Assembly (NCBI RefSeq): GCF_000517085.1
Contig: NZ_KI912107.1
Span: 1,054,398-1,118,397, forward strand
DNA: 64,000 nt
Reading direction: 5' to 3'
Origin: Saccharicrinis fermentans DSM 9555 = JCM 21142
GTDB lineage: Bacteria; Bacteroidota; Bacteroidia; Bacteroidales; Marinilabiliaceae
Below, one piece after another: positions 1 through 64,000 of the stretch. Positions within the stretch are counted from its first letter, which is position 1. Each line of letters starts with the position of its first letter. The position numbers and the translations under genes are program-made. The notes below the pieces were generated by a model. It worked only from the letters and a program-made list of their open reading frames with translations. It was not told the origin of the DNA and searched no databases.

Positions 1-1
1 T

Positions 2-604
2 AATTCTTCGGCTATGTTATTTACGATCGATTTTTATAAGCGTTTTAAACCGAGTACTTCTGAAAAAAAACTGGTCAAGATTGGTCAGTTAGCTACTATT
101 ATTATAGTAGCGTTAGGTATTCTGTGGATCCCTATTATGCGCAGTATTGGAGATGTTTTGTATGAATATTTGCAAGATGTTCAGTCTGTATTGGCTCCTG
201 GTATTGCTGCGGCTTTTTTAATGGGTATAACATGGAAGCGTGCGTCTGCTGAAGGTGGATTTTGGGGTCTGATGTCTGGTTTTATTATTGGTATTACACG
301 CTTGGGTGCTAAGGTGTATTATAATTCAGTGCAAGATGCAGGGGATAGCTTGTTTAAGTCCGTATTCTTTGATACCAATTGGTTGTTTTTCTGTGGATAT
401 ATGTTATTGGTGTGTATCGTAGTGGTTGTGGTGGTGAGTTTGTATACCAAGGCGCCTAGCAAAGAAAAAATTCAAGGTTTGGTTTTTGGAACTTCGACTC
501 CTGAGCAAAAAGCTTTGTCTAGAGCCAGTTGGAATAAGTGGGATGTGGTTCATACTGTTGTAATTCTTGGCTTTACAGTGGCCTTTTATATTTATTTCTG
601 GTAA
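2..604 (+). CDS. Sodium:solute symporter family permease, C-terminal part (5' truncated by window)
   Basis: The reading frame is open from the first bases, so the gene starts before the window. About 200 residues remain, with at least three hydrophobic spans, including one near the extreme C-terminus. The segment around SVLAPGIAAAFLMGITWKRA is typical of SSS/SLC5 sodium-coupled sugar symporters. It ends 12 bases before araD, so it is probably co-transcribed with it. From that position I infer an arabinose or related sugar importer in the inner membrane. Substrate cannot be read from the sequence. The family call is fairly secure; the substrate is inference. Confidence 0.8.
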   Translation, partial: NSSAMLFTIDFYKRFKPSTSEKKLVKIGQLATIIIVALGILWIPIMRSIGDVLYEYLQDVQSVLAPGIAAAFLMGITWKRASAEGGFWGLMSGFIIGITRLGAKVYYNSVQDAGDSLFKSVFFDTNWLFFCGYMLLVCIVVVVVVSLYTKAPSKEKIQGLVFGTSTPEQKALSRASWNKWDVVHTVVILGFTVAFYIYFW

Positions 605-616
605 AAAAGAGAAGTG

Positions 617-1303
617 ATGTTAGAAGAATTAAAAGAGGAAGTTTATAGGGCCAATATGGATCTGGTAAGGTATGGTCTGGTTATTTTCACATGGGGTAAT
701 GTAAGTGCCATTGATCGACACGAGGGTTTGGTGGTTATAAAGCCTAGTGGAGTGGAATATGAGGTGATGAAAGTATCGGATATGATTGTGGTTGATTTGG
801 AAGGAAATGTGGTGGAAGGCGATTTGAAGCCTTCTTCTGATACTCCTACGCATCTTGAATTGTATAAGGCTTTTTCATCCATTGGAGCTGTGGTTCATAC
901 GCATTCTACTTATGCTACAGCTTGGGCTCGGGCAGGAAAGAGTATTCCTGTTTTGGGAACTACGCAAGCTGATTATTTTTATGGGGATGTGCCATGTACC
1001 AGATCTATGACAGAGGAGGAAATAAAAGGTGATTATGAGAGAGAGACGGGAGTAGTGATTGTGGAGACTTTTGATAATAGGAACCCCTTGCATGTGCCAG
1101 GTGTTTTGGTAAAAAATCATGGACCTTTTTCATGGGGAAAAGATGCCAATGAGGCGGTGCATAATAGTGTAGTCCTGGAGCAAATTGCAAAAATGGATCA
1201 GATAACCTTTCAGGTAAATCCGGAAACGGATATGAATAGTCATCTGGTAGAGAAGCATTTTAATCGTAAACACGGAGTTAATGCATATTATGGTCAAAGG
1301 TGA
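617..1303 (+). CDS. araD: L-ribulose-5-phosphate 4-epimerase
   Basis: Class II aldolase/adducin fold enzyme converting L-ribulose 5-phosphate to D-xylulose 5-phosphate, the last committed step of bacterial arabinose catabolism. Visible family motifs are GNVSAID and KPSGV (phosphate binding), [11 protein letters not shown], the metal-binding [17 protein letters not shown] segment, the FYGDVPCTR segment and a late NHGPFSWG. Length is 228 residues, normal for AraD. I chose ATG 617 over the in-frame GTG at 614 because a purine-rich stretch (AAAAGAGAAG) sits just upstream and the protein then begins MLEELKEEV as in homologues. It lies between the symporter and a dead dehydrogenase gene, then araB. 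Confidence 0.93.
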
Positions 1304-1475
1304 TTCTTAATAGTGAATGAGCTGACCGCTTAGGTATAAAGGACGTTTTGTTATATCTGGGCAGCTCTATTTTTAGTGTGGCGTGAAATAGTGGAATAGA
1401 ATTAATTATTTATTATATATGAAGTTGTCAAGGTGACGCGGGTTTATGTGGCAAGTGAAAACAAAATTTATTCTC

Positions 1476-1888
1476 ATGCAAGCAGTTAACATAACCGGTA
1501 TTAGGCAGGTGAGGAAGAAATGCTGAAGAATGAGGTTGAAGTGGGTTATGATGTGGTATATGAGTGTTGTGGTAAACAGGAGGCGCTTGATGCGGCATTG
1601 CGGTTATTAAAATCAGGCGGTAAGTTAGTGTTTGTTGGGATTCCAGAGACGGAGGGCCTGCAGTTTAATATGAATTTGATGCGTCGTAAGGAGATTTGTG
1701 TTCAAAATGTGCGTCGTCAGAATAATAGTTTTGAAGATGCTATTGAAATGATAGTAAAGGAGCCTTCTTATTTTGAGAGGCTCATTACGCATAATTACCA
1801 TTTCAAGGCTGCTTCGGAAGCTTTTGAAAATGTTGCAAATTATGAGGATGGGGTTATAAAGGCGATGGTGGAATTTGATGATATATAA
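1476..1888 (+). pseudogene. Zinc-type alcohol/polyol dehydrogenase (MDR) gene collapsed by internal deletion
   Basis: An ATG at 1476 encodes MQAVNITGIRQV, the usual first residues of medium-chain dehydrogenases, then hits a stop at 1524. A different frame, open from 1520, encodes the C-terminal third: YDVVYECCGKQEALDAAL (cofactor domain), GGKLVFVGIP, and the typical tail ending AFENVANYEDGVIKAMVEF. The middle, including the catalytic zinc site, is missing and the join shifts frame. A family member is normally near 340-350 residues, so roughly 200 are gone. It sits between araD and araB, so the intact gene was probably an accessory of the arabinose operon. A 122-residue fragment could still be translated from 1520 but should be inactive. 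Confidence 0.8.
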
Positions 1889-1994
1889 GTAAAATGTGAT
1901 TGTTTAGCCTTGAACTTTAGGGTTTTATGCTAGTGTGTTTGGTGTGGGTGGAATTTGTCTTGGTGTTACTTTTTGAAAAAAAAACGAGAAAAAA

Positions 1995-3662
1995 ATGAAA
2001 AAGCAATATGTAATAGGATTGGATTATGGATCTGACTCTGCGCGATCAGTTGTTGTTGATGTGGCAAATGGAAATGAGTTGGCTTCGTCTGTAAAATATT
2101 ATCCTCGTTGGATGGAGGGGAAGTATTGCGCTCCGGAGAAGGATCTGTATCGTCAGCATCCATTGGATTATGTTGAGGTGATGGAGTATGTAGTAAATGA
2201 TGCCCTGAAAAAAGCGGGAGAAGGTGTAGCTGATAATGTGATCGGTATTTCCTTTGATACGACCGGCAGTACTCCGGTGCTTGTGAATAAGGAGGGTACT
2301 CCTTTGGCTTTGTTGCCTGAATTTGCCGAAAATCCAAATGCTATGTTTGTGCTTTGGAAAGATCATACCGCAGTGAAGGAAGCTGCAGAAATAAATCAAT
2401 TAGCCGCTCGTTGGAGTGAGGATTATACCAAGTTTGAAGGTGGTATTTATTCTTCAGAGTGGGTGTGGGCCAAGATATTGCATGTGTTGCGTTCGGATGA
2501 AACTGTTCGCAAAGCTTCTTTTTCATGGGTCGAACATTGTGACTGGTTACCGGGTTTGATCACCGGAAATCAAAATCCGTTGGAAATTCTACGCAGCCGT
2601 TGTGCTGCAGGTCACAAAGCAATGTGGCATCCAGGTTGGGGTGGGCTCCCTTCTCAGGAATTTTTATCGGAGCTTGATCCTGTGTTGGATGGTTATAGGG
2701 AGCGCTTATATAAGGATACCTATCCCAGTGATGTTGCAGTAGGTAATTTATCTAAAGAATGGGCTAAAAGGTTGGGGCTTACAACGAATGTTAAAGTGGG
2801 GGTTGGTGCTTTTGATTGTCATATGGGGGCGGTAGGAGGTGAGGTAACTCCGAATGTATTGGTTCGGGCTATTGGAACTTCTACTTGTGATATTATGATT
2901 GAAGAGTATGATAAGATTGGGGATAAGCTAATTGCAGGAATCTGTGGTCAGGTTGATGGTTCTGTAGTGCCAGGTTATGTGGGATTGGAAGCCGGACAGT
3001 CTGCTTTCGGAGATTTGTATGCGTGGTTTAAGCATGTGTTGGCATGGCCAATTGAGAATATTTTGGCAAAAACGACTTTGGTTAATGATAAAATAAAGAC
3101 TAAGTTGATGCAGGAAACTATGGATGCTATTATTGTTGAATTGTCGAACGAAGCCATGAAGATACCTGTTGAAGAATCTACTATTGTAGCTGTGGACTGG
3201 ATGAATGGACGCCGAACTCCTGATGCAAGTCAGGAAGTTACAGGTTCTATTGCTGGCTTAAAATTGGGTTCCTCGGCACCAGGTATTTTTCGAGCCTTGG
3301 TAGAGGCAACGGCTTTTGGTTCGAAAGCAATTGTGAATCGGTTTGCGAGTGAGGGGGTTGAGATTAAAGAGATTATAGCCCTGGGGGGCGTGGCTAAAAA
3401 ATCACCTTTTGTCATGCAAATATTGGCCGACGTTTTAGGTATGTCACTGAAGGTGGCGGCTACCGATCAGACCTGTGCTTTTGGGGCGGCTATGTTTGCT
3501 GCTGTTGTTGGTGGAGCTTATGATAGGGTGGAAGATGCGCAGAAGGCAATGGGTAAGGGTTTCGAAAAAGTATATCAGCCAAATGCAAAAAATGTAGAGG
3601 TTTATGGGACTATTTATGATAAATACCTTAAATTAGGTGCATTTACCGAAAGTGAGTTGTGA
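1995..3662 (+). CDS. araB: Ribulokinase
   Basis: FGGY-family carbohydrate kinase of 555 residues, phosphorylating L-ribulose with ATP in the cytoplasm. The N-terminus YVIGLDYGSDSARSVVVDV is the phosphate-1 loop of the actin/hexokinase fold, GISFDTTGSTPVLV follows, and the C-terminal domain carries EATAFGSKAIV and IIALGGVAKKSPFVMQILAD. These match the long ribulokinase branch rather than shorter xylulokinases. ATG 1995 follows an A/G-rich leader. A rho-independent terminator follows at once, so this is the end of the symporter-araD-araB transcription unit. Confidence 0.94.
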   Translation: MKKQYVIGLDYGSDSARSVVVDVANGNELASSVKYYPRWMEGKYCAPEKDLYRQHPLDYVEVMEYVVNDALKKAGEGVADNVIGISFDTTGSTPVLVNKEGTPLALLPEFAENPNAMFVLWKDHTAVKEAAEINQLAARWSEDYTKFEGGIYSSEWVWAKILHVLRSDETVRKASFSWVEHCDWLPGLITGNQNPLEILRSRCAAGHKAMWHPGWGGLPSQEFLSELDPVLDGYRERLYKDTYPSDVAVGNLSKEWAKRLGLTTNVKVGVGAFDCHMGAVGGEVTPNVLVRAIGTSTCDIMIEEYDKIGDKLIAGICGQVDGSVVPGYVGLEAGQSAFGDLYAWFKHVLAWPIENILAKTTLVNDKIKTKLMQETMDAIIVELSNEAMKIPVEESTIVAVDWMNGRRTPDASQEVTGSIAGLKLGSSAPGIFRALVEATAFGSKAIVNRFASEGVEIKEIIALGGVAKKSPFVMQILADVLGMSLKVAATDQTCAFGAAMFAAVVGGAYDRVEDAQKAMGKGFEKVYQPNAKNVEVYGTIYDKYLKLGAFTESEL

Positions 3663-3686
3663 TTATTTATTAAGACTAATGTTGCT

Positions 3687-3725
3687 AAGGCGGGAAAAGC
3701 TTGTGATATCTTTTCTCGCCTTTGT
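3687..3725 (+). terminator. Rho-independent terminator after araB
   Basis: An inverted repeat pairs 3687-3699 (AAGGCGGGAAAAG) with 3710-3722 (CTTTTCTCGCCTT) with one mismatch and a 10-base loop. It begins 25 bases after the araB stop. Confidence 0.8.
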
Positions 3726-3814
3726 GTTTAGTGAGCTTGTCTTGGATGAGTTTTTTTGTTTTGTGTAATGCAAAGTTAGAATTACCTTTATGCGTCAATA
3801 CAAAAATAATTAAT

Positions 3815-4504
3815 ATGCAAGATAATCAATATATTCAGCATCCAAGATATCATGTCGCTGTAGATTGTGTAATATTTGGTTATGAAGAGGGAGTCTTAAA
3901 ATTACTGCTCTACCCAAGGGGATTTGAACCTTCGCTTGGGAATTGGTCTCTTCTGGGTGGTTTTGTCCAGGAAAAAGAATCGGTGGAGGATGCGTCCAGA
4001 AGAGTTTTGCTTAATACTACTGGTTTGAGAGATATTTATTTGCAACAAGTATCTACTTTCTCCAGACCAGATAGGGATCCCGGGGCTAGGGTGATTAGTG
4101 TGGTGAGTTATGCCTTGGTGCATATAGATAAATATGATAAAGAATTGGTGCGTGATCATGGAGCTCATTGGTGGCCGGTTGATAAAATGCCTCAGTTTAT
4201 TTTTGATCACAAAAGTATGGTGCAGTCGGCATTGTTTAAACTTCAACAGGATGCAAGTGTGAAGTTGGTGGGCAAAGAGTTACTTCCTGATTTATTTACA
4301 CTGAATCAACTGAGGAGTTTGTATGGTGCTATTTTTCAAAAAGATTTTGACCCAGCTAATTTTCGTAAGAAGATCTTGTCTTTGGGCGTTTTGGAAAAGA
4401 CAAGTATTAAAAATACTACCGAGTCTCGTAAAGGCGCGTTTTGCTATAAGTTTAAAGAGGAAACTGAAATGAGGGTGAGTGATCGGATTGTGAAATTTAT
4501 TTAA
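3815..4504 (+). CDS. araR: Nudix-related transcriptional regulator of arabinose genes
   Basis: A 229-residue protein with an N-terminal Nudix-like domain (residues about 8-140) and a C-terminal winged helix (about 150-225, LFTLNQLRSLYGAIF). This is the NrtR/AraR architecture. In the Nudix box the pattern G-x5-E-x7-R is kept, but the catalytic Glu pair is replaced by Asn-Thr (RRVLLNTTGL). The domain is therefore most likely a ligand sensor, not a hydrolase. Bacteroidota are known to control arabinose genes with such an AraR, and the gene lies directly behind araB. I used ATG 3815 (MQDNQYIQHPRYHVAVDC). An upstream in-frame start at 3722 adds 31 residues with no family counterpart. Confidence 0.88.
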   Translation: MQDNQYIQHPRYHVAVDCVIFGYEEGVLKLLLYPRGFEPSLGNWSLLGGFVQEKESVEDASRRVLLNTTGLRDIYLQQVSTFSRPDRDPGARVISVVSYALVHIDKYDKELVRDHGAHWWPVDKMPQFIFDHKSMVQSALFKLQQDASVKLVGKELLPDLFTLNQLRSLYGAIFQKDFDPANFRKKILSLGVLEKTSIKNTTESRKGAFCYKFKEETEMRVSDRIVKFI

Positions 4505-4547
4505 AAGTATGCGAATTTAGTGAAGTTTTTTCTTGTATTTTATAAAG

Positions 4548-4558
4548 GTATAATATAC
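4548..4558. promoter_or_regulatory. Operator-like palindrome 1 (candidate AraR site)
   Basis: GTATAATATAC is a perfect odd-centred palindrome within ATAAAGGTATAATATACTTT. A near-identical site lies 98 bases downstream. Both sit between araR and the MFS permease gene. Assignment to AraR is inference from position and repetition. Confidence 0.45.
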
Positions 4559-4645
4559 TTTTATAAAGTTGTAATTAGGAGTTTTAATTAATTTACAGTT
4601 TTTTATAATCTTGTTATATAGTAATATATAGTTGTTAATATAAAG

Positions 4646-4656
4646 GTGTAATATAC
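4646..4656. promoter_or_regulatory. Operator-like palindrome 2 (candidate AraR site)
   Basis: GTGTAATATAC within ATAAAGGTGTAATATACTTT differs from the first site by one base in 20. The pair could allow looping or cooperative binding upstream of the permease. Confidence 0.45.
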
Positions 4657-4695
4657 TTTAGTTTCTCTTAATAATCTAAATCCTTAAATAAATTT

Positions 4696-4851
4696 ATGAT
4701 GGAAACGAAACGAGTTAGTAAGTATGCAAAATGGTTAGTAAGTGGAACGTCGTACTTGTTTATTAAAAATTATTTAGATAAGCAAGAAAGTTCAATAGTA
4801 GAGGGAAATCGTAAAAAGTTATCAAAAAAAAGCGATAGAAAGGCTTGTTAA
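4696..4851 (+). CDS. Small hypothetical ORF between araR and the permease
   Basis: A 51-residue frame beginning MMETKRVSKYAKWLVSGTSY and ending in a very basic tail (KKLSKKSDRKAC). I recognise no family. It lies just after the two candidate operators and about 140 bases before the permease start. It may be a small basic protein, a leader ORF or chance. Confidence 0.25.
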   Translation: MMETKRVSKYAKWLVSGTSYLFIKNYLDKQESSIVEGNRKKLSKKSDRKAC

Positions 4852-4991
4852 AACAAATGGATTTGTTCTTGTTTTAATTAAGTTTAGTAAGTTGTTTTTT
4901 GATGATTTACTTGTTGTATAAAGAATATCTGCATAATAAAAGATTGATTTTAAAATGAAATTATATACTATCATTTATTTATCTAATTTTT

Positions 4992-6203
4992 ATGTCTAAA
5001 AATAAATATCTATTTCCATTAATTGTAATGGCGTCTTTGTTTTTCCTGTTTGGATTTATAACGACAATGAATAACTCTACGATTGAGTTTTTGAAAGAAG
5101 CTTTTGGCTTAAACGATGTACAAAAGCAATTGCCTAATACCTTCTTTTATGGTGCCTATGCGCTCTCAATCCCAGTGGGTTTTTTAATTAAAAGGATTGG
5201 TTATCGTTTTTCAATTTTTACTGGATTGGCATTAATAGCCATTGGTTTTTTTGCGTGCATACCAGGTGTTGGATTTGGGTATTATGGTTTTTTAAGTACA
5301 GTGTCAATTTTTGCCATTGGTGTGGTTATCCTTCAGGTTGCTGCGGCTCCTTATGTGGTAGCTCTTGGTCCTAAAGAAAGTTCTGCAAGTAGATTAACGT
5401 TAACGAATGCACTAAATTCAGTGGCAACTGTTATTGCTCCTATTTTTGTTTCGATGTTATTAGTAGTGCCGGAATTAGGTGAAGGTCAGGTGTTAGAAAA
5501 TTCAGCAATTCGAGATATTGTCATAAATCCTTTTGTGGGAATTGGAATAGCTACTACTGTAATTCTTTTTATTATGTTCTTTTTGAAGTTGCCTAATATA
5601 AAAGGAGAGCAAGAGGGAGATGAAAAGACAAATTCTGTTAAAATTAAATCAAGTGCATTTAAGTACCCGCATGTGTGGTTGGGCTCAATAGCTATTTTTG
5701 TTTATATGGGTATTGAGATCGGCATTCCTAGTTTTTTTGCTGATTTTGCAGCTACTAAAGGAGCGGTGATCGAAACGTCTACTACGGATATGTTGAAGTT
5801 TTATTGGGGAGGCCTGATGGTAGGGCGTTTATTGGGTATTTTTGTGTTGAAAAAATATAAGGCATCGACAATTTTGTCTTTGTGTGCCATGGGTGGTGCT
5901 GCTATGTTGGTGGGGGCTATTACTTTGAATGGAAATGTGAGTATGTGGTTGTTTTTAGGTACTGGTTTATTCCATTCAATTATGTGGCCGGTTATTTATA
6001 GTCTGGCCTTGGAGGATTTAGGTCCTCATGCCGATGTGGCTTCGGGTGTGATTGCTACTTCTGTCATTGGTGCAGCTATTCTTACTCCTATTATGGGAGG
6101 AATTCAAGCTATGACAGGAACTGTTGTGGCTGGTATCGCTTGTTTGTTCGTGTATTATTTATATCTTATTTTCTTCGCAACAAAGGGGTCTAAGATTAGA
6201 TAA
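4992..6203 (+). CDS. MFS sugar permease, FucP/GluP-like
   Basis: A 403-residue major facilitator protein with about 12 hydrophobic spans and a central loop rich in Lys/Glu (residues about 205-225) between the two six-helix halves. The N-terminus (FFLFGFITTMNNSTIEFLK) and ILQVAAAPYVVALGPKESSASRL, followed by TNALNSVATVIAPI, are characteristic of the fucose/glucose/galactose proton symporter branch. Placed behind araR and two operator-like sites, it is probably an arabinose or arabinoside-derived sugar importer. L-fucose is an alternative, given the fucosidase nearby. The next gene is convergent, with a hairpin between. Confidence 0.85.
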   Translation: MSKNKYLFPLIVMASLFFLFGFITTMNNSTIEFLKEAFGLNDVQKQLPNTFFYGAYALSIPVGFLIKRIGYRFSIFTGLALIAIGFFACIPGVGFGYYGFLSTVSIFAIGVVILQVAAAPYVVALGPKESSASRLTLTNALNSVATVIAPIFVSMLLVVPELGEGQVLENSAIRDIVINPFVGIGIATTVILFIMFFLKLPNIKGEQEGDEKTNSVKIKSSAFKYPHVWLGSIAIFVYMGIEIGIPSFFADFAATKGAVIETSTTDMLKFYWGGLMVGRLLGIFVLKKYKASTILSLCAMGGAAMLVGAITLNGNVSMWLFLGTGLFHSIMWPVIYSLALEDLGPHADVASGVIATSVIGAAILTPIMGGIQAMTGTVVAGIACLFVYYLYLIFFATKGSKIR

Positions 6204-6269
6204 TTGTGATAATAAATATGATTCTGATTTTTGATGGAACTCCCCAAAAGTTTTTCAAGAATCAATTTG

Positions 6270-6304
6270 GAAGGATTCTCTGACGGGGATCCTTCTTTGT
6301 TTTC
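6270..6304. terminator. Probable terminator between convergent genes
   Basis: GAAGGAT at 6270-6276 pairs with ATCCTTC at 6289-6295, followed by TTTGTTTTC. It lies between the permease stop (6203) and the aldose epimerase stop (6385). Confidence 0.5.
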
Positions 6305-6384
6305 GCCTTTTTCAAGAGAATGATTGGTAAAATATATGCCAAAATATATACTTGATGGACATACTTACAAGTGCCCATCCTTAA

Positions 6385-7506
6385 TTATTCTGTTTTAAAT
6401 CGGTATATGCAAATTGAATAATATTCTTTGCCGGGTTCAAGTAGGGTAGATGGAAATTGAGGTTTATTGGGACTGTCAGGGAAGTGTTGGGTCTCTAAGC
6501 AAAAAGCAGAACGGTATGTAATTGATTTTCCGTGTTTGCCAGTGTCTGTTCCATCTAAAAAGTTACCGCTGTAAAATTGTAATCCTGGCTCGTTAGTGAG
6601 AACTTCCATTACTCGGCCGGAAATGGGCTCTTTTATGATGGCAGCCAATGATAGGGTGTCACTTTTTTTGTTTAATACCCAGTTGTGGTCGTATCCTGCT
6701 CCGTATTTCAACTGGATATTTGGATCGTTAATACGCTCCCCAATTCTTGTGGCTGAGGTAAAATCAAAGGGGGTATCTTTTACCGGAACGATTTCTCCAC
6801 TGGGTATTAAAGATTCATTTACAGGAGTGTAGCTGTTGGCATTGATATATAAAATATGCTGGGTGATGCTACCACTCCCCTCACCAGCTAAATTGTAATA
6901 GTTATGGTTGGTGAGATTAATGTGTGTTGTTTTATCTGTTGTGGCAAAATATTCAATTTTCAGTTCGTTTTGATAGGTCAACTCGTAAATAACCTTGATG
7001 TTCAGGTTGCCGGGGTAACCTTCTTCCATATCTGCTGATAGATAGCTTAATTCAAGCCTGTTTTTTGCAGTTTGCTTAGCGTTCCAAATTCTATCAAAGT
7101 AGCCCGTGGGGCCTCCATGTAAAGAATTTTCACCATTGTTGGAATTTAAATGGTATGTTGTACTATCTATAGAAAATGCTCCATTGGCTATTCTATTTCC
7201 GTAGCGTCCTATTATGGCTCCATAATAACGGCTTTTAGATGTTGTATATTCTTGAGCTGTTTTTAAACCAATATTAATGTCTGTTAATCTGCCTTTTTTA
7301 TCGGGTACCCATAAGGAAACTACTCGGCCTCCAAGATTCGTAATTTCAGAGACTAAGCCCTTGTTATTTGTAAGTGTATATAGGGTGACTTTATTATCTT
7401 TGATGGTGGTGGAAAAGGTTTCTTTATCTAGTAATTTTATACCTGAAGTGGGAGGTTCGCAGCTTATGGCCATAGAGCAGATTAGAACTAAAAAGATGAA
7501 TTTCAT
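6385..7506 (-). CDS. galM: Aldose 1-epimerase, lipoprotein form
   Basis: A 373-residue galactose mutarotase-like enzyme interconverting alpha and beta anomers of aldoses. The N-terminus MKFIFLVLICSMAISC is a lipoprotein signal with the lipobox Cys at residue 16, so the mature enzyme is probably anchored in the periplasm or at the outer membrane. Family features are GRYGNRIANGAF, LHGGPTGYFDRIW (first His), NLTNHNYYNLAGEG (second His) and a late CLETQHFPDSPN with the catalytic Glu. It probably prepares released galactose or arabinose for uptake. A TATATTTG -7 element lies 48-55 bases upstream. Confidence 0.9.
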   Translation of the reverse strand: MKFIFLVLICSMAISCEPPTSGIKLLDKETFSTTIKDNKVTLYTLTNNKGLVSEITNLGGRVVSLWVPDKKGRLTDINIGLKTAQEYTTSKSRYYGAIIGRYGNRIANGAFSIDSTTYHLNSNNGENSLHGGPTGYFDRIWNAKQTAKNRLELSYLSADMEEGYPGNLNIKVIYELTYQNELKIEYFATTDKTTHINLTNHNYYNLAGEGSGSITQHILYINANSYTPVNESLIPSGEIVPVKDTPFDFTSATRIGERINDPNIQLKYGAGYDHNWVLNKKSDTLSLAAIIKEPISGRVMEVLTNEPGLQFYSGNFLDGTDTGKHGKSITYRSAFCLETQHFPDSPNKPQFPSTLLEPGKEYYSICIYRFKTE

Positions 7507-7553
7507 GATGAAGATTGTTTAAATTAGTATTATTTGAATAAATGTTATTTCAA

Positions 7554-7561
7554 CAAATATA
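7554..7561 (-). promoter_or_regulatory. Bacteroidota-type -7 element upstream of the aldose epimerase
   Basis: On the minus strand 7561-7554 reads TATATTTG, a full TAnnTTTG match, placing transcription start roughly 40 bases before the ATG. No well-spaced TTG -33 element is present, so this is a partial promoter call. Confidence 0.45.
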
Positions 7562-7647
7562 ATAGTAAATTATACTATAAAAAACACAATGCTTATAAAA
7601 TAGCCAATTACATTAAAGTTTCTATTCTTATTTTCTATGCTTATGTT

Positions 7648-7737
7648 TATCTTTCAATGGTCATACGGAACTTGCTAAATTTACTCATTCCCTTGTGTGC
7701 AAAAACATTCCCGTGGGCTCTTCATATGTTTAAAAAT
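7648..7737 (-). repeat. Degenerate copy of the ~90-bp repeat, upstream of the aldose epimerase
   Basis: Read on the minus strand it matches the units at 49.1 and 57.5 kb. On the plus strand AATGGTCATACGGAACTTGC corresponds to their AATGGTCATATGGAACTCGC, followed further on by a TTGTGTG block and TTCATATG. It lies between the epimerase start and the sulfatase terminator, in the same orientation as the epimerase gene. A 68-residue plus-strand frame over it is a by-product of the repeat. Confidence 0.65.
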
Positions 7738-7822
7738 TAACGAAACTTCACTAACCAGTGCAATTTCAATCATTAGGCTGTGTGTTTAATTATTTGCCTT
7801 GGGCATGTCAGTTTTATATAAA

Positions 7823-7854
7823 AAAAGGGTAGGATCAATTGATCCTACCCTTTT
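7823..7854 (-). terminator. Strong terminator downstream of the sulfatase operon
   Basis: A perfect 32-base palindrome (arms around GGGTAGGATCAATTGATCC) followed on the minus strand by a T-rich tract. It lies 47 bases after the sulfatase stop and ends the fucosidase-GH2 fragment-sulfatase unit. Confidence 0.85.
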
Positions 7855-7900
7855 AAGGGATTTAACTTATTGGAGTTTTATAATTCTGATGACAATGAAG

Positions 7901-9445
7901 CTAACGTGCTACTGTGTGTGTGTCTGATTTATAAGATTCTCTTTGTCTGTTTAATTGAGACGAATAGCGTCCTGTTTTTTTTCGTAATTTTTTTAGGAGA
8001 GAAGTGTTTTCATAAACACTCACTAAATTATTGGTTTCCATAGGATCTTCTTGCAGGTTAAAAAGTTGCTCGAAGTCAGGTTTTAAATTATCAAAATCGA
8101 GGTCTTTTTCTGAATATTTTCTTTTTTGTATTTGAAACATACGTATATACTTCCACTTTCCGTCAACTATACCCTCACAAATTGGATTATCACGGCCTGT
8201 ATAAAGGCTTTCGAGAAACAATTCTTTTCTCCACTTTTTACTTTCTCCGTTTAACAGTGGTATTAGGCTGCTTCCTTGCATGTATTCAGGTTTGCTGATA
8301 CCTGCGTAATCAAGTATGGTGCTTGGGATATCTAAACTTGAAACCAGGTTATCAATGGTTGTCCCTTTTACTTCCTCTGGTAGGCGTGGATCGTAAATAA
8401 AACAAGGAACTTTTGCAGCTAGGTCATATAGCAAGGCTTTTCCGCCCATGCCGTATTCTCCCATCAATAATCCATGATCACTTGCGAAAATAATAATGGT
8501 GTTTTCTGTGAGTCCTTTTTCTTTTAGAGCTGCCACCAAATCACCTATTACTTTATCCATGCCTGAAATTTGCTGGTAGTAGCGTATGTGGTGTTCTTTA
8601 CACGATATTGGGTTGTAATCATACTTATAAACATTGCTTGCCCTACCTTTATTCTGGTCTAATACGTTTTTGGGTATATATACGTATGGATCAGTAGCTG
8701 TTTCTTTTGGTATTTCAATATTCAAGTTTCGGTACAAGGTATCGTAAAAAGGATGACCTTTTAGTTTTTCATATTCATTTGCAGGAATCATGCAATCCGC
8801 AGCGTCCTTATTTCCTGGGTACATAGATTTTATTTGACTACCATGTGGAACGGAAAAGCTAACAGACAAGCAAAAAGGCTTCTCAGAGGGTGCTTGGTCA
8901 AGGAATTCTACGATGCTTTCTCCCATTACTGGAGTAATGATATCTTCACCGGAGTCAAAGTATTCGGAACAGTTTTTCGCTGTTTTAGGCCAGAATTTAG
9001 CCCAACCATCATGGGCGCGCCAGTAATCAAACTTACTGTTTGTTTTTCCTTTAAATGTGTAATACTCTATACCAAATTTGCCTATGAAACCAGTATAATA
9101 GCCGTTGTTTCTTAATAACTCAGGGTAGGTGTTGGCCCATTGTTCTTCTGTTAGCTTATAGGAAGAGGTAAATCCAACTCCACTCATGCGTTCGTTTAAG
9201 CCTGTAAAAAAAGCTACTCTGCTGGGTGCACAAATTGGCTCTGCTACATAGGTGTTTGAAAATCGTACGCCATTTTTAATTAATTGATCAACATTGGGAC
9301 TCTTAATGTATGGATGTCCCATGGCCGAAAACGTGTTGTCTTTTTGGTCGTCAGACAGTAAAAAAATAATGTTAGGTTTTTTGTTCTGTGCGTAACTTGT
9401 TGTTAGTGCTATAATGCTAATAAGAATTATATATATATATATCAT
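7901..9445 (-). CDS. Exported S1-type sulfatase
   Basis: A 514-residue formylglycine-dependent sulfatase hydrolysing sulfate esters, probably on a polysaccharide. After the signal peptide (cleavage near TSYAQ, residue 20) come KPNIIFLLSDDQ with the metal-binding Asp pair, and ICAPSRVAFFTG, where the Cys of C-x-P-S-R is oxidised to formylglycine. A later IIIFASDHGLLMGEYG gives the second metal Asp/His. It overlaps the upstream GH2 fragment by ATGA, so it is translationally coupled. A 15-base TA run directly after the start codon encodes IYIYI. Substrate position cannot be told from sequence; neighbours suggest a sulfated fuco- or galacto-glycan. Confidence 0.9.
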   Translation of the reverse strand: MIYIYIILISIIALTTSYAQNKKPNIIFLLSDDQKDNTFSAMGHPYIKSPNVDQLIKNGVRFSNTYVAEPICAPSRVAFFTGLNERMSGVGFTSSYKLTEEQWANTYPELLRNNGYYTGFIGKFGIEYYTFKGKTNSKFDYWRAHDGWAKFWPKTAKNCSEYFDSGEDIITPVMGESIVEFLDQAPSEKPFCLSVSFSVPHGSQIKSMYPGNKDAADCMIPANEYEKLKGHPFYDTLYRNLNIEIPKETATDPYVYIPKNVLDQNKGRASNVYKYDYNPISCKEHHIRYYQQISGMDKVIGDLVAALKEKGLTENTIIIFASDHGLLMGEYGMGGKALLYDLAAKVPCFIYDPRLPEEVKGTTIDNLVSSLDIPSTILDYAGISKPEYMQGSSLIPLLNGESKKWRKELFLESLYTGRDNPICEGIVDGKWKYIRMFQIQKRKYSEKDLDFDNLKPDFEQLFNLQEDPMETNNLVSVYENTSLLKKLRKKTGRYSSQLNRQRESYKSDTHTVAR

Positions 9446-10176
9446 TTTGTTGTGTTTGTGTATTTCCCAAAGAAAATTTCGTCGATGTAGGCGCCTCCGA
9501 TTCCTGCGTTTACTAATTGAATGGTGTTGGCACCTCTTTTAATTTGTATTTTTACGGAAACTGTAGCCCAGTGCTTGCCCCAGGAGCCAGTGTTTGGTAA
9601 CAGTAATTCTGATTGTATTGTTTCTCCATTAACAATCAGTTTTACTACCCTTCCATTATTATTTGTGCTATTGCAACTGTACCTGATGTTGAGGGTTTCT
9701 GGACCATTTTCTGTTAAATCTTTAGTTAGACTTAGACCTGCCTTGTTTTTACCATCACGATACCATGTTTTACTTCGGTAATAGCCTCGTACCTGCCATG
9801 TATGCGTATTTTCTGTTCCAATAAATACTTTGTCTTTGGGCAGGTTGTTGATGTAGTTTGTTTTTTCGCTAGCTCCATTTACGCCATGTATATCCATAAA
9901 TTCTGATCCGGAATGACCGGATGTTACAGGACGTGAAGGATCCAGTTGATGAAATAGTTCTACAATGTCCTTGCCCACAGAGCCTCCTGTTTCATTTCCA
10001 ACACTATAGATTACTACAGCAGGGTGGTTGCGATCACGTTTTATCCAATCTGTTAGGTCTTTTCGCCACCACTCTTTGAAATAACGAACTCCATAATCAT
10101 GTTTTGCTTTTTTCTTCCATCCATCAAATATTTCATCCATTACCATAATGCCAATTTCGTCGCATAAAAAAACATG
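9442..10176 (-). pseudogene. GH2 glycosidase, N-terminally deleted remnant with C-terminal carbohydrate-binding-like domain
   Basis: The frame directly behind the fucosidase stop reads HVFLCDEIGIMVMDEIF, a mid-protein GH2 segment, with no start codon for the missing ~300-400 residues. A conserved GH2 region with VIYSVGNETGG (acid/base Glu) and IGTENTHTW (probable nucleophile Glu) survives. About 90 residues resembling a CBM6/CBM35 beta-sandwich follow, ending GGAYIDEIFFGKY. A normal gene would be over 2 kb. A 234-residue product could start at ATG 10146 but would lack half the barrel. The fragment shares its frame with the fucosidase and overlaps the sulfatase start. Confidence 0.75.
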
Positions 10177-11301
10177 CTAAACATGCTCCCATAAATTATC
10201 CCAACCTCTGGTTTTAATTTCTTTACCTACCTCACGTAGTACTTTTACATCTTCGGGGTGCATTTGACCAGAGGGGAGAGGTCCGGTATTTAACAATAAG
10301 TTAGCGGGGTATTGACTGGCACGTTTTAACATTTTAATGACTTCCTCTTTTGTTTTATGCTTACCATCATGATTTTTCGCATAACCCCATTTATTACGTT
10401 GTAAATGGTCGCATATTTCCAATGGCTTTTCTGGCAGTCCTTCTGTTTTATATTTACGTTCAGGAGCCAGAAAATCTTCAGTGCCTAGGACTCCTTGTTT
10501 ATAAGAAACCAAAGTATGTGGTTGTTTGGCATGAACCAAGTCGTATAGTTCTTGTAGTCTAAACTTTGCAAAGTCTCCTGATGCAGGTACACCTTGTCCA
10601 TCTAGCCATATTCCTCCTATGTTGGGAAACATATTTATCAGTTCACCGACTTGATTGTATAAAAAGTCTACATAGATATTGATATCATGCTCTTCTCCAT
10701 ACTTATAATAGGGTTCTTTTGTCTCATATTTAGGTCTGGCATTTCCACCCCAGTTGTCGTTGTTAGGTGCATGCGGATGACGCCAATCACGACCGTGTGA
10801 ATAGTATAAATATAGAGCAAGTCCTTTTTTGTTACACTGCTCATATAATTCAGCTACTAAGTCTCTTTTGGCAGGAGAGTTGGTACTTTTAAAATCAGTG
10901 TATTGGCTGTCCCAAAGGCAAAAGCTATCATGATGGCGGGTTGTGATATTGATGTATTTCATTTCGGCCTGTAAAGCAAGATCTGTAATGAAGTCAGCAT
11001 CAAATTTATCTGCCTTGAAACGGTCGGCTAGCTTTGCATATTCGTTTACATGTATTTTATCTGCTAGCTGCACCCATTCTCCTCTTCCTAATAAGGAATA
11101 CAAACCGTAGTGAATGAACATACCGTAGCGTGCATTACGAAACCACTCTGTTGATGCTTTACGTGGATCTACTTTGTAAAGATCATTATAGCTGGCTAAA
11201 TATGGAGGTATGTTATTTTTAGAGTTACTGAGGCATCCAGGTAAGATCATAGCTCCTGCGCCTGCTAAAAGTGTAGATGTAAGAAAATTTCTTCTGTTCA
11301 T
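10177..11301 (-). CDS. GH29 alpha-L-fucosidase, exported lipoprotein
   Basis: A 374-residue retaining fucosidase releasing alpha-linked L-fucose. The N-terminus MNRRNFLTSTLLAGAGAMILPGC combines a twin-Arg motif with a lipobox Cys at residue 23, so it is probably Tat-exported and lipid-anchored. GH29 signatures are WFRNARYGMFIHYGLYS, TTRHHDSFCLWDS and NIGGIWLDGQG with the nucleophile Asp, then YPANLLLNTGPLPSG. It ends soon after the catalytic barrel (RGWDNLWEHV), shorter than many Bacteroidota homologues that carry a C-terminal sandwich. Its stop is read straight into a GH2 fragment in the same frame, so a deletion may have removed its original tail. Confidence 0.88.
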   Translation of the reverse strand: MNRRNFLTSTLLAGAGAMILPGCLSNSKNNIPPYLASYNDLYKVDPRKASTEWFRNARYGMFIHYGLYSLLGRGEWVQLADKIHVNEYAKLADRFKADKFDADFITDLALQAEMKYINITTRHHDSFCLWDSQYTDFKSTNSPAKRDLVAELYEQCNKKGLALYLYYSHGRDWRHPHAPNNDNWGGNARPKYETKEPYYKYGEEHDINIYVDFLYNQVGELINMFPNIGGIWLDGQGVPASGDFAKFRLQELYDLVHAKQPHTLVSYKQGVLGTEDFLAPERKYKTEGLPEKPLEICDHLQRNKWGYAKNHDGKHKTKEEVIKMLKRASQYPANLLLNTGPLPSGQMHPEDVKVLREVGKEIKTRGWDNLWEHV

Positions 11302-11435
11302 ATGAATTATATTTAGATGTTTTTGACTGTTTGGTTGATAATTTATTTTATTTCAACGATTGGTTCATTACTTTGTCCATGACCCGTTTATTAGTATGTG
11401 TTATCACGAAACAAATGGTCCTTGGTGTTCATAAA

Positions 11436-11592
11436 TAGTGGCTGCAAGAAAAGGACTGTTTTTTCAGTCTTTGATAAGAAAGCTTCAAAGACAAGGCTTT
11501 CGATTTTTTTGAAACCAAGGAGTTTACTGATTGTAAATGACTGTTTCAAAAATGAGAATAACGCAGTATTTGGAGTTTTCTTGCAAAGACTA
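11436..11592 (+). repeat. MITE-like 157-bp repeat, copy A
   Basis: It matches 44396-44550 in inverted orientation with about eight substitutions and a 2-base indel by eye. The ends are inverted: TAGT near TGCAAGAAAA on the left, TTTTCTTGCA near ACTA on the right. An internal hairpin is formed by GTCTTTGA and TCAAAGAC. It has no coding capacity, which suggests a non-autonomous mobile element. It abuts a truncated exported-protein gene. Confidence 0.75.
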
Positions 11593-11791
11593 AATAGTAT
11601 AGTTGGAGGGGCTTCTTTTTTATTCTATGGAGTGGTGAAAAGTATTTGTAATGATCACCCATTCTGTTGTATCCATACCTTTCTGGTCCATTGCCAATAA
11701 AAGCACTGTATACAATTTTGTTTTGAGCCTTACTTATTATTGGTAAAGCAACGATTATCCAAATAAAATGAAAAGCGATATTTTGGGGCAT
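11593..11791 (-). pseudogene. 5' fragment of an exported protein gene, cut off by the MITE-like repeat
   Basis: An ATG at 11791 opens a frame with a signal peptide (MPQNIAFHFIWIIVALPIISKAQ), followed by NKIVYSAFIGNGPERYGYNR. Around residue 67 it runs into the repeat element, which adds unrelated residues until a stop at 11546. I do not recognise the family. Being next to glycosidases and exported, it was probably another carbohydrate-active protein. Insertion or deletion at the repeat is the likely cause of truncation. Confidence 0.5.
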
Positions 11792-11877
11792 AATGAACTT
11801 GCTTATATGTAAAATTAGTTCAAGGAATTAAGTGGGTAAGCAGAATATTTTTAACTTAAACGGGTCAGAGATAAGAG

Positions 11878-11919
11878 GCGTTATCCTCCCGAAAATTTGT
11901 TTTTTTAGGAGGATAACGC
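11878..11919. terminator. Hairpin downstream of the LacZ-type GH2
   Basis: A perfect 12-base stem, GCGTTATCCTCC (11878-11889) with GGAGGATAACGC (11908-11919), and an 18-base loop. It lies 10 bases after the stop of the minus-strand GH2. There is no clear T-tract, so it may be a processing or stability hairpin. Confidence 0.5.
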
Positions 11920-11928
11920 TTCTGGAAA

Positions 11929-15487
<3,559 letters not shown>

Positions 15488-15495
15488 TAGCTTTG
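15488..15495 (+). promoter_or_regulatory. -7 element (TAGCTTTG) of the hybrid two-component gene
   Basis: A full TAnnTTTG match placing transcription start near 15502. This leaves about 33 bases of leader before ATG 15536 and argues against an earlier start at 15503. No convincing TTG lies 19-21 bases upstream. Confidence 0.5.
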
Positions 15496-15535
15496 TAGGC
15501 ATGTGTACCAGGGTAATGTAATCAATTTTAAAGGT

Positions 15536-18500
15536 ATGAAATTTAGAAATCTACTATATCTACATTTATTAATATTTAACGCTATATGTGCGCAGGGTTA
15601 TAATAATTTATACTTTGAACATATTGATAATACGCAAGGATTATTGTCTGATGAAGTATATAGTACTGTTCAGGATAAAAATGGATTTATCTGGTTTGGT
15701 ACTTCTGAAGGCATTGTCAGGTACGATGGTTATGAATTTGAATCCTTTAAAAATCACGATCATTTAGGTAAATTATATGGTATCGTAATTACTTGCATCC
15801 ATGTGGATCAAGATGGTAACTATTACGTAACTACCAATGATGGTTTTTATGCTTTTAATAAATTTTTTGAACCCATTCTGCAATTTGCAGAAGATTACTT
15901 TAAAGGAACTAAACTCAATTACGTTATAAAAGCTTCTGATGGAACAGTGTATGTAACAGCACAAACGGGTTTTTTTGTTGTTGACCCGATGCAAGAAAAT
16001 GTTTCTTTATTGCGACCAGCTAAAAATGAGAATGTAGGTGTTAATAATACTAAGCAAATAGTTGAAGATAGTAATGGCCAAATATGGATTAGTTCATGGA
16101 CAAATAATATATTGAAGCTGAATTCTGATAAAAAATCATTTACCAATTATACGCTGTTTCAGTCAAAGGGTAAAGTAGGTTATGAATTAGCAACAAATGC
16201 CCTGTTTATTGATAGTAGGGGATATTTATGGGTTGGTAGTTGGGATAAAGGTCTTTTTGTTTTGGATATTTCCGGAGATAGCATCCATATTATTAAAACC
16301 TTTGTGCATGAAAATGCTGATCCTAATTCCATTGCAGGTGATATTATTTTGGCTATTCATGAAGATAGTTATAGTAACATATGGGTTGGAACTCCATATG
16401 GTTTATCTGTAATCCAATATCCCTTAAGTAAAAATCATAAAATTGTAAATCCTACCCCGGAGGATAAAAAGGGATCCATATCCAGTACCATTATTAATTG
16501 TATCATTAATGATGATTCTAATATACTATGGCTTGGCACTAAAGGGGGAGGTGTTGAAAAACTTATATTAGGAAGGAATAAGTTTGAGCATTTAAAAATT
16601 CCTAATTTGTTTCCGCAGAGACGAAATCAGGCCGTCCACTCTTTTGTAATTGACCATAAAGGTAGATTGCTGATGGGAGTCTTGAGTATGGGCTTTGTTG
16701 TTTACGATATGGATGAGAAAGTGTTTAAACATTATAAAGATATTCCTGAGTATAAAGTGTTGGATGAGTTCATCAATTTAAATACGGTGATGGATTTTAT
16801 GTGGGACAGAGATTCTTTATTGTGGATCGGGACAAGGTATAATGGACTCGTGCTCCTGGATGTCAAAACCAAAAAAGTGGAGGTGATCCGTAATGAATTC
16901 AAATGGGATGAATACAGAGGACGTAAAGTTAATGTGTTGAATACTCTACCCAATGGCTCCGTGTTGGCAGGTACTGAAAATGGTCTGAATTTATTGATAA
17001 AAAGAAAAAATAATCGTTGGAAAAGTCGATATATCGATTTAAAAAAGGAGACAGGAGGAAGTGCAGGTACCTTTTCAATTACAGGCATTGTATCCATTGA
17101 CAATCATAGTGTATTAATTGCTTCTGAATTGTATGGTTTGTATAAGCTAACCATTGATAAGGGCGATATTAAGGTTGAAAGGTGGAGTAACTGTGAAGAT
17201 AAGATTGTGTGCTTGTTTAAAGACTATAGTGGCCGGATATGGATCGGAACAAAGGGGAATGGCCTGAAATATATTGATCTTAATAGTGATATTATCTTAC
17301 GTCCTAATCCTGAGACTAATATTATTGGAGATGTAATTTATGGAATTAATCAGGATAAGTATGACAATATATGGGTAACTAGTAATCAAGGGATTTCTAA
17401 GATATGGGTGCAACAACCCGAATTGTCTTCAGAGAGCTATTTTCACAGAGATGGCTTACAAGGTAATTTGTTCCTACCGCGTTCCTTTTATAAGGACGAT
17501 AATGGAATATTCTATGTTGGAGGATATAACGGATTTAATATTTTTGAACCGCATAGAATAAAATCTGATTTTATTAAAGCCCCTGTAGTTATCACCGATG
17601 TATTGGTGGAAGGAGAACCTTATGACTTAGCAAGTTTAAAAGATAGTATTATCTATCTCGATCACTTGCGAAATGATGTGTCTATTTCATTTTCTGCTTT
17701 AAGTTATACGTTCCCGGAAGCCAATCAGTATGCTTATATGATAGAGGGCCTGGATAAGAACTGGAAATTTGCCAACGCTAAAATGCGTAGTGCCAATTAT
17801 AGTAATATTCCCCCTGGTGAATACACATTTCTCTTGAAAGGTTCTAATAGTCAGAGGGTATGGAACGAGGATGTTGTTAAGCTGAAAATAAAGGTGGCTA
17901 TAGCTCCTTATAAATCCTGGTGGGCCATTGGTTTGTATGTTATTATTATTGGAATGATTGCAGGATTGATTTTTAGACAAAGACTTCGAATTGAACGTGT
18001 AAAGCAAAATATGGAATTGGAGCATGTGGCAAGGGTTAAATCAGAGAAATTGAATAATTATAAATTAAGTTTTTTTACCAATATATCACATGAATTACTA
18101 ACACCTATTTCAATATTGTCTACTTCTCTGTTTAGTTTAAAGGAAACGAAAGAATATGATGATAATACTGTCTCTGTTATGGAGCGAAGTATTGCCGGAC
18201 TGGAAAGACTAATTAAACAGCTGCTTACCTTTAGAAAGGTAGAGGCCAATAGTATGCGTGTAAGTATGAATCAGCAGAATATTAGTGAGATTGTATCTGG
18301 CTGTGCGAATGATTTTGAGCTTATAGCCCGAAAAAAGAAGATCAATTTTTCTGTAGATATTGAAGATGGCTTAGCAGGTACGGTGGATAAAGAAAAGTGT
18401 GAATTAATTATTCGTAATTTATTGTCAAATGCGATAAAATATACTTCTGACAATGGAGATATATGGTTCTCACTGGAAAAATTAGGTGCACACAATATTG

Positions 18501-19621
18501 TTATGAAGGTGAAAGATACTGGTTGTGGTATACCTGAGGATGCATTGCCGTACTTGTTTGATCGTTTTTACAGAGTAAAAAATAAAAAGGGTGTTCAGGC
18601 CGAAGGTATTGGTATCGGTCTGAGTCTGACTAAGAGTCTGGTGGATATCTTGCGAGGTAGTATTCAAGTTGAAAGTACAGAGGGAATGGGTACTCTTTTT
18701 ACAGTTTCTTTGCCCATCGACGGAAGTTTTAATGAAGATTATGTGCATAGTGAGGTGGATGAGTTAAAGAGCTTGGATGGGAGTACGATGGTGGATACAG
18801 AAATTAAAATAGAGGACTGCAATATCTTTGAGGGTGATAAAATTTCAGTAGAAGGAAAAACGATTTTATTGGTCGAAGATAACGAAGAGTTTAGGCAGTC
18901 ATTGAAAAAAGTACTGGAATCACGGTATCGGATATTAGAAGCCGAGGATGGAAAAAAAGGTTTGCTCATGGCCGAAAAAGAAGAGGTGGATTTAATTATA
19001 TCGGATGTTATGATGCCTTCTATGAATGGACATGAATTATGTCAGGCCATAAAAGGTAATATTCATACCAGTCATATACCGGTTATTTTATTGACTGCTA
19101 AAGTTGGTGATGATAATAAGTTAGCTGGATATCAGTCTGGTGCGAACGCTTATCTTGAAAAACCTGTGAATATGAAGCTCTTGATAATTCGTATTCGTGC
19201 TTTATTGACAGATTTTCAGAACCAACGTGAAAAAACACATGCCAGCCTTAATCTTGAACCTGAAAATATAGAGATCACTCCCTTGGATGAGGAATTTTTT
19301 AACAGGGCAAAGAAACTAGTGGAGGAGAACATGTCTGATACAGAATATTCTATTAAAGATTTTGCCAATGAATTAGGGGTTAGTAACTCCATGCTTTACC
19401 GAAAAATGAAAAATTTGGCAAGCTGCTCACCCAGTGAGTTTGTGCGTAATATTCGTTTGAAACGTGCTGCACAGTTGTTTGAAAATAGAGCCTTTCAAAT
19501 TTCAGAGGTGGCCTATAAATGCGGTTTCAACGATCTTAGCTATTTTGGAGTTTGTTTTAAAAAGATGTTTGGCGTAACGCCATCTCAATACCAAGAGGGT
19601 GAACGGAAAAGCACTTTGTAA
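15536..19621 (+). CDS. Hybrid two-component system regulator (sensor, receiver and AraC in one protein)
   Basis: A 1361-residue HTCS of the Bacteroidota type. The signal peptide ends near AICAQGYNN. A periplasmic sensor follows, built of repeated beta-propeller blades (motifs such as GFIWFGTSEGIVRYDG, GYLWVGSWDKGLF, NILWLGTKGGGVEKL), then a Y_Y_Y domain. A membrane span lies at about 795-815, the HisKA H-box FFTNISHELLTP at about residue 851, the ATPase with NLLSNAIKYTS and GIGIGLSLTKSL, a receiver with phospho-Asp in DLIISDVMMP (about 1157), and a C-terminal AraC helix-turn-helix (about 1262-1355). It would sense a released oligosaccharide and activate neighbouring glycosidase and sulfatase genes. 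ATG 15536 fits the promoter and the signal peptide. Confidence 0.93.
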   Translation: MKFRNLLYLHLLIFNAICAQGYNNLYFEHIDNTQGLLSDEVYSTVQDKNGFIWFGTSEGIVRYDGYEFESFKNHDHLGKLYGIVITCIHVDQDGNYYVTTNDGFYAFNKFFEPILQFAEDYFKGTKLNYVIKASDGTVYVTAQTGFFVVDPMQENVSLLRPAKNENVGVNNTKQIVEDSNGQIWISSWTNNILKLNSDKKSFTNYTLFQSKGKVGYELATNALFIDSRGYLWVGSWDKGLFVLDISGDSIHIIKTFVHENADPNSIAGDIILAIHEDSYSNIWVGTPYGLSVIQYPLSKNHKIVNPTPEDKKGSISSTIINCIINDDSNILWLGTKGGGVEKLILGRNKFEHLKIPNLFPQRRNQAVHSFVIDHKGRLLMGVLSMGFVVYDMDEKVFKHYKDIPEYKVLDEFINLNTVMDFMWDRDSLLWIGTRYNGLVLLDVKTKKVEVIRNEFKWDEYRGRKVNVLNTLPNGSVLAGTENGLNLLIKRKNNRWKSRYIDLKKETGGSAGTFSITGIVSIDNHSVLIASELYGLYKLTIDKGDIKVERWSNCEDKIVCLFKDYSGRIWIGTKGNGLKYIDLNSDIILRPNPETNIIGDVIYGINQDKYDNIWVTSNQGISKIWVQQPELSSESYFHRDGLQGNLFLPRSFYKDDNGIFYVGGYNGFNIFEPHRIKSDFIKAPVVITDVLVEGEPYDLASLKDSIIYLDHLRNDVSISFSALSYTFPEANQYAYMIEGLDKNWKFANAKMRSANYSNIPPGEYTFLLKGSNSQRVWNEDVVKLKIKVAIAPYKSWWAIGLYVIIIGMIAGLIFRQRLRIERVKQNMELEHVARVKSEKLNNYKLSFFTNISHELLTPISILSTSLFSLKETKEYDDNTVSVMERSIAGLERLIKQLLTFRKVEANSMRVSMNQQNISEIVSGCANDFELIARKKKINFSVDIEDGLAGTVDKEKCELIIRNLLSNAIKYTSDNGDIWFSLEKLGAHNIVMKVKDTGCGIPEDALPYLFDRFYRVKNKKGVQAEGIGIGLSLTKSLVDILRGSIQVESTEGMGTLFTVSLPIDGSFNEDYVHSEVDELKSLDGSTMVDTEIKIEDCNIFEGDKISVEGKTILLVEDNEEFRQSLKKVLESRYRILEAEDGKKGLLMAEKEEVDLIISDVMMPSMNGHELCQAIKGNIHTSHIPVILLTAKVGDDNKLAGYQSGANAYLEKPVNMKLLIIRIRALLTDFQNQREKTHASLNLEPENIEITPLDEEFFNRAKKLVEENMSDTEYSIKDFANELGVSNSMLYRKMKNLASCSPSEFVRNIRLKRAAQLFENRAFQISEVAYKCGFNDLSYFGVCFKKMFGVTPSQYQEGERKSTL

Positions 19622-19668
19622 ATTGCTTTGAAGTCATTTTTTCTAGATGTGATCTTAATCCCGGATGA

Positions 19669-19706
19669 GGCATTGGAGTTTTGTAAAAGTTTTTCTAATG
19701 CCTTTT
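19669..19706 (+). terminator. Probable terminator after the hybrid regulator
   Basis: GGCATT (19669-19674) pairs with AATGCC (19697-19702) with further A/T pairing inside, then TTTT. It starts 48 bases after the stop. Confidence 0.5.
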
Positions 19707-20208
19707 GTGGGGTTAAGGTCGTTGTTTTTCATATTTCCTTTTCTACATTATTCAAGCTTTCCTAGCCACTTTTTATTAAGAAAAGAAGACTACTCCTTTG
19801 GATATCATCTTGCTTAGATATGGTATTCTGTATTAATGATAAACCGAATACTTTCTTTAGTTGTGTTGGTTCTGATATATATTTATATGAGAAATAATTC
19901 AAATTATTATGATATATAATTCTTTTGATATTGTAAGGTGTAGTATATCAATATGATAGTAAAATGAAGTATGACTCTTATTAATTGCATTTTGATTGGC
20001 AAGGTGTCTTTGGTAAAGTGTATATCTTTGATCAAATAGCTTGTAGTATATGAGCTTATTTTATTTAATCATAAGCTAAATAAGGTTGTTTGTGAAAAGA
20101 ATTCTGCGTCAGGATGTAGAATTAGATTTAAGGTATGAAGAGTGGTAGAAATAATCACGAGGAAAAGTTTAGCAAGGCTTTCCTCTATATTAAATAAATA
20201 GATATATA
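19707..20208. other. Intergenic region upstream of the sulfatase pair
   Basis: About 500 AT-rich bases with no supportable gene. A GTGTAGTATATC at 19938 resembles the candidate AraR sites but is too imperfect to assign. The promoter of the sulfatase operon should be here. Confidence 0.4.
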
Positions 20209-21693
20209 ATGAGAATAAAAAAAAACATGGTGCATGGAGTTATAGGCCTTTTATTTCTGGGTTTATATTCCTGTAATTCTTCTCAGTCTAAAGAAAAGGC
20301 TGTGGTAGAAAATGAAAAAAGTAAACCTAATATTATCTATATTTTAGCAGATGATATGGGATATGGTGATTTAAGTTGTTATGGACAGGAGAAGTTTAAA
20401 ACCCCCAATCTGGATAAGATGGCGGCACAGGGCTTGAAGTTTACACAACATTATAGCGGGTCTACAGTGTGTGCTCCCTCTCGTTCATCATTATTAACAG
20501 GTGAGCATACAGGCCATACTCCGGTGCGTGGGAACCTGGAAGTGAAACCTGAAGGTCAGCATCCAATACCTGCTTCAGCAGTAACCATTGCTGAGGTATT
20601 GAAGGAAGCCAACTATGTAACGGGTGCTTTTGGTAAATGGGGTTTAGGTTTTCCTGGATCAGAAGGAGATCCTAATATGCAAGGTTTTGATGAGTTTTAT
20701 GGATATAACTGCCAGAGAATGGCGCACAGATATTATCCTCCTTACTTGTGGCATAATCAAGAGAAAGTAGCTATGGAAGGTAATGATTGGAAAACGACAC
20801 AGACTTATGCCCAGGATGAAATTCAAAAGGCCACATTAGATTTTATCGAAGCCAATAAGGATACTTCATTCTTTGCCTATGTGCCTTTGGTATTGCCCCA
20901 TGCAGAATTGATTTCACCCGATGATACAATTTGGAAAAAATTGGAAAATGCTTTTGACGAAACTCCTTACGAGGCAGCAGAAGGCGGTGACTATGGCGAA
21001 AGTTTGAAAATATGGAAGTATGCCTCACAGAAAAAACCTAAAGCGGCTTTTGCTTCTATGATTGTAAGGTCTGATGCTTATGTGGGACAAATTATTGATA
21101 AACTTGAAAAACTTGGAATCGCTGATAATACGATTGTTATGTTTTCAAGCGATAATGGTCCTCATCAAGAAGGAGGAGCTGATCCGGATTTCTTTAAAAG
21201 TAATGGTCCCTTTAAAGGTTATAAGCGAGATTTGTATGAGGGTGGTATTCGTGCGCCTTTTATTGCCTACTGGCCAGGACATATTAAACCAGGTGTGAGT
21301 GACCATGTCTCGGCTTTCTGGGATGTGATGCCCACATTTGCTGAATTGGTCGGGATTTCGTTAAATACACAAACGGATGGTATTTCTTTTTTACCTGAAT
21401 TAATGGGACGAAGTGATCAACAACAAAAACATCCTTATTTGTATTGGGAGTTTCATGAAAAGGGTGGAAGACAGGCCGTTAGAATGGGTGATTGGAAAGG
21501 GGTAGTTTACCATGTAGCTAATCCTGCTGAAACTACTTTTGAGCTGTTCGATTTGAGTAAAGATCCTTCTGAAAGCAACGATGTTGCAGATGAAAATCCT
21601 GAGGTAGTGGCCAAAATAAAAGATATTTTGAAGAGTGCTAGAACGGAATCTGATACATTTAAGTTTAAAGGGAGTACTTTAAGTGGACATTAA
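20209..21693 (+). CDS. S1-type sulfatase, lipoprotein
   Basis: A 494-residue formylglycine sulfatase. The signal ends in a lipobox (GLLFLGLYSC, Cys about residue 22). KPNIIYILADDMGYGDLSCYG carries the metal Asp pair. VCAPSRSSLLTG holds the Cys that becomes formylglycine, GHTPVRGN follows, and GAFGKWGLG and MFSSDNGPH supply further active-site residues. Length and spacing fit an intact arylsulfatase-type enzyme; which sulfate position is cut is unknown. It is the first gene of a plus-strand pair of sulfatases behind the hybrid regulator and probably desulfates the same glycan. Confidence 0.9.
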   Translation: MRIKKNMVHGVIGLLFLGLYSCNSSQSKEKAVVENEKSKPNIIYILADDMGYGDLSCYGQEKFKTPNLDKMAAQGLKFTQHYSGSTVCAPSRSSLLTGEHTGHTPVRGNLEVKPEGQHPIPASAVTIAEVLKEANYVTGAFGKWGLGFPGSEGDPNMQGFDEFYGYNCQRMAHRYYPPYLWHNQEKVAMEGNDWKTTQTYAQDEIQKATLDFIEANKDTSFFAYVPLVLPHAELISPDDTIWKKLENAFDETPYEAAEGGDYGESLKIWKYASQKKPKAAFASMIVRSDAYVGQIIDKLEKLGIADNTIVMFSSDNGPHQEGGADPDFFKSNGPFKGYKRDLYEGGIRAPFIAYWPGHIKPGVSDHVSAFWDVMPTFAELVGISLNTQTDGISFLPELMGRSDQQQKHPYLYWEFHEKGGRQAVRMGDWKGVVYHVANPAETTFELFDLSKDPSESNDVADENPEVVAKIKDILKSARTESDTFKFKGSTLSGH

Positions 21694-21783
21694 TAGAAAG
21701 TTTGTTACGGATACAAATTATTGATTGTGTTAGGGAGGTTGTACTGTTGTTTTTATAGGCGTACTACTTTAATGTAAACTAAG

Positions 21784-21874
21784 AGACTGTCTCAGAGATA
21801 AAAGATATGTAGATGTAATTTATGTAGTGTAAGTTATGTTGGTTGTATGATTTTTTTGAGACAGTCTTTTTTTT
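21784..21874 (+). terminator. Long-loop terminator or attenuator touching the next start codon
   Basis: AGACTGTCTCA (21784-21794) pairs perfectly with TGAGACAGTCT (21857-21867), followed by a run of eight T up to 21874. The annotated ATG of the next sulfatase is 21875, so the hairpin ends exactly at the gene start. It may terminate the first sulfatase message or gate the second. Confidence 0.75.
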
Positions 21875-23326
21875 ATGAATATTGTTATGATAAGAGGATT
21901 GGTCATTTTTATAGCATTGGGCTTTTTGTTAACAGCTTGTATGTATAGATCTGATTCAACATCGCTACCCAAAGATTTGCCCAATGTTGTGCTAATAGTG
22001 GTGGATGATATGGGTTGGACTGATTGTGGATTTATGGGAAGTGAATACTATGAAACGCCTAATATTGATCAATTAGCCAAAGAAAGTATGGTCTTTACTA
22101 ATGCGTATGCTGGAGCTGCCAATTGTGCACCTAGTCGGGCAGCATTAATGTCGGGTATGAATTCTCCACGAACAGGTATTTATACGGTTTCTCCATCTGA
22201 TAGAGGTAATGTAAAAAGCAGAAAGCTGATTCCTATTAAAAACACTGAATTTTTGGCAGATAGTGTTTATACGATGGCCGAAATGTTTAAAGATGCTGGT
22301 TATGTGACGGGGCATTTTGGAAAGTGGCATTTGGGAGAAAATCCATGTACACAAGGATTTGATGTTAATGTGGGGGGAGGTCCTAGTGGTCACCCTAAAA
22401 GTTATTTTGCACCTTATATATATCCTGATTTGCCTGCTCCTAAAGGAGAGTATCTGACAGACAGACTGACCAATGAAGCAATCACCTTTTTGGAGAATAA
22501 TAAGAAAAATCCCTTTTTTTTGTATATGCCATTTTATACTGTTCATACACCTATTCAGGGTAAAGAGGCGATTGTCCAAAAGTATAAATCTAAAGCTTCT
22601 ACTGAAGCACATCATAGAGCTGATTATGCAGCTATGGTGGAGAGTATGGATTATAGTGTAGGTCGTATCTTAAATAAAATAGATAATTTAAAGTTAGATA
22701 ATACTCTGATTGTATTTACGTCAGATAATGGAGGTATTTTTGCCATCAGTAAGCAATGGCCTTTGAGAGCAGGAAAGGGGGCTTATTATGAAGGAGGCAT
22801 TCGTGTTCCTTTGACGATAAAGTGGAAGGGGTATATTGAGCCGGGAAAAACGAATGTTCCCGTTTTGAATATGGATTTTTATCCTACCTTTCGCGATATT
22901 ATTCAGGCTAAGATTCCAGCCAATAAAATCTTTGATGGCGTAAGTTTAAAAGGACTCTTATTGGAAAATAAAGAGTTGGAAGAACGGTCTTTATTTTTTC
23001 ATTTTCCGGTATATTTACAGGCTTACTCAAAAAAGTCAGGGGTCAATAGAGATCCTCTATTTAGAACGCGACCTGGTACTGCCATGATAAGAGGCGATTG
23101 GAAAATGATCTATTATTATGAAGATGAACAGGTTGAGCTTTTTAATTTAAGAGAGGATATAAGTGAGTCCAACAATTTAGCACAGCAGCTTCCTGAGATT
23201 GTGAGAGAAATGAAAAAATCAATGGATGACTGGATTGTAGACACAAAAGCTCCGGTACCAAGCCAGCTTAATAGTGATTACGATGAAGCATGGAACCGTA
23301 AACAAATAAATAAATACAGACCATAA
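21875..23326 (+). CDS. S1-type sulfatase, lipoprotein (second of the pair)
   Basis: A 483-residue sulfatase with lipobox LGFLLTAC (Cys near residue 22). NVVLIVVDDMGWTDCGFMGS provides metal ligands, NCAPSRAALMSG the formylglycine Cys, GHFGKWHLGEN the conserved Lys/His segment and VFTSDNGGIFA the second metal site. The start is uncertain: ATG 21875 directly abuts a terminator T-tract, while ATG 21887 (MIRGLVIFIALG) gives an equally good signal and clears the hairpin. It follows another sulfatase by about 180 bases and is convergent with the membrane-tethered regulator. Substrate is unknown. Confidence 0.88.
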   Translation: MNIVMIRGLVIFIALGFLLTACMYRSDSTSLPKDLPNVVLIVVDDMGWTDCGFMGSEYYETPNIDQLAKESMVFTNAYAGAANCAPSRAALMSGMNSPRTGIYTVSPSDRGNVKSRKLIPIKNTEFLADSVYTMAEMFKDAGYVTGHFGKWHLGENPCTQGFDVNVGGGPSGHPKSYFAPYIYPDLPAPKGEYLTDRLTNEAITFLENNKKNPFFLYMPFYTVHTPIQGKEAIVQKYKSKASTEAHHRADYAAMVESMDYSVGRILNKIDNLKLDNTLIVFTSDNGGIFAISKQWPLRAGKGAYYEGGIRVPLTIKWKGYIEPGKTNVPVLNMDFYPTFRDIIQAKIPANKIFDGVSLKGLLLENKELEERSLFFHFPVYLQAYSKKSGVNRDPLFRTRPGTAMIRGDWKMIYYYEDEQVELFNLREDISESNNLAQQLPEIVREMKKSMDDWIVDTKAPVPSQLNSDYDEAWNRKQINKYRP

Positions 23327-23347
23327 ACTGGTCTAGCTGTTTGCGTG

Positions 23348-24568
23348 TTATTCAAAGGGAACGATGAGTACTTCTTTCATGTCTAGATTGATCCTTTCTT
23401 TTCCTTTGGCTTTATAAATGGCTACAAAATAGGATTTGTCCTTCAGATGTTTTGTAGCGAATGATTTAATAGCGTCTTCGTTAGTGAAGAGTTCAACGGT
23501 GCCCATTACGCCAATATCATGGTCAGAAAAGAATAAAAATTGTTCTGTATGGTGGGGACCGGGAATTCTTGCAACTATTGCATAATCTTGATCTGTTTCA
23601 TTGGTGCTAACTACAAATGAAGTGTCTTTCAATATTGGATGACCAGAGAATTCTATACTGCGATCTTTTACCTTGAAATAGGGATTTCCTTCATTGAATA
23701 AATAAGTAAAGTTTTTTTGGTATTTTAACCGGCCTACATAAATTGTATTGTCCTTCTTAATGTCTGAAAAAGAAGTACGGGTGGCATATTTAATTTCAAA
23801 ATCTCTGCCCCACTTTGTGAAATAACGTGATAAATCATGGGTGGCATTTTCTGCCATCCGTTTGGAATAAAAGTAATCTGTTGGACTGGTTGTTGATATT
23901 AATTGGGGCTGTTGCTCTACCATCTCATAATAATCATCCAGACTATTAACGCTAAAATCACGCGTCCATCCGTGTAAGCCAGATATCGTTTTTCCGCCAT
24001 AGCCAAATGCATCCCCAATAAATAGGTTGGTTGTGTGATTGTTGTTGAAAAAAGCTTTCCAAATTTGGGGCGGTGAATCTGCTAAGTTGTGAAAAATAAG
24101 AACGGTAATGAGAATGCTTAGTAGTAGATAAGGTACTGCTTGTACGTACTTTTTATTGATGATGTGCCTTTGTTGTAATCCTTGTTTTTCAAAGCGGAGT
24201 CTGTATTGACCTTTGTCAATTTTTAATTGCCATAAATCGTTTATACCTTCTGATAGGTAGTACTTATGTAATTTATTTCTAAGATTAAAAATGTTTACCC
24301 TTACCCTAGGGTTGTTTTTGTCTTTGTCTGACTGGCCTCCAAAGAACTCAATGTCTATGATGCCTTCTTTTAATTCACGTTCGTCAATATTGGTTTGTAC
24401 AAGGTACTTTAGTAAAGCTATGCTAGTTGGGGCATTCTTGAATGTGTTACTTTGGGTAATTTTTTTTGCTAATTCAAGTTTTTTTTCTTTAGAAAGCATA
24501 GTTGTAGACTCTTTTAAAGGACTAACTGTTGTTTTTGTTTGTTCTGCGCTGTATGTTATAAAGTGCAT
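23348..24568 (-). CDS. Membrane-tethered winged-helix regulator with extracytoplasmic sensor-like domain
   Basis: A 406-residue protein with three parts. Residues about 25-135 resemble the CadC-like winged helix abundant in Acidobacteriota: FKNAPTSIALLKYLV, an LKEGIIDIEFFGG segment, PRVRVNIFNLRNKLHKYY and IDKGQYRLRF. One hydrophobic span follows at about 143-165 (AVPYLLLSILITVLIFHNLA). The rest is extracytoplasmic and resembles the C-terminal half of the same acidobacterial proteins (NTIYVGRLKYQKNFTYLF, then QDYAIVARIPG). I infer a one-component regulator binding DNA from the membrane. It sits 16 bases from the divergent GH2, its likely target. Start may be ATG 24568 or the later Met in TTMLSKEKK. 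No ligand can be named. Confidence 0.7.
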   Translation of the reverse strand: MHFITYSAEQTKTTVSPLKESTTMLSKEKKLELAKKITQSNTFKNAPTSIALLKYLVQTNIDERELKEGIIDIEFFGGQSDKDKNNPRVRVNIFNLRNKLHKYYLSEGINDLWQLKIDKGQYRLRFEKQGLQQRHIINKKYVQAVPYLLLSILITVLIFHNLADSPPQIWKAFFNNNHTTNLFIGDAFGYGGKTISGLHGWTRDFSVNSLDDYYEMVEQQPQLISTTSPTDYFYSKRMAENATHDLSRYFTKWGRDFEIKYATRTSFSDIKKDNTIYVGRLKYQKNFTYLFNEGNPYFKVKDRSIEFSGHPILKDTSFVVSTNETDQDYAIVARIPGPHHTEQFLFFSDHDIGVMGTVELFTNEDAIKSFATKHLKDKSYFVAIYKAKGKERINLDMKEVLIVPFE

Positions 24569-24716
24569 TTAAACAGGTACTTGTGTGACGTTAAGAACCG
24601 TTATAACTACCGTTAAGGTCATGTTAAAGATAAGTATTTTATTGATTCCATGTAAATTCGTCAGAAGAATGCGTGCGTTAGATAATTTTTATTTGTTTAA
24701 TATGATTAGTGTTTAT

Positions 24717-27644
24717 ATGAGTAAGGTTTGTACTGTGATGGTTTTTAAGTTGATTTTTATATGTCTAAATTTATTTTTCAATGGTTATATGGCACTCGCC
24801 ACAGTCAATGATGCTCTTGTGAGTGAAACAAATTCCAAGGCTTGGTTCACATCTCAGTTTGTTGTATGTTCTAAGGGAGACCAAATAACTACGGATACAA
24901 AGGTTAAATATTTGTCCGGTACAGGTAATGATGATATGGTGGAGTGGGATTTTTATTGTTCAGAAGGTATGAATAGTGGTAAATGGACTAAAATAGGAGT
25001 GCCTTCGTGTTGGGAGCAACAGGGTTTTGGGGCATATAATTATGGTAGCGATCCTATGGAGGATCGTGCCAGCGAGTATGGTCTTTACAAACGTAAGTTT
25101 ATGGTGCCTAAGGAATGGAGGGATAAGGACATTGATATTGTTTTTGAAGGTGTCATGACGGATTGTGAAGTAAAGATAAATGGAAAATCCGCAGGGAGTG
25201 TACATCAAGGTGCATTTTATGAGTTTAAATATCCTATCTCTGGTTTGTTAGCGTATGGAACAGAAAATGTTCTTGAGGTAAAAGTGAATAAGGTTTCAGC
25301 CAATGAGTCTGTTAATCATGCCGAAAGAGAAGCCGATTTTTGGATATTTGGAGGTATTTATAGGCCAGTGTATTTGACGATTTCACCCAAAGAGAATATA
25401 GATCGTGTGGCTATAAATGCCCAAATGAATGGTGAAATTTTTGCTGATGTATGGGTGGATGCGAAAGAAGCGGATCGGTTGGAACTTGCATTGTATGACT
25501 TGGATGGGCAAAAGATTCAGGATCTGAAAATAAATTCTTTTGAAAAAAGTAAGTTAAAGTGGAGTGTGAGCGCGCAAGCGAATCATATACTTTCCTGGAA
25601 TCCAGAGCGCCCTCACCTTTATGTTCTTCAATTTGTTTTGTTAGATAAAGACGGTAGGCCTTTGCATAAAGTAAGTCAACGAATTGGCTTTCGTACTGTT
25701 GAAGTGTTGGAGGGTGATGGTATCTATGTGAATGGGCGACGGGTAAAGTTCAAAGGTGTCAATCGGCATTCTTTTCATCCCGTGTCGGGGCGTACTACCT
25801 CAAAATCCTGGAGTATTGAACAGGCAACAATGATAAAAGATATGAATATGAATGCTGTTCGTATGGCACATTATCCACCTGATGTTCACTTTTTGGATGT
25901 ATGCGATTCCTTGGGTTTGTTTGTTATAAATGAAATATGCACTTGGCATAACCCAATACTGGATACAAAAATAGCGCGTAAGATTATTAAAGAAACTGTT
26001 GTTAGAGATGTGAATCATCCTTGTATATTGCTTTGGGCCAACGGAAATGAGCAAGGTTGGAATTGTGAAGTCGATGATGATTTTTCCAAATGGGATATTC
26101 AAAATAGAGAAGTGATTCATCCTTGGGGAGTTTTTCGGAAGACAAATACAATTCATTATAGCCAGTATCATTCTTTGGTTAATGATGCGTATACCAAAGA
26201 TAAAATTTTGTTTCCTACTGAATTCTTACACGGTTTATATGATGGTGGTCATGGTGCCGGTTTGCAGGATTATTGGGAAATGATGTGGGATATGCCCTTG
26301 AGTGCAGGTGGTTTTCTATGGGATTTTGCAGATGAAGGAATTGTACGAACAGATAAAAACGGAGAAATAGATTTGCAGGGTAATAAGGCGCCTGATGGAA
26401 TTGTTGGGCCCAATGGAGAAAAGGAAGCTAGTTATTTTACCATTAAGGAAGTGTGGTCACCCCTGTATATAGAGGATCGCTTTATCCGTGAAGATTTTAA
26501 TGGCCTTTTTAGAATTGAAAACAGATATAGCTATACGAATCTCGGGGAGTGTGATATGACTGCTCAATGGGTGGAGCTTTGTGGTCCGGATGAAATGGCT
26601 GGGAACCGCTTATTGTCAGAAACGAAAGTTCAATTACCTAATTTAGCTCCCATGTCAAAAGGGGAGTTTAAAGTAACTATGCCTGATAATTGGCATCTGG
26701 CCGATGTATTGTACTTGAAGGCGAGGGATCCGTACGGTAAAGAGATATTCACATGGAGTTATCCTGTCGCTTCTCCCAAAAGAATGAATCGTAAATATAT
26801 TGATTATTCCACCATTGGCGGCATAAAAACGAATACCAGTCAGCAAGTCATAAAAGTTGAAACTGATAATGTTAGTTATTTGTTTTCTAAAGAAACAGGC
26901 TTGTTGAAGGAAGTGAGAAAGGGGGATCGGGTTATCCCACTAAATAATGGACCCCTTATTTTAAATCAAAATGATGAAATTGACTCCCTCGTTGTTACTA
27001 CTCATAAAGATAGTGTGGTGATTAAAGTGGTGTTTGAAGCATCTGAGTGGATGCCTGTGTGGTCAACTATTCGAGAAAAAAGGTCTGATGTTATTAAATG
27101 CACCGTGCATACCAATGGCTTGCTGGACCTCAAGGTTCAATTGAAGGGTTTTAGAAATCTGAAAGCTTATCGGGGTATTACTTTCTCGTTTCCTGAGTCG
27201 GAAGTGGCTGGGATGAAATGGTTGGGGGATGGACCGTATCGAGTATGGCGAAATAGAATGAAAGGAACAAGATTTCAGGTGTGGGAAAATGACTATAATA
27301 ATACGGTTACTGGGGAGTCGGGATTTGTGTATCCTGAGTTTAAAGGATTTTTCTCGAATATCTACTGGTCAAAAATTAAAGGACGTGAAAATAATGGTTT
27401 TACGGTTTATTGCCGAACGCCGCATACGTATTTGAGAATGTTAACTCCCCAAAATCCCAAAGGAGATCATAAGGGGCGCGTGAGTCCCTTATTCCCGCAA
27501 GGAGATATTTCTTTTGTGATGAATATACCGGCTATCGGTACAAAATTTCAGAATTCCAATACCATGGGACCACATGGTAATTTGGAATACTATTTTGGTA
27601 ATGATGATGCACCTATGGTGATGGATTTAACTTTTCAATTTTGA
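24717..27644 (+). CDS. GH2 family glycosidase, exported (beta-galactosidase-like)
   Basis: About 975 residues from ATG 24717 (MSKVCTVMVFKLIF). ATG 24702 and 24738 are alternatives, and the frame is open back to 24585 but with non-conserved residues. Jelly-roll N-domain (GVPSCWEQQGFGAYNYG, ADFWIFGGIYRPVYL), Ig-like domain, and TIM barrel with KGVNRHSFHPVSGRTT, acid/base Glu in LWANGNEQGWN (about residue 444) and nucleophile in FPTEFLHGLYDGG (about 502). A C-terminal sandwich follows. It differs from the LacZ-type enzyme at 11.9 kb, so substrate could be galactoside, glucuronide or another beta-glycoside. Its signal-peptide region is a recognisable copy of the 90-bp repeat. Divergent from the regulator at 23.3 kb. 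Confidence 0.85.
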   Translation: MSKVCTVMVFKLIFICLNLFFNGYMALATVNDALVSETNSKAWFTSQFVVCSKGDQITTDTKVKYLSGTGNDDMVEWDFYCSEGMNSGKWTKIGVPSCWEQQGFGAYNYGSDPMEDRASEYGLYKRKFMVPKEWRDKDIDIVFEGVMTDCEVKINGKSAGSVHQGAFYEFKYPISGLLAYGTENVLEVKVNKVSANESVNHAEREADFWIFGGIYRPVYLTISPKENIDRVAINAQMNGEIFADVWVDAKEADRLELALYDLDGQKIQDLKINSFEKSKLKWSVSAQANHILSWNPERPHLYVLQFVLLDKDGRPLHKVSQRIGFRTVEVLEGDGIYVNGRRVKFKGVNRHSFHPVSGRTTSKSWSIEQATMIKDMNMNAVRMAHYPPDVHFLDVCDSLGLFVINEICTWHNPILDTKIARKIIKETVVRDVNHPCILLWANGNEQGWNCEVDDDFSKWDIQNREVIHPWGVFRKTNTIHYSQYHSLVNDAYTKDKILFPTEFLHGLYDGGHGAGLQDYWEMMWDMPLSAGGFLWDFADEGIVRTDKNGEIDLQGNKAPDGIVGPNGEKEASYFTIKEVWSPLYIEDRFIREDFNGLFRIENRYSYTNLGECDMTAQWVELCGPDEMAGNRLLSETKVQLPNLAPMSKGEFKVTMPDNWHLADVLYLKARDPYGKEIFTWSYPVASPKRMNRKYIDYSTIGGIKTNTSQQVIKVETDNVSYLFSKETGLLKEVRKGDRVIPLNNGPLILNQNDEIDSLVVTTHKDSVVIKVVFEASEWMPVWSTIREKRSDVIKCTVHTNGLLDLKVQLKGFRNLKAYRGITFSFPESEVAGMKWLGDGPYRVWRNRMKGTRFQVWENDYNNTVTGESGFVYPEFKGFFSNIYWSKIKGRENNGFTVYCRTPHTYLRMLTPQNPKGDHKGRVSPLFPQGDISFVMNIPAIGTKFQNSNTMGPHGNLEYYFGNDDAPMVMDLTFQF
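24757..24845 (-). repeat. Degenerate 90-bp repeat copy inside the GH2 signal-peptide coding region
   Basis: Plus-strand AATGGTTATATGGCACTCGC (24780-24799) corresponds to AATGGTCATATGGAACTCGC, the complement of the units at 49.1 and 57.5 kb, and similarity continues on both sides. In the protein this is NLFFNGYMALA, against NLFLNGHMELA read from the complement of the other copies. So the repeat has been incorporated into a coding sequence. Confidence 0.6.
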
Positions 27645-27724
27645 ATATGGTCTGTATATATTATTTTTCAGTTCCCCCCCCCGTATTCTAAGACAAAAAC
27701 AAATATAAAGAGCAATATTTTATT

Positions 27725-27765
27725 AAGAGGCATATCCATATGTATCCACATATGGAGTGCCTCTT
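27725..27765. terminator. Strong hairpin after the second GH2
   Basis: AAGAGGCA (27725-27732) pairs with TGCCTCTT (27758-27765), continued by TCCATATGT with ACATATGGA. It lies 81 bases after the GH2 stop. It has no T-tract but is the likely 3' end of that message. Confidence 0.55.
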
Positions 27766-27878
27766 CTTACAACAGCAAAAATTCTTGCCAAGATTTTGTT
27801 TCTGATAATATTTAGAGTACTCATTACATGCTTCCCTTCGTTAATTCGTTTTTGACAGAGTTGAGTTTACAGTCTCAG

Positions 27879-27935
27879 ACTATCACGTACGGTGCTGTGA
27901 GAGGCATGGGGTGAAATTCCCTGTGCCTACTCGAC
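27879..27935 (+). mobile_element. Group II intron 3' remnant (half of domain V plus domain VI)
   Basis: ACTATCACGTACGGT is the usual 3' strand of group II intron domain V. A domain VI-like hairpin follows, GAGGCATGGGG with TCCCTGTGCC, and the end CTACTCGAC. The 5' half of domain V, the reverse transcriptase and the rest of the intron are absent. It is inert debris, but it shows that a retroelement once sat here. Confidence 0.55.
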
Positions 27936-27953
27936 TGTCGCCATGAGTGGTTT

Positions 27954-28199
27954 CTACTTAATTACGATCACTCCTTCCAATAAACCAGATTCTCCACTAT
28001 AGTCTCTTGCACTACTCTATACATAGTCTTCTGACTGAAACACTAAACCTTCTCCTATCGGATTATTATGTATGTAGTTTATCTTCTCAAGTAAAATATC
28101 TTTGTACTTGTTTCTGGTAAAAACATCTAACCACTCTACTATGGCAAAGCTTACAAAATATACCCCTTGGGGATTATAGAATTTATAATTTCGACTCAT
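27954..28199 (-). pseudogene. REP-associated tyrosine transposase (Y1/IS200-like) remnant
   Basis: The frame starts MSRNYKFYNPQGVYFVSFAI and VEWLDVFTRNKYKDILLE, the N-terminus of the RAYT/Y1 transposase family. It jumps directly to the C-terminal KINYIHNNPIGEGLVF, losing the central HUH and Tyr catalytic part. After EDYV a TAG replaces the expected Tyr codon, and the frame continues SSARDYSGESGLLEG to a second stop at 27954. Internal deletion plus nonsense mutation make it dead. Confidence 0.8.
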
Positions 28200-28413
28200 G
28201 AGTTATATGTTTGGGTTTTGTTTACTACATTAGTAAAAAGTTTGAACTTAACCAACTTGTTTTACTGCCACACATGCGGCATCGGGGGGGTACTACAAAT
28301 GAGTTTTCGAAAATCTCATAGCTGATAATCAGTTATATATAAATCCAAACTATCAGAAAAAAGTCCTATTTTGCCCAAAAAAAGGCTGAAATTTGTTAAA
28401 AACGCTCAGAGGG

Positions 28414-28707
28414 GTTAAAGATTATACAGCCAGCTGGGAGTCGCTGATGCAACATAAAGCTGCACCAGAATGGTTTGTTGATGCTAAACTTGGTATTTGT
28501 TTTCATTGGGGACCTTATAGTGTATCTGCATATGGAAGTGTCTGGTACCCGCACTTTTAGTCGGGAAGGCTTGTTTTAAAGGCTGTCATGATCAGGCTTC
28601 GCCGAATTATCATTGTCATAAAAATGTATGCTTTCTTTTTTGGAAAGCCAAAAGCAGGGAAACGTATTTCTATGAGAGCAATTGGAGGGTATAATAGATT
28701 TAAATGA
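28414..28707 (+). pseudogene. Alpha-L-fucosidase (GH29) remnant
   Basis: The frame reads VKDYTASWESLMQHKAAPEW, then FVDAKLGICFHWGPYSVSAYG and VWYPHF before a stop at 28558. This is the N-terminal GH29 signature. In the same frame after the stop, YAFFFGKPKAGKRISMRAIG resembles the C-terminal domain of fucosidases. The catalytic barrel between them is deleted. It shows a second fucosidase once stood beside the GH2 at 24.7 kb. The C-terminal assignment is less certain than the N-terminal one. Confidence 0.6.
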
Positions 28708-28749
28708 ATTGGCTACTGTATTTAAATTTGAATTGGAGTAAAAATGAAA

Positions 28750-28783
28750 GAGCTGTCTTAAATAAATCAAGACAGCTCCTTTA
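28750..28783. terminator. Terminator-like hairpin in the graveyard region
   Basis: GAGCTGTCTT (28750-28759) pairs perfectly with AAGACAGCTC (28769-28778), followed by CTTTA. It is probably the former terminator of the decayed fucosidase gene. Confidence 0.6.
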
Positions 28784-29144
28784 TGCCGGCCGCATCAATT
28801 AATGGACTATTTAAACTCCTGTATACAGGATTTGAGTGTACATGATCTGCAGTAATCCTCCGTACCACAAATGATAACCCGAAGGTGAGGCCCGCCCTTA
28901 GATCAAATAACTTTACTCGGTTTTAATGTAGTGTTGAGTTTAACAATCTAAATAAAACTGATGCGGTTTACCTTTATCAAAACCTTAGAACAAATGTAGG
29001 TTAAATATTTATGACTAGCAAGAAATATCAAGGGATTTAGCGCTTTGGGATATCGAAAATTGTAAAATAATTTCGGGTATATTATTGCACTTAATTGTAT
29101 CTATTCCTTTCTTTGCAGATTATCAGAAATATAGGAACAGTTAT
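28784..29144. other. Intergenic region before the exonuclease gene
   Basis: About 360 bases with no supportable gene or repeat. The reading frame of the next gene is open from 29085 but without family residues before 29145. Confidence 0.4.
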
Positions 29145-30515
29145 ATGTATACCATCATTGATATTGAGACAACAGGCGGAAATTTTAAAAATGGTAAAAT
29201 TACCGAAGTAGCCATTTATCTTCATGATGGGCATAGGGTAGTAGATGAGTTTGTTTCATTAATAAACCCGGAACAGTTTATCCCTCCTTTTATAAGCCAA
29301 CTAACCGGAATTACCAACCAAATGGTGGTAAATGCTCCTAAATTTTATGAGGTTGCTAAACAAATAGTGGAGATAACCAAAGGGAGCATTTTTGTGGCAC
29401 ACAATGCTTCATTTGATTATGGTTTTATAAAGGCAGAATTTGAAGCCTTGGGATATGATTTTGATAGAGAGACGCTTTGTACGGTGAAATTAAGCCGTAA
29501 ATTATTGCCAGGTCTTGATTCTTATAGCCTTGGTAATATTTGTACTGCCTATGGAATATCCAATGACGCCCGGCATAGAGCTGCTGGAGACGCTTTGGCT
29601 ACTGTGCAGTTATTTGAAATTTTATTGGATAAAAATGGAGGGGTCATCCTTCCTATGGAAGGTAGTAAATTATTTTCTGTTAAAGGGTTGCATCCTGATT
29701 TTAAAGTGGGTAAGCTTAGTGAATTGCCCCATAAAGTAGGTGTATATTATTTTTACAATGATAAGGGAGACTTAATATATATAGGAAAGAGTAAAGATAT
29801 AAAAAAGAGGGTGTTAACTCATTTAGGAAATCCCAAGGCCCAAAAAGCCGTGAGGATGAAACAAGAGGTGGTCGATGTGACTTTTGAATTGACCGGAAGT
29901 GAGTTAGTAGCGTTGTTGAAGGAGTCTGCTGAAATTAAAAAGAATAAACCGCTTTATAATAAGACCCAAAAGCGCAATAGGATGCATTTTGGATTGTTTT
30001 GCTTTAAAGATCGCAAGGGGTATTTACGGTTTCATATCGCACGAAACGATGGACGTGTAAATCCAATTGCTTCTTTTGAATCGGATAAGGCAGCCAGAGA
30101 TTTTCTTTTTCAAAAGGTAGAGGAGTATACGCTCTGCCAAAAATTAAGTGGCTTATCCAACTCTACGGATGCTTGTTTTCAATATCAAATCAAACAATGT
30201 AAAGGCGCTTGTATTCATTTGGAGGCACCTGTGGATTATAACAAGAGAGCGAAAGCCTTTGTTGAAGAATTGGCCTTTGAGTTTAATAACTTTTTAATGG
30301 TTGATGTGGGGCGTGATGTGAATGAGAACTCAGTCGTGGTAGTTCAAGATGGTAGGTTTAAGGGGTTTGGTTGGGTTCAAAGTGGTGCAAGTTTTGAATC
30401 GTTGGATGATGCCATGACGGTTATTCAATCATATGATGACAATCAAGATGCCAGAATTATTATCCATCGCTATTTAAAGGAAAAAAAGCAAGATGTAAAA
30501 GTTTATACTTTTTAA
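29145..30515 (+). CDS. DEDDh exonuclease fused to GIY-YIG nuclease with UvrC-like cysteine cluster
   Basis: A 456-residue fusion. Residues 1-165 are a DnaQ-like 3'-5' exonuclease (TIIDIETTGG, FVAHNASFDYGFI, HRAAGDALATVQLF). Residues about 195-280 are a GIY-YIG nuclease as in UvrC/Cho (GVYYFYNDKGDLIYIGKSKD). Then come four cysteines at about 331, 344, 352 and 356, spaced C-x12-C-x7-C-x3-C. This is very close to the cluster of UvrC known to bind an iron-sulfur centre. There are no helix-hairpin-helix or UvrB-binding domains, so it is not UvrC itself. It probably acts in DNA repair or processing. ATG 29145 (MYTIIDIET) fits homologues. Confidence 0.85.
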   Translation: MYTIIDIETTGGNFKNGKITEVAIYLHDGHRVVDEFVSLINPEQFIPPFISQLTGITNQMVVNAPKFYEVAKQIVEITKGSIFVAHNASFDYGFIKAEFEALGYDFDRETLCTVKLSRKLLPGLDSYSLGNICTAYGISNDARHRAAGDALATVQLFEILLDKNGGVILPMEGSKLFSVKGLHPDFKVGKLSELPHKVGVYYFYNDKGDLIYIGKSKDIKKRVLTHLGNPKAQKAVRMKQEVVDVTFELTGSELVALLKESAEIKKNKPLYNKTQKRNRMHFGLFCFKDRKGYLRFHIARNDGRVNPIASFESDKAARDFLFQKVEEYTLCQKLSGLSNSTDACFQYQIKQCKGACIHLEAPVDYNKRAKAFVEELAFEFNNFLMVDVGRDVNENSVVVVQDGRFKGFGWVQSGASFESLDDAMTVIQSYDDNQDARIIIHRYLKEKKQDVKVYTF

Positions 30516-30522
30516 ATGGATG

Positions 30523-30895
30523 TTAATATGTATCTGTTTCTACCAATACTCTTTCATGCGCTCCTATTGCTACAACATCTTCTTCTAGATTAAAGATGAC
30601 AAAATCAAAAAAAAAGTTTTGTGTCTTCAACAAACTTAAGGTGAACAGAGCAGCTTACCTGATCTCCCGCAGCAACCGGTATTAAATGCTTAATGTTTAT
30701 TTCGGCGCTTACAGAGGTATAGGTTTCGGGTACATGCGTACTAATCATTTCACAAATAACCCTTTCCATTAAAATAATTAGAGAGGGGGTGGCTGCAAAA
30801 GGTACTTTGCTCGTTTGTAATGTTGATGCCAAGTCATTCTCCGAAATATTAAATTTTTTGGAGAGATGTAGTCCGGGTTTTAGTTGTGTATCCAT
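30523..30895 (-). pseudogene. Hotdog thioesterase (FlK-like) gene, frameshifted at a homopolymer
   Basis: The frame begins MDTQLKPGLHLSKKFNISEN and runs through VPFAATPSLIILMERV and SAEINIKHLIPVAAGDQV, typical of fluoroacetyl-CoA thioesterase-like hotdog proteins. It stops after DTKLFF. Removing one base from the A9 tract at 30607-30615 (T9 on the coding strand) restores FDFVIFNLEEDVVAIGAHER and a natural stop at 30523, giving about 124 residues, the family's normal size. So this is a single-base slip. It may be a true mutation, a phase-variable switch or a sequencing error. Confidence 0.75.
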
Positions 30896-31146
30896 GGTTG
30901 TGTTTTTCTCTTTCCTTAGTAATTTATATTATACCCTAATTTGGTAAAAAAGTTAGGAATAAACACATGAATTTACATTTACTTGTTAAATATTTTGGCA
31001 AATGCAAATCGTTGATGGTTGATAGTTAGTTACATGAGCTATGTAATAAATATCTTGTTTAGCATAAAAATATTCGAATGTAATTTAAAAACTCATTTAT
31101 CCGGCCTGAAATATACGCAAATATCTACTTATTTATTTGGACGAAT

Positions 31147-32724
31147 CTAAAACTCACTGGTAAAATGGAATTCAATGTCTTCGAAATTCTGCTGAGCAAG
31201 TTGTAGCATATACGATGAATCTGCTAAAAATACATCTCTGCCTTGTTTATCTTTAGCCATATATTGGTTTTTCCTTTTTTTGAAATCGGCTAACTGTGCA
31301 TCGTTTTCTGATCTTATCCAACAGGCTTTAAACAGGTGGATAGGTTCATATCTGCATTTGGCATTGTATTCGTGATTTAATCGGTGTTCGATAACTTCAA
31401 ACTGAAGGGCTCCCACGGTACCAATAATCTTACGTCCGTTGAACTGACTGGTGAACAATTGGGCTACTCCTTCGTCCATCAACTGATCAATACCTTTGGC
31501 CAGTTGTTTTGATTTCATGGGATCATCGTTTTCGATATAGCGAAATAACTCAGGAGAGAAACTGGGTAAACCTTTGAAATTAATTTTTTCACCTTCGGTA
31601 ATGGTGTCGCCAATAATAAAGTTGCCAGAGTCTGGTAAGCCTACAATGTCTCCGGGATAAGCCTTGTCTATAATTGATTTTTTTTCAGCCATGAATGCAG
31701 TAGGACTGGAAAATTTAAAATTCTTGCCTTGACGTACATGTAGGTAGTTTTTGTTTCTTTCAAAAGTGCCAGAGCATATTTTTACAAAGGCAATTCTGTT
31801 TCGGTGATTGGGATCCATGTTGGCATGTATTTTAAATACAAAGCCCGTAAATTTGTCTTCGTTGGGTGCAATGGTCCTGGTATCTGTAGTGGAGGGTTGT
31901 GGTTTGGGGGCTATCTCTATAAAACAATTTAATAGTTCATTCACACCAAAATTGTTCAAGGCACTACCAAAAAATACAGGAGCCAACTCTCCATGTAAGT
32001 AATCGTCAACTGCAAACTCGGGATAAACACCCTCTACTAATTCCAACTCTTCACGTAATAACCCGGCAGGCTCTTCTCCAATAATATTTTCTAATGCAGG
32101 ATTGTTAATGTCATCAAATGCAATGCTTTCTTCTACAGTTTGTTTGCTGGCTTCAAAGAGGTTTAGGTTATGCTCAAAAAGATTGTAAACACCTTGAAAT
32201 GATGTTCCGTTTCCTATGGGCCAACTTAATGGACGAACTTTAATTTTTAGCTCTTCTTCCACTTCGTCCAATAGATCAAAAGGATCTTTACTAGGTCGAT
32301 CCATTTTATTGATGAAAACCATTACAGGTGTATTTCGCATTCTACATACTTCCATCAATTTACGGGTTTGATTTTCAACTCCCTTGGCTGCATCAACAAC
32401 AATGATTACGCTATCAACGGCTGTGAGAGTCCTGAATGTATCTTCTGCAAAGTCCTGGTGACCGGGTGTGTCCAGAATATTTACTTTGTGATCCTTGTAT
32501 TCAAATCCCATAACAGAAGTTGCTACGGAGATACCTCTTTGCTTTTCAATCTCCATAAAATCGGATGTGGCGGTTTTTTTGATTTTGTTAGATTTTACAG
32601 CACCGGCCACATGAATTGCACCTCCAAAAAGAAGTAGCTTCTCGGTTAAAGTGGTCTTACCCGCATCGGGGTGACTGATAATAGCAAATGTTCTTCTACG
32701 TTGTATCTCTTCAATAAAACCCAT
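31147..32724 (-). CDS. prfC: Peptide chain release factor 3
   Basis: A 525-residue translational GTPase that recycles RF1/RF2 from the ribosome. G1 is [13 protein letters not shown], switch [18 protein letters not shown], and G4 [19 protein letters not shown]. The C-terminal part ends in the RF3 pattern [21 protein letters not shown]-like [11 protein letters not shown] and [14 protein letters not shown] used the Met in [13 protein letters not shown] (32724); an in-frame ATG at 32751 adds nine residues not seen in homologues. Single gene, divergent from the PHP phosphatase. Confidence 0.95.
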
Positions 32725-32892
32725 AATATCCTTTTGTAAAAACGAGCGCAAAGTTAATCAATGTATAGTTAATATCGTTGGTATGTATAAAACTTTTTTA
32801 ACGCAATGTTTTTTGGGAAATACTCGGTCTAAAGTTTGATTTACGTAAAAAATGTTTGATTTTTGATGCTTAATTAAAAATGACTTTGTGTA

Positions 32893-33750
32893 ATGGGGTG
32901 GACTAATTATCATGGACATTGCAATTATTGTGATGGTAACGGGCAAATAGAAGCATATATTCAGCAGGCTATCAAATACAAAATGAAAGCCATTGGTATA
33001 TCATCGCATGCTCCTGTTCCTTTTGAGTGCTTTTGGACAATGAAGGCCAATGAGCTGGGTAATTATTTGAACGAAATAGCGAAACTAAAGTTTAAGTATC
33101 AGTCAGAAATAAATGTTTTAACTGGTCTTGAAATAGATTATATACCGCACATTACTGGACCGGATGCTGACTTTTTAAAAAGTATTAACCTGGATTATAA
33201 AATTGGCTCAATTCATTTTGTCGATCATTTTGACAATGGTACACCCTGGGCCGTGGATGGTAGTTTTTACGATTTTAAGGATGGACTAGATAAGATATTT
33301 AAAGGGGACGTTAAGGCACTTGTGCAACGTTTTTTTCAGCTGAGTAGAGAAATGATTCGAACGCAACATTTTGATATAATTGGACATTTCGATAAAATTA
33401 AAATGCACAATGTTACAGCGCCTCAATTTGATGAAAATGATGACTGGTATTTGAAGGAGATAGATGATACTTTGAATTGTATTGCTCAAAAGAATATCAT
33501 CGTTGAAATCAATACCAAATCATACGAGCGTAATGGCTTATTATTTCCTGGAGTGGAAATCTTTCCTTTGCTATTGGAGAAAGGAATACCTGTTACCATT
33601 AATAGTGATGCTCACTATCCCGAAAAATTAGAGGTGGGGTATGCATTTGTGGCCGAAGCACTGAGTGCCGTTGGTTTTAAAGTTTTGAAAGAATGGGTCA
33701 ATGGAGCGTGGTGTGATGTTGAATTTAATAAACAGGGATTACTATGGTAA
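32893..33750 (+). CDS. PHP-domain phosphatase, histidinol-phosphatase-like
   Basis: A 285-residue PHP metallo-phosphoesterase. The first metal motif is NYHGHCNYCDGNG, then GISSHAPVPF, TGLEIDYIPH, IGSIHFVD, DIIGHFDKIKMHN and VTINSDAHYPEKLEVGY supply the remaining ligands. This matches the HisK/HisJ type of histidinol-phosphatase, the penultimate step of histidine biosynthesis, although no other his gene is in the window. The stop overlaps the next gene's start by 7 bases, so the two are co-translated. Confidence 0.82.
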   Translation: MGWTNYHGHCNYCDGNGQIEAYIQQAIKYKMKAIGISSHAPVPFECFWTMKANELGNYLNEIAKLKFKYQSEINVLTGLEIDYIPHITGPDADFLKSINLDYKIGSIHFVDHFDNGTPWAVDGSFYDFKDGLDKIFKGDVKALVQRFFQLSREMIRTQHFDIIGHFDKIKMHNVTAPQFDENDDWYLKEIDDTLNCIAQKNIIVEINTKSYERNGLLFPGVEIFPLLLEKGIPVTINSDAHYPEKLEVGYAFVAEALSAVGFKVLKEWVNGAWCDVEFNKQGLLW

Positions 33751-34232
33751 ATGAATTTAAACCTTTTGAACTGGTTAAGGTCGACTTAAGTGTGAAAGAA
33801 CATCAATGTGCTTTGTTGCATTTAATGAATGACTATATGTTGGATGATATGGGATTAAATACCTCATTATCGGAAGAGTTAGGGCATCGGATAATCAAGG
33901 GCTTAAGTGTGCAAAGTAATTATCTTGGTTTTTTGCTGAAAGATGCGAACCAATATTTGGGCTTGGCTAACTGTTTCGTCGGATTCTCTACTTTTAAGGC
34001 ACAGCCTTTAATCAATATCCATGATTTTATTATATCGCCTCATTGCAGAAGGAAGGGAGCAGGAAAAGCGCTGCTAAATTTGATCTCTCAATACGGTAGC
34101 CAATATAACTATTGTAAGATTACACTTGAGGTTCGCTATGATAATGTGAAAGCACAAAACCTTTATAAAAAAATAGGTTTTAAAGAATGCAATCCTCCTA
34201 TGCATTTTTGGCAAAAAGAAATCCAAAATTAA
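33744..34232 (+). CDS. GNAT-family N-acetyltransferase
   Basis: A 162-residue acetyltransferase. The acetyl-CoA pyrophosphate loop is visible as SPHCRRKGAGKALLNLISQ (R-x-x-G-x-G/A type), preceded by NIHDFIISP and followed by CKITLEVRYDNVKAQNLYKKIGF, the standard C-terminal GNAT pattern. It overlaps the PHP phosphatase by 7 bases. The acceptor substrate is unknown. Confidence 0.85.
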   Translation: MVNEFKPFELVKVDLSVKEHQCALLHLMNDYMLDDMGLNTSLSEELGHRIIKGLSVQSNYLGFLLKDANQYLGLANCFVGFSTFKAQPLINIHDFIISPHCRRKGAGKALLNLISQYGSQYNYCKITLEVRYDNVKAQNLYKKIGFKECNPPMHFWQKEIQN

Positions 34233-34307
34233 AACATTGCTTCTTGACGCAAGTAAGAAATATAAATATGATAACTGAATAAAAGTGTATTTTTTAATGC
34301 GCTTTTA

Positions 34308-34338
34308 TTGTATGATTTGATAAACTCTTATATATTTG
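34308..34338 (+). promoter_or_regulatory. Bacteroidota promoter upstream of the M23 peptidase
   Basis: TTG at 34308-34310, a 20-base spacer, then TATATTTG at 34331-34338, a full TAnnTTTG match. Transcription would start near 34345, leaving a leader of about 280 bases before ATG 34629. That is long, and a second promoter closer in is possible. The rest of 34233-34628 shows nothing else. Confidence 0.6.
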
Positions 34339-34628
34339 CGGTTAATGTTGTCAAAATTCAGATGACAGTTCCTGATTTTTCGGTCTTATTTCTGATTATA
34401 AACTTGCCAATAATGAGTCTGTAAACCAATTGTAGTAAGGTTTTTATTTGTCTTTATCAATGGTTTATGAAACTATTTGCATTGGGTTTCGTAATAAAAT
34501 CAGCAATTTGACCAAAAGATATTGGGAGGTCAATAAACAACCGGAAGTGTTTTGTTGACAATGAACAAATATATCTTTACCGTTAAAAATTATCTACACA
34601 AAGCGTAGAATTAAATTATAAAAGAAAT

Positions 34629-35603
34629 ATGGCTAAGAATAAGTACATATTTGACCCAGAGTCCTTGACTTACATTGCTGTTGATGTTTCGTTGAAGGCC
34701 AGAGCAAAGAAATTTTTACCTTATGTGTTGGCAGGTGGTTTTGTGGGCATAGTTGCTTATTTGGTAATGGCTCTTGGAGGCTATTCAACGCCAAAAGAAA
34801 AATTGCAGGCACAGCAGATTAAAAGTATGAAGAGTAAGTATGAGCTCTTATATAACAGGATGGATGAAGTGAATGCCACATTAGAGCATCTGGCTGCTAT
34901 GGATGACAGTTTGTATAGAACAATGCTTGGTGAGAATGCTTTAAATAAGGAGGTTAGACAAGCTGGTGTTGGAGGTACTGATAAGTATAAGGATATGGAG
35001 CATGTCGGGACTCCGGAAGAGGTGATTACTTCTTTTAAACAGTTAGATGCATTGGTGGCCAAAATGAATGTGCAGGAGGGATCTTATAGAGAGCTTTTTA
35101 AAAAGAGTCTGGTAAACAAAGATCGCTTACAACATTTACCTGCGATAATACCTGTGGCAAACTGGGATTTGAAAAGAATTGGCTCAGGATTCTCTCCGCG
35201 TAGATATCATCCGATTTTAAAAAGATGGAGAGCACATGAGGGGGTTGATTTCGTGGCTAATACAGGAACAGATATTTATGCATCAGCTGATGGTAAAGTT
35301 ATCACTGTTCGTTTTTCAAATAGCTTTGGTAGAATGGTGGAAATAGATCATGGCTATGGTATATTGACTTTATATGCACACATGAGTCAACAATTGGTCA
35401 AAAAAGGACAGCTGGTTAAAAGGGGTGAGGTGATCGGTAAAGTTGGAAGTACAGGATTGTCGGGAGGTGCTCATTTACATTATGAGGTGCATGTGAATGG
35501 GAAGGAAGTAGATCCTGTAAAATACTTTTTTAGTGATTTAACACCTGATGAGTACAAAGCGGTGGTTGCTCAGGCACAAAGTGTTGTTAATACGATGGAA
35601 TAA
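34629..35603 (+). CDS. Membrane-anchored M23 metallopeptidase (murein hydrolase)
   Basis: A 324-residue protein with a cytoplasmic N-tail, one membrane span at about 33-53 (YVLAGGFVGIVAYLVMALGG), a coiled-coil-like region (about 58-95), and a C-terminal LytM domain. Zinc ligands and catalytic residues are visible in RAHEGVDFVANTGTDIYA (H-x3-D) and GGAHLHYEVHVNG (H-x-H), with YGILTLYAHMSQ between. The set of conserved His is complete, so it is probably an active peptidoglycan endopeptidase in cell division or shape. Monocistronic. Confidence 0.9.
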   Translation: MAKNKYIFDPESLTYIAVDVSLKARAKKFLPYVLAGGFVGIVAYLVMALGGYSTPKEKLQAQQIKSMKSKYELLYNRMDEVNATLEHLAAMDDSLYRTMLGENALNKEVRQAGVGGTDKYKDMEHVGTPEEVITSFKQLDALVAKMNVQEGSYRELFKKSLVNKDRLQHLPAIIPVANWDLKRIGSGFSPRRYHPILKRWRAHEGVDFVANTGTDIYASADGKVITVRFSNSFGRMVEIDHGYGILTLYAHMSQQLVKKGQLVKRGEVIGKVGSTGLSGGAHLHYEVHVNGKEVDPVKYFFSDLTPDEYKAVVAQAQSVVNTME

Positions 35604-35790
35604 TTGAAAATAAAATCTGGCGAAGGCTTCAAAAGAATAAAATCATCCTCTCCATACATAAAAAAAGGTTTTCAATTTTGAAAACAAATCCAAGTAGAAC
35701 GTAGAAGTTCTCAATTATATAAATTCATATTCAAGAACTCTCATTTAATAGATATCTTCCATACGTATATGGAACTATCAGAAAAAGACC

Positions 35791-36013
35791 GCAGGGCTGG
35801 CCAGAACAATAGCTGTGGCCGGCGTTGGAGAGAGAGCTATGAAACCGGAAAAATGCATTAGAAAATCTATTACGCCTTAAAATGGCTTCAAAAGAAGTCA
35901 CTTCGTTACTTTTATTCAACTCACCATAGCTGGAGCTATGCCTCGTCTCAGAAAAGCCTTCTTTTGTTGCTATTTCAACGCTCACGACGAAGTTCTAATA
36001 CATCATCCGGGTT
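35791..36013 (+). repeat. Large palindromic repeat, copy 1 (RAYT-associated)
   Basis: Positions 35791-35874 match 44827-44910, beginning GCAGGG(C/T)TGGCCAGAACA and running through GCTATGAAACCGGAAA to ATCTNTTACG. The distal end TTCTAATACATCATCCGGGTT (35993-36013) is a partial inverted match to AACCGGAAAAATGCATTAGAA (35842-35862). A central CATAGCTGGAGCTATG hairpin lies between. It is followed within 60 bases by a decayed transposase. Confidence 0.6.
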
Positions 36014-36072
36014 CAAGGGCGCACTTGAGGTGGTAGTACGGCTGGTCTAGTGGGTTAGGATTGTGTGTCGCA

Positions 36073-36352
36073 CGGAATTTTAGGGTAATGCCAAATCATG
36101 TACACGGCATAATTATAATTGGTAAACCGGATGATGGCGACGTGTTTAATGATCATACAATATAAATGTACGGTTACCTAAAACGTCCGTAAAATACATG
36201 CCGATTTTGCAAGGCGATCGCGGTTTTACGAGCATATTATCAGAAACGATAAATCATTTCAAAGCATTTCGAGTTACATCATCAACCATTCAATATATTG
36301 GGTGGACGATGGATTCAATAATTACATAGAAAAAATATTTTTAATGTTTTGA
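36073..36352 (+). pseudogene. Second REP-associated transposase remnant
   Basis: RNFRVMPNHVHGIIIIGKPD at 36073-36132 is the HUH motif region of RAYT/Y1 transposases. After a stop and frame change, YEHIIRNDKSFQSISSYIIN and YWVDDGFNNY (36227 onward) match the family's C-terminus, with a stop at 36350. The N-terminal third is missing. It differs in sequence from the remnant at 28 kb, so two RAYT lineages visited this region. Confidence 0.75.
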
Positions 36353-36431
36353 GTCATTCTTTGTGTTGTCAAATTATTCGATTAATATTGTGTTTATCGC
36401 ATTAAATTTTAAATAATTCATTTATACTTTT

Positions 36432-37661
36432 ATGAAAAATATTGACAGATCATTGCTGCAAGCCTCAGTAATGCCTGATGTAAATGGCTACTTTGGTGAG
36501 TATGGAGGTCGTTTTGTTCCCCCTATGCTAGAGCCACTTATGCAGGAGATTGCAGAAGCTTACGAACAGATTAAAGACGACCCTGTTTTTATCGAGGAAT
36601 TACAATATTTACAAAAACATTATACCGGCCGCCCATCTCCGTTATTTCACGCTAAAAACCTATCCAACAAATTAGGAGGGGCACAAATCTTTCTTAAAAG
36701 AGAAGACCTCAATCATACCGGAGCACATAAAATCAATCACTGTCTTGGCGAAGCCCTTTTAGCCAAAAAAATGGGCAAGAAAAAAATTATTGCTGAAACA
36801 GGTGCTGGTCAGCATGGAGTTGCTTTAGCCACTGCAGCAGCCCTTGTTGGTTTGGATTGTGATATTTATATGGGGGAGGTAGATATTGCAAAAGAACATC
36901 CCAATGTGGTCCGAATGGGCATATTGGGTGCGCGTGTGATACCTGCAACACACGGCTTAAAGACATTAAAAGAAGCAGTGGATGCTGCTTTTGAAGCCTA
37001 CCTAAAAGATCCCGTTAATCAGTTGTATGCCATTGGATCGGTGGTAGGACCCCATCCTTTTCCTATGATGGTTCGTGATTTTCAGTCGATAGTAGGAAGA
37101 GAAGCGAAGGAACAGATGTTGGAAATGGAAGGTAAATTGCCCGATAATTTGATCGCTTGTGTAGGCGGTGGCTCAAATTCCATCGGTCTTTTTTCTCCTT
37201 TTCTCGAAGACCTGGATGTAAATATTTATGGGGTAGAGCCAGCCGGTACTAGCTTTAAGACTGGCGATCATGCCGCTACCTTAACCTTGGGTAAGCCAGG
37301 TATGATTCATGGTTTTAAGTGTTACCTATTGCAAGATGAGAATGGAGAGCCTGCCGCTGTGAATACAGTAGCCAGTGGATTGGATTATCCCGGTGTCGGT
37401 CCGCAGCATAGTTATTTGAAAGACATCAAGCGTGTTACCTACGAAAGTATTACAGATCATGAGGCTATAGAGGCATTTTTTGAGTTGTCGAGAACTGAAG
37501 GTATCATACCTGCATTGGAAAGTGCTCATGCAGTGGCGTACGCCGTTAAATTGGCACCTAAATTAGGTAAAGAGAAAACCATATTGGTAAATCTATCAGG
37601 AAGGGGTGATAAGGATGTTGATTATGTGGTGGAAAAATATGGCAAGGAATATGGACTGTAA
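36432..37661 (+). CDS. trpB: Tryptophan synthase beta chain
   Basis: A 409-residue PLP enzyme condensing indole with serine to tryptophan. The PLP lysine is in [16 protein letters not shown], the glycine-rich phosphate loop is GGGSNSIG, and [18 protein letters not shown] and [15 protein letters not shown] are typical of TrpB1. The N-terminus [15 protein letters not shown] matches the form that pairs with TrpA. No trpA or other trp gene is nearby, so it is a stand-alone locus here. Confidence 0.95.
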
Positions 37662-37726
37662 ATAAAAATATAAACAAAAGTAAGGGGATAGAGGTTAATT
37701 GTTTATAACTATTTAATAAGAATGTC

Positions 37727-38281
37727 ATGAACTGTAATTATAAAACAATTTTATTTTGCCTTGCAATGTCTATTATATCACTTGGGATGAATGCCCAGAC
37801 TTCTTTTTATGATTTTAAAGTAAAAACACTGGAAGGAGAAGATTTTTCTTTGTCTCAGCTAAAGGGAAAAAAAGTATTGGTGGTAAATACTGCATCAAAA
37901 TGTGGATTGACGGGTCAGTATGAGCAGCTGGAAGCCATTTATAAAAAATATGGAGGTGATGATTTTGTGATCATTGGTTTTCCTGCTAATAATTTTATGA
38001 AACAAGAGCCGGGATCTGCGGAGGAAATTAGATCCTTCTGTACGAAAAAATATGGTGTGACTTTTCCCATGATGGCTAAGGTATCTGTGAAAGGTGAAGA
38101 TATGGCGCCCATTTATCAGTGGTTAACGCAGAAGAAACGTAATGGAGTGGAGGATAGTGGTGTGAAATGGAATTTTCAGAAGTATCTGATTGATGAAAAA
38201 GGTAAGTTGGTAAAAGTGTTGTCTCCCCGTACTTCTCCTGATGATCAGGAAATTATAAAATGGATTGAAGGAAAAAGTTAA
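37727..38281 (+). CDS. Exported glutathione-peroxidase-family peroxidase
   Basis: A 184-residue thiol peroxidase with a signal peptide ending near GMNAQTSF, so periplasmic. The peroxidatic Cys is in NTASKCGLTGQYEQL; the Trp and Asn of the tetrad are in GVKWNFQKYLID. The usual Gln of FPCNQF is replaced: GFPANNFMKQEPG. Probably reduces peroxides with thioredoxin-like donors. It lies 66 bases after trpB. Confidence 0.88.
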   Translation: MNCNYKTILFCLAMSIISLGMNAQTSFYDFKVKTLEGEDFSLSQLKGKKVLVVNTASKCGLTGQYEQLEAIYKKYGGDDFVIIGFPANNFMKQEPGSAEEIRSFCTKKYGVTFPMMAKVSVKGEDMAPIYQWLTQKKRNGVEDSGVKWNFQKYLIDEKGKLVKVLSPRTSPDDQEIIKWIEGKS

Positions 38282-38312
38282 TTTATTTGCTTGTTCTAAT
38301 ATTGACTGAAAA

Positions 38313-38343
38313 GGTCGGTACGTATGGGTGCCGGCTTTTTTTA
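38313..38343 (+). terminator. Rho-independent terminator after the peroxidase
   Basis: GGTCGGTAC pairs with GTGCCGGC through G-U pairs, followed by a T7 tract at 38336 onward. Confidence 0.65.
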
Positions 38344-38402
38344 TGCAAAATAGTATTGGGTTTCAATAATTATTTGCAAATTCGGGCATTAAATTTTTTT
38401 TT

Positions 38403-39440
38403 ATGTCAAGATTAAGAGGCTTTGCCAGCGATAATAATTCGGGAGTGCATCCTGATGTGATGCGTGCTTTGCAAAATGTAAATGTGGGTCATGCAGTGGG
38501 CTATGGTGATGATGATATTACTCAGAGAACCATCCTTAAATTTAAAGAAATATTCGGAACAGAGACAGATGTTTTTTTTGCTTATAATGGTACCGGAGCC
38601 AATGTGATGGCTATTCAGGCTCTAGCGAAACCTTATCATGCAGTAATATGTCCAGAAACAGCCCATATTAATGTGGATGAGTGTGGTGCGCCGGAAAAAC
38701 ACGCCGGATGTAAACTTTTGCCAGTTAAGACAGATGACGGTAAATTGACAGTGGAGGGGATAAAAGCGTATATGCATGGTATTGACTTTGAGCATCACTC
38801 TCAACCTAGGTTGGTTAGTATTACACAGGCTACAGAATTAGGTACATTATATTCTATCCGCGAAATTGAAACCATTGCAGCATATGTGCACCAAAATAAC
38901 ATGTACTTACATATGGATGGCGCGAGAATTGCTAATGCAGCCGCTTCCTTGGGATGTTCTTTTAAAGAAATGACAGTGGATGCTGGTGTTGATGTGCTTT
39001 CATTTGGCGGAACTAAAAATGGATTGATGTTTGGTGAAGCTGTGTTGTTTTTTCATCAAAATACACAAGCGGTAAAATATATTCGTAAGCAGTCAGCGCA
39101 GCTGCATTCTAAGATGAGATATACGGCCGCTCAGTTTGAAGCACTGCTTAGCAATGAATTATGGTATAAAAACGCTAGTCATGCCAATGAAATGGCCCGC
39201 AAACTAGCCGCTAAGCTTGGTGAAATACCCGAAATAAGAATCACTCAGAAGGTAGAAAGTAATGGTGTGTTTGCCATTGTTCCCGAAGAGATTATTGAAG
39301 CCCTGCAACAAGAATTTTTCTTTTATATGTGGGATCCTGACAAGTCAGAAGTGAGATGGATGACTTCATTTGATACGCAGGAGGAAGATATTGACACCTT
39401 CGTGGGCTTAATTAAAGAAAAAATTGCTGTTTTAGCTTAA
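38403..39440 (+). CDS. Low-specificity L-threonine aldolase
   Basis: A 345-residue fold-type I PLP enzyme of the beta-eliminating lyase family, cleaving L-threonine to glycine and acetaldehyde. SDNNSGVHPDVMRAL opens the protein, FFAYNGTGANVMAIQAL and YLHMDGARIANAAASLG are family motifs, and the PLP Lys is in SFGGTKNGLMFGEA. It is followed by a thioesterase gene after 9 bases. Confidence 0.9.
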   Translation: MSRLRGFASDNNSGVHPDVMRALQNVNVGHAVGYGDDDITQRTILKFKEIFGTETDVFFAYNGTGANVMAIQALAKPYHAVICPETAHINVDECGAPEKHAGCKLLPVKTDDGKLTVEGIKAYMHGIDFEHHSQPRLVSITQATELGTLYSIREIETIAAYVHQNNMYLHMDGARIANAAASLGCSFKEMTVDAGVDVLSFGGTKNGLMFGEAVLFFHQNTQAVKYIRKQSAQLHSKMRYTAAQFEALLSNELWYKNASHANEMARKLAAKLGEIPEIRITQKVESNGVFAIVPEEIIEALQQEFFFYMWDPDKSEVRWMTSFDTQEEDIDTFVGLIKEKIAVLA

Positions 39441-39449
39441 AAGCAACTT

Positions 39450-39845
39450 ATGGAGAATTGTGTGTTTCAATTGGAATTTAAAGTTAGAGATTATGAGTGC
39501 GATCTCCAAGGGATTGTTAATAATGCCGTGTATCAAAATTATTTAGAACATGCACGACACGAATTTTTGCAAACAGTGGGACTGAATTTTAAGGATTTAA
39601 ATGACCGTGGGATAAAAGCTGTTGTAGCCAGAGCTGATTTGCAGTATAAATTTCCCTTACAAAGTAATGATCGTTTTGTTGTCAAATTGAGATGTGAACA
39701 AAAAGGCGTGCGGACTATGTTCTATCAAAATATTTATAGATTGCCTGACGAAAAATTGTGCTTAAAGGGGATCATCACCAGCACAACATTAGTAAATGGT
39801 AAGTTAGCCATTTGTGATGAGATCGTAAAGGCAATACAAATTTAA
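39450..39845 (+). CDS. Hotdog acyl-CoA thioesterase (YbgC/4HBT-like)
   Basis: A 131-residue 4HBT-fold protein. FKVRDYECDLQGIVNNAVYQ and NYLEHARHEFLQTVG contain the conserved region where 4HBT enzymes have an Asp. Here the position reads D-L-Q-G-I-V-N rather than D-x-x-G-H-V-N. Probably cleaves acyl-CoA thioesters; substrate unknown. Likely co-transcribed with the aldolase. Confidence 0.85.
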   Translation: MENCVFQLEFKVRDYECDLQGIVNNAVYQNYLEHARHEFLQTVGLNFKDLNDRGIKAVVARADLQYKFPLQSNDRFVVKLRCEQKGVRTMFYQNIYRLPDEKLCLKGIITSTTLVNGKLAICDEIVKAIQI

Positions 39846-40003
39846 TGGTATACTATAAAATTTAAAATTATTATAAAATCATTTGTTACTTTTGACTCTT
39901 TTAGCTGGTTGGGAATCATGTGTTTTTTTACTTGTGAAGCAACGGTGCAGTGCTCATTATGTATATGTTATGAAGTTGATGGTTTTGTAAATGAAAAATG
40001 TAG

Positions 40004-40767
40004 ATGAAGTTCATGGATGATAATTTAGCAATAGTAGTACCATGTTATAATGAGTTTGAGCGTCTTCCAAAAGATGAGTTTATTTCTTTTATGAAAAAAA
40101 ATACCCGTTGTAAAATTGTGTTTTCCGACGACGGATCTAAGGATAACACGCTGCAGCTATTAAAAGAAATAAAAGAAAGTTGCCCCCAGCGTATCTTTAT
40201 TAATGTGCTGGAAAGTAATGGAGGGAAGGCCGCAGCTGTAAGGAGTGGTGTTTTATATTGCTATAAGCATAATCTGGATTTTGATAAAATTGCGTTTTTA
40301 GATTCGGATTTGGCTACTTCGCTTAAAGCTTGTGTTAAAGTAAGTAAGCATATAAAAAAAATATAGTATTTGCTTTTGCCTCGCGTATTCAAAAAATTGA
40401 TAATAAAATTGATCGAAAACTATATCGTCATCTCATTGGTCGAATAGTGGCTACAATAATTTCTATTATTTTGGGAGTTGAGGTGTACGATACACAATGT
40501 GGATGTAAAGTCTTTAAAAGAGAATTGGCACAAGTTATTTTTAAAGAGCAGTTTATATCTAAATGGCTTTTTGATGTGGAACTTTTTTTTAGGATAAAAA
40601 GGTTATATAATGCGGATCAAATGAGTAAGATTGCGCGAGAAATTCCATTGAAAGCATGGGTGGATAAAGACGATTCTAAAGTAAAAATGACGTACTTCTT
40701 GAAAATGTGGCTCGATTTATATCGTATAAATAAATTATATAATGTCAGAATTAAAAAAAGTGTTTGA
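40004..40767 (+). pseudogene. GT2 glycosyltransferase (dolichyl-phosphate sugar synthase-like), frameshifted
   Basis: The 5' half encodes LAIVVPCYNEFERLPKDEF, VFSDDGSKDNTLQLLKEI, GGKAAAVRSGV and AFLDSDLATSL, a GT2 catalytic core. It stops at 40366 just after the A8 tract at 40354-40361. In another frame the protein resumes as NIVFAFASRIQKIDNKIDRK and then GVEVYDTQCGCKVFKREL through to 40767. One base gained or lost in the A8 tract splits it. An intact enzyme would transfer a sugar from a nucleotide donor to polyprenyl phosphate. The 3' end overlaps the GT39 gene by 26 bases, and such pairs usually work together. Confidence 0.8.
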
Positions 40768-42148
40768 TAGCGAAAAGTTCTTTAGAAATAGTGTTGTTGG
40801 AATCCTTCTCTTGCGATTGTTGTTAAATGCTGTTTTGCCATTGATGGATAAAACAGAGGCTCGTTATGCTGAAATTGCCAGATTGATGTACGAAACCAAT
40901 AACTGGATCACCCCCCAAATTGATTATGGTGTTCCGTTTTGGGCAAAACCACCCTTGAATACCTGGCTATCTGCTTTGAGTATGAATATTTTTGGTGTGA
41001 ATGAGTTTGCAGTGCGTTTTCCTGCATTTTTGTTGAGTGTACTGGTGGTTTTCCTGCTTTGTAAACTGGTCAAGGATAAGCGAAAAAGCTTTTTTGTGAT
41101 CGCCTTTGTTATGTTTACTCTACCTCAATTTTTGTTGCATGCAGGTGTGGTTTCAACAGATACCAGCTTGTTGATGTCTATCACATTGGTAATGGTTGCT
41201 TTTTGGAAACAAATCAATAGTACCCGTAAAAATATATGGGGGTATCTGCTCTTTGTGGGGGTGGGACTTGGTTTGCTGGCAAAAGGACCTATCGTTATTA
41301 TCCTTACTGCACCTCCTCTTTTTGTTTGGGTATTATTGTTCGGGCAGTTCAAAAATTTGCTAACGCGTATTCCATGGCTCATTGGTTTGCCAATATTGGC
41401 ATTGACAGCTATTCCTTGGTATGTTCTGGCAGAGAAGAATAGTGAGGGGTTTATTGATTATTTTATCGTAGGGGAGCACTTTAAACGTTTTTTTGATTCT
41501 TCGTGGAAGGGCGATAAATATGGTTTTCCGAAGACACAGCCCCTCGGGATCGTTTGGCTATTTTTGTTGGGAATGGCTTTGCCATGGGTGCAAATGATTT
41601 TTGTGAAACTATGGAAGGATAGAAAAAATGTTGTAAAAAATAAGTGGTTGGTATTTCTATTGGGATGGCTGTTGTGGACACCAATGTTTTTTACCATTTC
41701 TAAAAGTTTGATACATACCTATGTGTTACCTGTCATGCCTCCTATTGCGCTCATTGTTTTTTATTATTGGGATGAGCTGAAGAATAAAAAAGCAGGCGTT
41801 ATTATTAGTTTGGTATTGCCGTGTTTAGCTGCGCTGACTTTAATGCTTGGTTTGGTAAATAATAATTTTGAAAAATATAGCAATACAGATAAATATCTTA
41901 TTGAGGATTATTGGGATAGCAGTGAACCCCTATATTATTTGGGAACAAAGAGTTATTCAAGCCAGTTTTATAGTAATGGTAAGGTGAAAAGTTTGAGCAT
42001 CGAAGAACTGAAAGAGAAAATGAAGCAGCAGGATCCCTTTCAAATAATTATATCAGACAGAACATTAAGGAAACAAAAGGAGTTAGATATTGCTCCTTTG
42101 TCTGTAGAAGGTACTTCGATGAAGAATAAAATCTATTCCTACCATTGA
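40742..42148 (+). CDS. GT39/ArnT-like polyprenyl-phosphate-dependent glycosyltransferase
   Basis: A 468-residue membrane protein of the PMT family with about 10-11 hydrophobic spans. The first loop has MDKTEARYAEIARLM, with the conserved acidic residues of the active site, and YGVPFWAKPPLNTWL. A soluble C-terminal tail of about 90 residues follows. It would move a sugar from a lipid carrier onto lipid A, protein or glycan on the periplasmic side. Its donor would be made by the overlapping GT2, which is frameshifted in this sequence. Confidence 0.85.
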   Translation: MSELKKVFDSEKFFRNSVVGILLLRLLLNAVLPLMDKTEARYAEIARLMYETNNWITPQIDYGVPFWAKPPLNTWLSALSMNIFGVNEFAVRFPAFLLSVLVVFLLCKLVKDKRKSFFVIAFVMFTLPQFLLHAGVVSTDTSLLMSITLVMVAFWKQINSTRKNIWGYLLFVGVGLGLLAKGPIVIILTAPPLFVWVLLFGQFKNLLTRIPWLIGLPILALTAIPWYVLAEKNSEGFIDYFIVGEHFKRFFDSSWKGDKYGFPKTQPLGIVWLFLLGMALPWVQMIFVKLWKDRKNVVKNKWLVFLLGWLLWTPMFFTISKSLIHTYVLPVMPPIALIVFYYWDELKNKKAGVIISLVLPCLAALTLMLGLVNNNFEKYSNTDKYLIEDYWDSSEPLYYLGTKSYSSQFYSNGKVKSLSIEELKEKMKQQDPFQIIISDRTLRKQKELDIAPLSVEGTSMKNKIYSYH

Positions 42149-42194
42149 AATTAGAACGTTATTTTCAAGGAAAAGCTATTAAATATGCTTTTCC

Positions 42195-42226
42195 TTGTAT
42201 TTATTCAAAAAATGTAGTTATTTTTG
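42195..42226 (+). promoter_or_regulatory. Promoter of the arsR operon
   Basis: TTG at 42195-42197, a 21-base spacer and TATTTTTG at 42219-42226, a full TAnnTTTG. The start near 42233 falls inside the operator palindrome that follows. Confidence 0.7.
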
Positions 42227-42244
42227 TTCGTGAAAATACGAACT
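42227..42244. promoter_or_regulatory. ArsR operator 1
   Basis: TTCGTGAAAATACGAA, the core of the inverted repeat whose left arm begins at G42226 (GTTCGT with ACGAAC). It overlaps the predicted transcription start, as expected for an ArsR repressor site. Confidence 0.65.
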
Positions 42245-42254
42245 GTTATTGAGT

Positions 42255-42557
42255 ATGAGTTTTAAATTAGAAGTAGAGTCCGTAAAGCAACAACGTATAG
42301 CCAGGTATGCCAAAGCTCTTGGGCATCCGGTTCGAATTTATGTTTTGAACCTGCTTTCGCAACAAGCTTGTTGTTATAGCGGTGACTTAACGGAAGAGTT
42401 AAGTATTGCCAAATCTACCCTGTCGCAGCATTTAAAAGAGCTGAAGGAGGCAGGACTAATACAGGGAGAAATAGAAACCCCCCGAATTAAATATTGTATT
42501 AATAAGAAAAATTGGGCGGAAGCCCAGCTTTTATTTAAGGAGTTCTTAAGAATCTAA
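42255..42557 (+). CDS. arsR: ArsR-family metalloid-responsive repressor
   Basis: A 100-residue winged-helix repressor. ALGHPVRIYVLNLLSQQACCYSGDLTEEL is the start of the fold (a Cys pair at QQACCYSG offers thiolate ligands), with recognition helix AKSTLSQHLKELKEAG and wing GLIQGEIETPRIKYCI. It should leave its operator when As(III) or an organoarsenical binds. I used ATG 42255 (MSFKLEVES); a TTG two codons upstream is less likely. First gene of a four-gene resistance operon. Confidence 0.88.
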   Translation: MSFKLEVESVKQQRIARYAKALGHPVRIYVLNLLSQQACCYSGDLTEELSIAKSTLSQHLKELKEAGLIQGEIETPRIKYCINKKNWAEAQLLFKEFLRI

Positions 42558-42574
42558 AAAAATTTAAATCTAAT

Positions 42575-42598
42575 GTTCGTTGTTTTGCGAATAACGAA
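42575..42598. promoter_or_regulatory. ArsR operator 2, between arsR and arsE
   Basis: GTTCGTTGTTTTGCGAA shares the arrangement GTTCGT-7 bases-CGAA with operator 1 read on its other strand, 13 of 17 bases alike. An overlapping TTCGTT...AACGAA palindrome extends it. This suggests the resistance genes have their own ArsR-controlled start. Confidence 0.55.
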
Positions 42599-42625
42599 AT
42601 TGTATATTAATTAAAATGAATAGAA

Positions 42626-42856
42626 ATGGAAATTCAAGTATTGGGCACCGGATGTGCCAAGTGTAAAAGCCTGGAAAAGGTAACAAGAGAAGCTGTTGAA
42701 CAATTGGGTATTGAGGCCAGTGTAACAAAAGTGGAAGACATTGTTAAAATCATGGAGTTTGGCGTTATGACAACACCTGCTTTGGTGGTGGATGGTAAGG
42801 TCGTATTAAAGGGTAGCGTGCCTAAATTGGATCAGTTAAAAAAACTTTTACAATAA
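42626..42856 (+). CDS. arsE: Small thioredoxin-fold protein, ArsE-like
   Basis: A 76-residue redox-active disulfide protein with GTGCAKCKSLEKVT (C-x-x-C) and GVMTTPALVVDGKVVLKG (the cis-Pro region). In the described arsEFG system, ArsE and ArsF together reduce nitroaromatic pentavalent arsenicals to trivalent aminoaromatic forms, which ArsG exports. Here size, motif and neighbours all fit ArsE. Cytoplasmic, with no signal peptide. Confidence 0.78.
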   Translation: MEIQVLGTGCAKCKSLEKVTREAVEQLGIEASVTKVEDIVKIMEFGVMTTPALVVDGKVVLKGSVPKLDQLKKLLQ

Positions 42857-42945
42857 CTTTATCGTTCTACATCATTTTATAACGGGAGTATATGATAGAC
42901 TATAACGTTGGGATGATGTGGCGCTTCAAAGATAGATCCTTTAAA

Positions 42946-42953
42946 TAGATTTG
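42946..42953 (+). promoter_or_regulatory. Possible internal -7 element before arsF
   Basis: TAGATTTG matches TAnnTTTG 19 bases before ATG 42972. No well-spaced -33 motif, so weak. Confidence 0.25.
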
Positions 42954-42971
42954 TATAACTAGTAATTATTA

Positions 42972-43502
42972 ATGAAAATGAAAGTAACAACAAAACAACT
43001 TATTAAGCTATTATCAATGGCGCTTTTAAGCCTGGGTATTCAAAGTTGTACATCTAGTACCGCGAACCAAAAGACGGTTCAAGAAACTGCTTCATGCTGT
43101 GATCAAAAAGTGAAAACAGAGGCTTCAACATCGTGCTGTGCCGAGACTAATGTCGACTCAACAGCGTGTTGCTCTTCCGAAACCAATGTTCAATCAAGTG
43201 AGGTGCAAGCTTATTATTTCCATGCAACACGCCGTTGTGCTACTTGTATGGCTGTGGAAAAGGTTACTGCAGAAACACTTAATGAAAAATATGATGGCAA
43301 AGTGTCTTTTACATCTATCAATCGCGAAGAGGATAAAGAGAATCCTTTGCTTGCTAAATATAAGGTGGAAGGACAAACTTTGATTGTAGTAAAAGGAGAC
43401 CAGGTAGTGAACCTTACCAATGTTGCATTTATGAATGCTCGTACTAATCCAGATAAGTTACAAGATAAATTGGTATTAACGGTTGAAGCCATGTTAAACT
43501 AA
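42972..43502 (+). CDS. arsF: ArsF-like lipoprotein, thiol-rich nitro-arsenical reductase subunit
   Basis: A 176-residue lipoprotein (MALLSLGIQSC, Cys about residue 22). A low-complexity region holds three Cys-Cys pairs: ETASCCDQK, STSCCAET and STACCSSE. A thioredoxin-like domain follows, with YYFHATRRCATCMAVEKVT (C-x-x-C) and a central VSFTSINREEDKEN, matching the family named as the nitrophenyl compound reductase subunit ArsF. The repeated CC pairs could bind As(III) or Sb(III) outside the membrane. Lies between arsE and arsG. Confidence 0.8.
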   Translation: MKMKVTTKQLIKLLSMALLSLGIQSCTSSTANQKTVQETASCCDQKVKTEASTSCCAETNVDSTACCSSETNVQSSEVQAYYFHATRRCATCMAVEKVTAETLNEKYDGKVSFTSINREEDKENPLLAKYKVEGQTLIVVKGDQVVNLTNVAFMNARTNPDKLQDKLVLTVEAMLN

Positions 43503-43511
43503 TTTTTTCTA

Positions 43512-44213
43512 ATGGAAGAAGTATTAAGTAACATTTTGGAGAATTCTCAAATTCCTTTTGTGTCTGCTTTTATCCTGGGATTAATGACCGCCATTAGTCC
43601 ATGTCCGATGGCTACAAATATTACAGCCATCGGTTTTATAGGTAAGGATATAGAGCGTAAAAGAACTGTTTTTTTTAACGGACTTGTTTATACCCTGGGA
43701 CGAGGTATTAGTTATACTTTATTGGGTATATTATTCTTTTTGGGAGCAGGTCAATTTCGTTTAACCGGCTTTTTACAGGAATGGGGAGAAAAGATGCTTG
43801 GCCCCTTGCTCATTATAATCGGCTTGTTTATGTTGGGTATCATCAAGATAAGTATACCCGGCGTTTCTGGTTTAAGTGATAAAATGGAGAATAAGGCTAA
43901 TAAGGGATTCTGGGGTGTCTTGCTGCTGGGAATCGTTTTCGCACTGGCTTTTTGTCCCTATAGCGGTGTCTTGTTTTTTGGAATGTTGATCCCAATGACT
44001 GTTAGTAGTGTTAGCGGACTTTATTTGCCTATTGTATATGCTTTTGCCACTGGTATTCCTGTGATTGTTTTTGCATGGATACTCGCTTTTAGTGTTGGTT
44101 CCGTTGGTAAGATGTATGATGGTATGAAAAATTTTGAGCGTTGGTTTCGAAGAGTCGTATCCATCGTATTTATCGGCGTAGGGATGTATTACTCATTTCT
44201 ATATCTCTTGTAA
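43512..44213 (+). CDS. arsG: ArsG-like aromatic arsenical efflux permease (DsbD/CcdA-related)
   Basis: A 233-residue membrane protein with six hydrophobic spans. TAISPCPMATNITAIGFIG and AFCPYSGVLFFGM place Pro-Cys motifs in helices 1 and 4, as in the DsbD/CcdA family. Located behind arsE and arsF, 9 bases after the arsF stop, it matches the permease that expels trivalent aminoaromatic arsenicals. A general cytochrome-biogenesis role is unlikely given the arsR control. Confidence 0.8.
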   Translation: MEEVLSNILENSQIPFVSAFILGLMTAISPCPMATNITAIGFIGKDIERKRTVFFNGLVYTLGRGISYTLLGILFFLGAGQFRLTGFLQEWGEKMLGPLLIIIGLFMLGIIKISIPGVSGLSDKMENKANKGFWGVLLLGIVFALAFCPYSGVLFFGMLIPMTVSSVSGLYLPIVYAFATGIPVIVFAWILAFSVGSVGKMYDGMKNFERWFRRVVSIVFIGVGMYYSFLYLL

Positions 44214-44395
44214 TGAACCATGATTTATTTAACAACGAATGTCTCTGACCTCTACTACTGGTCACCTCTGAAGACTCGTATCTATTTACTCTTGAGCTTC
44301 ATTGGTTATGTTTATTTTATTTGAAGGAAGGTGCTATTGGGATCACGTACAAAAGTTGGGTCTGTTGAAAAATAAGTATTTATTTAGCTGTTAAA

Positions 44396-44550
44396 TAGTC
44401 TTTGCAAGAAAGCTCTAAACACTGCGTTATTCTCATTTTTGAAACAGTCATTTAATCAGTAAACTCCTTGGTTTCAAAAATATCAAAAGCCTTGTCTTTG
44501 AAACTTTCTTATCAAAGACAGAAAAAACAGTCGTTTTCTTGCAGCCACTA
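44396..44550 (-). repeat. MITE-like 155-bp repeat, copy B
   Basis: Inverted relative to copy A at 11.4 kb and about 95 percent identical by eye. Ends TAGTCTTTGCAAGAAAGC and ...TTTTCTTGCAGCCACTA. Non-coding. It lies 183 bases after arsG in a gene-free block. Confidence 0.75.
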
Positions 44551-44826
44551 AATAGAGACGGATAAAATAAATTGTGAAAGAAGAACTACCATTGGAGCTA
44601 CCAGCGGCTCTATTTTTACCAGAAGGGATATTAAGTTGGTGAGTTGTTAAGGTAGCGAGTTGAAGGGGTTAAGGTATAAGGTTTAGAGTGTGAGCTTGGG
44701 GACTTTTCAATCTATGGAGTATCTTCAATTAAAATATAGAGGGTGATAATTTTCCATAAGCATATTCGATAATTTTCAACTAATGAGTAATTCTCGTTTA
44801 AATGCTTAATTATCAATATATCGACT

Positions 44827-45040
44827 GCAGGGTTGGCCAGAACAATAGCCCCGGGGCCGGCATTGGCGAGAAGCTATGAACCCGGAAAATGCATTAAAAA
44901 ATCTCTTACGAATAAAAGGCACGTTCAATTAAGTCGACAGAGAACTGGTTTAGATTCACTATAGCTGTGCTATCTTATTTCAACAAGTTATTGATTGCAC
45001 TTTTCGTTCACGTGTCGAATTCTAATGCATTTTTCGGGTT
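44827..45040 (+). repeat. Large palindromic repeat, copy 2
   Basis: Starts GCAGGGTTGGCCAGAACA like copy 1. The arm AACCCGGAAAATGCATTA (44879-44896) is inverted at 45023-45040 (TAATGCATTTTTCGGGTT), 17 of 18 bases paired. The interior has diverged from copy 1 but keeps a CTATAGCTGTGCTATC-like hairpin. No transposase beside this copy. Confidence 0.6.
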
Positions 45041-45189
45041 AAATAAAAATAGGACTGTTAAGTGCATGCTCAAGCTAGAATCTGCATTATGAACTGATCC
45101 TTCTTTGCCCTCACTGTACTACTGAGAAATTTTTATAGTCTTGTCCTTTTCTCAAATTATTTGTATATTCGTGTCACTATTAATAATGC

Positions 45190-45229
45190 TTTAAACCTTG
45201 AGCCCACACGTGTGGGCTCAAGGTTTAAA
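45190..45229. repeat. Perfect 40-bp palindrome
   Basis: Twenty bases from 45190 (TTTAAACCTTGAGCCCACAC) are followed by their exact complement with no spacer. Far from any gene end (977 bases after arsG, 592 before the next start). Could be a bidirectional terminator, a cruciform site or a repeat remnant. Confidence 0.7.
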
Positions 45230-45820
45230 AGTCTGTACTACTGCATGTGATATCGTGTTATGAAGCAAATAGAAATTGGACTATTACTTCAAAACATAAC
45301 TACCGGTGTAATAGCCAATTTGTATTAAAACTTAATATTTAGTGTGGAGGATCATTTGTGAAAATGTTATGCTGCACTTATTTTCATAGTATTTACTATG
45401 ATTTATAAACTTAAAATATTTGGTGTTTAATGTTATTTAGCTAACGAAAGGTAAAGAAAGGAGTGATTGTAAAGGATAATTGGTTAAAATTCTGTAACTT
45501 AGAAAAAGATTGTGGTCTCTCTAGTTTGGCTGCGTTGAATTAAATTATATGGCAGAGTTCAGTATCTGAATACTTCATTGCAAAAAAAATGGTTATTCGA
45601 TATGGATGTCAGCCATCACTGTACAATATTGAAACTGGGAATTGGAATTACTCATTGATGTAGGTTGGTGATTCCCAATAACGAGTGGGTTACGATGGTA
45701 CATTTTAACCTGAATACTTCCTTTTGAAGGTGTCTTTCACATTTTTAGGGCGTTTGATCTTGAAGCATGTAAGTCATGCATAGTTAAAGACAAATTTATC
45801 TAAAATAAAACTTATATATT
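45230..45820. other. Long upstream region of the GT4/GH130 cluster
   Basis: About 590 bases with no supportable gene, repeat or clear TAnnTTTG promoter. The gap between arsG and the cluster (44214-45820) holds only the three repeats listed. Confidence 0.4.
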
Positions 45821-48124
45821 ATGAAAATTGCATACATAGGAACTTATCCTCCGCGTCAGTGCGGAATTGGTACTTTTACACAAGACTTGTACCACTCGAT
45901 GGTTGGAACATTGGATAGAGTAAATGGAGCTAAAAAGAGTTTTATTATCGCAATGAACGACGAAAAGCAGCGCTATTCTTTTCCACCTGAAGTAAGGATG
46001 ACCATTCGACAAGAATGTAAGTCTGACTATCTTAGCGCCGCTGAATACATTAACAATAGCGGAGCCGATGTTTGTATGGTGCAACATGAATTTGGAATTT
46101 TCGGAGGCCAAAGTGGTGTATATCTTCTTTCTCTTTTGGACAAGCTGGTTGTTCCTATTACGGTTACGTTGCATACCGTACTTCAGTCGCCTACCTTTAT
46201 GCAACGTCATATAATGTATAAAATGGGGGAAGTGGCAGATAAAATTATTGTTATGAGCCATAAAGCGGTTTCGTTTTTGCTTCATATATATGATATTCCC
46301 AAGGAGAAAATTGAGTTGATTGAGCATGGTGTACCCGACCATCGTTTTAATAGGACTGACGTGAAAGCCGAACTGGGATTTAAGCAGAAAAAGGTATTGC
46401 TTACTTTTGGTTTGTTAAGTAGGAATAAAGGTATTGAAACGGCCATCAAGGCTTTACCGGCACTTGTAAAAAGACATCCAGAAGTGGTGTATGTGGTGTT
46501 AGGCAAAACGCACCCCAATGTTTTAAGAAGTTCTGGTGATGAATATCGAATAGCTTTGATGGAATTAATTAAGCATCTTGACCTAGAGAAGCATGTGATC
46601 ATGGTGGATCGTTTTGTGAGTCAGGAAGAATTGTTTAAATACCTATATGCCTCAGATATCTATATTACTCCTTACTTGAGTAAGGCACAGATTACCAGTG
46701 GAACACTTTCTTTTGCTGTTGGGGCAGGTCTGGCTGTTGTCTCCACACCTTACTGGCATGCTGAGGAATTATTAGATCATGATAGAGGTAGGTTGTTTGA
46801 TTTTAAAAGAGCAGATCAGTTGCGTGATATTTTGATGGAGTTGTTGGATAATCCAGATATCATGAGTCGTATTCGAAATAATGCCTTTAATTATGGAAAA
46901 GAAATCACGTGGCCTAAAATAGGTTCAAAATACAATCATTTGCTGCGAGCCATTATTGAAAATGCACCCAAAAAGAAATCCCGTAGGGGAGTGTTTGATC
47001 CTGATAAGCTTCCACCATTTTCAATGGAGCATGTCAAGCGACTTAGTGATCATACGGGTATTTTACAGCATGCTAAATTTGATATTCCAAATTTTAATGA
47101 GGGATATTGTTTGGATGATAATGCCAGGGCTTTACTCATGTGTCTAATGGCTTATCAACAATTCCAGGATAAGGATGCACAGTCGTTGATATCTATTTAT
47201 TTGAGCTATATTCATTATATGCAAAATGAGGACGGTAGCTTCCATAATTTCTTGGCCTATGACCGGCATTTTTTACCTGAAAAAACATCGGAAGATGCTT
47301 TTGGAAGAACCATTTGGGCCTTGGGGTATCTTCTTGGTAATGCGCCGGATGATGCCACCTATCAAATGGGTAAAACGCTTTTTATGAAAGCGGTTCCCCA
47401 TTTTAAAGGTCTCAAATCGGTACGGGGTGTGGCGCTTGTGGTGATAGGTATCGCTGCATACTTAAAAAGTCATTCCTATGATGAAGGAATGATTCAAATA
47501 TTAAAGGATTTGTCATTTGAATTGGCCGATGCCTTTGATAGCCACTGTACTCAAGAATGGCATTGGTTCGAAGATCAATTGACCTATGATAATGGTATTT
47601 TGCCTTTGGCTCTCCTACATGCTATTCGGATAGTCAATGATCGTCGCCTGCGTGAGGTGGCGTTTAAGTCTATGGATTTTCTTTCAGAAAATACCTTTAT
47701 TGATGGACATCTTTCTACTATCGGGTCAGATAAGTGGTATAAAAAAGGAGGGGAGCGTTCCCAATTCGACCAACAGCCTATTGATACCATGGCCATGGTG
47801 TTAATGTTTCGTCAGGCATTCGATGTTACACAAGAAAGAAAATATCTGCAAGCTACTTTTCAATCATTTTTGTGGTTCTTGGGTGAGAACGATTTAGGAA
47901 TATGTTTATATGATAGAAGCACGCATGGTTGTTGTGATGGACTGGAGGAGGATGGTGTTAACCTAAATCAGGGTGCCGAAAGTACCCTGGCTTACCAAAT
48001 ATCTAGATTGATTGTGGAAGATGCTTATAACGAAGCAGTCAATGAGAATCTCATTCGTAGAATCGAGATAGGAATGCAAGATGAACTAAATTCAAAATAT
48101 AATAAAGAAAGTCATGTTGATTAA
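45821..48124 (+). CDS. GT4 glycosyltransferase fused to a C-terminal alpha/alpha-toroid-like domain
   Basis: A 767-residue cytoplasmic protein. Residues 1-385 are a GT-B retaining transferase (YIGTYPPRQCGIGTFTQDLY, LLTFGLLSRNKGIETAIKAL, donor site region SGTLSFAVGAGLAVVSTPYWHAEELL). Residues about 400-760 are helical with repeated pattern elements (YCLDDNARALLMCLMAYQQF, EDAFGRTIWALGYLLG, QPIDTMAMVLMFRQAFD), as in alpha/alpha-barrel glycosidases or carbohydrate-processing domains. The fusion suggests one chain that both builds and trims or recognises a glycan. Stop overlaps the GH130 start by 11 bases, so they are co-translated. The C-terminal function is unknown. Confidence 0.8.
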   Translation: MKIAYIGTYPPRQCGIGTFTQDLYHSMVGTLDRVNGAKKSFIIAMNDEKQRYSFPPEVRMTIRQECKSDYLSAAEYINNSGADVCMVQHEFGIFGGQSGVYLLSLLDKLVVPITVTLHTVLQSPTFMQRHIMYKMGEVADKIIVMSHKAVSFLLHIYDIPKEKIELIEHGVPDHRFNRTDVKAELGFKQKKVLLTFGLLSRNKGIETAIKALPALVKRHPEVVYVVLGKTHPNVLRSSGDEYRIALMELIKHLDLEKHVIMVDRFVSQEELFKYLYASDIYITPYLSKAQITSGTLSFAVGAGLAVVSTPYWHAEELLDHDRGRLFDFKRADQLRDILMELLDNPDIMSRIRNNAFNYGKEITWPKIGSKYNHLLRAIIENAPKKKSRRGVFDPDKLPPFSMEHVKRLSDHTGILQHAKFDIPNFNEGYCLDDNARALLMCLMAYQQFQDKDAQSLISIYLSYIHYMQNEDGSFHNFLAYDRHFLPEKTSEDAFGRTIWALGYLLGNAPDDATYQMGKTLFMKAVPHFKGLKSVRGVALVVIGIAAYLKSHSYDEGMIQILKDLSFELADAFDSHCTQEWHWFEDQLTYDNGILPLALLHAIRIVNDRRLREVAFKSMDFLSENTFIDGHLSTIGSDKWYKKGGERSQFDQQPIDTMAMVLMFRQAFDVTQERKYLQATFQSFLWFLGENDLGICLYDRSTHGCCDGLEEDGVNLNQGAESTLAYQISRLIVEDAYNEAVNENLIRRIEIGMQDELNSKYNKESHVD

Positions 48125-49040
48125 ACGCTACGCTAAAAATCCAATCCTCCAAAAGGAGGATATCCCCTATCCAGTAGCCACGGTACATAATGCCGGTGTA
48201 GTTAAATATCAAGGGAAATATATGATGATATTCCGTTCTCATTTATTCAATGGGCGCAGTATAATAGGTCTCGCCGAAAGTGAAGATGGTTTTCACTTTA
48301 AGGCGAGAGCCAAGCCTTTTATGGTTCCTTCTGATCAGGAACCTTTTAAGGCATACGAAGAGTATGGGGTGGAAGATCCGCGTGTGATATTTATGGAGGG
48401 TGAATATTTGATTACTTATAGCGCGTACTCGCGTCATGGAGTAAGGGTTGGATTAGCTAAGACAACAGATTTTGAAACGGTCCAGCGTTTTTCTATGATT
48501 ACAGAAGCTGACTACCGAAACGTGGTTATCTTTCCGCAAAAGTTTAATGGTCTGTATGCTCGGTTGGATCGCCCTCACTCCGAAATATCACCTTGGTCTG
48601 TTTGGATCTCTTATTCGCCCGATTTAAGGTTTTGGGGAGAATCTAAATTAATTATGAAACCGGTTCAGTATCATTGGGATGAAATGAAGATAGGTCCGGG
48701 GGCACCCCCTATCAAAACAGAGCGGGGGTGGCTGAATATATATCATGGTGTATTTCCTACCATGGACGGATGTGTGTATCGTCTGGGTGTTGCGCTTCAT
48801 GAACTAGACGACCCTTCTCGTATCATTGCCGTCGGTGATCAATGGATCCTACAGCCAGAAGAGATGTATGAGATTACAGGTTATGTGCATAATGTCGTCT
48901 TTACTTGTGCGGCAGTGCCAGAAGACGATGGTACATTAAAATTATACTGGGGCGGTGCCGATAAAGTCATGTGTGTAGGCACGGCAGTTATAGATGAGTT
49001 GGTAGATCATTGTTTAAATCATCCTAGAAAAGCCATTTAA
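48114..49040 (+). CDS. GH130 mannoside phosphorylase-like protein
   Basis: A 308-residue five-bladed beta-propeller enzyme. YGVEDPRVIFMEGEYLITY carries the catalytic Asp region of GH130; NVVIFPQKFNGLYARLDRPH and IGPGAPPIKTERGWLNIYHG are the other hallmark segments. Characterised GH130 members phosphorolyse or hydrolyse beta-mannosides. There is no signal peptide, so it is cytosolic. It overlaps the GT4 fusion gene and precedes another GT4. Phosphorylase versus hydrolase cannot be settled from the sequence by eye. Confidence 0.88.
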   Translation: MLIKRYAKNPILQKEDIPYPVATVHNAGVVKYQGKYMMIFRSHLFNGRSIIGLAESEDGFHFKARAKPFMVPSDQEPFKAYEEYGVEDPRVIFMEGEYLITYSAYSRHGVRVGLAKTTDFETVQRFSMITEADYRNVVIFPQKFNGLYARLDRPHSEISPWSVWISYSPDLRFWGESKLIMKPVQYHWDEMKIGPGAPPIKTERGWLNIYHGVFPTMDGCVYRLGVALHELDDPSRIIAVGDQWILQPEEMYEITGYVHNVVFTCAAVPEDDGTLKLYWGGADKVMCVGTAVIDELVDHCLNHPRKAI

Positions 49041-49047
49041 ATTTAAA

Positions 49048-49228
49048 ATGAAAGGAGCCATGGGAATTGTTTCGCACACAGGGGGGATGATTAATCTGGG
49101 CGAGTTCCATATGGCCTTTGAAAATTTAATTGTAATCATATGAAATGAGCATGAGAGTAATCTCTCACACAGGTGAATGATTATCACGGCGAGTTCCATA
49201 TGACCATTAAGAAACAAATTATAAACAT
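49048..49228 (+). repeat. Two tandem ~90-bp repeat units (R1, R2)
   Basis: R1 is 49048-49139 and R2 49140-49228. Each begins ATGAAA and the second runs straight into the ATGAAA of the GT4 gene at 49229. The shared core is CTCACACAGGTGAATGATTA in R2, then GGCGAGTTCCATATG and an AT-rich tail ending CATATGAAA. R1 is diverged. Units contain a GAGAGT..ATCTCTC hairpin. Confidence 0.8.
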
Positions 49229-50236
49229 ATGAAAGTAGCTATTTTAGCACCTATCGCTTGGCGAACACCTCCGTTACATTATGGTCCTTGGGAGCAAGTG
49301 GCCTCTAATATTGCGGAAGGATTGGTGAAAAATGGAATCGACGTTACATTGTTTGCAACCGGTAATTCATCCACTAAGGGAAAATTGGAATATGTTTCGG
49401 AAACGGCCTATGCCGAGGACCCAAGCCTCGATGCGAAAGTGTGGGAGTGCCTGCATATTAGCCATCTGATGGAACATGCGCATGAATATGATCTGATTCA
49501 TAATCATTTTGATTTCTTACCCTTAACGTATGCCAGACTGATTGATACGCCAATGCTAACCACTATTCATGGCTTTTCTTCACCCAAAATTATTCCCGTT
49601 TATAAGAAATATAACGATATATGCCACTATGTGTCCATTAGTTATGCTGATAGGAGTGCAGCATTAGATTATATAGCGACTGTCTATAACGGAATTCATG
49701 TGGATGATTTCACATATCGTGCAAAACCCAAAGATTACCTATTGTATTTTGGTAGAATCCATCCGGATAAAGGTACTTATGAAGCGATTATGATCTCGAA
49801 AATGGCCAAGCGAAAACTTATTTTGTCAGGCCTAATTCAAGATCAGGCTTATTTCGATGAGAAAATAAAACCTTATATAAACGATCAAGATGTTGTGTAT
49901 GTGGGCAATTCAGGACCAGATAGTCGAGATACCCTAATAGGAGAAGCTTATGCTTTGTTACACCCCATTCATTTTGATGAGCCTTTTGGTTTAAGTGTAG
50001 CTGAATCAATGATGTGTGGAACACCGGTAGTTGCGTTTAATAGAGGGTCTATGCCAGAACTTATTCAATCGGGAAAAACTGGTTTTTTGGTCAATGATAT
50101 ACAGGAGGCAGTGGATTCACTGAATGCAGTGAAATCAATAGATCGAGCCTACTGCCATCAGTGGGCTAAAGCAAAATTTAGTCAAGCAAAGATGGTGGAA
50201 GGTTATATAGATGTATATCATAAAATATTGCAATAA
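49229..50236 (+). CDS. GT4 glycosyltransferase
   Basis: A 335-residue GT-B enzyme. LAPIAWRTPPLHYGPWEQVA is the acceptor-side loop, DLIHNHFDFLPL follows, YFGRIHPDKGTYEAI opens the nucleotide-sugar domain, and HFDEPFGLSVAESMMCGTPV holds the E-x7-E donor motif. No signal or membrane span. It lies between two GH130 genes, which suggests that it builds a mannoside that they degrade or remodel. Its ATG is the last three bases of the repeat junction. Confidence 0.88.
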   Translation: MKVAILAPIAWRTPPLHYGPWEQVASNIAEGLVKNGIDVTLFATGNSSTKGKLEYVSETAYAEDPSLDAKVWECLHISHLMEHAHEYDLIHNHFDFLPLTYARLIDTPMLTTIHGFSSPKIIPVYKKYNDICHYVSISYADRSAALDYIATVYNGIHVDDFTYRAKPKDYLLYFGRIHPDKGTYEAIMISKMAKRKLILSGLIQDQAYFDEKIKPYINDQDVVYVGNSGPDSRDTLIGEAYALLHPIHFDEPFGLSVAESMMCGTPVVAFNRGSMPELIQSGKTGFLVNDIQEAVDSLNAVKSIDRAYCHQWAKAKFSQAKMVEGYIDVYHKILQ

Positions 50237-50286
50237 AATAAATTTTTTGTATTTGTAACGGAGCAATCCGTACATTATTAACAATC

Positions 50287-51756
50287 ATGAAACAAAATAA
50301 AAAGATTGACGAAATTGTCAAGAGAAAAAAAATCAGAATTGTGAGAGACGATTCACGTGTGATTACTCGACCTCACATTCCCGGAGAGGTGCAGCGTATC
50401 GATAATATTATAAAAAGAGTGATGGCTCTTGACGAGGTCAGAGCTTCGGAACTTTTGTCACAGATACATGCTCAGTTTTCTGACCGGCATAAAAATATTG
50501 ATGCCCAGTTCTATGAGAATTTTGATCGTGTAGCTGATTATATGGCCGATGTTTCTAAGTTGAGTATCACCCAAAAGAAGATTATTGGGGCCTATTTTAC
50601 AATGGAATATTCCATCGAGTCAGCCGCCCTTTTCAATCCTTCCATGATTCCGCATCCTAATCAGAAAGGTATGCCTAAGGGGCACCTCAGATTTATTACT
50701 AGTTTTAGAGCCACTGGAGAGGGGCATATATCATCTATCGTTTTCAGAACCGGAACCATCGAAAATGATTCCGTATTGTTTGACCCGGTTAGTGAATTCG
50801 TGGAAACGCATAGTATTTTGCATGATCCTGTTTATGATGCAGGATTGTTTGCTTTAAAATTGAAAGAATTGAAGGCTTGGGATGCCACAAGCCAAAAGGT
50901 TCTGGAACTAATACCTAACTCATTTACTTATCAGGAGCTTAAAGTAAGTATTGGTGTAATTTCTATGGATCCGGGTTTTGAGGTGAATGACCATTCTATA
51001 AATATGTTATATTGGTTGGCTAACTCCAATTACACCTTGTGCTTTAGTAAGAATAGTAAGGTGTCGGAAAGGGTGATCTTCCCTGTGTCGGAAAATGAAA
51101 GTGGAGGTATAGAAGATGCCCGCTTTGTTAAATTTTTTGATGACAATGGCGAATCGACCTATTATGCAACCTATACAGCTTATGATCGCTACTCTATTCT
51201 TTCTCAATTGATTGAAACAAAGGATTTTCGACAGTTTAATATGATTACCTTAAATGGACGCGGCGTTCAGAATAAAGGTATGGCTCTTTTTCCACGTAAA
51301 ATAAATGGGAAATATGCCATGCTTTCTCGTCAGGATGGGGAGAATAATTATATTATGTTTTCTGATCATTTGCATTTTTGGCATGAGTATAGCCTTATAC
51401 AGGAACCTGCTGAACCTTGGGAGTTTATTCAAGTTGGAAATTGTGGCTCCCCTTTGGAAACGTCAGAAGGCTGGCTGGTGATTACACATGGAGTGGGGCC
51501 AGTTAGACAATATTCTATTGGAGCCATACTGCTCGACTTGGATGATCCTACCAAAGTGATCGCACGACTGGAAGAACCTCTGCTAAAACCAACAGAGAGC
51601 GAACGTGAAGGTTATGTGCCTAATGTGATGTATTCTTGTGGTGGTTTGATCCATCATAATAAGCTAGTCCTTCCTTATGCCATGTCAGATACCTCCTCTG
51701 GAATTGCCATGGTGGAGGTGTCCGATTTGTTGTCTTGTATGAAGTATTATACCTGA
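50287..51756 (+). CDS. Long GH130-family protein
   Basis: A 489-residue protein whose last ~350 residues are a GH130 propeller: ESAALFNPSMIPHPNQ, SGGIEDARFVKFFDDNG with the catalytic Asp position, KGMALFPRKINGKYAMLSRQ, NCGSPLETSEGWLVITHGVG. A helical extension of about 115 residues precedes it. It belongs to a subgroup different from the short GH130 next door. Cytosolic, last gene of the four-gene glycan cluster. Confidence 0.85.
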   Translation: MKQNKKIDEIVKRKKIRIVRDDSRVITRPHIPGEVQRIDNIIKRVMALDEVRASELLSQIHAQFSDRHKNIDAQFYENFDRVADYMADVSKLSITQKKIIGAYFTMEYSIESAALFNPSMIPHPNQKGMPKGHLRFITSFRATGEGHISSIVFRTGTIENDSVLFDPVSEFVETHSILHDPVYDAGLFALKLKELKAWDATSQKVLELIPNSFTYQELKVSIGVISMDPGFEVNDHSINMLYWLANSNYTLCFSKNSKVSERVIFPVSENESGGIEDARFVKFFDDNGESTYYATYTAYDRYSILSQLIETKDFRQFNMITLNGRGVQNKGMALFPRKINGKYAMLSRQDGENNYIMFSDHLHFWHEYSLIQEPAEPWEFIQVGNCGSPLETSEGWLVITHGVGPVRQYSIGAILLDLDDPTKVIARLEEPLLKPTESEREGYVPNVMYSCGGLIHHNKLVLPYAMSDTSSGIAMVEVSDLLSCMKYYT

Positions 51757-51953
51757 TCTAAACCAAGCTTTATTGATAAATTCTAATCAGATCTTTGCGT
51801 AAGTTATTGATAAGGTGCCTATCTATTTCTTCCCAGGAAATTCCTTTATTGTGCAACAAAAAAAGGATATTCAGTGCTTTCGTAAATAATTGATATTTGG
51901 ATAATTTGTTGTATTGCCAAAAACAACTACTTTTGCTTTCTAAAGCAATCAAT

Positions 51954-52379
51954 GTGGGTAGGATAATAGCTATTGACTACGGAAAAAAGAAAACAGGACT
52001 TGCGGTAACAGATCCATTTCAGATTATTGCCAATGGTTTAGATACCGTTCCGTCACATACTTTAATCGAATATTTGGAAAAATATTTTGAGAAAGAAGAT
52101 GTGGAGCAAATCGTATTGGGATATCCCAGACAGGCTTCGGGTGAAGATTCCGAATCAATGCGGTATATAAAACCTTTTTTTAATCGTTTAAAGAACAAAT
52201 TCCCCCATATACCTGTTGAGTGGGTGGACGAACGTTATACCTCAAAAATTGCTTTTCAGGCTATGATTGATGGAGGACTGAAAAAAAAAGCAAGACAAAA
52301 TAAAAATTTGGTGGACAAGGTAAGTGCTACTATTATTTTGCAATCGTATTTGGAACAAAAAGGAAATTTGAATTTATGA
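51954..52379 (+). CDS. ruvX: YqgF/RuvX RNase H-fold nuclease
   Basis: A 141-residue protein starting at GTG 51954 ([20 protein letters not shown]). An ATG at 51897 would add 19 unconserved residues. [11 protein letters not shown] and [13 protein letters not shown] are the RNase H-fold acidic motifs, with [18 protein letters not shown] at the end. Known as pre-16S rRNA nuclease and possible Holliday-junction resolvase. Overlaps def by 4 bases. Confidence 0.9.
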
Positions 52380-52927
52380 TATTACCAGTAACTGTTTACG
52401 GGCACCCAGTATTGAGAAAGGTGGCTGATGAGATTGATGAAGACTATGAAGGTTTGGAGAAACTGATTGATAACATGTGGGATACCATGTATCATACAGA
52501 TGGAATAGGTTTGGCGGCACCTCAGATAGGAAAAAGCATACGATTAATCGTCATTGATGCGACTCCTATGGCAGAAGATTTTCCTGAGTTGGAGGGGTTT
52601 AAGCGTGTTTTGATCAATCCTATTATTTTAGAATCGGGAGATGATCAATGCAATGAATCTGAGGGGTGCCTCAGCTTGCCAGGTATACGCGAAGAAGTAA
52701 AACGCCCTACTTCAATTAAGATTGAATACGAAAACGAAAACTTTGAATTGGTGGAAGAAGAATTAGACGGGTTTGCAGCTAGAGTAGTTCAACATGAATA
52801 TGACCATGTGGAAGGAGTACTATTTGTTGACCACCTTTCTTCTCTTAAAAAAAGATTGTTAAAAAGTAAATTGACTGCCATCGCCAAAGGAAAAGTTGAT
52901 GTTAGCTATAGAATTAAGACGGCATAA
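52376..52927 (+). CDS. def: Peptide deformylase
   Basis: A 183-residue metallohydrolase removing the N-formyl group from nascent proteins. All three motifs are present: [20 protein letters not shown] and [18 protein letters not shown] (HExxH-like with metal His). ATGA overlap with ruvX, followed by a terminator. Confidence 0.95.
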
Positions 52928-52955
52928 TATCGTACTATAATACCGCATTAATTAT

Positions 52956-52989
52956 AAAGGGTAACTATTTATTTAGATACCCTTTTTTT
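52956..52989 (+). terminator. Rho-independent terminator after def
   Basis: AAAGGGTA (52956-52963) pairs with TACCCTTT (52978-52985), followed by a T tract to 52989. Separates housekeeping genes from the exopolysaccharide operon. Confidence 0.85.
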
Positions 52990-53118
52990 GATATATATTT
53001 ATCTTATGAAGTCGTTTTCTTCCTTTGGTAATAAAAAATAGGTTTTTTGTAAAAAAAACAGGTAGATATTGAGATGGATTGAATATTTTAGGGAATCATT
53101 TTTATGAAAAACTAACTT

Positions 53119-53880
53119 ATGCGAAAATTTCTTTTGTTTTCTTTTATCACCGTATTTTTTTTCGGATGTGTTCCGCAGAAAGATGTCATTTATTTGCAGG
53201 ATATTGATATAAGTAATGCTGAAAAAACATTTGATAATGTAAAATCAGAGAATACGATAAAAGTATTCGATCAAATCTATATTCAGGTTTCGAGTTTTGA
53301 TGATGGTAATATCAATTTTATGAACAATGATCCCAATCGTTACGGAGGAGGACGTTCTGAACTTGATTTGGCCATGGTATCTTATACGGTGAATAAAGAT
53401 GGAGCTGTGAAGTTACCCATCGTGGGGCAAACGAAAGTTGAAGGCTTAACAGTAGATGAAGCATCTGAAAAAATTCGTAAAGAGCTGGGTGATTATCTGA
53501 ATACCCCTTCTGTTAAAATTACCTTTGTAAATAAAAGTATTACGGTATTGGGCAGTGTTAACCGACCCGGACGGTACTTTTATGCCGCCGAGTATTTGAG
53601 TATATTTCAAGCTTTGGGACTCGCAGGTGATATATCCGAATATGGTAACCGAAAGGAAGTGGTGATTGTTAGAGATTCAAACCATCAAGTAATTCGAAAA
53701 AAACTTAATTTAACGGACATAGCTTTGTTAGGAGAAGCTGATTTATATGTTCAACCTGATGATGTTATCTATGTGGAACCACTAAAAAGAAGACATTGGG
53801 GTTTTGCTGCTTTCCCTTGGGCTGTAGTGTTAAGTTCAATTACAACCGTTATTTTGGTTGCTAACTATGTGAAACAATGA
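53119..53880 (+). CDS. Polysaccharide export lipoprotein, Wza-like
   Basis: A 253-residue outer-membrane export protein. Lipobox FFFGC (Cys about 17), a polysaccharide export domain (YTVNKDGAVKLPIVGQTKVEG), a SLBB domain (ITVLGSVNRPGRYFYA), and a C-terminal membrane span (FPWAVVLSSITTVILVANYV) typical of the short Bacteroidota form. Forms the exit channel with the Wzc-like kinase. ATGA overlap with the next gene. Confidence 0.9.
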   Translation: MRKFLLFSFITVFFFGCVPQKDVIYLQDIDISNAEKTFDNVKSENTIKVFDQIYIQVSSFDDGNINFMNNDPNRYGGGRSELDLAMVSYTVNKDGAVKLPIVGQTKVEGLTVDEASEKIRKELGDYLNTPSVKITFVNKSITVLGSVNRPGRYFYAAEYLSIFQALGLAGDISEYGNRKEVVIVRDSNHQVIRKKLNLTDIALLGEADLYVQPDDVIYVEPLKRRHWGFAAFPWAVVLSSITTVILVANYVKQ

Positions 53881-56240
53881 GTATAAAAAATAATACTGAT
53901 AATAATTCATATGTTGATATGAATAAGGTGTTGAAGCATTTACTGAGAAATTGGTATTGGTTTGCTGTTTCATTGGTGTTTTGCTTTGTGTTAGCCTTTG
54001 TTTCTATTAAGGTGTTGCCGCCTAAGTATTTAGTGTCCTCCAGTATTTATATCAAAGAGGACGTGGGACTCGAAGGTCAAAAGGCCATGGAGTTTATCCA
54101 GAGCTTTAATTTGTTTGATCAAAAAAAGAACTATCAAAATGAGATGTTAATTTTAAAATCATCTCCTATCATACGTCAAACGATAAAGCAATTAAATTTA
54201 AAAACGGCTTATTACGTAAATGATCATCTCTTGCAAAAAGAGATTTATAAGGAATCGCCCTTTGTGGTTATGGTGGATTCCTCACATCAACAAATTATAG
54301 ATACCCAGTTCGAGGTGGTTTTTAAAGAGGACGGTCAATTTATTTTGTCTGCGAATAAAGACAATTACCGTGTTATAAATTATTCTTCTGGGGTGGGATA
54401 TGAGACCGAAAAAAGTATTGATGTAAAAGAAGAGTTTTTTCAATCGGAAGTAATTGAAGGAGAGGATTATAAATTTAGAATTTATTTAAATGAACATGTG
54501 AACTTAAAGCACATTACTGGCAAAGTATATGCTTTTAAGTTGTTTGATGTGGAAAACCTGGTGCGTAGCTATCAAAATGAGTTAAAAGTGAATCCGGTAA
54601 ATCCTGAAGTGAGTGTTGTTCAGCTGGCTCTGAAATCCGCTTCGCCAGCTAAAGGGGTTGATTTTATTCATACCCTGACCGAAATATATTTGAATAAAAA
54701 TCTGGAACGAAAAAATCACTTGGCCTATAACACCATCGCTTTTATTAATAGTCAGCTGGAGGAAATTTCTGATTCTTTGAGTTTCGCCGAAAATAACCTG
54801 GAAGAATTCAGAGCTTCTAATCAAGTGATGGATATTACTACCAAAGCAACGCGTGTGATGGAACGATTGCAGCAATTGGAGATTCAAAAAAGTACAACAG
54901 AAAGAGCTTATAATTATTATGAATATTTGGATGACTATTTTCAGCAGGATGATGATTATAGTAATATTGTTGTGCCATCTTCCATGGGAGTGACCAATGT
55001 GACTTTAAATGAATTTATCAGGGACCTGCTGATATTGTCAAATCAGAGAAATGACTTGATAGCCAGGAAACAACAAAAGGGACCTTTTTTTAAGAATCTG
55101 GAAATAAAAATTGAAAACCTGCGAAATAGTATTGTGGATAATATTATTTTTTCCAAAGAGTCTTTGAAAAGGGAGGTGGCGAAATTCCAGGATCAGATTA
55201 ATCAATTGGAAGTGCAGGTAAAAGCATTGCCTAAAACTGAACGAAAGTTAGTGGGTATGCAGCGTAAGTTTAATATTAATGATGCCATATATACCTTTTT
55301 GCTTCAAAAACGGGCAGAGGCTCAAATAGCGAAGGCCGGAAACTTGCCAGAACATTTAATTGTTGAGCCGGCACGCATGCTCCAAAAGGTTTTTCCCAAT
55401 CCTAAAATTCATTTTGCCCTGGCCTTTTTTCTGGGACTCGTATTACCCGCAATGGTATTGGTGTTGATGGATGTTATTGATGATAGAATAAAAAATGAAC
55501 AGGCTTTTACGGATAAATTTTCGGATTTGCCATTTTTAGGGTCTATTTTAAAGAGTGAGGTCAAAGGTAGTAAGCTGGTTGTGCATAATGATCCCACATC
55601 TGTTGTTACAGAAACATTTCGAACCATACGAACTAACTTATCCTTTTTTAAGGAAGGTGCAGCTCATAAAACAATTTTGGTTTCTTCGTGTATCGCCGGT
55701 GAGGGTAAGAGTTTTGTGGCCAATAACCTCGGTATTTCCCTCGCTAATTTGGGTAAAAGAACTGTTATCGTTGGTTATGACTTGCGAAAATCAGGACAGT
55801 TCAGTGATTTTATTCATGATAAAAAAGGCGGTCTTACCTCTTATTATCTAAAAAATAAAGAAATCGATGAAATTATTATTGGTACCGAAATTCCTCACCT
55901 TGATTTTATTGCACCAGGGGTGATTCCTCCTAATCCCTTGGAGTTAATTGGTAATGAATTGACAGCTAACTTGTTCCAGGTGTTAAAGGCTAATTATGAC
56001 TATATCATTATTGATACTCCCCCCATTGGAGTACTTAGTGATGGTTTTATGTTGATGAAATATGCTGATGTGAATATATTCGTGGTCAGAGAAAAATATA
56101 CTAGCGAGAAAGTATTGGTTTCTGTTTTACAGGAGACCAGACAAAAGGGAATTCAGAATATAGGACTGGTACTAAATGGTAGTAAACTTGAAGGGAAAAA
56201 ATATAAGTATGATTACTACAATAAATACAATAACGCTTAA
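53877..56240 (+). CDS. Wzc-like co-polymerase and tyrosine kinase
   Basis: A 787-residue inner-membrane protein. Wzz domain with the first span at about 26-46 (WFAVSLVFCFVLAFVSIKVL), a long periplasmic coiled-coil region, a second span (FALAFFLGLVLPAMVLVLMD, about 508-527), and a cytoplasmic BY-kinase: Walker A VSSCIAGEGKSFVANNL (about 602-618), Walker A' VIVGYDLR, Walker B YDYIIIDTPP. It ends in a Tyr-rich tail (KYKYDYYNKYNNA) for autophosphorylation. Controls chain length and export of the polysaccharide. Confidence 0.92.
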   Translation: MSIKNNTDNNSYVDMNKVLKHLLRNWYWFAVSLVFCFVLAFVSIKVLPPKYLVSSSIYIKEDVGLEGQKAMEFIQSFNLFDQKKNYQNEMLILKSSPIIRQTIKQLNLKTAYYVNDHLLQKEIYKESPFVVMVDSSHQQIIDTQFEVVFKEDGQFILSANKDNYRVINYSSGVGYETEKSIDVKEEFFQSEVIEGEDYKFRIYLNEHVNLKHITGKVYAFKLFDVENLVRSYQNELKVNPVNPEVSVVQLALKSASPAKGVDFIHTLTEIYLNKNLERKNHLAYNTIAFINSQLEEISDSLSFAENNLEEFRASNQVMDITTKATRVMERLQQLEIQKSTTERAYNYYEYLDDYFQQDDDYSNIVVPSSMGVTNVTLNEFIRDLLILSNQRNDLIARKQQKGPFFKNLEIKIENLRNSIVDNIIFSKESLKREVAKFQDQINQLEVQVKALPKTERKLVGMQRKFNINDAIYTFLLQKRAEAQIAKAGNLPEHLIVEPARMLQKVFPNPKIHFALAFFLGLVLPAMVLVLMDVIDDRIKNEQAFTDKFSDLPFLGSILKSEVKGSKLVVHNDPTSVVTETFRTIRTNLSFFKEGAAHKTILVSSCIAGEGKSFVANNLGISLANLGKRTVIVGYDLRKSGQFSDFIHDKKGGLTSYYLKNKEIDEIIIGTEIPHLDFIAPGVIPPNPLELIGNELTANLFQVLKANYDYIIIDTPPIGVLSDGFMLMKYADVNIFVVREKYTSEKVLVSVLQETRQKGIQNIGLVLNGSKLEGKKYKYDYYNKYNNA

Positions 56241-56265
56241 TTGTTTTTTTTAAAAGTAGTGGTCT

Positions 56266-57393
56266 ATGTGTCTTGATAATAATCGTATTTGTTTTGTGAT
56301 TCCTAACTTTGTGACTTTTAGTACTGGAGGAGCTGAAATACAGGTGCATTACCTTACGCAGGCTTTTTTAGATAGGGGATGGACGGTGGAAGTAGTTTGT
56401 GCCGGACTGGGACATGAGAAAGAAATTAGGCAGTCTTCATTTTTTAATCGTAAAATTCAATATCATTACTATAGGAAAAGGAGTATACGTATATGTGAGT
56501 TTTGGGATGTATTAAAGGTATTGAAAAAAACAAATTCTTTCTATTATTATCAGCGAACAGATTTTGCTCTTACAGCATCTACTTATTGGTATACAAGGAA
56601 AAAAGGGAAAAATATGATTTTTGCCTTAGCAGGTGATTCTGATGCACAACGTAATAAGTATAGTATGTATTTTAAGCAGTACAGCTATACCAATTTCTTG
56701 AAAAAATGGATACGTAAAGCAGACTTTTTTTTGTTGGATAGGTTGATAGAGTGGGCTAAGAAAAGAGTAGATAAGGTGGTTTGTCAAAATCAATTTCAAC
56801 TGCAAGCCTATGAATCAGATTTTAATAGGAAGGGAATCATTATACCAAATTCTTTTTCTTTATTGAAGGAGGTAAATGAAAGCAAGGAAAAAGTAATTTT
56901 ATGGGTAGGTAATAATACACTGGTAAAACAAGCACATTTGTTTGTGGAGTTGGCAAAGAAATTTGAAATATATCGTGATTGGAATTTTGTGATGCTCGGA
57001 TCGGCCTGTGATAGCTTCTTAACTGAGGATACACCTCATAACTTAAGTGTGCTGGGATCCGTAAGCTATCAAGAAGCGAATCAATGGTTTGCCAGGGCTC
57101 GTGTGTATGTGAATACGAGCTTGAACGAAGGAATGCCTAATACTTTTATTCAAAGCTGGTTCTTTAGTACCTTGATATTGAGCCTGAATGTGGATCCTGA
57201 TCATGTTTTTAGTAGAGAGCATATGGGATTTTGTTTTCAGGGGGATCTTGTAAGGATGGAGGAATGTTTGTTGGCTATTATGGCTGGTATGGATGTGAGT
57301 CAGCAGGTGCTTAAGGGGAGCGCGTATTTTAATATGCAATTTAATTTAGCACATAATGTGGATAAGTTGATTGATTATATGAGCCTGGCATGA
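56266..57393 (+). CDS. GT4-like glycosyltransferase
   Basis: A 375-residue GT-B enzyme. FVIPNFVTFSTGGAEIQVHY is the GG-containing acceptor loop, KVILWVGNNTLVKQAHLFVE opens the donor domain, and YVNTSLNEGMPNTFIQSWF replaces the usual E-G-x-P region. Adds a sugar to the lipid-linked repeat unit in the cytoplasm. 25 bases after the Wzc-like gene. Confidence 0.82.
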   Translation: MCLDNNRICFVIPNFVTFSTGGAEIQVHYLTQAFLDRGWTVEVVCAGLGHEKEIRQSSFFNRKIQYHYYRKRSIRICEFWDVLKVLKKTNSFYYYQRTDFALTASTYWYTRKKGKNMIFALAGDSDAQRNKYSMYFKQYSYTNFLKKWIRKADFFLLDRLIEWAKKRVDKVVCQNQFQLQAYESDFNRKGIIIPNSFSLLKEVNESKEKVILWVGNNTLVKQAHLFVELAKKFEIYRDWNFVMLGSACDSFLTEDTPHNLSVLGSVSYQEANQWFARARVYVNTSLNEGMPNTFIQSWFFSTLILSLNVDPDHVFSREHMGFCFQGDLVRMEECLLAIMAGMDVSQQVLKGSAYFNMQFNLAHNVDKLIDYMSLA

Positions 57394-57469
57394 CCAAAGT
57401 AAATAATTGGACACATAGGAGAATGATAAAAGTTTGCACCGGTTAGTGAGGTTTCGCTTTTTTTAACGG

Positions 57470-57649
57470 ATGAAACAAGCCATGAGAGTGATCTCTCACA
57501 CAGGTGAATGATTATCACGGCGAGTTCCATATGACCATTAAGAAACAAATTATAAACATATGAAACGAGCCATGAGAGTGATCTCTCACACAGGAGAATG
57601 ATTATCACGGTGAGTTCCATATGGCAACTGAAAAACAAATTATAATCAT
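57470..57649 (+). repeat. Two tandem 90-bp repeat units (R3, R4)
   Basis: R3 57470-57559 and R4 57560-57649 are each exactly 90 bases and nearly identical to R2 at 49140. Each begins ATGAAA(C)(A/G)AGCCATGAGAG and can encode MK(Q/R)AMRVISHTGE before a stop. The complement stays open through both. They lie between two GT4 genes, just upstream of the one at 57675. Confidence 0.85.
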
Positions 57650-57674
57650 ATGAAATATTAATAGAATTGAACGC

Positions 57675-58907
57675 ATGAAAGTACTTCAACTGTGTGGAAA
57701 AGACTTCTTTGGCGCCGGCCGTGCAGCTTATCGCCTGCATAAAGGTTTGCTACAATGTGGTATTGAAAGTAAAATGTGGGTGGGTGCTAAACGAACACTG
57801 GATGAAACGGTTACTGATATTCATAGGGAAAAGTGGAAGAAAAAGTTGACAAAGGTTTATGTTAATCTTGAAAAAATTGCCATCAAAAGTAGTGCGGGTG
57901 GGTACAAAGAGATGTTTTCATTAGGACATCCTGCACACTCCATACGTCGACGAATCAAAAAAGAAAAACCAGATATTATTCATCTGCATTGGATCAATCG
58001 GGGCTATATGGATTTGTTGCATCTGAAAAATATAAAAATTCCTATTGTGATCTCTTTACATGATATGTGGTGGTTTACCGGCGGTTGTCACTATGATGTC
58101 ATGTGTGGTAGGTATACTGTAGGTTGTGGAAATTGTCCGTTATTAAATAACGATGGGGAATTTGGTTTGAGTTTTCGTCATTTATGTCAAAAACAGGAGG
58201 TCTTGTATAGTATACCAAATGTTACTTTAGTGGGACTAAGTGGCTGGATGAGAGATTGCGCAGCACAAAGTTTGATAGGTAGAAAAGCTCAAACAGTGCA
58301 ATTGCCCAATGGAATTGATGTGGATCATTTTACTCCTTTAGATAAACAGCTTTGTAGAGAAAAATTAAATTTACCACTTGATAAAAAGCTTATTTTATTT
58401 GCAGCTGTTGATGTTCTGTCTGAATCCAGAAAGGGCTATGCTTATATAAGTGAAGCACTGGCATTATTGAATGCCGATGAATACGAGTTGGTGGTGATAG
58501 GAGAAAAATGTAGTTATGATAGGATAGGTGGACTCAAGGCCCGTTTTTTGGGAGAAATCAATGATGACCAATGTATGATTGAATATATGTCGGCTGTTGA
58601 TGTGACGGTAGTACCTTCTTTGCAGGAAAATTTGTCTAATTTAATTATGGAAAGCATGGCTTGTGCAACTCCGGTTGTCGCTTTTCAAGTGGGTGGTAAC
58701 AGCGATATGATACAGCATCGAACAAATGGTTATTTGGCTGCGTATAGGGATGTGGTGGATTTGTCTGAAGGAATTAAATATTGTGCTGAGACTACTACAA
58801 ATAGTCATTTGTCGAGCAATGCACGAAAATATATCATGGATCATTTTTCCATTCATGATATTGCAAAAAAATATGCGCAATTGTATGAATCTATTTTAAA
58901 CAGATGA
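57675..58907 (+). CDS. GT4 glycosyltransferase (WcaC-like)
   Basis: A 410-residue GT-B enzyme. FFGAGRAAYRLHKGLLQCG opens the acceptor domain, then SLHDMWWFTGGCHYDVMCG with a Cys-rich loop (C..C..C..CP) seen in colanic-acid-type transferases. PSLQENLSNLIMESMACATP is the donor E-x7-E motif. It acts in repeat-unit assembly. 25 bases separate it from the repeat pair. Confidence 0.87.
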   Translation: MKVLQLCGKDFFGAGRAAYRLHKGLLQCGIESKMWVGAKRTLDETVTDIHREKWKKKLTKVYVNLEKIAIKSSAGGYKEMFSLGHPAHSIRRRIKKEKPDIIHLHWINRGYMDLLHLKNIKIPIVISLHDMWWFTGGCHYDVMCGRYTVGCGNCPLLNNDGEFGLSFRHLCQKQEVLYSIPNVTLVGLSGWMRDCAAQSLIGRKAQTVQLPNGIDVDHFTPLDKQLCREKLNLPLDKKLILFAAVDVLSESRKGYAYISEALALLNADEYELVVIGEKCSYDRIGGLKARFLGEINDDQCMIEYMSAVDVTVVPSLQENLSNLIMESMACATPVVAFQVGGNSDMIQHRTNGYLAAYRDVVDLSEGIKYCAETTTNSHLSSNARKYIMDHFSIHDIAKKYAQLYESILNR

Positions 58908-58985
58908 TAAGCTTATGCCTTTGATTTAATTGAAATTAATATGGAGCTGCAGTTCAAATTCATTGAAGATTAGCTTAAATGAAAT

Positions 58986-60197
58986 ATGCTTAATGTAACA
59001 AAAATAACAGATTACTTGCTGGTTTACCTGCTGGTTGCATTCTCGGGCGTGCCTTTTTTTTATAAGGCTCATATTGCCATGTTGATTGTTTCGCTGGCTT
59101 TGCCTGCTTTTATATTTGTTAGAAGAAAAAGAAATGTGGATCGTTTTTTTATTTATTACGTGGTTTTTGTCCTATGTATCCAGGTGGGACAAATGCTTAA
59201 GTTCTATGAGTTTCCTATACAAACTTATTTGGGTCTTCATGTGCGGGTGCTGTTTGCTTATTTGAGCATTAAAGCTGTAGGAAAAAAAATGATGACCTAT
59301 TATGTAGATATACTTGTTTTCTCGGTTTGGACCAGTCTTTTCTTTTATGTACTATCGTATGTGGGATCCATTGAACATTTTTTTGAAAATAGCATAGCTC
59401 CATTGTTTAGTAACCCGCTGATTAAAGAAACAAACTATAAAATCTGGCCCAGTGTAATTCTTTATACCTTTAATGCGCAGGGGGAAGGATTGGAGTGGCT
59501 TAAAAGAAATTCCGGTCCTTTTTGGGAACCTGGGGCTTTTTCTGGTTTTTTAATGGTAGCCTTATTGTTCAATATTATTATTTCGGGACAGCTGAATAAC
59601 AAAAAGAATAGAATTTTAATGCTAGGGGTATTGAGTACTTTCTCAACCTCTGGATTGTTGGTGCTGGTGGTCCTTATATCTTTTTATCTGGTTTTGAATC
59701 GTGACCTATTACGGCGTTATGTTTTGGTACCCATCGTTGTAATAACTGGAATAATTGCATTTTTTAGTGTGGATTTTTTGGGTAGTAAAGTGGTGCGAAA
59801 AATGAGTTATAGCGATGCCACTTATAATACTCGCTTTAAAAGTGCCCAAATCGATATCAATGACTTTATGCAGCATCCGGTGCTAGGTATGGGTAGATCA
59901 CAGTCAACCCGTTTTCATGGTGAGACAGAGGCCCGTGCAATACACCGTAATAATGGTGTAACCAATCATCTGGTTATGTATGGGGCAATAGCCTTTTTGA
60001 TTTATTTTTACCTAATCTACTTAGGTTTCTATCGTATGTGCAGGGTTTACGATGTGAATAGACGGATGGCTTTTTTTGCCTTGATAATTATATTGTTGAT
60101 CGGTTTTTCGCAAATTTATTTCACCAAAGTTTTTTTTATTGCGATGACTTTAATACCTGTATTGTACTGTAAGGATGAAGAAGTCCATAATACCTGA
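58986..60197 (+). CDS. Wzy/O-antigen-ligase-like polymerase
   Basis: A 403-residue membrane protein with about 10-11 hydrophobic spans. NSGPFWEPGAFSGFLMVALL is the typical loop of Wzy-like proteins, and a large periplasmic loop near HPVLGMGRSQSTRFHG precedes the last spans. It would polymerise repeat units on the periplasmic side. No Wzx flippase or initiating transferase is in the window. Confidence 0.82.
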   Translation: MLNVTKITDYLLVYLLVAFSGVPFFYKAHIAMLIVSLALPAFIFVRRKRNVDRFFIYYVVFVLCIQVGQMLKFYEFPIQTYLGLHVRVLFAYLSIKAVGKKMMTYYVDILVFSVWTSLFFYVLSYVGSIEHFFENSIAPLFSNPLIKETNYKIWPSVILYTFNAQGEGLEWLKRNSGPFWEPGAFSGFLMVALLFNIIISGQLNNKKNRILMLGVLSTFSTSGLLVLVVLISFYLVLNRDLLRRYVLVPIVVITGIIAFFSVDFLGSKVVRKMSYSDATYNTRFKSAQIDINDFMQHPVLGMGRSQSTRFHGETEARAIHRNNGVTNHLVMYGAIAFLIYFYLIYLGFYRMCRVYDVNRRMAFFALIIILLIGFSQIYFTKVFFIAMTLIPVLYCKDEEVHNT

Positions 60198-60204
60198 TAA
60201 TTAA

Positions 60205-61077
60205 ATGAAGATATTTGTTGTAATAGCCGTTTTTAATCGCAAGGCCTATACGCTTCAATGTTTGAAGCTCTTGCAGGAACAAACTTGTCAAAATATAGGA
60301 GTCGTACTAGTGGATGATGGCTCATCGGATGGTACCTCGGACGAAGTGAAACGCTTTTTTCCTGAAGTAGTGGTCGTTAAAGGAACGGGAGACTGGTGGT
60401 GGACTAAATCCATGAACCAAGGATGTAAGGCTGCCATAGAACATGGAGCCGATTTATTGATAACTTTAAACAACGATACTTATTTTAATGCTTTGCTCAT
60501 CGAAAAGCTGGTTAGATTGCATCACCAAAATCCTAAAGCTGTTATTGGATCGCTTAATTTGATAAAGAAAGAGCAAACATATATTTTCTTTTCGGGTATT
60601 AAAGATATTATCTGGTGGAAAGCCAAGGAGCTAAAATACCATAAGGCTTTTTCTCCTTTGCATGAAAATATGACAGGCTTACACCCTACCAAATGTTTAA
60701 ACGGAAGGGGAACCTTGATACCGGTTTCTATTTTTAATGAGGTGAATGGATATAACGAACAATATCCGCAGTATGCTTCTGATTATGATTTGGCCTTAAG
60801 GATTCAAAAGGCTGGTTATCCGTGTTTTATTAGTTACGATGTGGTGGTTCATTCGTATATCGAAGAAACAGGTGGTGGTAAAAGCTTTGTAAAGCAATCT
60901 GTTTTTACTTTTTTAAAATCTTTTTTTAACCCATATTCGCAAACGAGTTTAAAAATGTGGTATAGGTATTATAAGTCGCATGCACCTCAACGAGTGTTTT
61001 TAATTGGTTTTATTATGCAGTTATTGAGAACCGTTTATGCTTTTTATAAAAAACGTAATATACTTCATAAAATATAG
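60205..61077 (+). CDS. GT2 glycosyltransferase
   Basis: A 290-residue GT-A enzyme. VIAVFNRKAYTLQCLKLLQE, VDDGSSDGTSDEVK (nucleotide binding), TLNNDTYFN in DxD position, and NGYNEQYPQYASDYDLALRI (acidic base region). Rhamnosyl-transferase-like. 7 bases after the polymerase gene. Confidence 0.88.
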   Translation: MKIFVVIAVFNRKAYTLQCLKLLQEQTCQNIGVVLVDDGSSDGTSDEVKRFFPEVVVVKGTGDWWWTKSMNQGCKAAIEHGADLLITLNNDTYFNALLIEKLVRLHHQNPKAVIGSLNLIKKEQTYIFFSGIKDIIWWKAKELKYHKAFSPLHENMTGLHPTKCLNGRGTLIPVSIFNEVNGYNEQYPQYASDYDLALRIQKAGYPCFISYDVVVHSYIEETGGGKSFVKQSVFTFLKSFFNPYSQTSLKMWYRYYKSHAPQRVFLIGFIMQLLRTVYAFYKKRNILHKI

Positions 61078-61106
61078 GTGAATAGTATATAATATTTTGA
61101 TACTTG

Positions 61107-61177
61107 TCATGCTCATACAAGTAAATGATGAAGGTGATGAGTTCCATATGACCAATGAGAATTCATATTTTCATATG
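61107..61177 (+). repeat. Degenerate 90-bp repeat copy (R5)
   Basis: TGAGTTCCATATGACCAATGAG and TTTTCATATGAA match the 3' half of R2-R4; the 5' half is shortened. It lies between the two GT2 genes, upstream of the one at 61290. Confidence 0.6.
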
Positions 61178-61289
61178 AATTAACAAGTGACTTTATTGGC
61201 AGTAATTTAAGTTGTAATAGATTTTATAATGAATTTTTCGGGTTAAGCACATAAATGGTGATCATTCCTTCTCGACTAATAGCAAATTT

Positions 61290-62312
61290 ATGAAAACAGA
61301 TTGTATAGCTGATTCCGAAACTTTAGCCACGCTGGTTTCTTTTATTATCATTGGACGTAATGAAGGTTGGCGTTTGGAACTATGTTTAAAGAGTACACTC
61401 AAAGCAATAAAAGAATGCCAGTTGAATGCTGAGATTATTTATGTGGATTCGAACTCTACTGATAATAGTATAGAAATAGTTCAGCAATTTCCTTCGGTAA
61501 AAGCATTTGTTATTACCGATCACTACAATGCAGCAATTGCACGTAATATTGGAGTTAAAGAGTCTAAAGGCGAGAGTCTTATCTTTTTAGATGGAGATAT
61601 GGAAGTTAGTACTCATTTCTTAAGTCTTATTTTGGATGCATGTGGTCACTTGAAGTATGCGTTTGTTTCGGGTAATTTTATGAATTATTATTATAATGAT
61701 CAAGGTGAATTTCTGAGAAAGGATTTCTATCGAAAGATCTATGTAGAAAAGGATACCATTCAATTTACCACCGGAGGTTTGTTTGCGATCAAACGAATGC
61801 ATTGGATGGCCGTGGGTGGTATGAAAAATAAATACAAAAAAGGTCAGGACCTAGATTTGGGATATCGACTGGCAAAGAAGGGGATTCCTTTGTTACGGAA
61901 AAAAGAGTTGATGGCTTATCATCATACAGTGGATTATAAAGATAAAAAACGAATGTGGCGGTCTTTTAAAGATGGATCGTATGTTTTTCCGCGTGCTATA
62001 TTATATCGCGATCATTGGTGTAATATATATGTTTTAAAAAGAGTGCTGACCAGCGATCCAACATGGATTGTGCTTCTGTTTATGTTGATAGTAATAGTCT
62101 GTTTAAAAAGTGTATGGCCTTTATTACTTTATGGTTTACTGACGGCTTTTGCAGTTCTTTTTTCCATGCGTAAATCCGGATTTAGAGGTTATTTTAGCCG
62201 TCTTGTAAATCACATATTGCGCGATCTTTTAAACTTATTTACTTTGTTCTTTTTTTATCCCTCCAATCATATCGAATTCCATTATAAACAGGTAAATGGA
62301 GAGCAAAAATAA
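61290..62312 (+). CDS. GT2 glycosyltransferase with C-terminal membrane spans
   Basis: A 340-residue GT-A enzyme. SFIIIGRNEGWRLELCLKS, IIYVDSNSTDNSIEIV, NAAIARNIGVKESKGES and LIFLDGDMEVS (DxD) mark the catalytic domain. KKGQDLDLGYRLAKKGIPL carries the acidic residue pair. Two hydrophobic spans at about 255-300 anchor it in the membrane. Last gene of the exopolysaccharide cluster. Confidence 0.87.
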   Translation: MKTDCIADSETLATLVSFIIIGRNEGWRLELCLKSTLKAIKECQLNAEIIYVDSNSTDNSIEIVQQFPSVKAFVITDHYNAAIARNIGVKESKGESLIFLDGDMEVSTHFLSLILDACGHLKYAFVSGNFMNYYYNDQGEFLRKDFYRKIYVEKDTIQFTTGGLFAIKRMHWMAVGGMKNKYKKGQDLDLGYRLAKKGIPLLRKKELMAYHHTVDYKDKKRMWRSFKDGSYVFPRAILYRDHWCNIYVLKRVLTSDPTWIVLLFMLIVIVCLKSVWPLLLYGLLTAFAVLFSMRKSGFRGYFSRLVNHILRDLLNLFTLFFFYPSNHIEFHYKQVNGEQK

Positions 62313-62371
62313 AAAGAGTGTTATTTTTGCACCTTCAAGAATTAATATAGATATATAACCATTATTTTTAC

Positions 62372-63565
62372 ATGCTGAATATTCATAAAAGAAAACCATT
62401 GTTGTTAACGGTCATGTTGGCTGCTTTGGTCACACTATCTCCTTTTGCCATTGATTCCTATCTTGCAGCAATGCCTATGATGGCTACATTCTTTGGTGTT
62501 CATGGTAGTGTAATTGAACTAACCATTACCTTATATTTTCTGGGGTTTGCCCTAGGTAACTTTTTGGGAGGCCCCTTGTCTGACTCCTTTGGGCGTAAAC
62601 CTATAGCCGTTTTAGGGGTGGCTATTTATGGTATTTCTGCGTTGTTGATCCCTCTTTGTGACCACATAGAATTGATCTTAATCTTGCGTTTCACGCAGGC
62701 TTTTGGGGGAGGTTTTGCTACTGTGACCTCCAATGTGTTTATCCGCGACTGGTTTACTGGAAAAGAAGTGGCCCGTTTTGTTACTATCATTAGCATGATG
62801 ATGATGTTAGCTCCTTTGTTTGCTCCTGTTATCGGTGCTTTTTTAATAGAGCATCAAGGTTGGCAAGGTGTTTTTTATTTTATGTTTGCTTTTTCTGTTT
62901 TGTTATGGATTAGTTTCTTTATCCTCATCCCTGAGTCTCGTGAAAAAGCTTTGATAACCAAGAAGGTTTCAGTGAAACAGTTGTTTGAGAAATATAAAAT
63001 ATTTTTTTCTGATAAACAATCTGTCATCATGTTATTTGCCATCAGTTTTTCAATGGCTGGCTTGTACATTTTTCTTACTGGTGCTTCTTTTATTTATATA
63101 GAGTTTTTCGGAGTCGAAACGGCTTCATTTCCATTCTTATTTGGAGCTAATGTGGTTCTGAACATTTTGCTGTCTTTGGTGAATACGATGCTCTTGAAAA
63201 AGAAGAAACCTGGATTTTTGTTAGGGATTGGTATGTTGCTCCAGCTGATGGCAGGAGTAACTTTGTTTATTGTGGTGAGACAGTCTGCTCCTTCATTTGA
63301 ATGGGTCTTTGCCTGTATCGTTGTTTTTGTTGGAAGCCTGGGCTTAATATTTGGAAACGGAACAGCTGCGATACTAAATATTAATCCTCACGTAAGTGGC
63401 TCTGCCAATGCCACCATAGGTATTACTAGATTTGTCTTAAGTTTTATCATTGGAAGTATTATGGCTCTTTTCAGAACTGATAATCTGATTCCTATCGGAA
63501 CGGCTATGTTTTGTTGTACTTTCATCGGTAATATTTTGTACGTATGGGCACGTAAGTACGTTTAA
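62372..63565 (+). CDS. Bcr/CflA-type multidrug efflux MFS transporter
   Basis: A 397-residue MFS protein with 12 hydrophobic spans. SPFAIDSYLAAMPMMATFFG in helix 1, FLGFALGNFLGGPLSDSFGRKP (the MFS loop motif) and LRFTQAFGGGFATVTSNVFIRD are diagnostic of the Bcr/CflA branch. Drug/proton antiport in the inner membrane; substrate unknown. Separate from the polysaccharide operon. Confidence 0.88.
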   Translation: MLNIHKRKPLLLTVMLAALVTLSPFAIDSYLAAMPMMATFFGVHGSVIELTITLYFLGFALGNFLGGPLSDSFGRKPIAVLGVAIYGISALLIPLCDHIELILILRFTQAFGGGFATVTSNVFIRDWFTGKEVARFVTIISMMMMLAPLFAPVIGAFLIEHQGWQGVFYFMFAFSVLLWISFFILIPESREKALITKKVSVKQLFEKYKIFFSDKQSVIMLFAISFSMAGLYIFLTGASFIYIEFFGVETASFPFLFGANVVLNILLSLVNTMLLKKKKPGFLLGIGMLLQLMAGVTLFIVVRQSAPSFEWVFACIVVFVGSLGLIFGNGTAAILNINPHVSGSANATIGITRFVLSFIIGSIMALFRTDNLIPIGTAMFCCTFIGNILYVWARKYV

Positions 63566-63761
63566 CTCCATAAATGCATTGTGAAAATGATTGCAGCTTG
63601 AAGTTTCGGTTTTATAACTAAATATTTCCAAAATCTTTGGTGTATATGTATTGTTAGTAGGTGAAATTATTTCTCCTGTAGTTAAAATTATTCAAACAGC
63701 AGATCTTTTTTTACCGTTGTGAAAGTAGTGATTACATTGTTTCATTATATAAAATTAAACT

Positions 63762-64000
63762 ATGATGAAAATAAAGACAATGGATAGACTTGGGAAAATA
63801 GGCTTATTATTTTTAGGTGTTTTTTTTGTGACAGCATGTAGCTTTTTGAAGCATAAAGAAAAGAAAGATATAATAACAAACAAAGAGGCTGCGAATTATG
63901 TGCAAATAGCTACAGGACAGTTATCTTCTTATGGAGTTGATGGAGAATTAATGAATGGAGTGAAAGCTGGTGATGCTCTGTTTGGGCAGGATGGCTATTA
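63762..64000 (+). CDS. Lipoprotein of unknown function, 5' part (runs off the window)
   Basis: ATG 63762 opens MMKIKTMDRLGKIGLLFLGV and FFVTACSFLKHKEKKDI, a lipoprotein signal with Cys about residue 26. Then EAANYVQIATGQLSSYGVDG and a frame open to the last base. I do not recognise the family. Starts about 200 bases after the efflux gene. Confidence 0.7.
   Translation, partial: MMKIKTMDRLGKIGLLFLGVFFVTACSFLKHKEKKDIITNKEAANYVQIATGQLSSYGVDGELMNGVKAGDALFGQDGY

Follow-up and report, generated by a model that had tools for sequence, protein, structure and literature searches.

What is a sequence of about 90 nucleotides that begins with ATGAAA, is followed by another ATGAAA, and recurs several times within 64,000 nucleotides of Saccharicrinis fermentans DSM 9555 (the whole stretch, called the window here)? 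Seven copies had been reported in a preliminary description, and all of them are present at or close to the positions given there, five on the forward strand and two degenerate ones on the reverse strand (Table 1). The covariance model recovers five of them (E 1e-19 to 8e-6), and the units at 49048 and 57470 were picked up by BLAST and repeat search. The tandem spacing of 90 bases at 57.5 kb is exact, and R3 and R4 both encode MK(Q/R)AMRVISHTGE followed by a stop. The right end of R2 continues into the ATGAAA start of a glycosyltransferase gene at 49229, and the next gene is assumed to have had its native start at the left ATG of R1, 7 bases past the stop codon of the preceding GH130 gene (48114-49040). 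Not all copies abut a gene start: the right ATGAAA of R4 opens a frame of 3 codons only, with the unit ending 25 bases before the glycosyltransferase ORF at 57675, and the units at 7632, 24755 and 61097 are about 125 bases from an aldose epimerase gene (6385-7506), about 186 bases from the next ORF on the same strand and about 110 bases from the next gene, respectively.

Table 1. Repeat units in the window, and the helices and internal motif assigned to unit R3
Feature	Position	Strand	Basis or remark
Degenerate unit	7632..7725	-	Covariance model; right-end start codon lost
Degenerate unit	24755..24850	-	Covariance model; right-end start codon lost (ATATAAAA)
R1, older unit	49048..49139	+	Sequence; repeat family D1; BLAST 75%
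R2, young unit, 96% to R3	49140..49228	+	Sequence, BLAST, covariance model
R3, young unit, query unit, 90 nt	57470..57559	+	Sequence, BLAST, repeat search
Helix P1 (AAC, GCC with GGC, GTT) enclosing hairpin P2, in R3	57474..57526	+	Covariation across class
Hairpin P2 TGAGAG/CTCTCA, in R3	57483-57498	+	Covariation across class
TTCCAT, in R3	57525-57530	+	Sequence
Helix P4 CATATG/CATATG, in R3	57528-57533 with 57557-57562	+	Right-end ATG in 3' arm
R4, older-subfamily unit, 90% to R3	57560..57649	+	Sequence, BLAST, covariance model
Degenerate unit	about 61097..61180	+	Sequence, covariance model; glycosyltransferase-2 gene at 61290

The genome-wide search proposed in that description revealed a real repeat family that is far more numerous than the window copies and far above chance. 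With 40 of 191 candidates scored, at least 51 BLAST matches were found in the 5.98-Mb genome, 26 of them at 97% identity or more and in dispersed places, two of which (L016 and L020) sit inside copies of another repeat. A search with the end patterns, allowing up to 3 mismatches, gave 35 and 39 matches versus 0 for a reversed-pattern control. Matches to the structure model occur in 43 of 295 Bacteroidia genomes, a survey with strict filters and at most 14 candidates scored per genome, so that its copy numbers are floors. A multi-genome set of 267 matches was collapsed to 254, of which 225 full-length ones were used, and for a separate alignment (A1) 33 of 67 non-redundant copies were hand-picked for spread. 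The unit is 87-92 nt long in 140 of the 192 full copies measured, with longer variants up to 135 nt. Searches of plasmids and phages gave no match to the unit, viral contigs gave two exact-pattern matches, and comparison with curated covariance models of RNA families, ribozymes and riboswitches (Rfam) gave nothing at the units and one chance-level match (E 2.8). No such element was recognised in the literature searched by core sequence and by words, which excludes most subscription papers. An association with glycan genes, suggested by the neighbours of the first copies, is true of the window and not of the genome: among 30 scanned proteins of the 36 encoded downstream of own-genome loci there is no glycosyltransferase, and three are polysaccharide-degrading (GH2, GH30, sulfatase), the window's own glycosyltransferase (L029) being one of the six left unscanned. 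The glycan neighbours are thus explained by the window being a sugar cluster.

How a unit comes to its place can be read from a natural empty site, a 160-bp repeat of another family that was found in 23 distinct empty and 4 filled copies. The empty copies read TCTTTGATAAGAA directly followed by AGCTT, with 4 more showing small changes, and the filled ones read AAGAA, then 101 or 191 nt ending in CATATGAA, and then AGCTTC, which means that the left pentamer is that of the target and the right ATGAA is the element's own. There is no target duplication, as the filled site has AAGAA once, on the left, and ATGAA as the right pentamer, and there are no terminal inverted repeats, the ends ACGAGCC... 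and ...AAACATATGAA not being inverted repeats of each other. The insertion point therefore is directly 3' of the pentamer. A small number of events probably gave rise to the 4 filled copies, and this clean site belongs to a sibling subfamily with an AAGAA target, not to the main subfamily at a gene. Nine units are followed by ATGAAT, ATGAAG or ATGAAC, and the left end is ATGAAA in all nine.

The proposed link of the repeat to ATGAAA and to gene starts was borne out. Among 23 array-ending copies in a sampled 400 kb, 15 end on the first ATG of an ORF, 3 on a nearby in-frame ATG and 5 elsewhere, and the 18 at or near a start compare with 130 of 368 non-coding ATGAA sites in the same 400 kb, the other 238 being intergenic (odds ~6.6, p 7e-5). 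These 18 are about 6% of the 293 genes called there. By a crude ORF caller, 67 of 279 ORFs here begin with ATGAAA, which makes it the most frequent start sequence. Array-ending copies open an ORF of 60 codons or more in 143 of 187 cases in the multi-genome set and in 36 of 42 at own-genome loci; of the 44 in the former set that open no ORF, 11 continue into unit-like sequence. Elsewhere in the class, an ORF is started by 49 of 84 copies belonging to other families (84 of 85 matches were used, as L346 repeats L286), and another copy comes next in 7 and, by eye, in about 12 more. The leuB gene carries a unit in S. fermentans, and there is no model match in the seven congeners with a matched leuB, all of which have an ATGAAA start; in an eighth congener leuB was not matched.

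It is thus fairly probable that the unit, about 90 nt long, belongs to the mobile but non-autonomous DNA repeats, inserts directly 3' of a pentamer, normally ATGAA, and hands the gene a new start codon. Since the element itself ends in ATGAA, the insertion would leave the pentamer on both sides, and upon landing at a gene start the old start codon would stay upstream while the right end of the element would become the new one, preceded by an A/T-rich region, which may also affect translation. The reading frame of the gene would remain untouched, and such an insertion would thus be tolerated, unlike insertions inside genes. Instead of arising from insertion at ATGAA anywhere followed by selection, the placement could result from insertion actively aimed at transcribed or translated gene starts, for example via the non-template strand when it is exposed, or via a copy made of RNA. 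The enrichment over intergenic ATGAA sites fits this, as does the order within tandem pairs (which is in accord with the mobile repeat as well), in which the gene-side copy is closer to R3, and thus the younger one, in 10 of 11 cases (p 0.012; 2 of the 10 are probably one event), but insertions outside genes exist, and selection alone, acting against other sites, may yield the same bias, so that active targeting appears rather unlikely.

The mobile repeat would act as a folded strand, and here the structure of the unit is informative. The three helices P1, P2 and P4 covary class-wide, with double changes in 15 of 18 pairs and 237 double-change cells versus 75 +/- 9 in shuffled data, in an alignment that was fitted to the model, and one P4 pair alternates between A-T, C-G and G-C among relatives. 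Alignment A1, which was made independently of the model, has double changes in 4 of 18 pairs, not above shuffles, and the DNA fold z-score of the part from P1 to P3 is only -1.3. When own-genome copies are ordered by rising divergence, single-side changes break pairs in 6 of 19, 21 of 28, 27 of 38 and 29 of 46 cases (the last bin includes some opposite-strand self-matches, and the last 11 of 69 rows were omitted). Copies thus lose their pairing as they age, which suggests that the structure serves spreading. Which strand is folded is not fixed by the mispairs, because G-T and A-C are about equally frequent (38 vs 34 in the class set, 15 vs 9 in A1). Judged from predicted mean pair probabilities, which are 0.05-0.06 for sense RNA, 0.13-0.32 for antisense RNA and 0.20-0.44 for DNA, P2 would suit DNA of either strand more than sense RNA. 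As pairs are broken in ageing copies and P2 is disfavoured in sense RNA, the structure points to spreading more than to an RNA regulator; of the earlier idea of a structured RNA, the structure is borne out by the strong covariation.

With regard to the mechanism, the strand carrying the element may fold into P1, P2 and P4 in a single-stranded intermediate, and the single internal TTCCAT could, by its sequence, pair with the ATGAA of either end, that is of the left or target site or of the right end, thereby selecting both cleavage sites in a manner like that of the guide sequences in IS200/IS605-type single-strand transposition. The cutting would be done by an enzyme acting in trans, possibly an HUH-like one. 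A wider version can be put forward tentatively, in which the whole class is specialised on start codons, one guide shared by both ends reads the ATGAA of the target and that of the element's own right end, the folded strand is inserted by the enzyme, and the host gene is given a start codon together with an initiation region.

The same junctions, with the target pentamer on the left and the element pentamer on the right, would also arise if target and element recombined once within a core common to both. A site-specific recombinase of the tyrosine-recombinase or integron type might in this way bring 90-nt circles into an ATGAA core and recognise the unit as a folded strand like that of attC, with which the covariation is consistent; the targets are dispersed, though, no fixed attachment site was seen among them, and a recombinase appears improbable. 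Least of all do we expect that the unit acts in cis as an RNA or serves as a leader-peptide cassette, duplicated for gene control and now without mobility of its own, since the attractions of this reading (the gene-start position, a 13-codon frame in 99 of 210 copies, mini-frames that overlap by ATGA in young copies, a start codon within P4, which as RNA is predicted at -4 to -6 kcal/mol, and some pairs preserved through double changes in the oldest bins) are set against a frame that is not kept (among 110 distinct copies that carry the landmark ATGA(T/C)T, 43 are outside of it), the mostly pair-breaking changes in all but the youngest bin, a P2 that covaries in spite of its low pair probability in sense RNA, mixed downstream functions, and insertions in a repeat outside genes. 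A ribosome relay via the overlapping mini-frames, attractive in young own-genome copies, was rejected as well, as these frames are not kept in relatives. For a shuffling of glycan genes by way of the repeat, another of the first suggestions, no signs came up in these analyses.

If the unit is mobile and non-autonomous, the enzyme that moves it should be encoded elsewhere, and neither of the two Y1 transposase classes examined follows the element in its distribution. RAYT is absent in the element-bearing genomes G002, G006, G014 and G022 and present in G012 and G017, in which no element was found, and the genome's own RAYT-linked repeat is a family different from the unit. The other candidate was the orphan Y1 subclass 1.2, which PMC6006769 describes with the motif Y---Q--HH and which we assigned ourselves by this motif; it is absent in S. 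fermentans and in the element-bearing G000, G014, G015, G018, G022 and G023, and present in G010, G017 and G024, where no element was found. The S. fermentans genome yielded no full-length Y1 gene, and no tnpA was seen within or beside the units. Among 33 Y1 loci, 28 of which were scanned again with the covariance model, units flank one clearly (L052, where a Y1 remnant and element copies share a locus) and one weakly (L204). For an autonomous copy, the 35 and 39 end matches of the own genome contain no left and right ends paired at gene-sized distance; three left-right pairs have distances of 44, 444 and 1221 bases, and in all three a member has an E above 1.

Among known systems, IS200/IS605 elements (with their transposase-less derivatives) and REP single-strand elements have a comparable geometry. 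The former too insert 3' of a short fixed sequence without duplication or inverted termini and have last bases identical to the target; the counterparts of their folded ends and of their guide, which is complementary to the cleavage site, would be the covarying P1, P2 and P4 and the TTCCAT. In the unit, the fixed short target, the missing duplication and the shared terminal sequence were found with one repeat family as empty site, and neither ends shared with an autonomous Y1 element nor a co-occurring Y1 enzyme were detected. Unlike in IS200/IS605, no tnpA was seen in or beside the units, and a single TTCCAT might do for both ends; each IS end, by contrast, has its own guide just 5' of a hairpin (PMC6006769, PMC8266576). 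With REPs and REPINs (RAYT/TnpA-REP) the unit has in common that it is small, high-copy, palindromic and non-autonomous, but it has no GTAG/GTGG tag (by inspection of A1), is positioned at start codons and does not co-occur with RAYT. MITEs of DDE transposons differ by their inverted termini and target duplication. The first assessment was correct in that the repeat is no IS and not a REP of the classical type. TAACTGA repeats (PMC4679880), which are 7-nt direct repeats of Beggiatoaceae and some Bacteroidetes, are similarly clustered right before start codons, but they differ in sequence and form no 90-nt structured unit.

Short mobile repeats can be compatible with gene function, as in the case of MITEs and Rickettsia palindromic elements. 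Unlike in such gene-entering repeats, the compatibility would here come from a start codon that is supplied anew, and if this is true, a mobile element brings a start codon along and thereby does no harm where a gene is most sensitive to insertion. The roughly 6% of genes in the sampled 400 kb would then owe their translation start to the element, and the repeat would have moved recently without any transposase recognisable by the searches used here, which points to a recently active mobilising enzyme in a genome rated 100% complete. Start codons and short leader-like frames in these genomes should be regarded with caution, as they would often be derived from the element. Bacteroidota mRNAs generally lack Shine-Dalgarno sequences, and the element would give this phylum a large hidden supply of new 5' leaders.

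The ~90-nt units of the window are best read, with fair though far from complete confidence, as copies of a non-autonomous mobile repeat that inserts 3' of a pentamer and whose own right-end ATGAA becomes the new start codon. The positions listed for them in the preliminary description held on re-inspection of the sequence, and five copies in the window are scored by the covariance model. The genome-wide search proposed there with the unit at 57470-57559 (R3), run as BLAST, returned 51 matches in the 5.98-Mb genome of Saccharicrinis fermentans, with identity of at least 97% in 26. Both the 6S RNA of the window and the named relatives place this genome in the Bacteroidales. The unit is matched in 23 of 41 genomes picked as relatives, that of S. 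fermentans included, and at least 120 stretches match its exact pattern in a scan of named genomes; the 80 genomes with listed titles all belong, by title or taxonomy, to the Bacteroidota, many to the Marinilabiliaceae or Prolixibacteraceae. With the covariance model, the element is present in 43/295 Bacteroidia genomes (25/156 genera). Its left-end pattern is also matched by two IMG/VR viral contigs (L369, L370).

The insertion point can be read from a 160-bp repeat of the S. fermentans genome (42 matches), which carries TCTTTGATAAGAAAGCTTC. Among the loci examined, 23 distinct empty copies have exactly the TCTTTGATAAGAAAGCTTC junction and four more have it with small changes, whereas in four filled copies a unit lies between AAGAA and AGCTTC and terminates in CATATGAA, the insert being 101 nt in two and 191 nt (101 + 90) in two. 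Of the two pentamers, the left thus belongs to the target and the right to the element. All four filled copies seem to be related and could go back to a small number of events; L235, one of them, resembles a hybrid between two subfamilies. Where ATGAAT, ATGAAG or ATGAAC stands to the right of a unit (nine cases), ATGAAA stands to its left, so the boundary falls somewhere from base 2 to base 6. At leuB, the unit is present in S. fermentans and the covariance model finds no match in any of the seven matched congeners, all starting with ATGAAA. In one locus (L351), a ATGAAACG...CATGATGAAA stretch seen by eye ~100 bases before the leuB start codon may be a decayed unit, though unreported by the model. 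A piece of the ~160-bp repeat also lies before a broken RAYT-like gene (L051).

Other features of the window
Feature	Position	Strand	Remark
~160-bp repeat	11436-11592	-	copies of this repeat served as natural empty sites
~160-bp repeat	44396-44550	+	copies of this repeat served as natural empty sites
Third short repeat, ~39 bases	35843-35881
Third short repeat, ~39 bases	44879-44917
Third short repeat, ~39 bases	61206-61244		shortly behind the degenerate 61.1-kb unit
Bacteroidales-1 (6S-like) RNA	28782-28962	-	Rfam match, RF01693

Nearly all young copies in S. fermentans end in ...AAACAT, directly followed by ATGAAA. The 254 non-redundant matches of the multi-genome set include 225 of full length, with ATGAAA at the right end in 211, ATGAA plus another base in 9 and other sequence in 5. 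A further unit comes after 38 of these, which leaves 187 array-ending copies; 143 of them open an ORF of 60 codons or more at the right end, and 11 of the other 44 run into unit-like sequence. In S. fermentans an ORF is started by 36/42 array-ending copies. Within 400 kb of its chromosome, 23 of 27 copies are array-ending (15 at an ORF's first ATG, 3 at a nearby in-frame ATG, 5 elsewhere), against a baseline of ATGAA sites outside copies that lie at starts (88), near starts (42), between genes (238) and inside genes (1296) (start plus near-start versus intergenic, p = 7e-5; strict starts only, p = 2e-5). In other families of the class, 49/84 copies start an ORF and 7 are followed by another copy; for about 12 of the other 28, inspection by eye shows a further unit behind the copy.

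If the copy closer to R3 is taken as the younger, the gene-side copy is younger in 10 of 11 tandem pairs (p = 0.012), two of these probably being a single event as they sit in copies of one repeat; the sole exception is R3/R4 (R4 at 57560). Sibling subfamilies (ATGAAACGACCATG, ATGAAACGAACATG, ATGAAATAGCCATG, ATGAAATGCCC...GGGCATT) share common ends and are mixed within arrays (L118, L160, L016, L303, L289 and others). Small palindromes such as CCCGATAAATCGGG are nested in relatives' units, directly behind GTTCC or behind the AT that comes after it (L054, L055, L056, L061, L063, L070).

Covariation was counted in two alignments. The class-wide set shows double changes in 15/18 pairs (237 cells versus 75 ± 9 shuffled) and pairing in 92% of cells versus 20-45% in slid controls, counts that are favoured by its having been fitted to the covariance model. 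The hand-picked alignment of 33 copies, made without the model, has double changes in 4/18 pairs, not above shuffles, and 27 double-change cells versus 9.6 shuffled; because of this control, confidence in the mobile repeat was lowered very slightly. Helix P4 (CATNTG with CANATG) has one covarying pair (n = 33: A-T 10, C-G 10, G-C 9, G-T 1, unpaired 3), and judging from the sequence, the internal TTCCAT could, apart from one A-C mismatch, base-pair with the ATGAA of the left or of the right end. In S. fermentans copies at 9, 19, 26 and 33% divergence, pair-breaking single-side changes number 6/19, 21/28, 27/38 and 29/46, and double changes that still pair 3, 11, 16 and 21 (raw counts); the latter may reflect older subfamilies. 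Helix P2 has a mean pair probability of 0.20-0.44 when folded as DNA, compared with 0.13-0.32 as antisense RNA and 0.05-0.06 as sense RNA.

In its junctions, folded ends and lack of inverted termini and duplications, the unit resembles IS200/IS605 single-strand transposition, the guide rule of which is given in passages of PMC6006769 and PMC8266576. Membership is not claimed because the enzyme test failed: presence of neither RAYT nor the orphan Y1 type tracks the element. Y1 remnants seen in the S. fermentans genome number four, each of them short or interrupted and none with an open frame above 141 aa. In another element-bearing genome (G014) no general Y1 match was found, yet two unit copies there are 97% alike. 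It is possible that a recombinase moves the unit.

The bias towards glycan genes that had been proposed did not hold up genome-wide: among 30 downstream proteins scanned (of 36) there are no glycosyltransferases, three are GH2, GH30 or sulfatase, four have no Pfam match, and the others include LeuB, HSP20, aquaporin, carbamoyltransferase, P450 and histidine kinase. The window itself is a sugar cluster.

For the gene, the right end of the mobile repeat brings an ATG preceded by A-rich sequence (A at -6, -12 and -13, C at -3); in Flavobacterium johnsoniae, according to passages of PMC6847099, A at -6, -12 and -13 favours initiation, and A is favoured at -3 too. At one locus (L024; left ATGCA, right ATGAA), insertion would have replaced Gln by Lys at codon 2, if the left pentamer is the target's. 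With 18 of 293 genes (ORFs of at least 80 codons from a crude caller made for this analysis) carrying a unit at or near the start, ~6% of called genes in the 400 kb are concerned, and a gene with a unit is presumably still translated from the right-end ATG.
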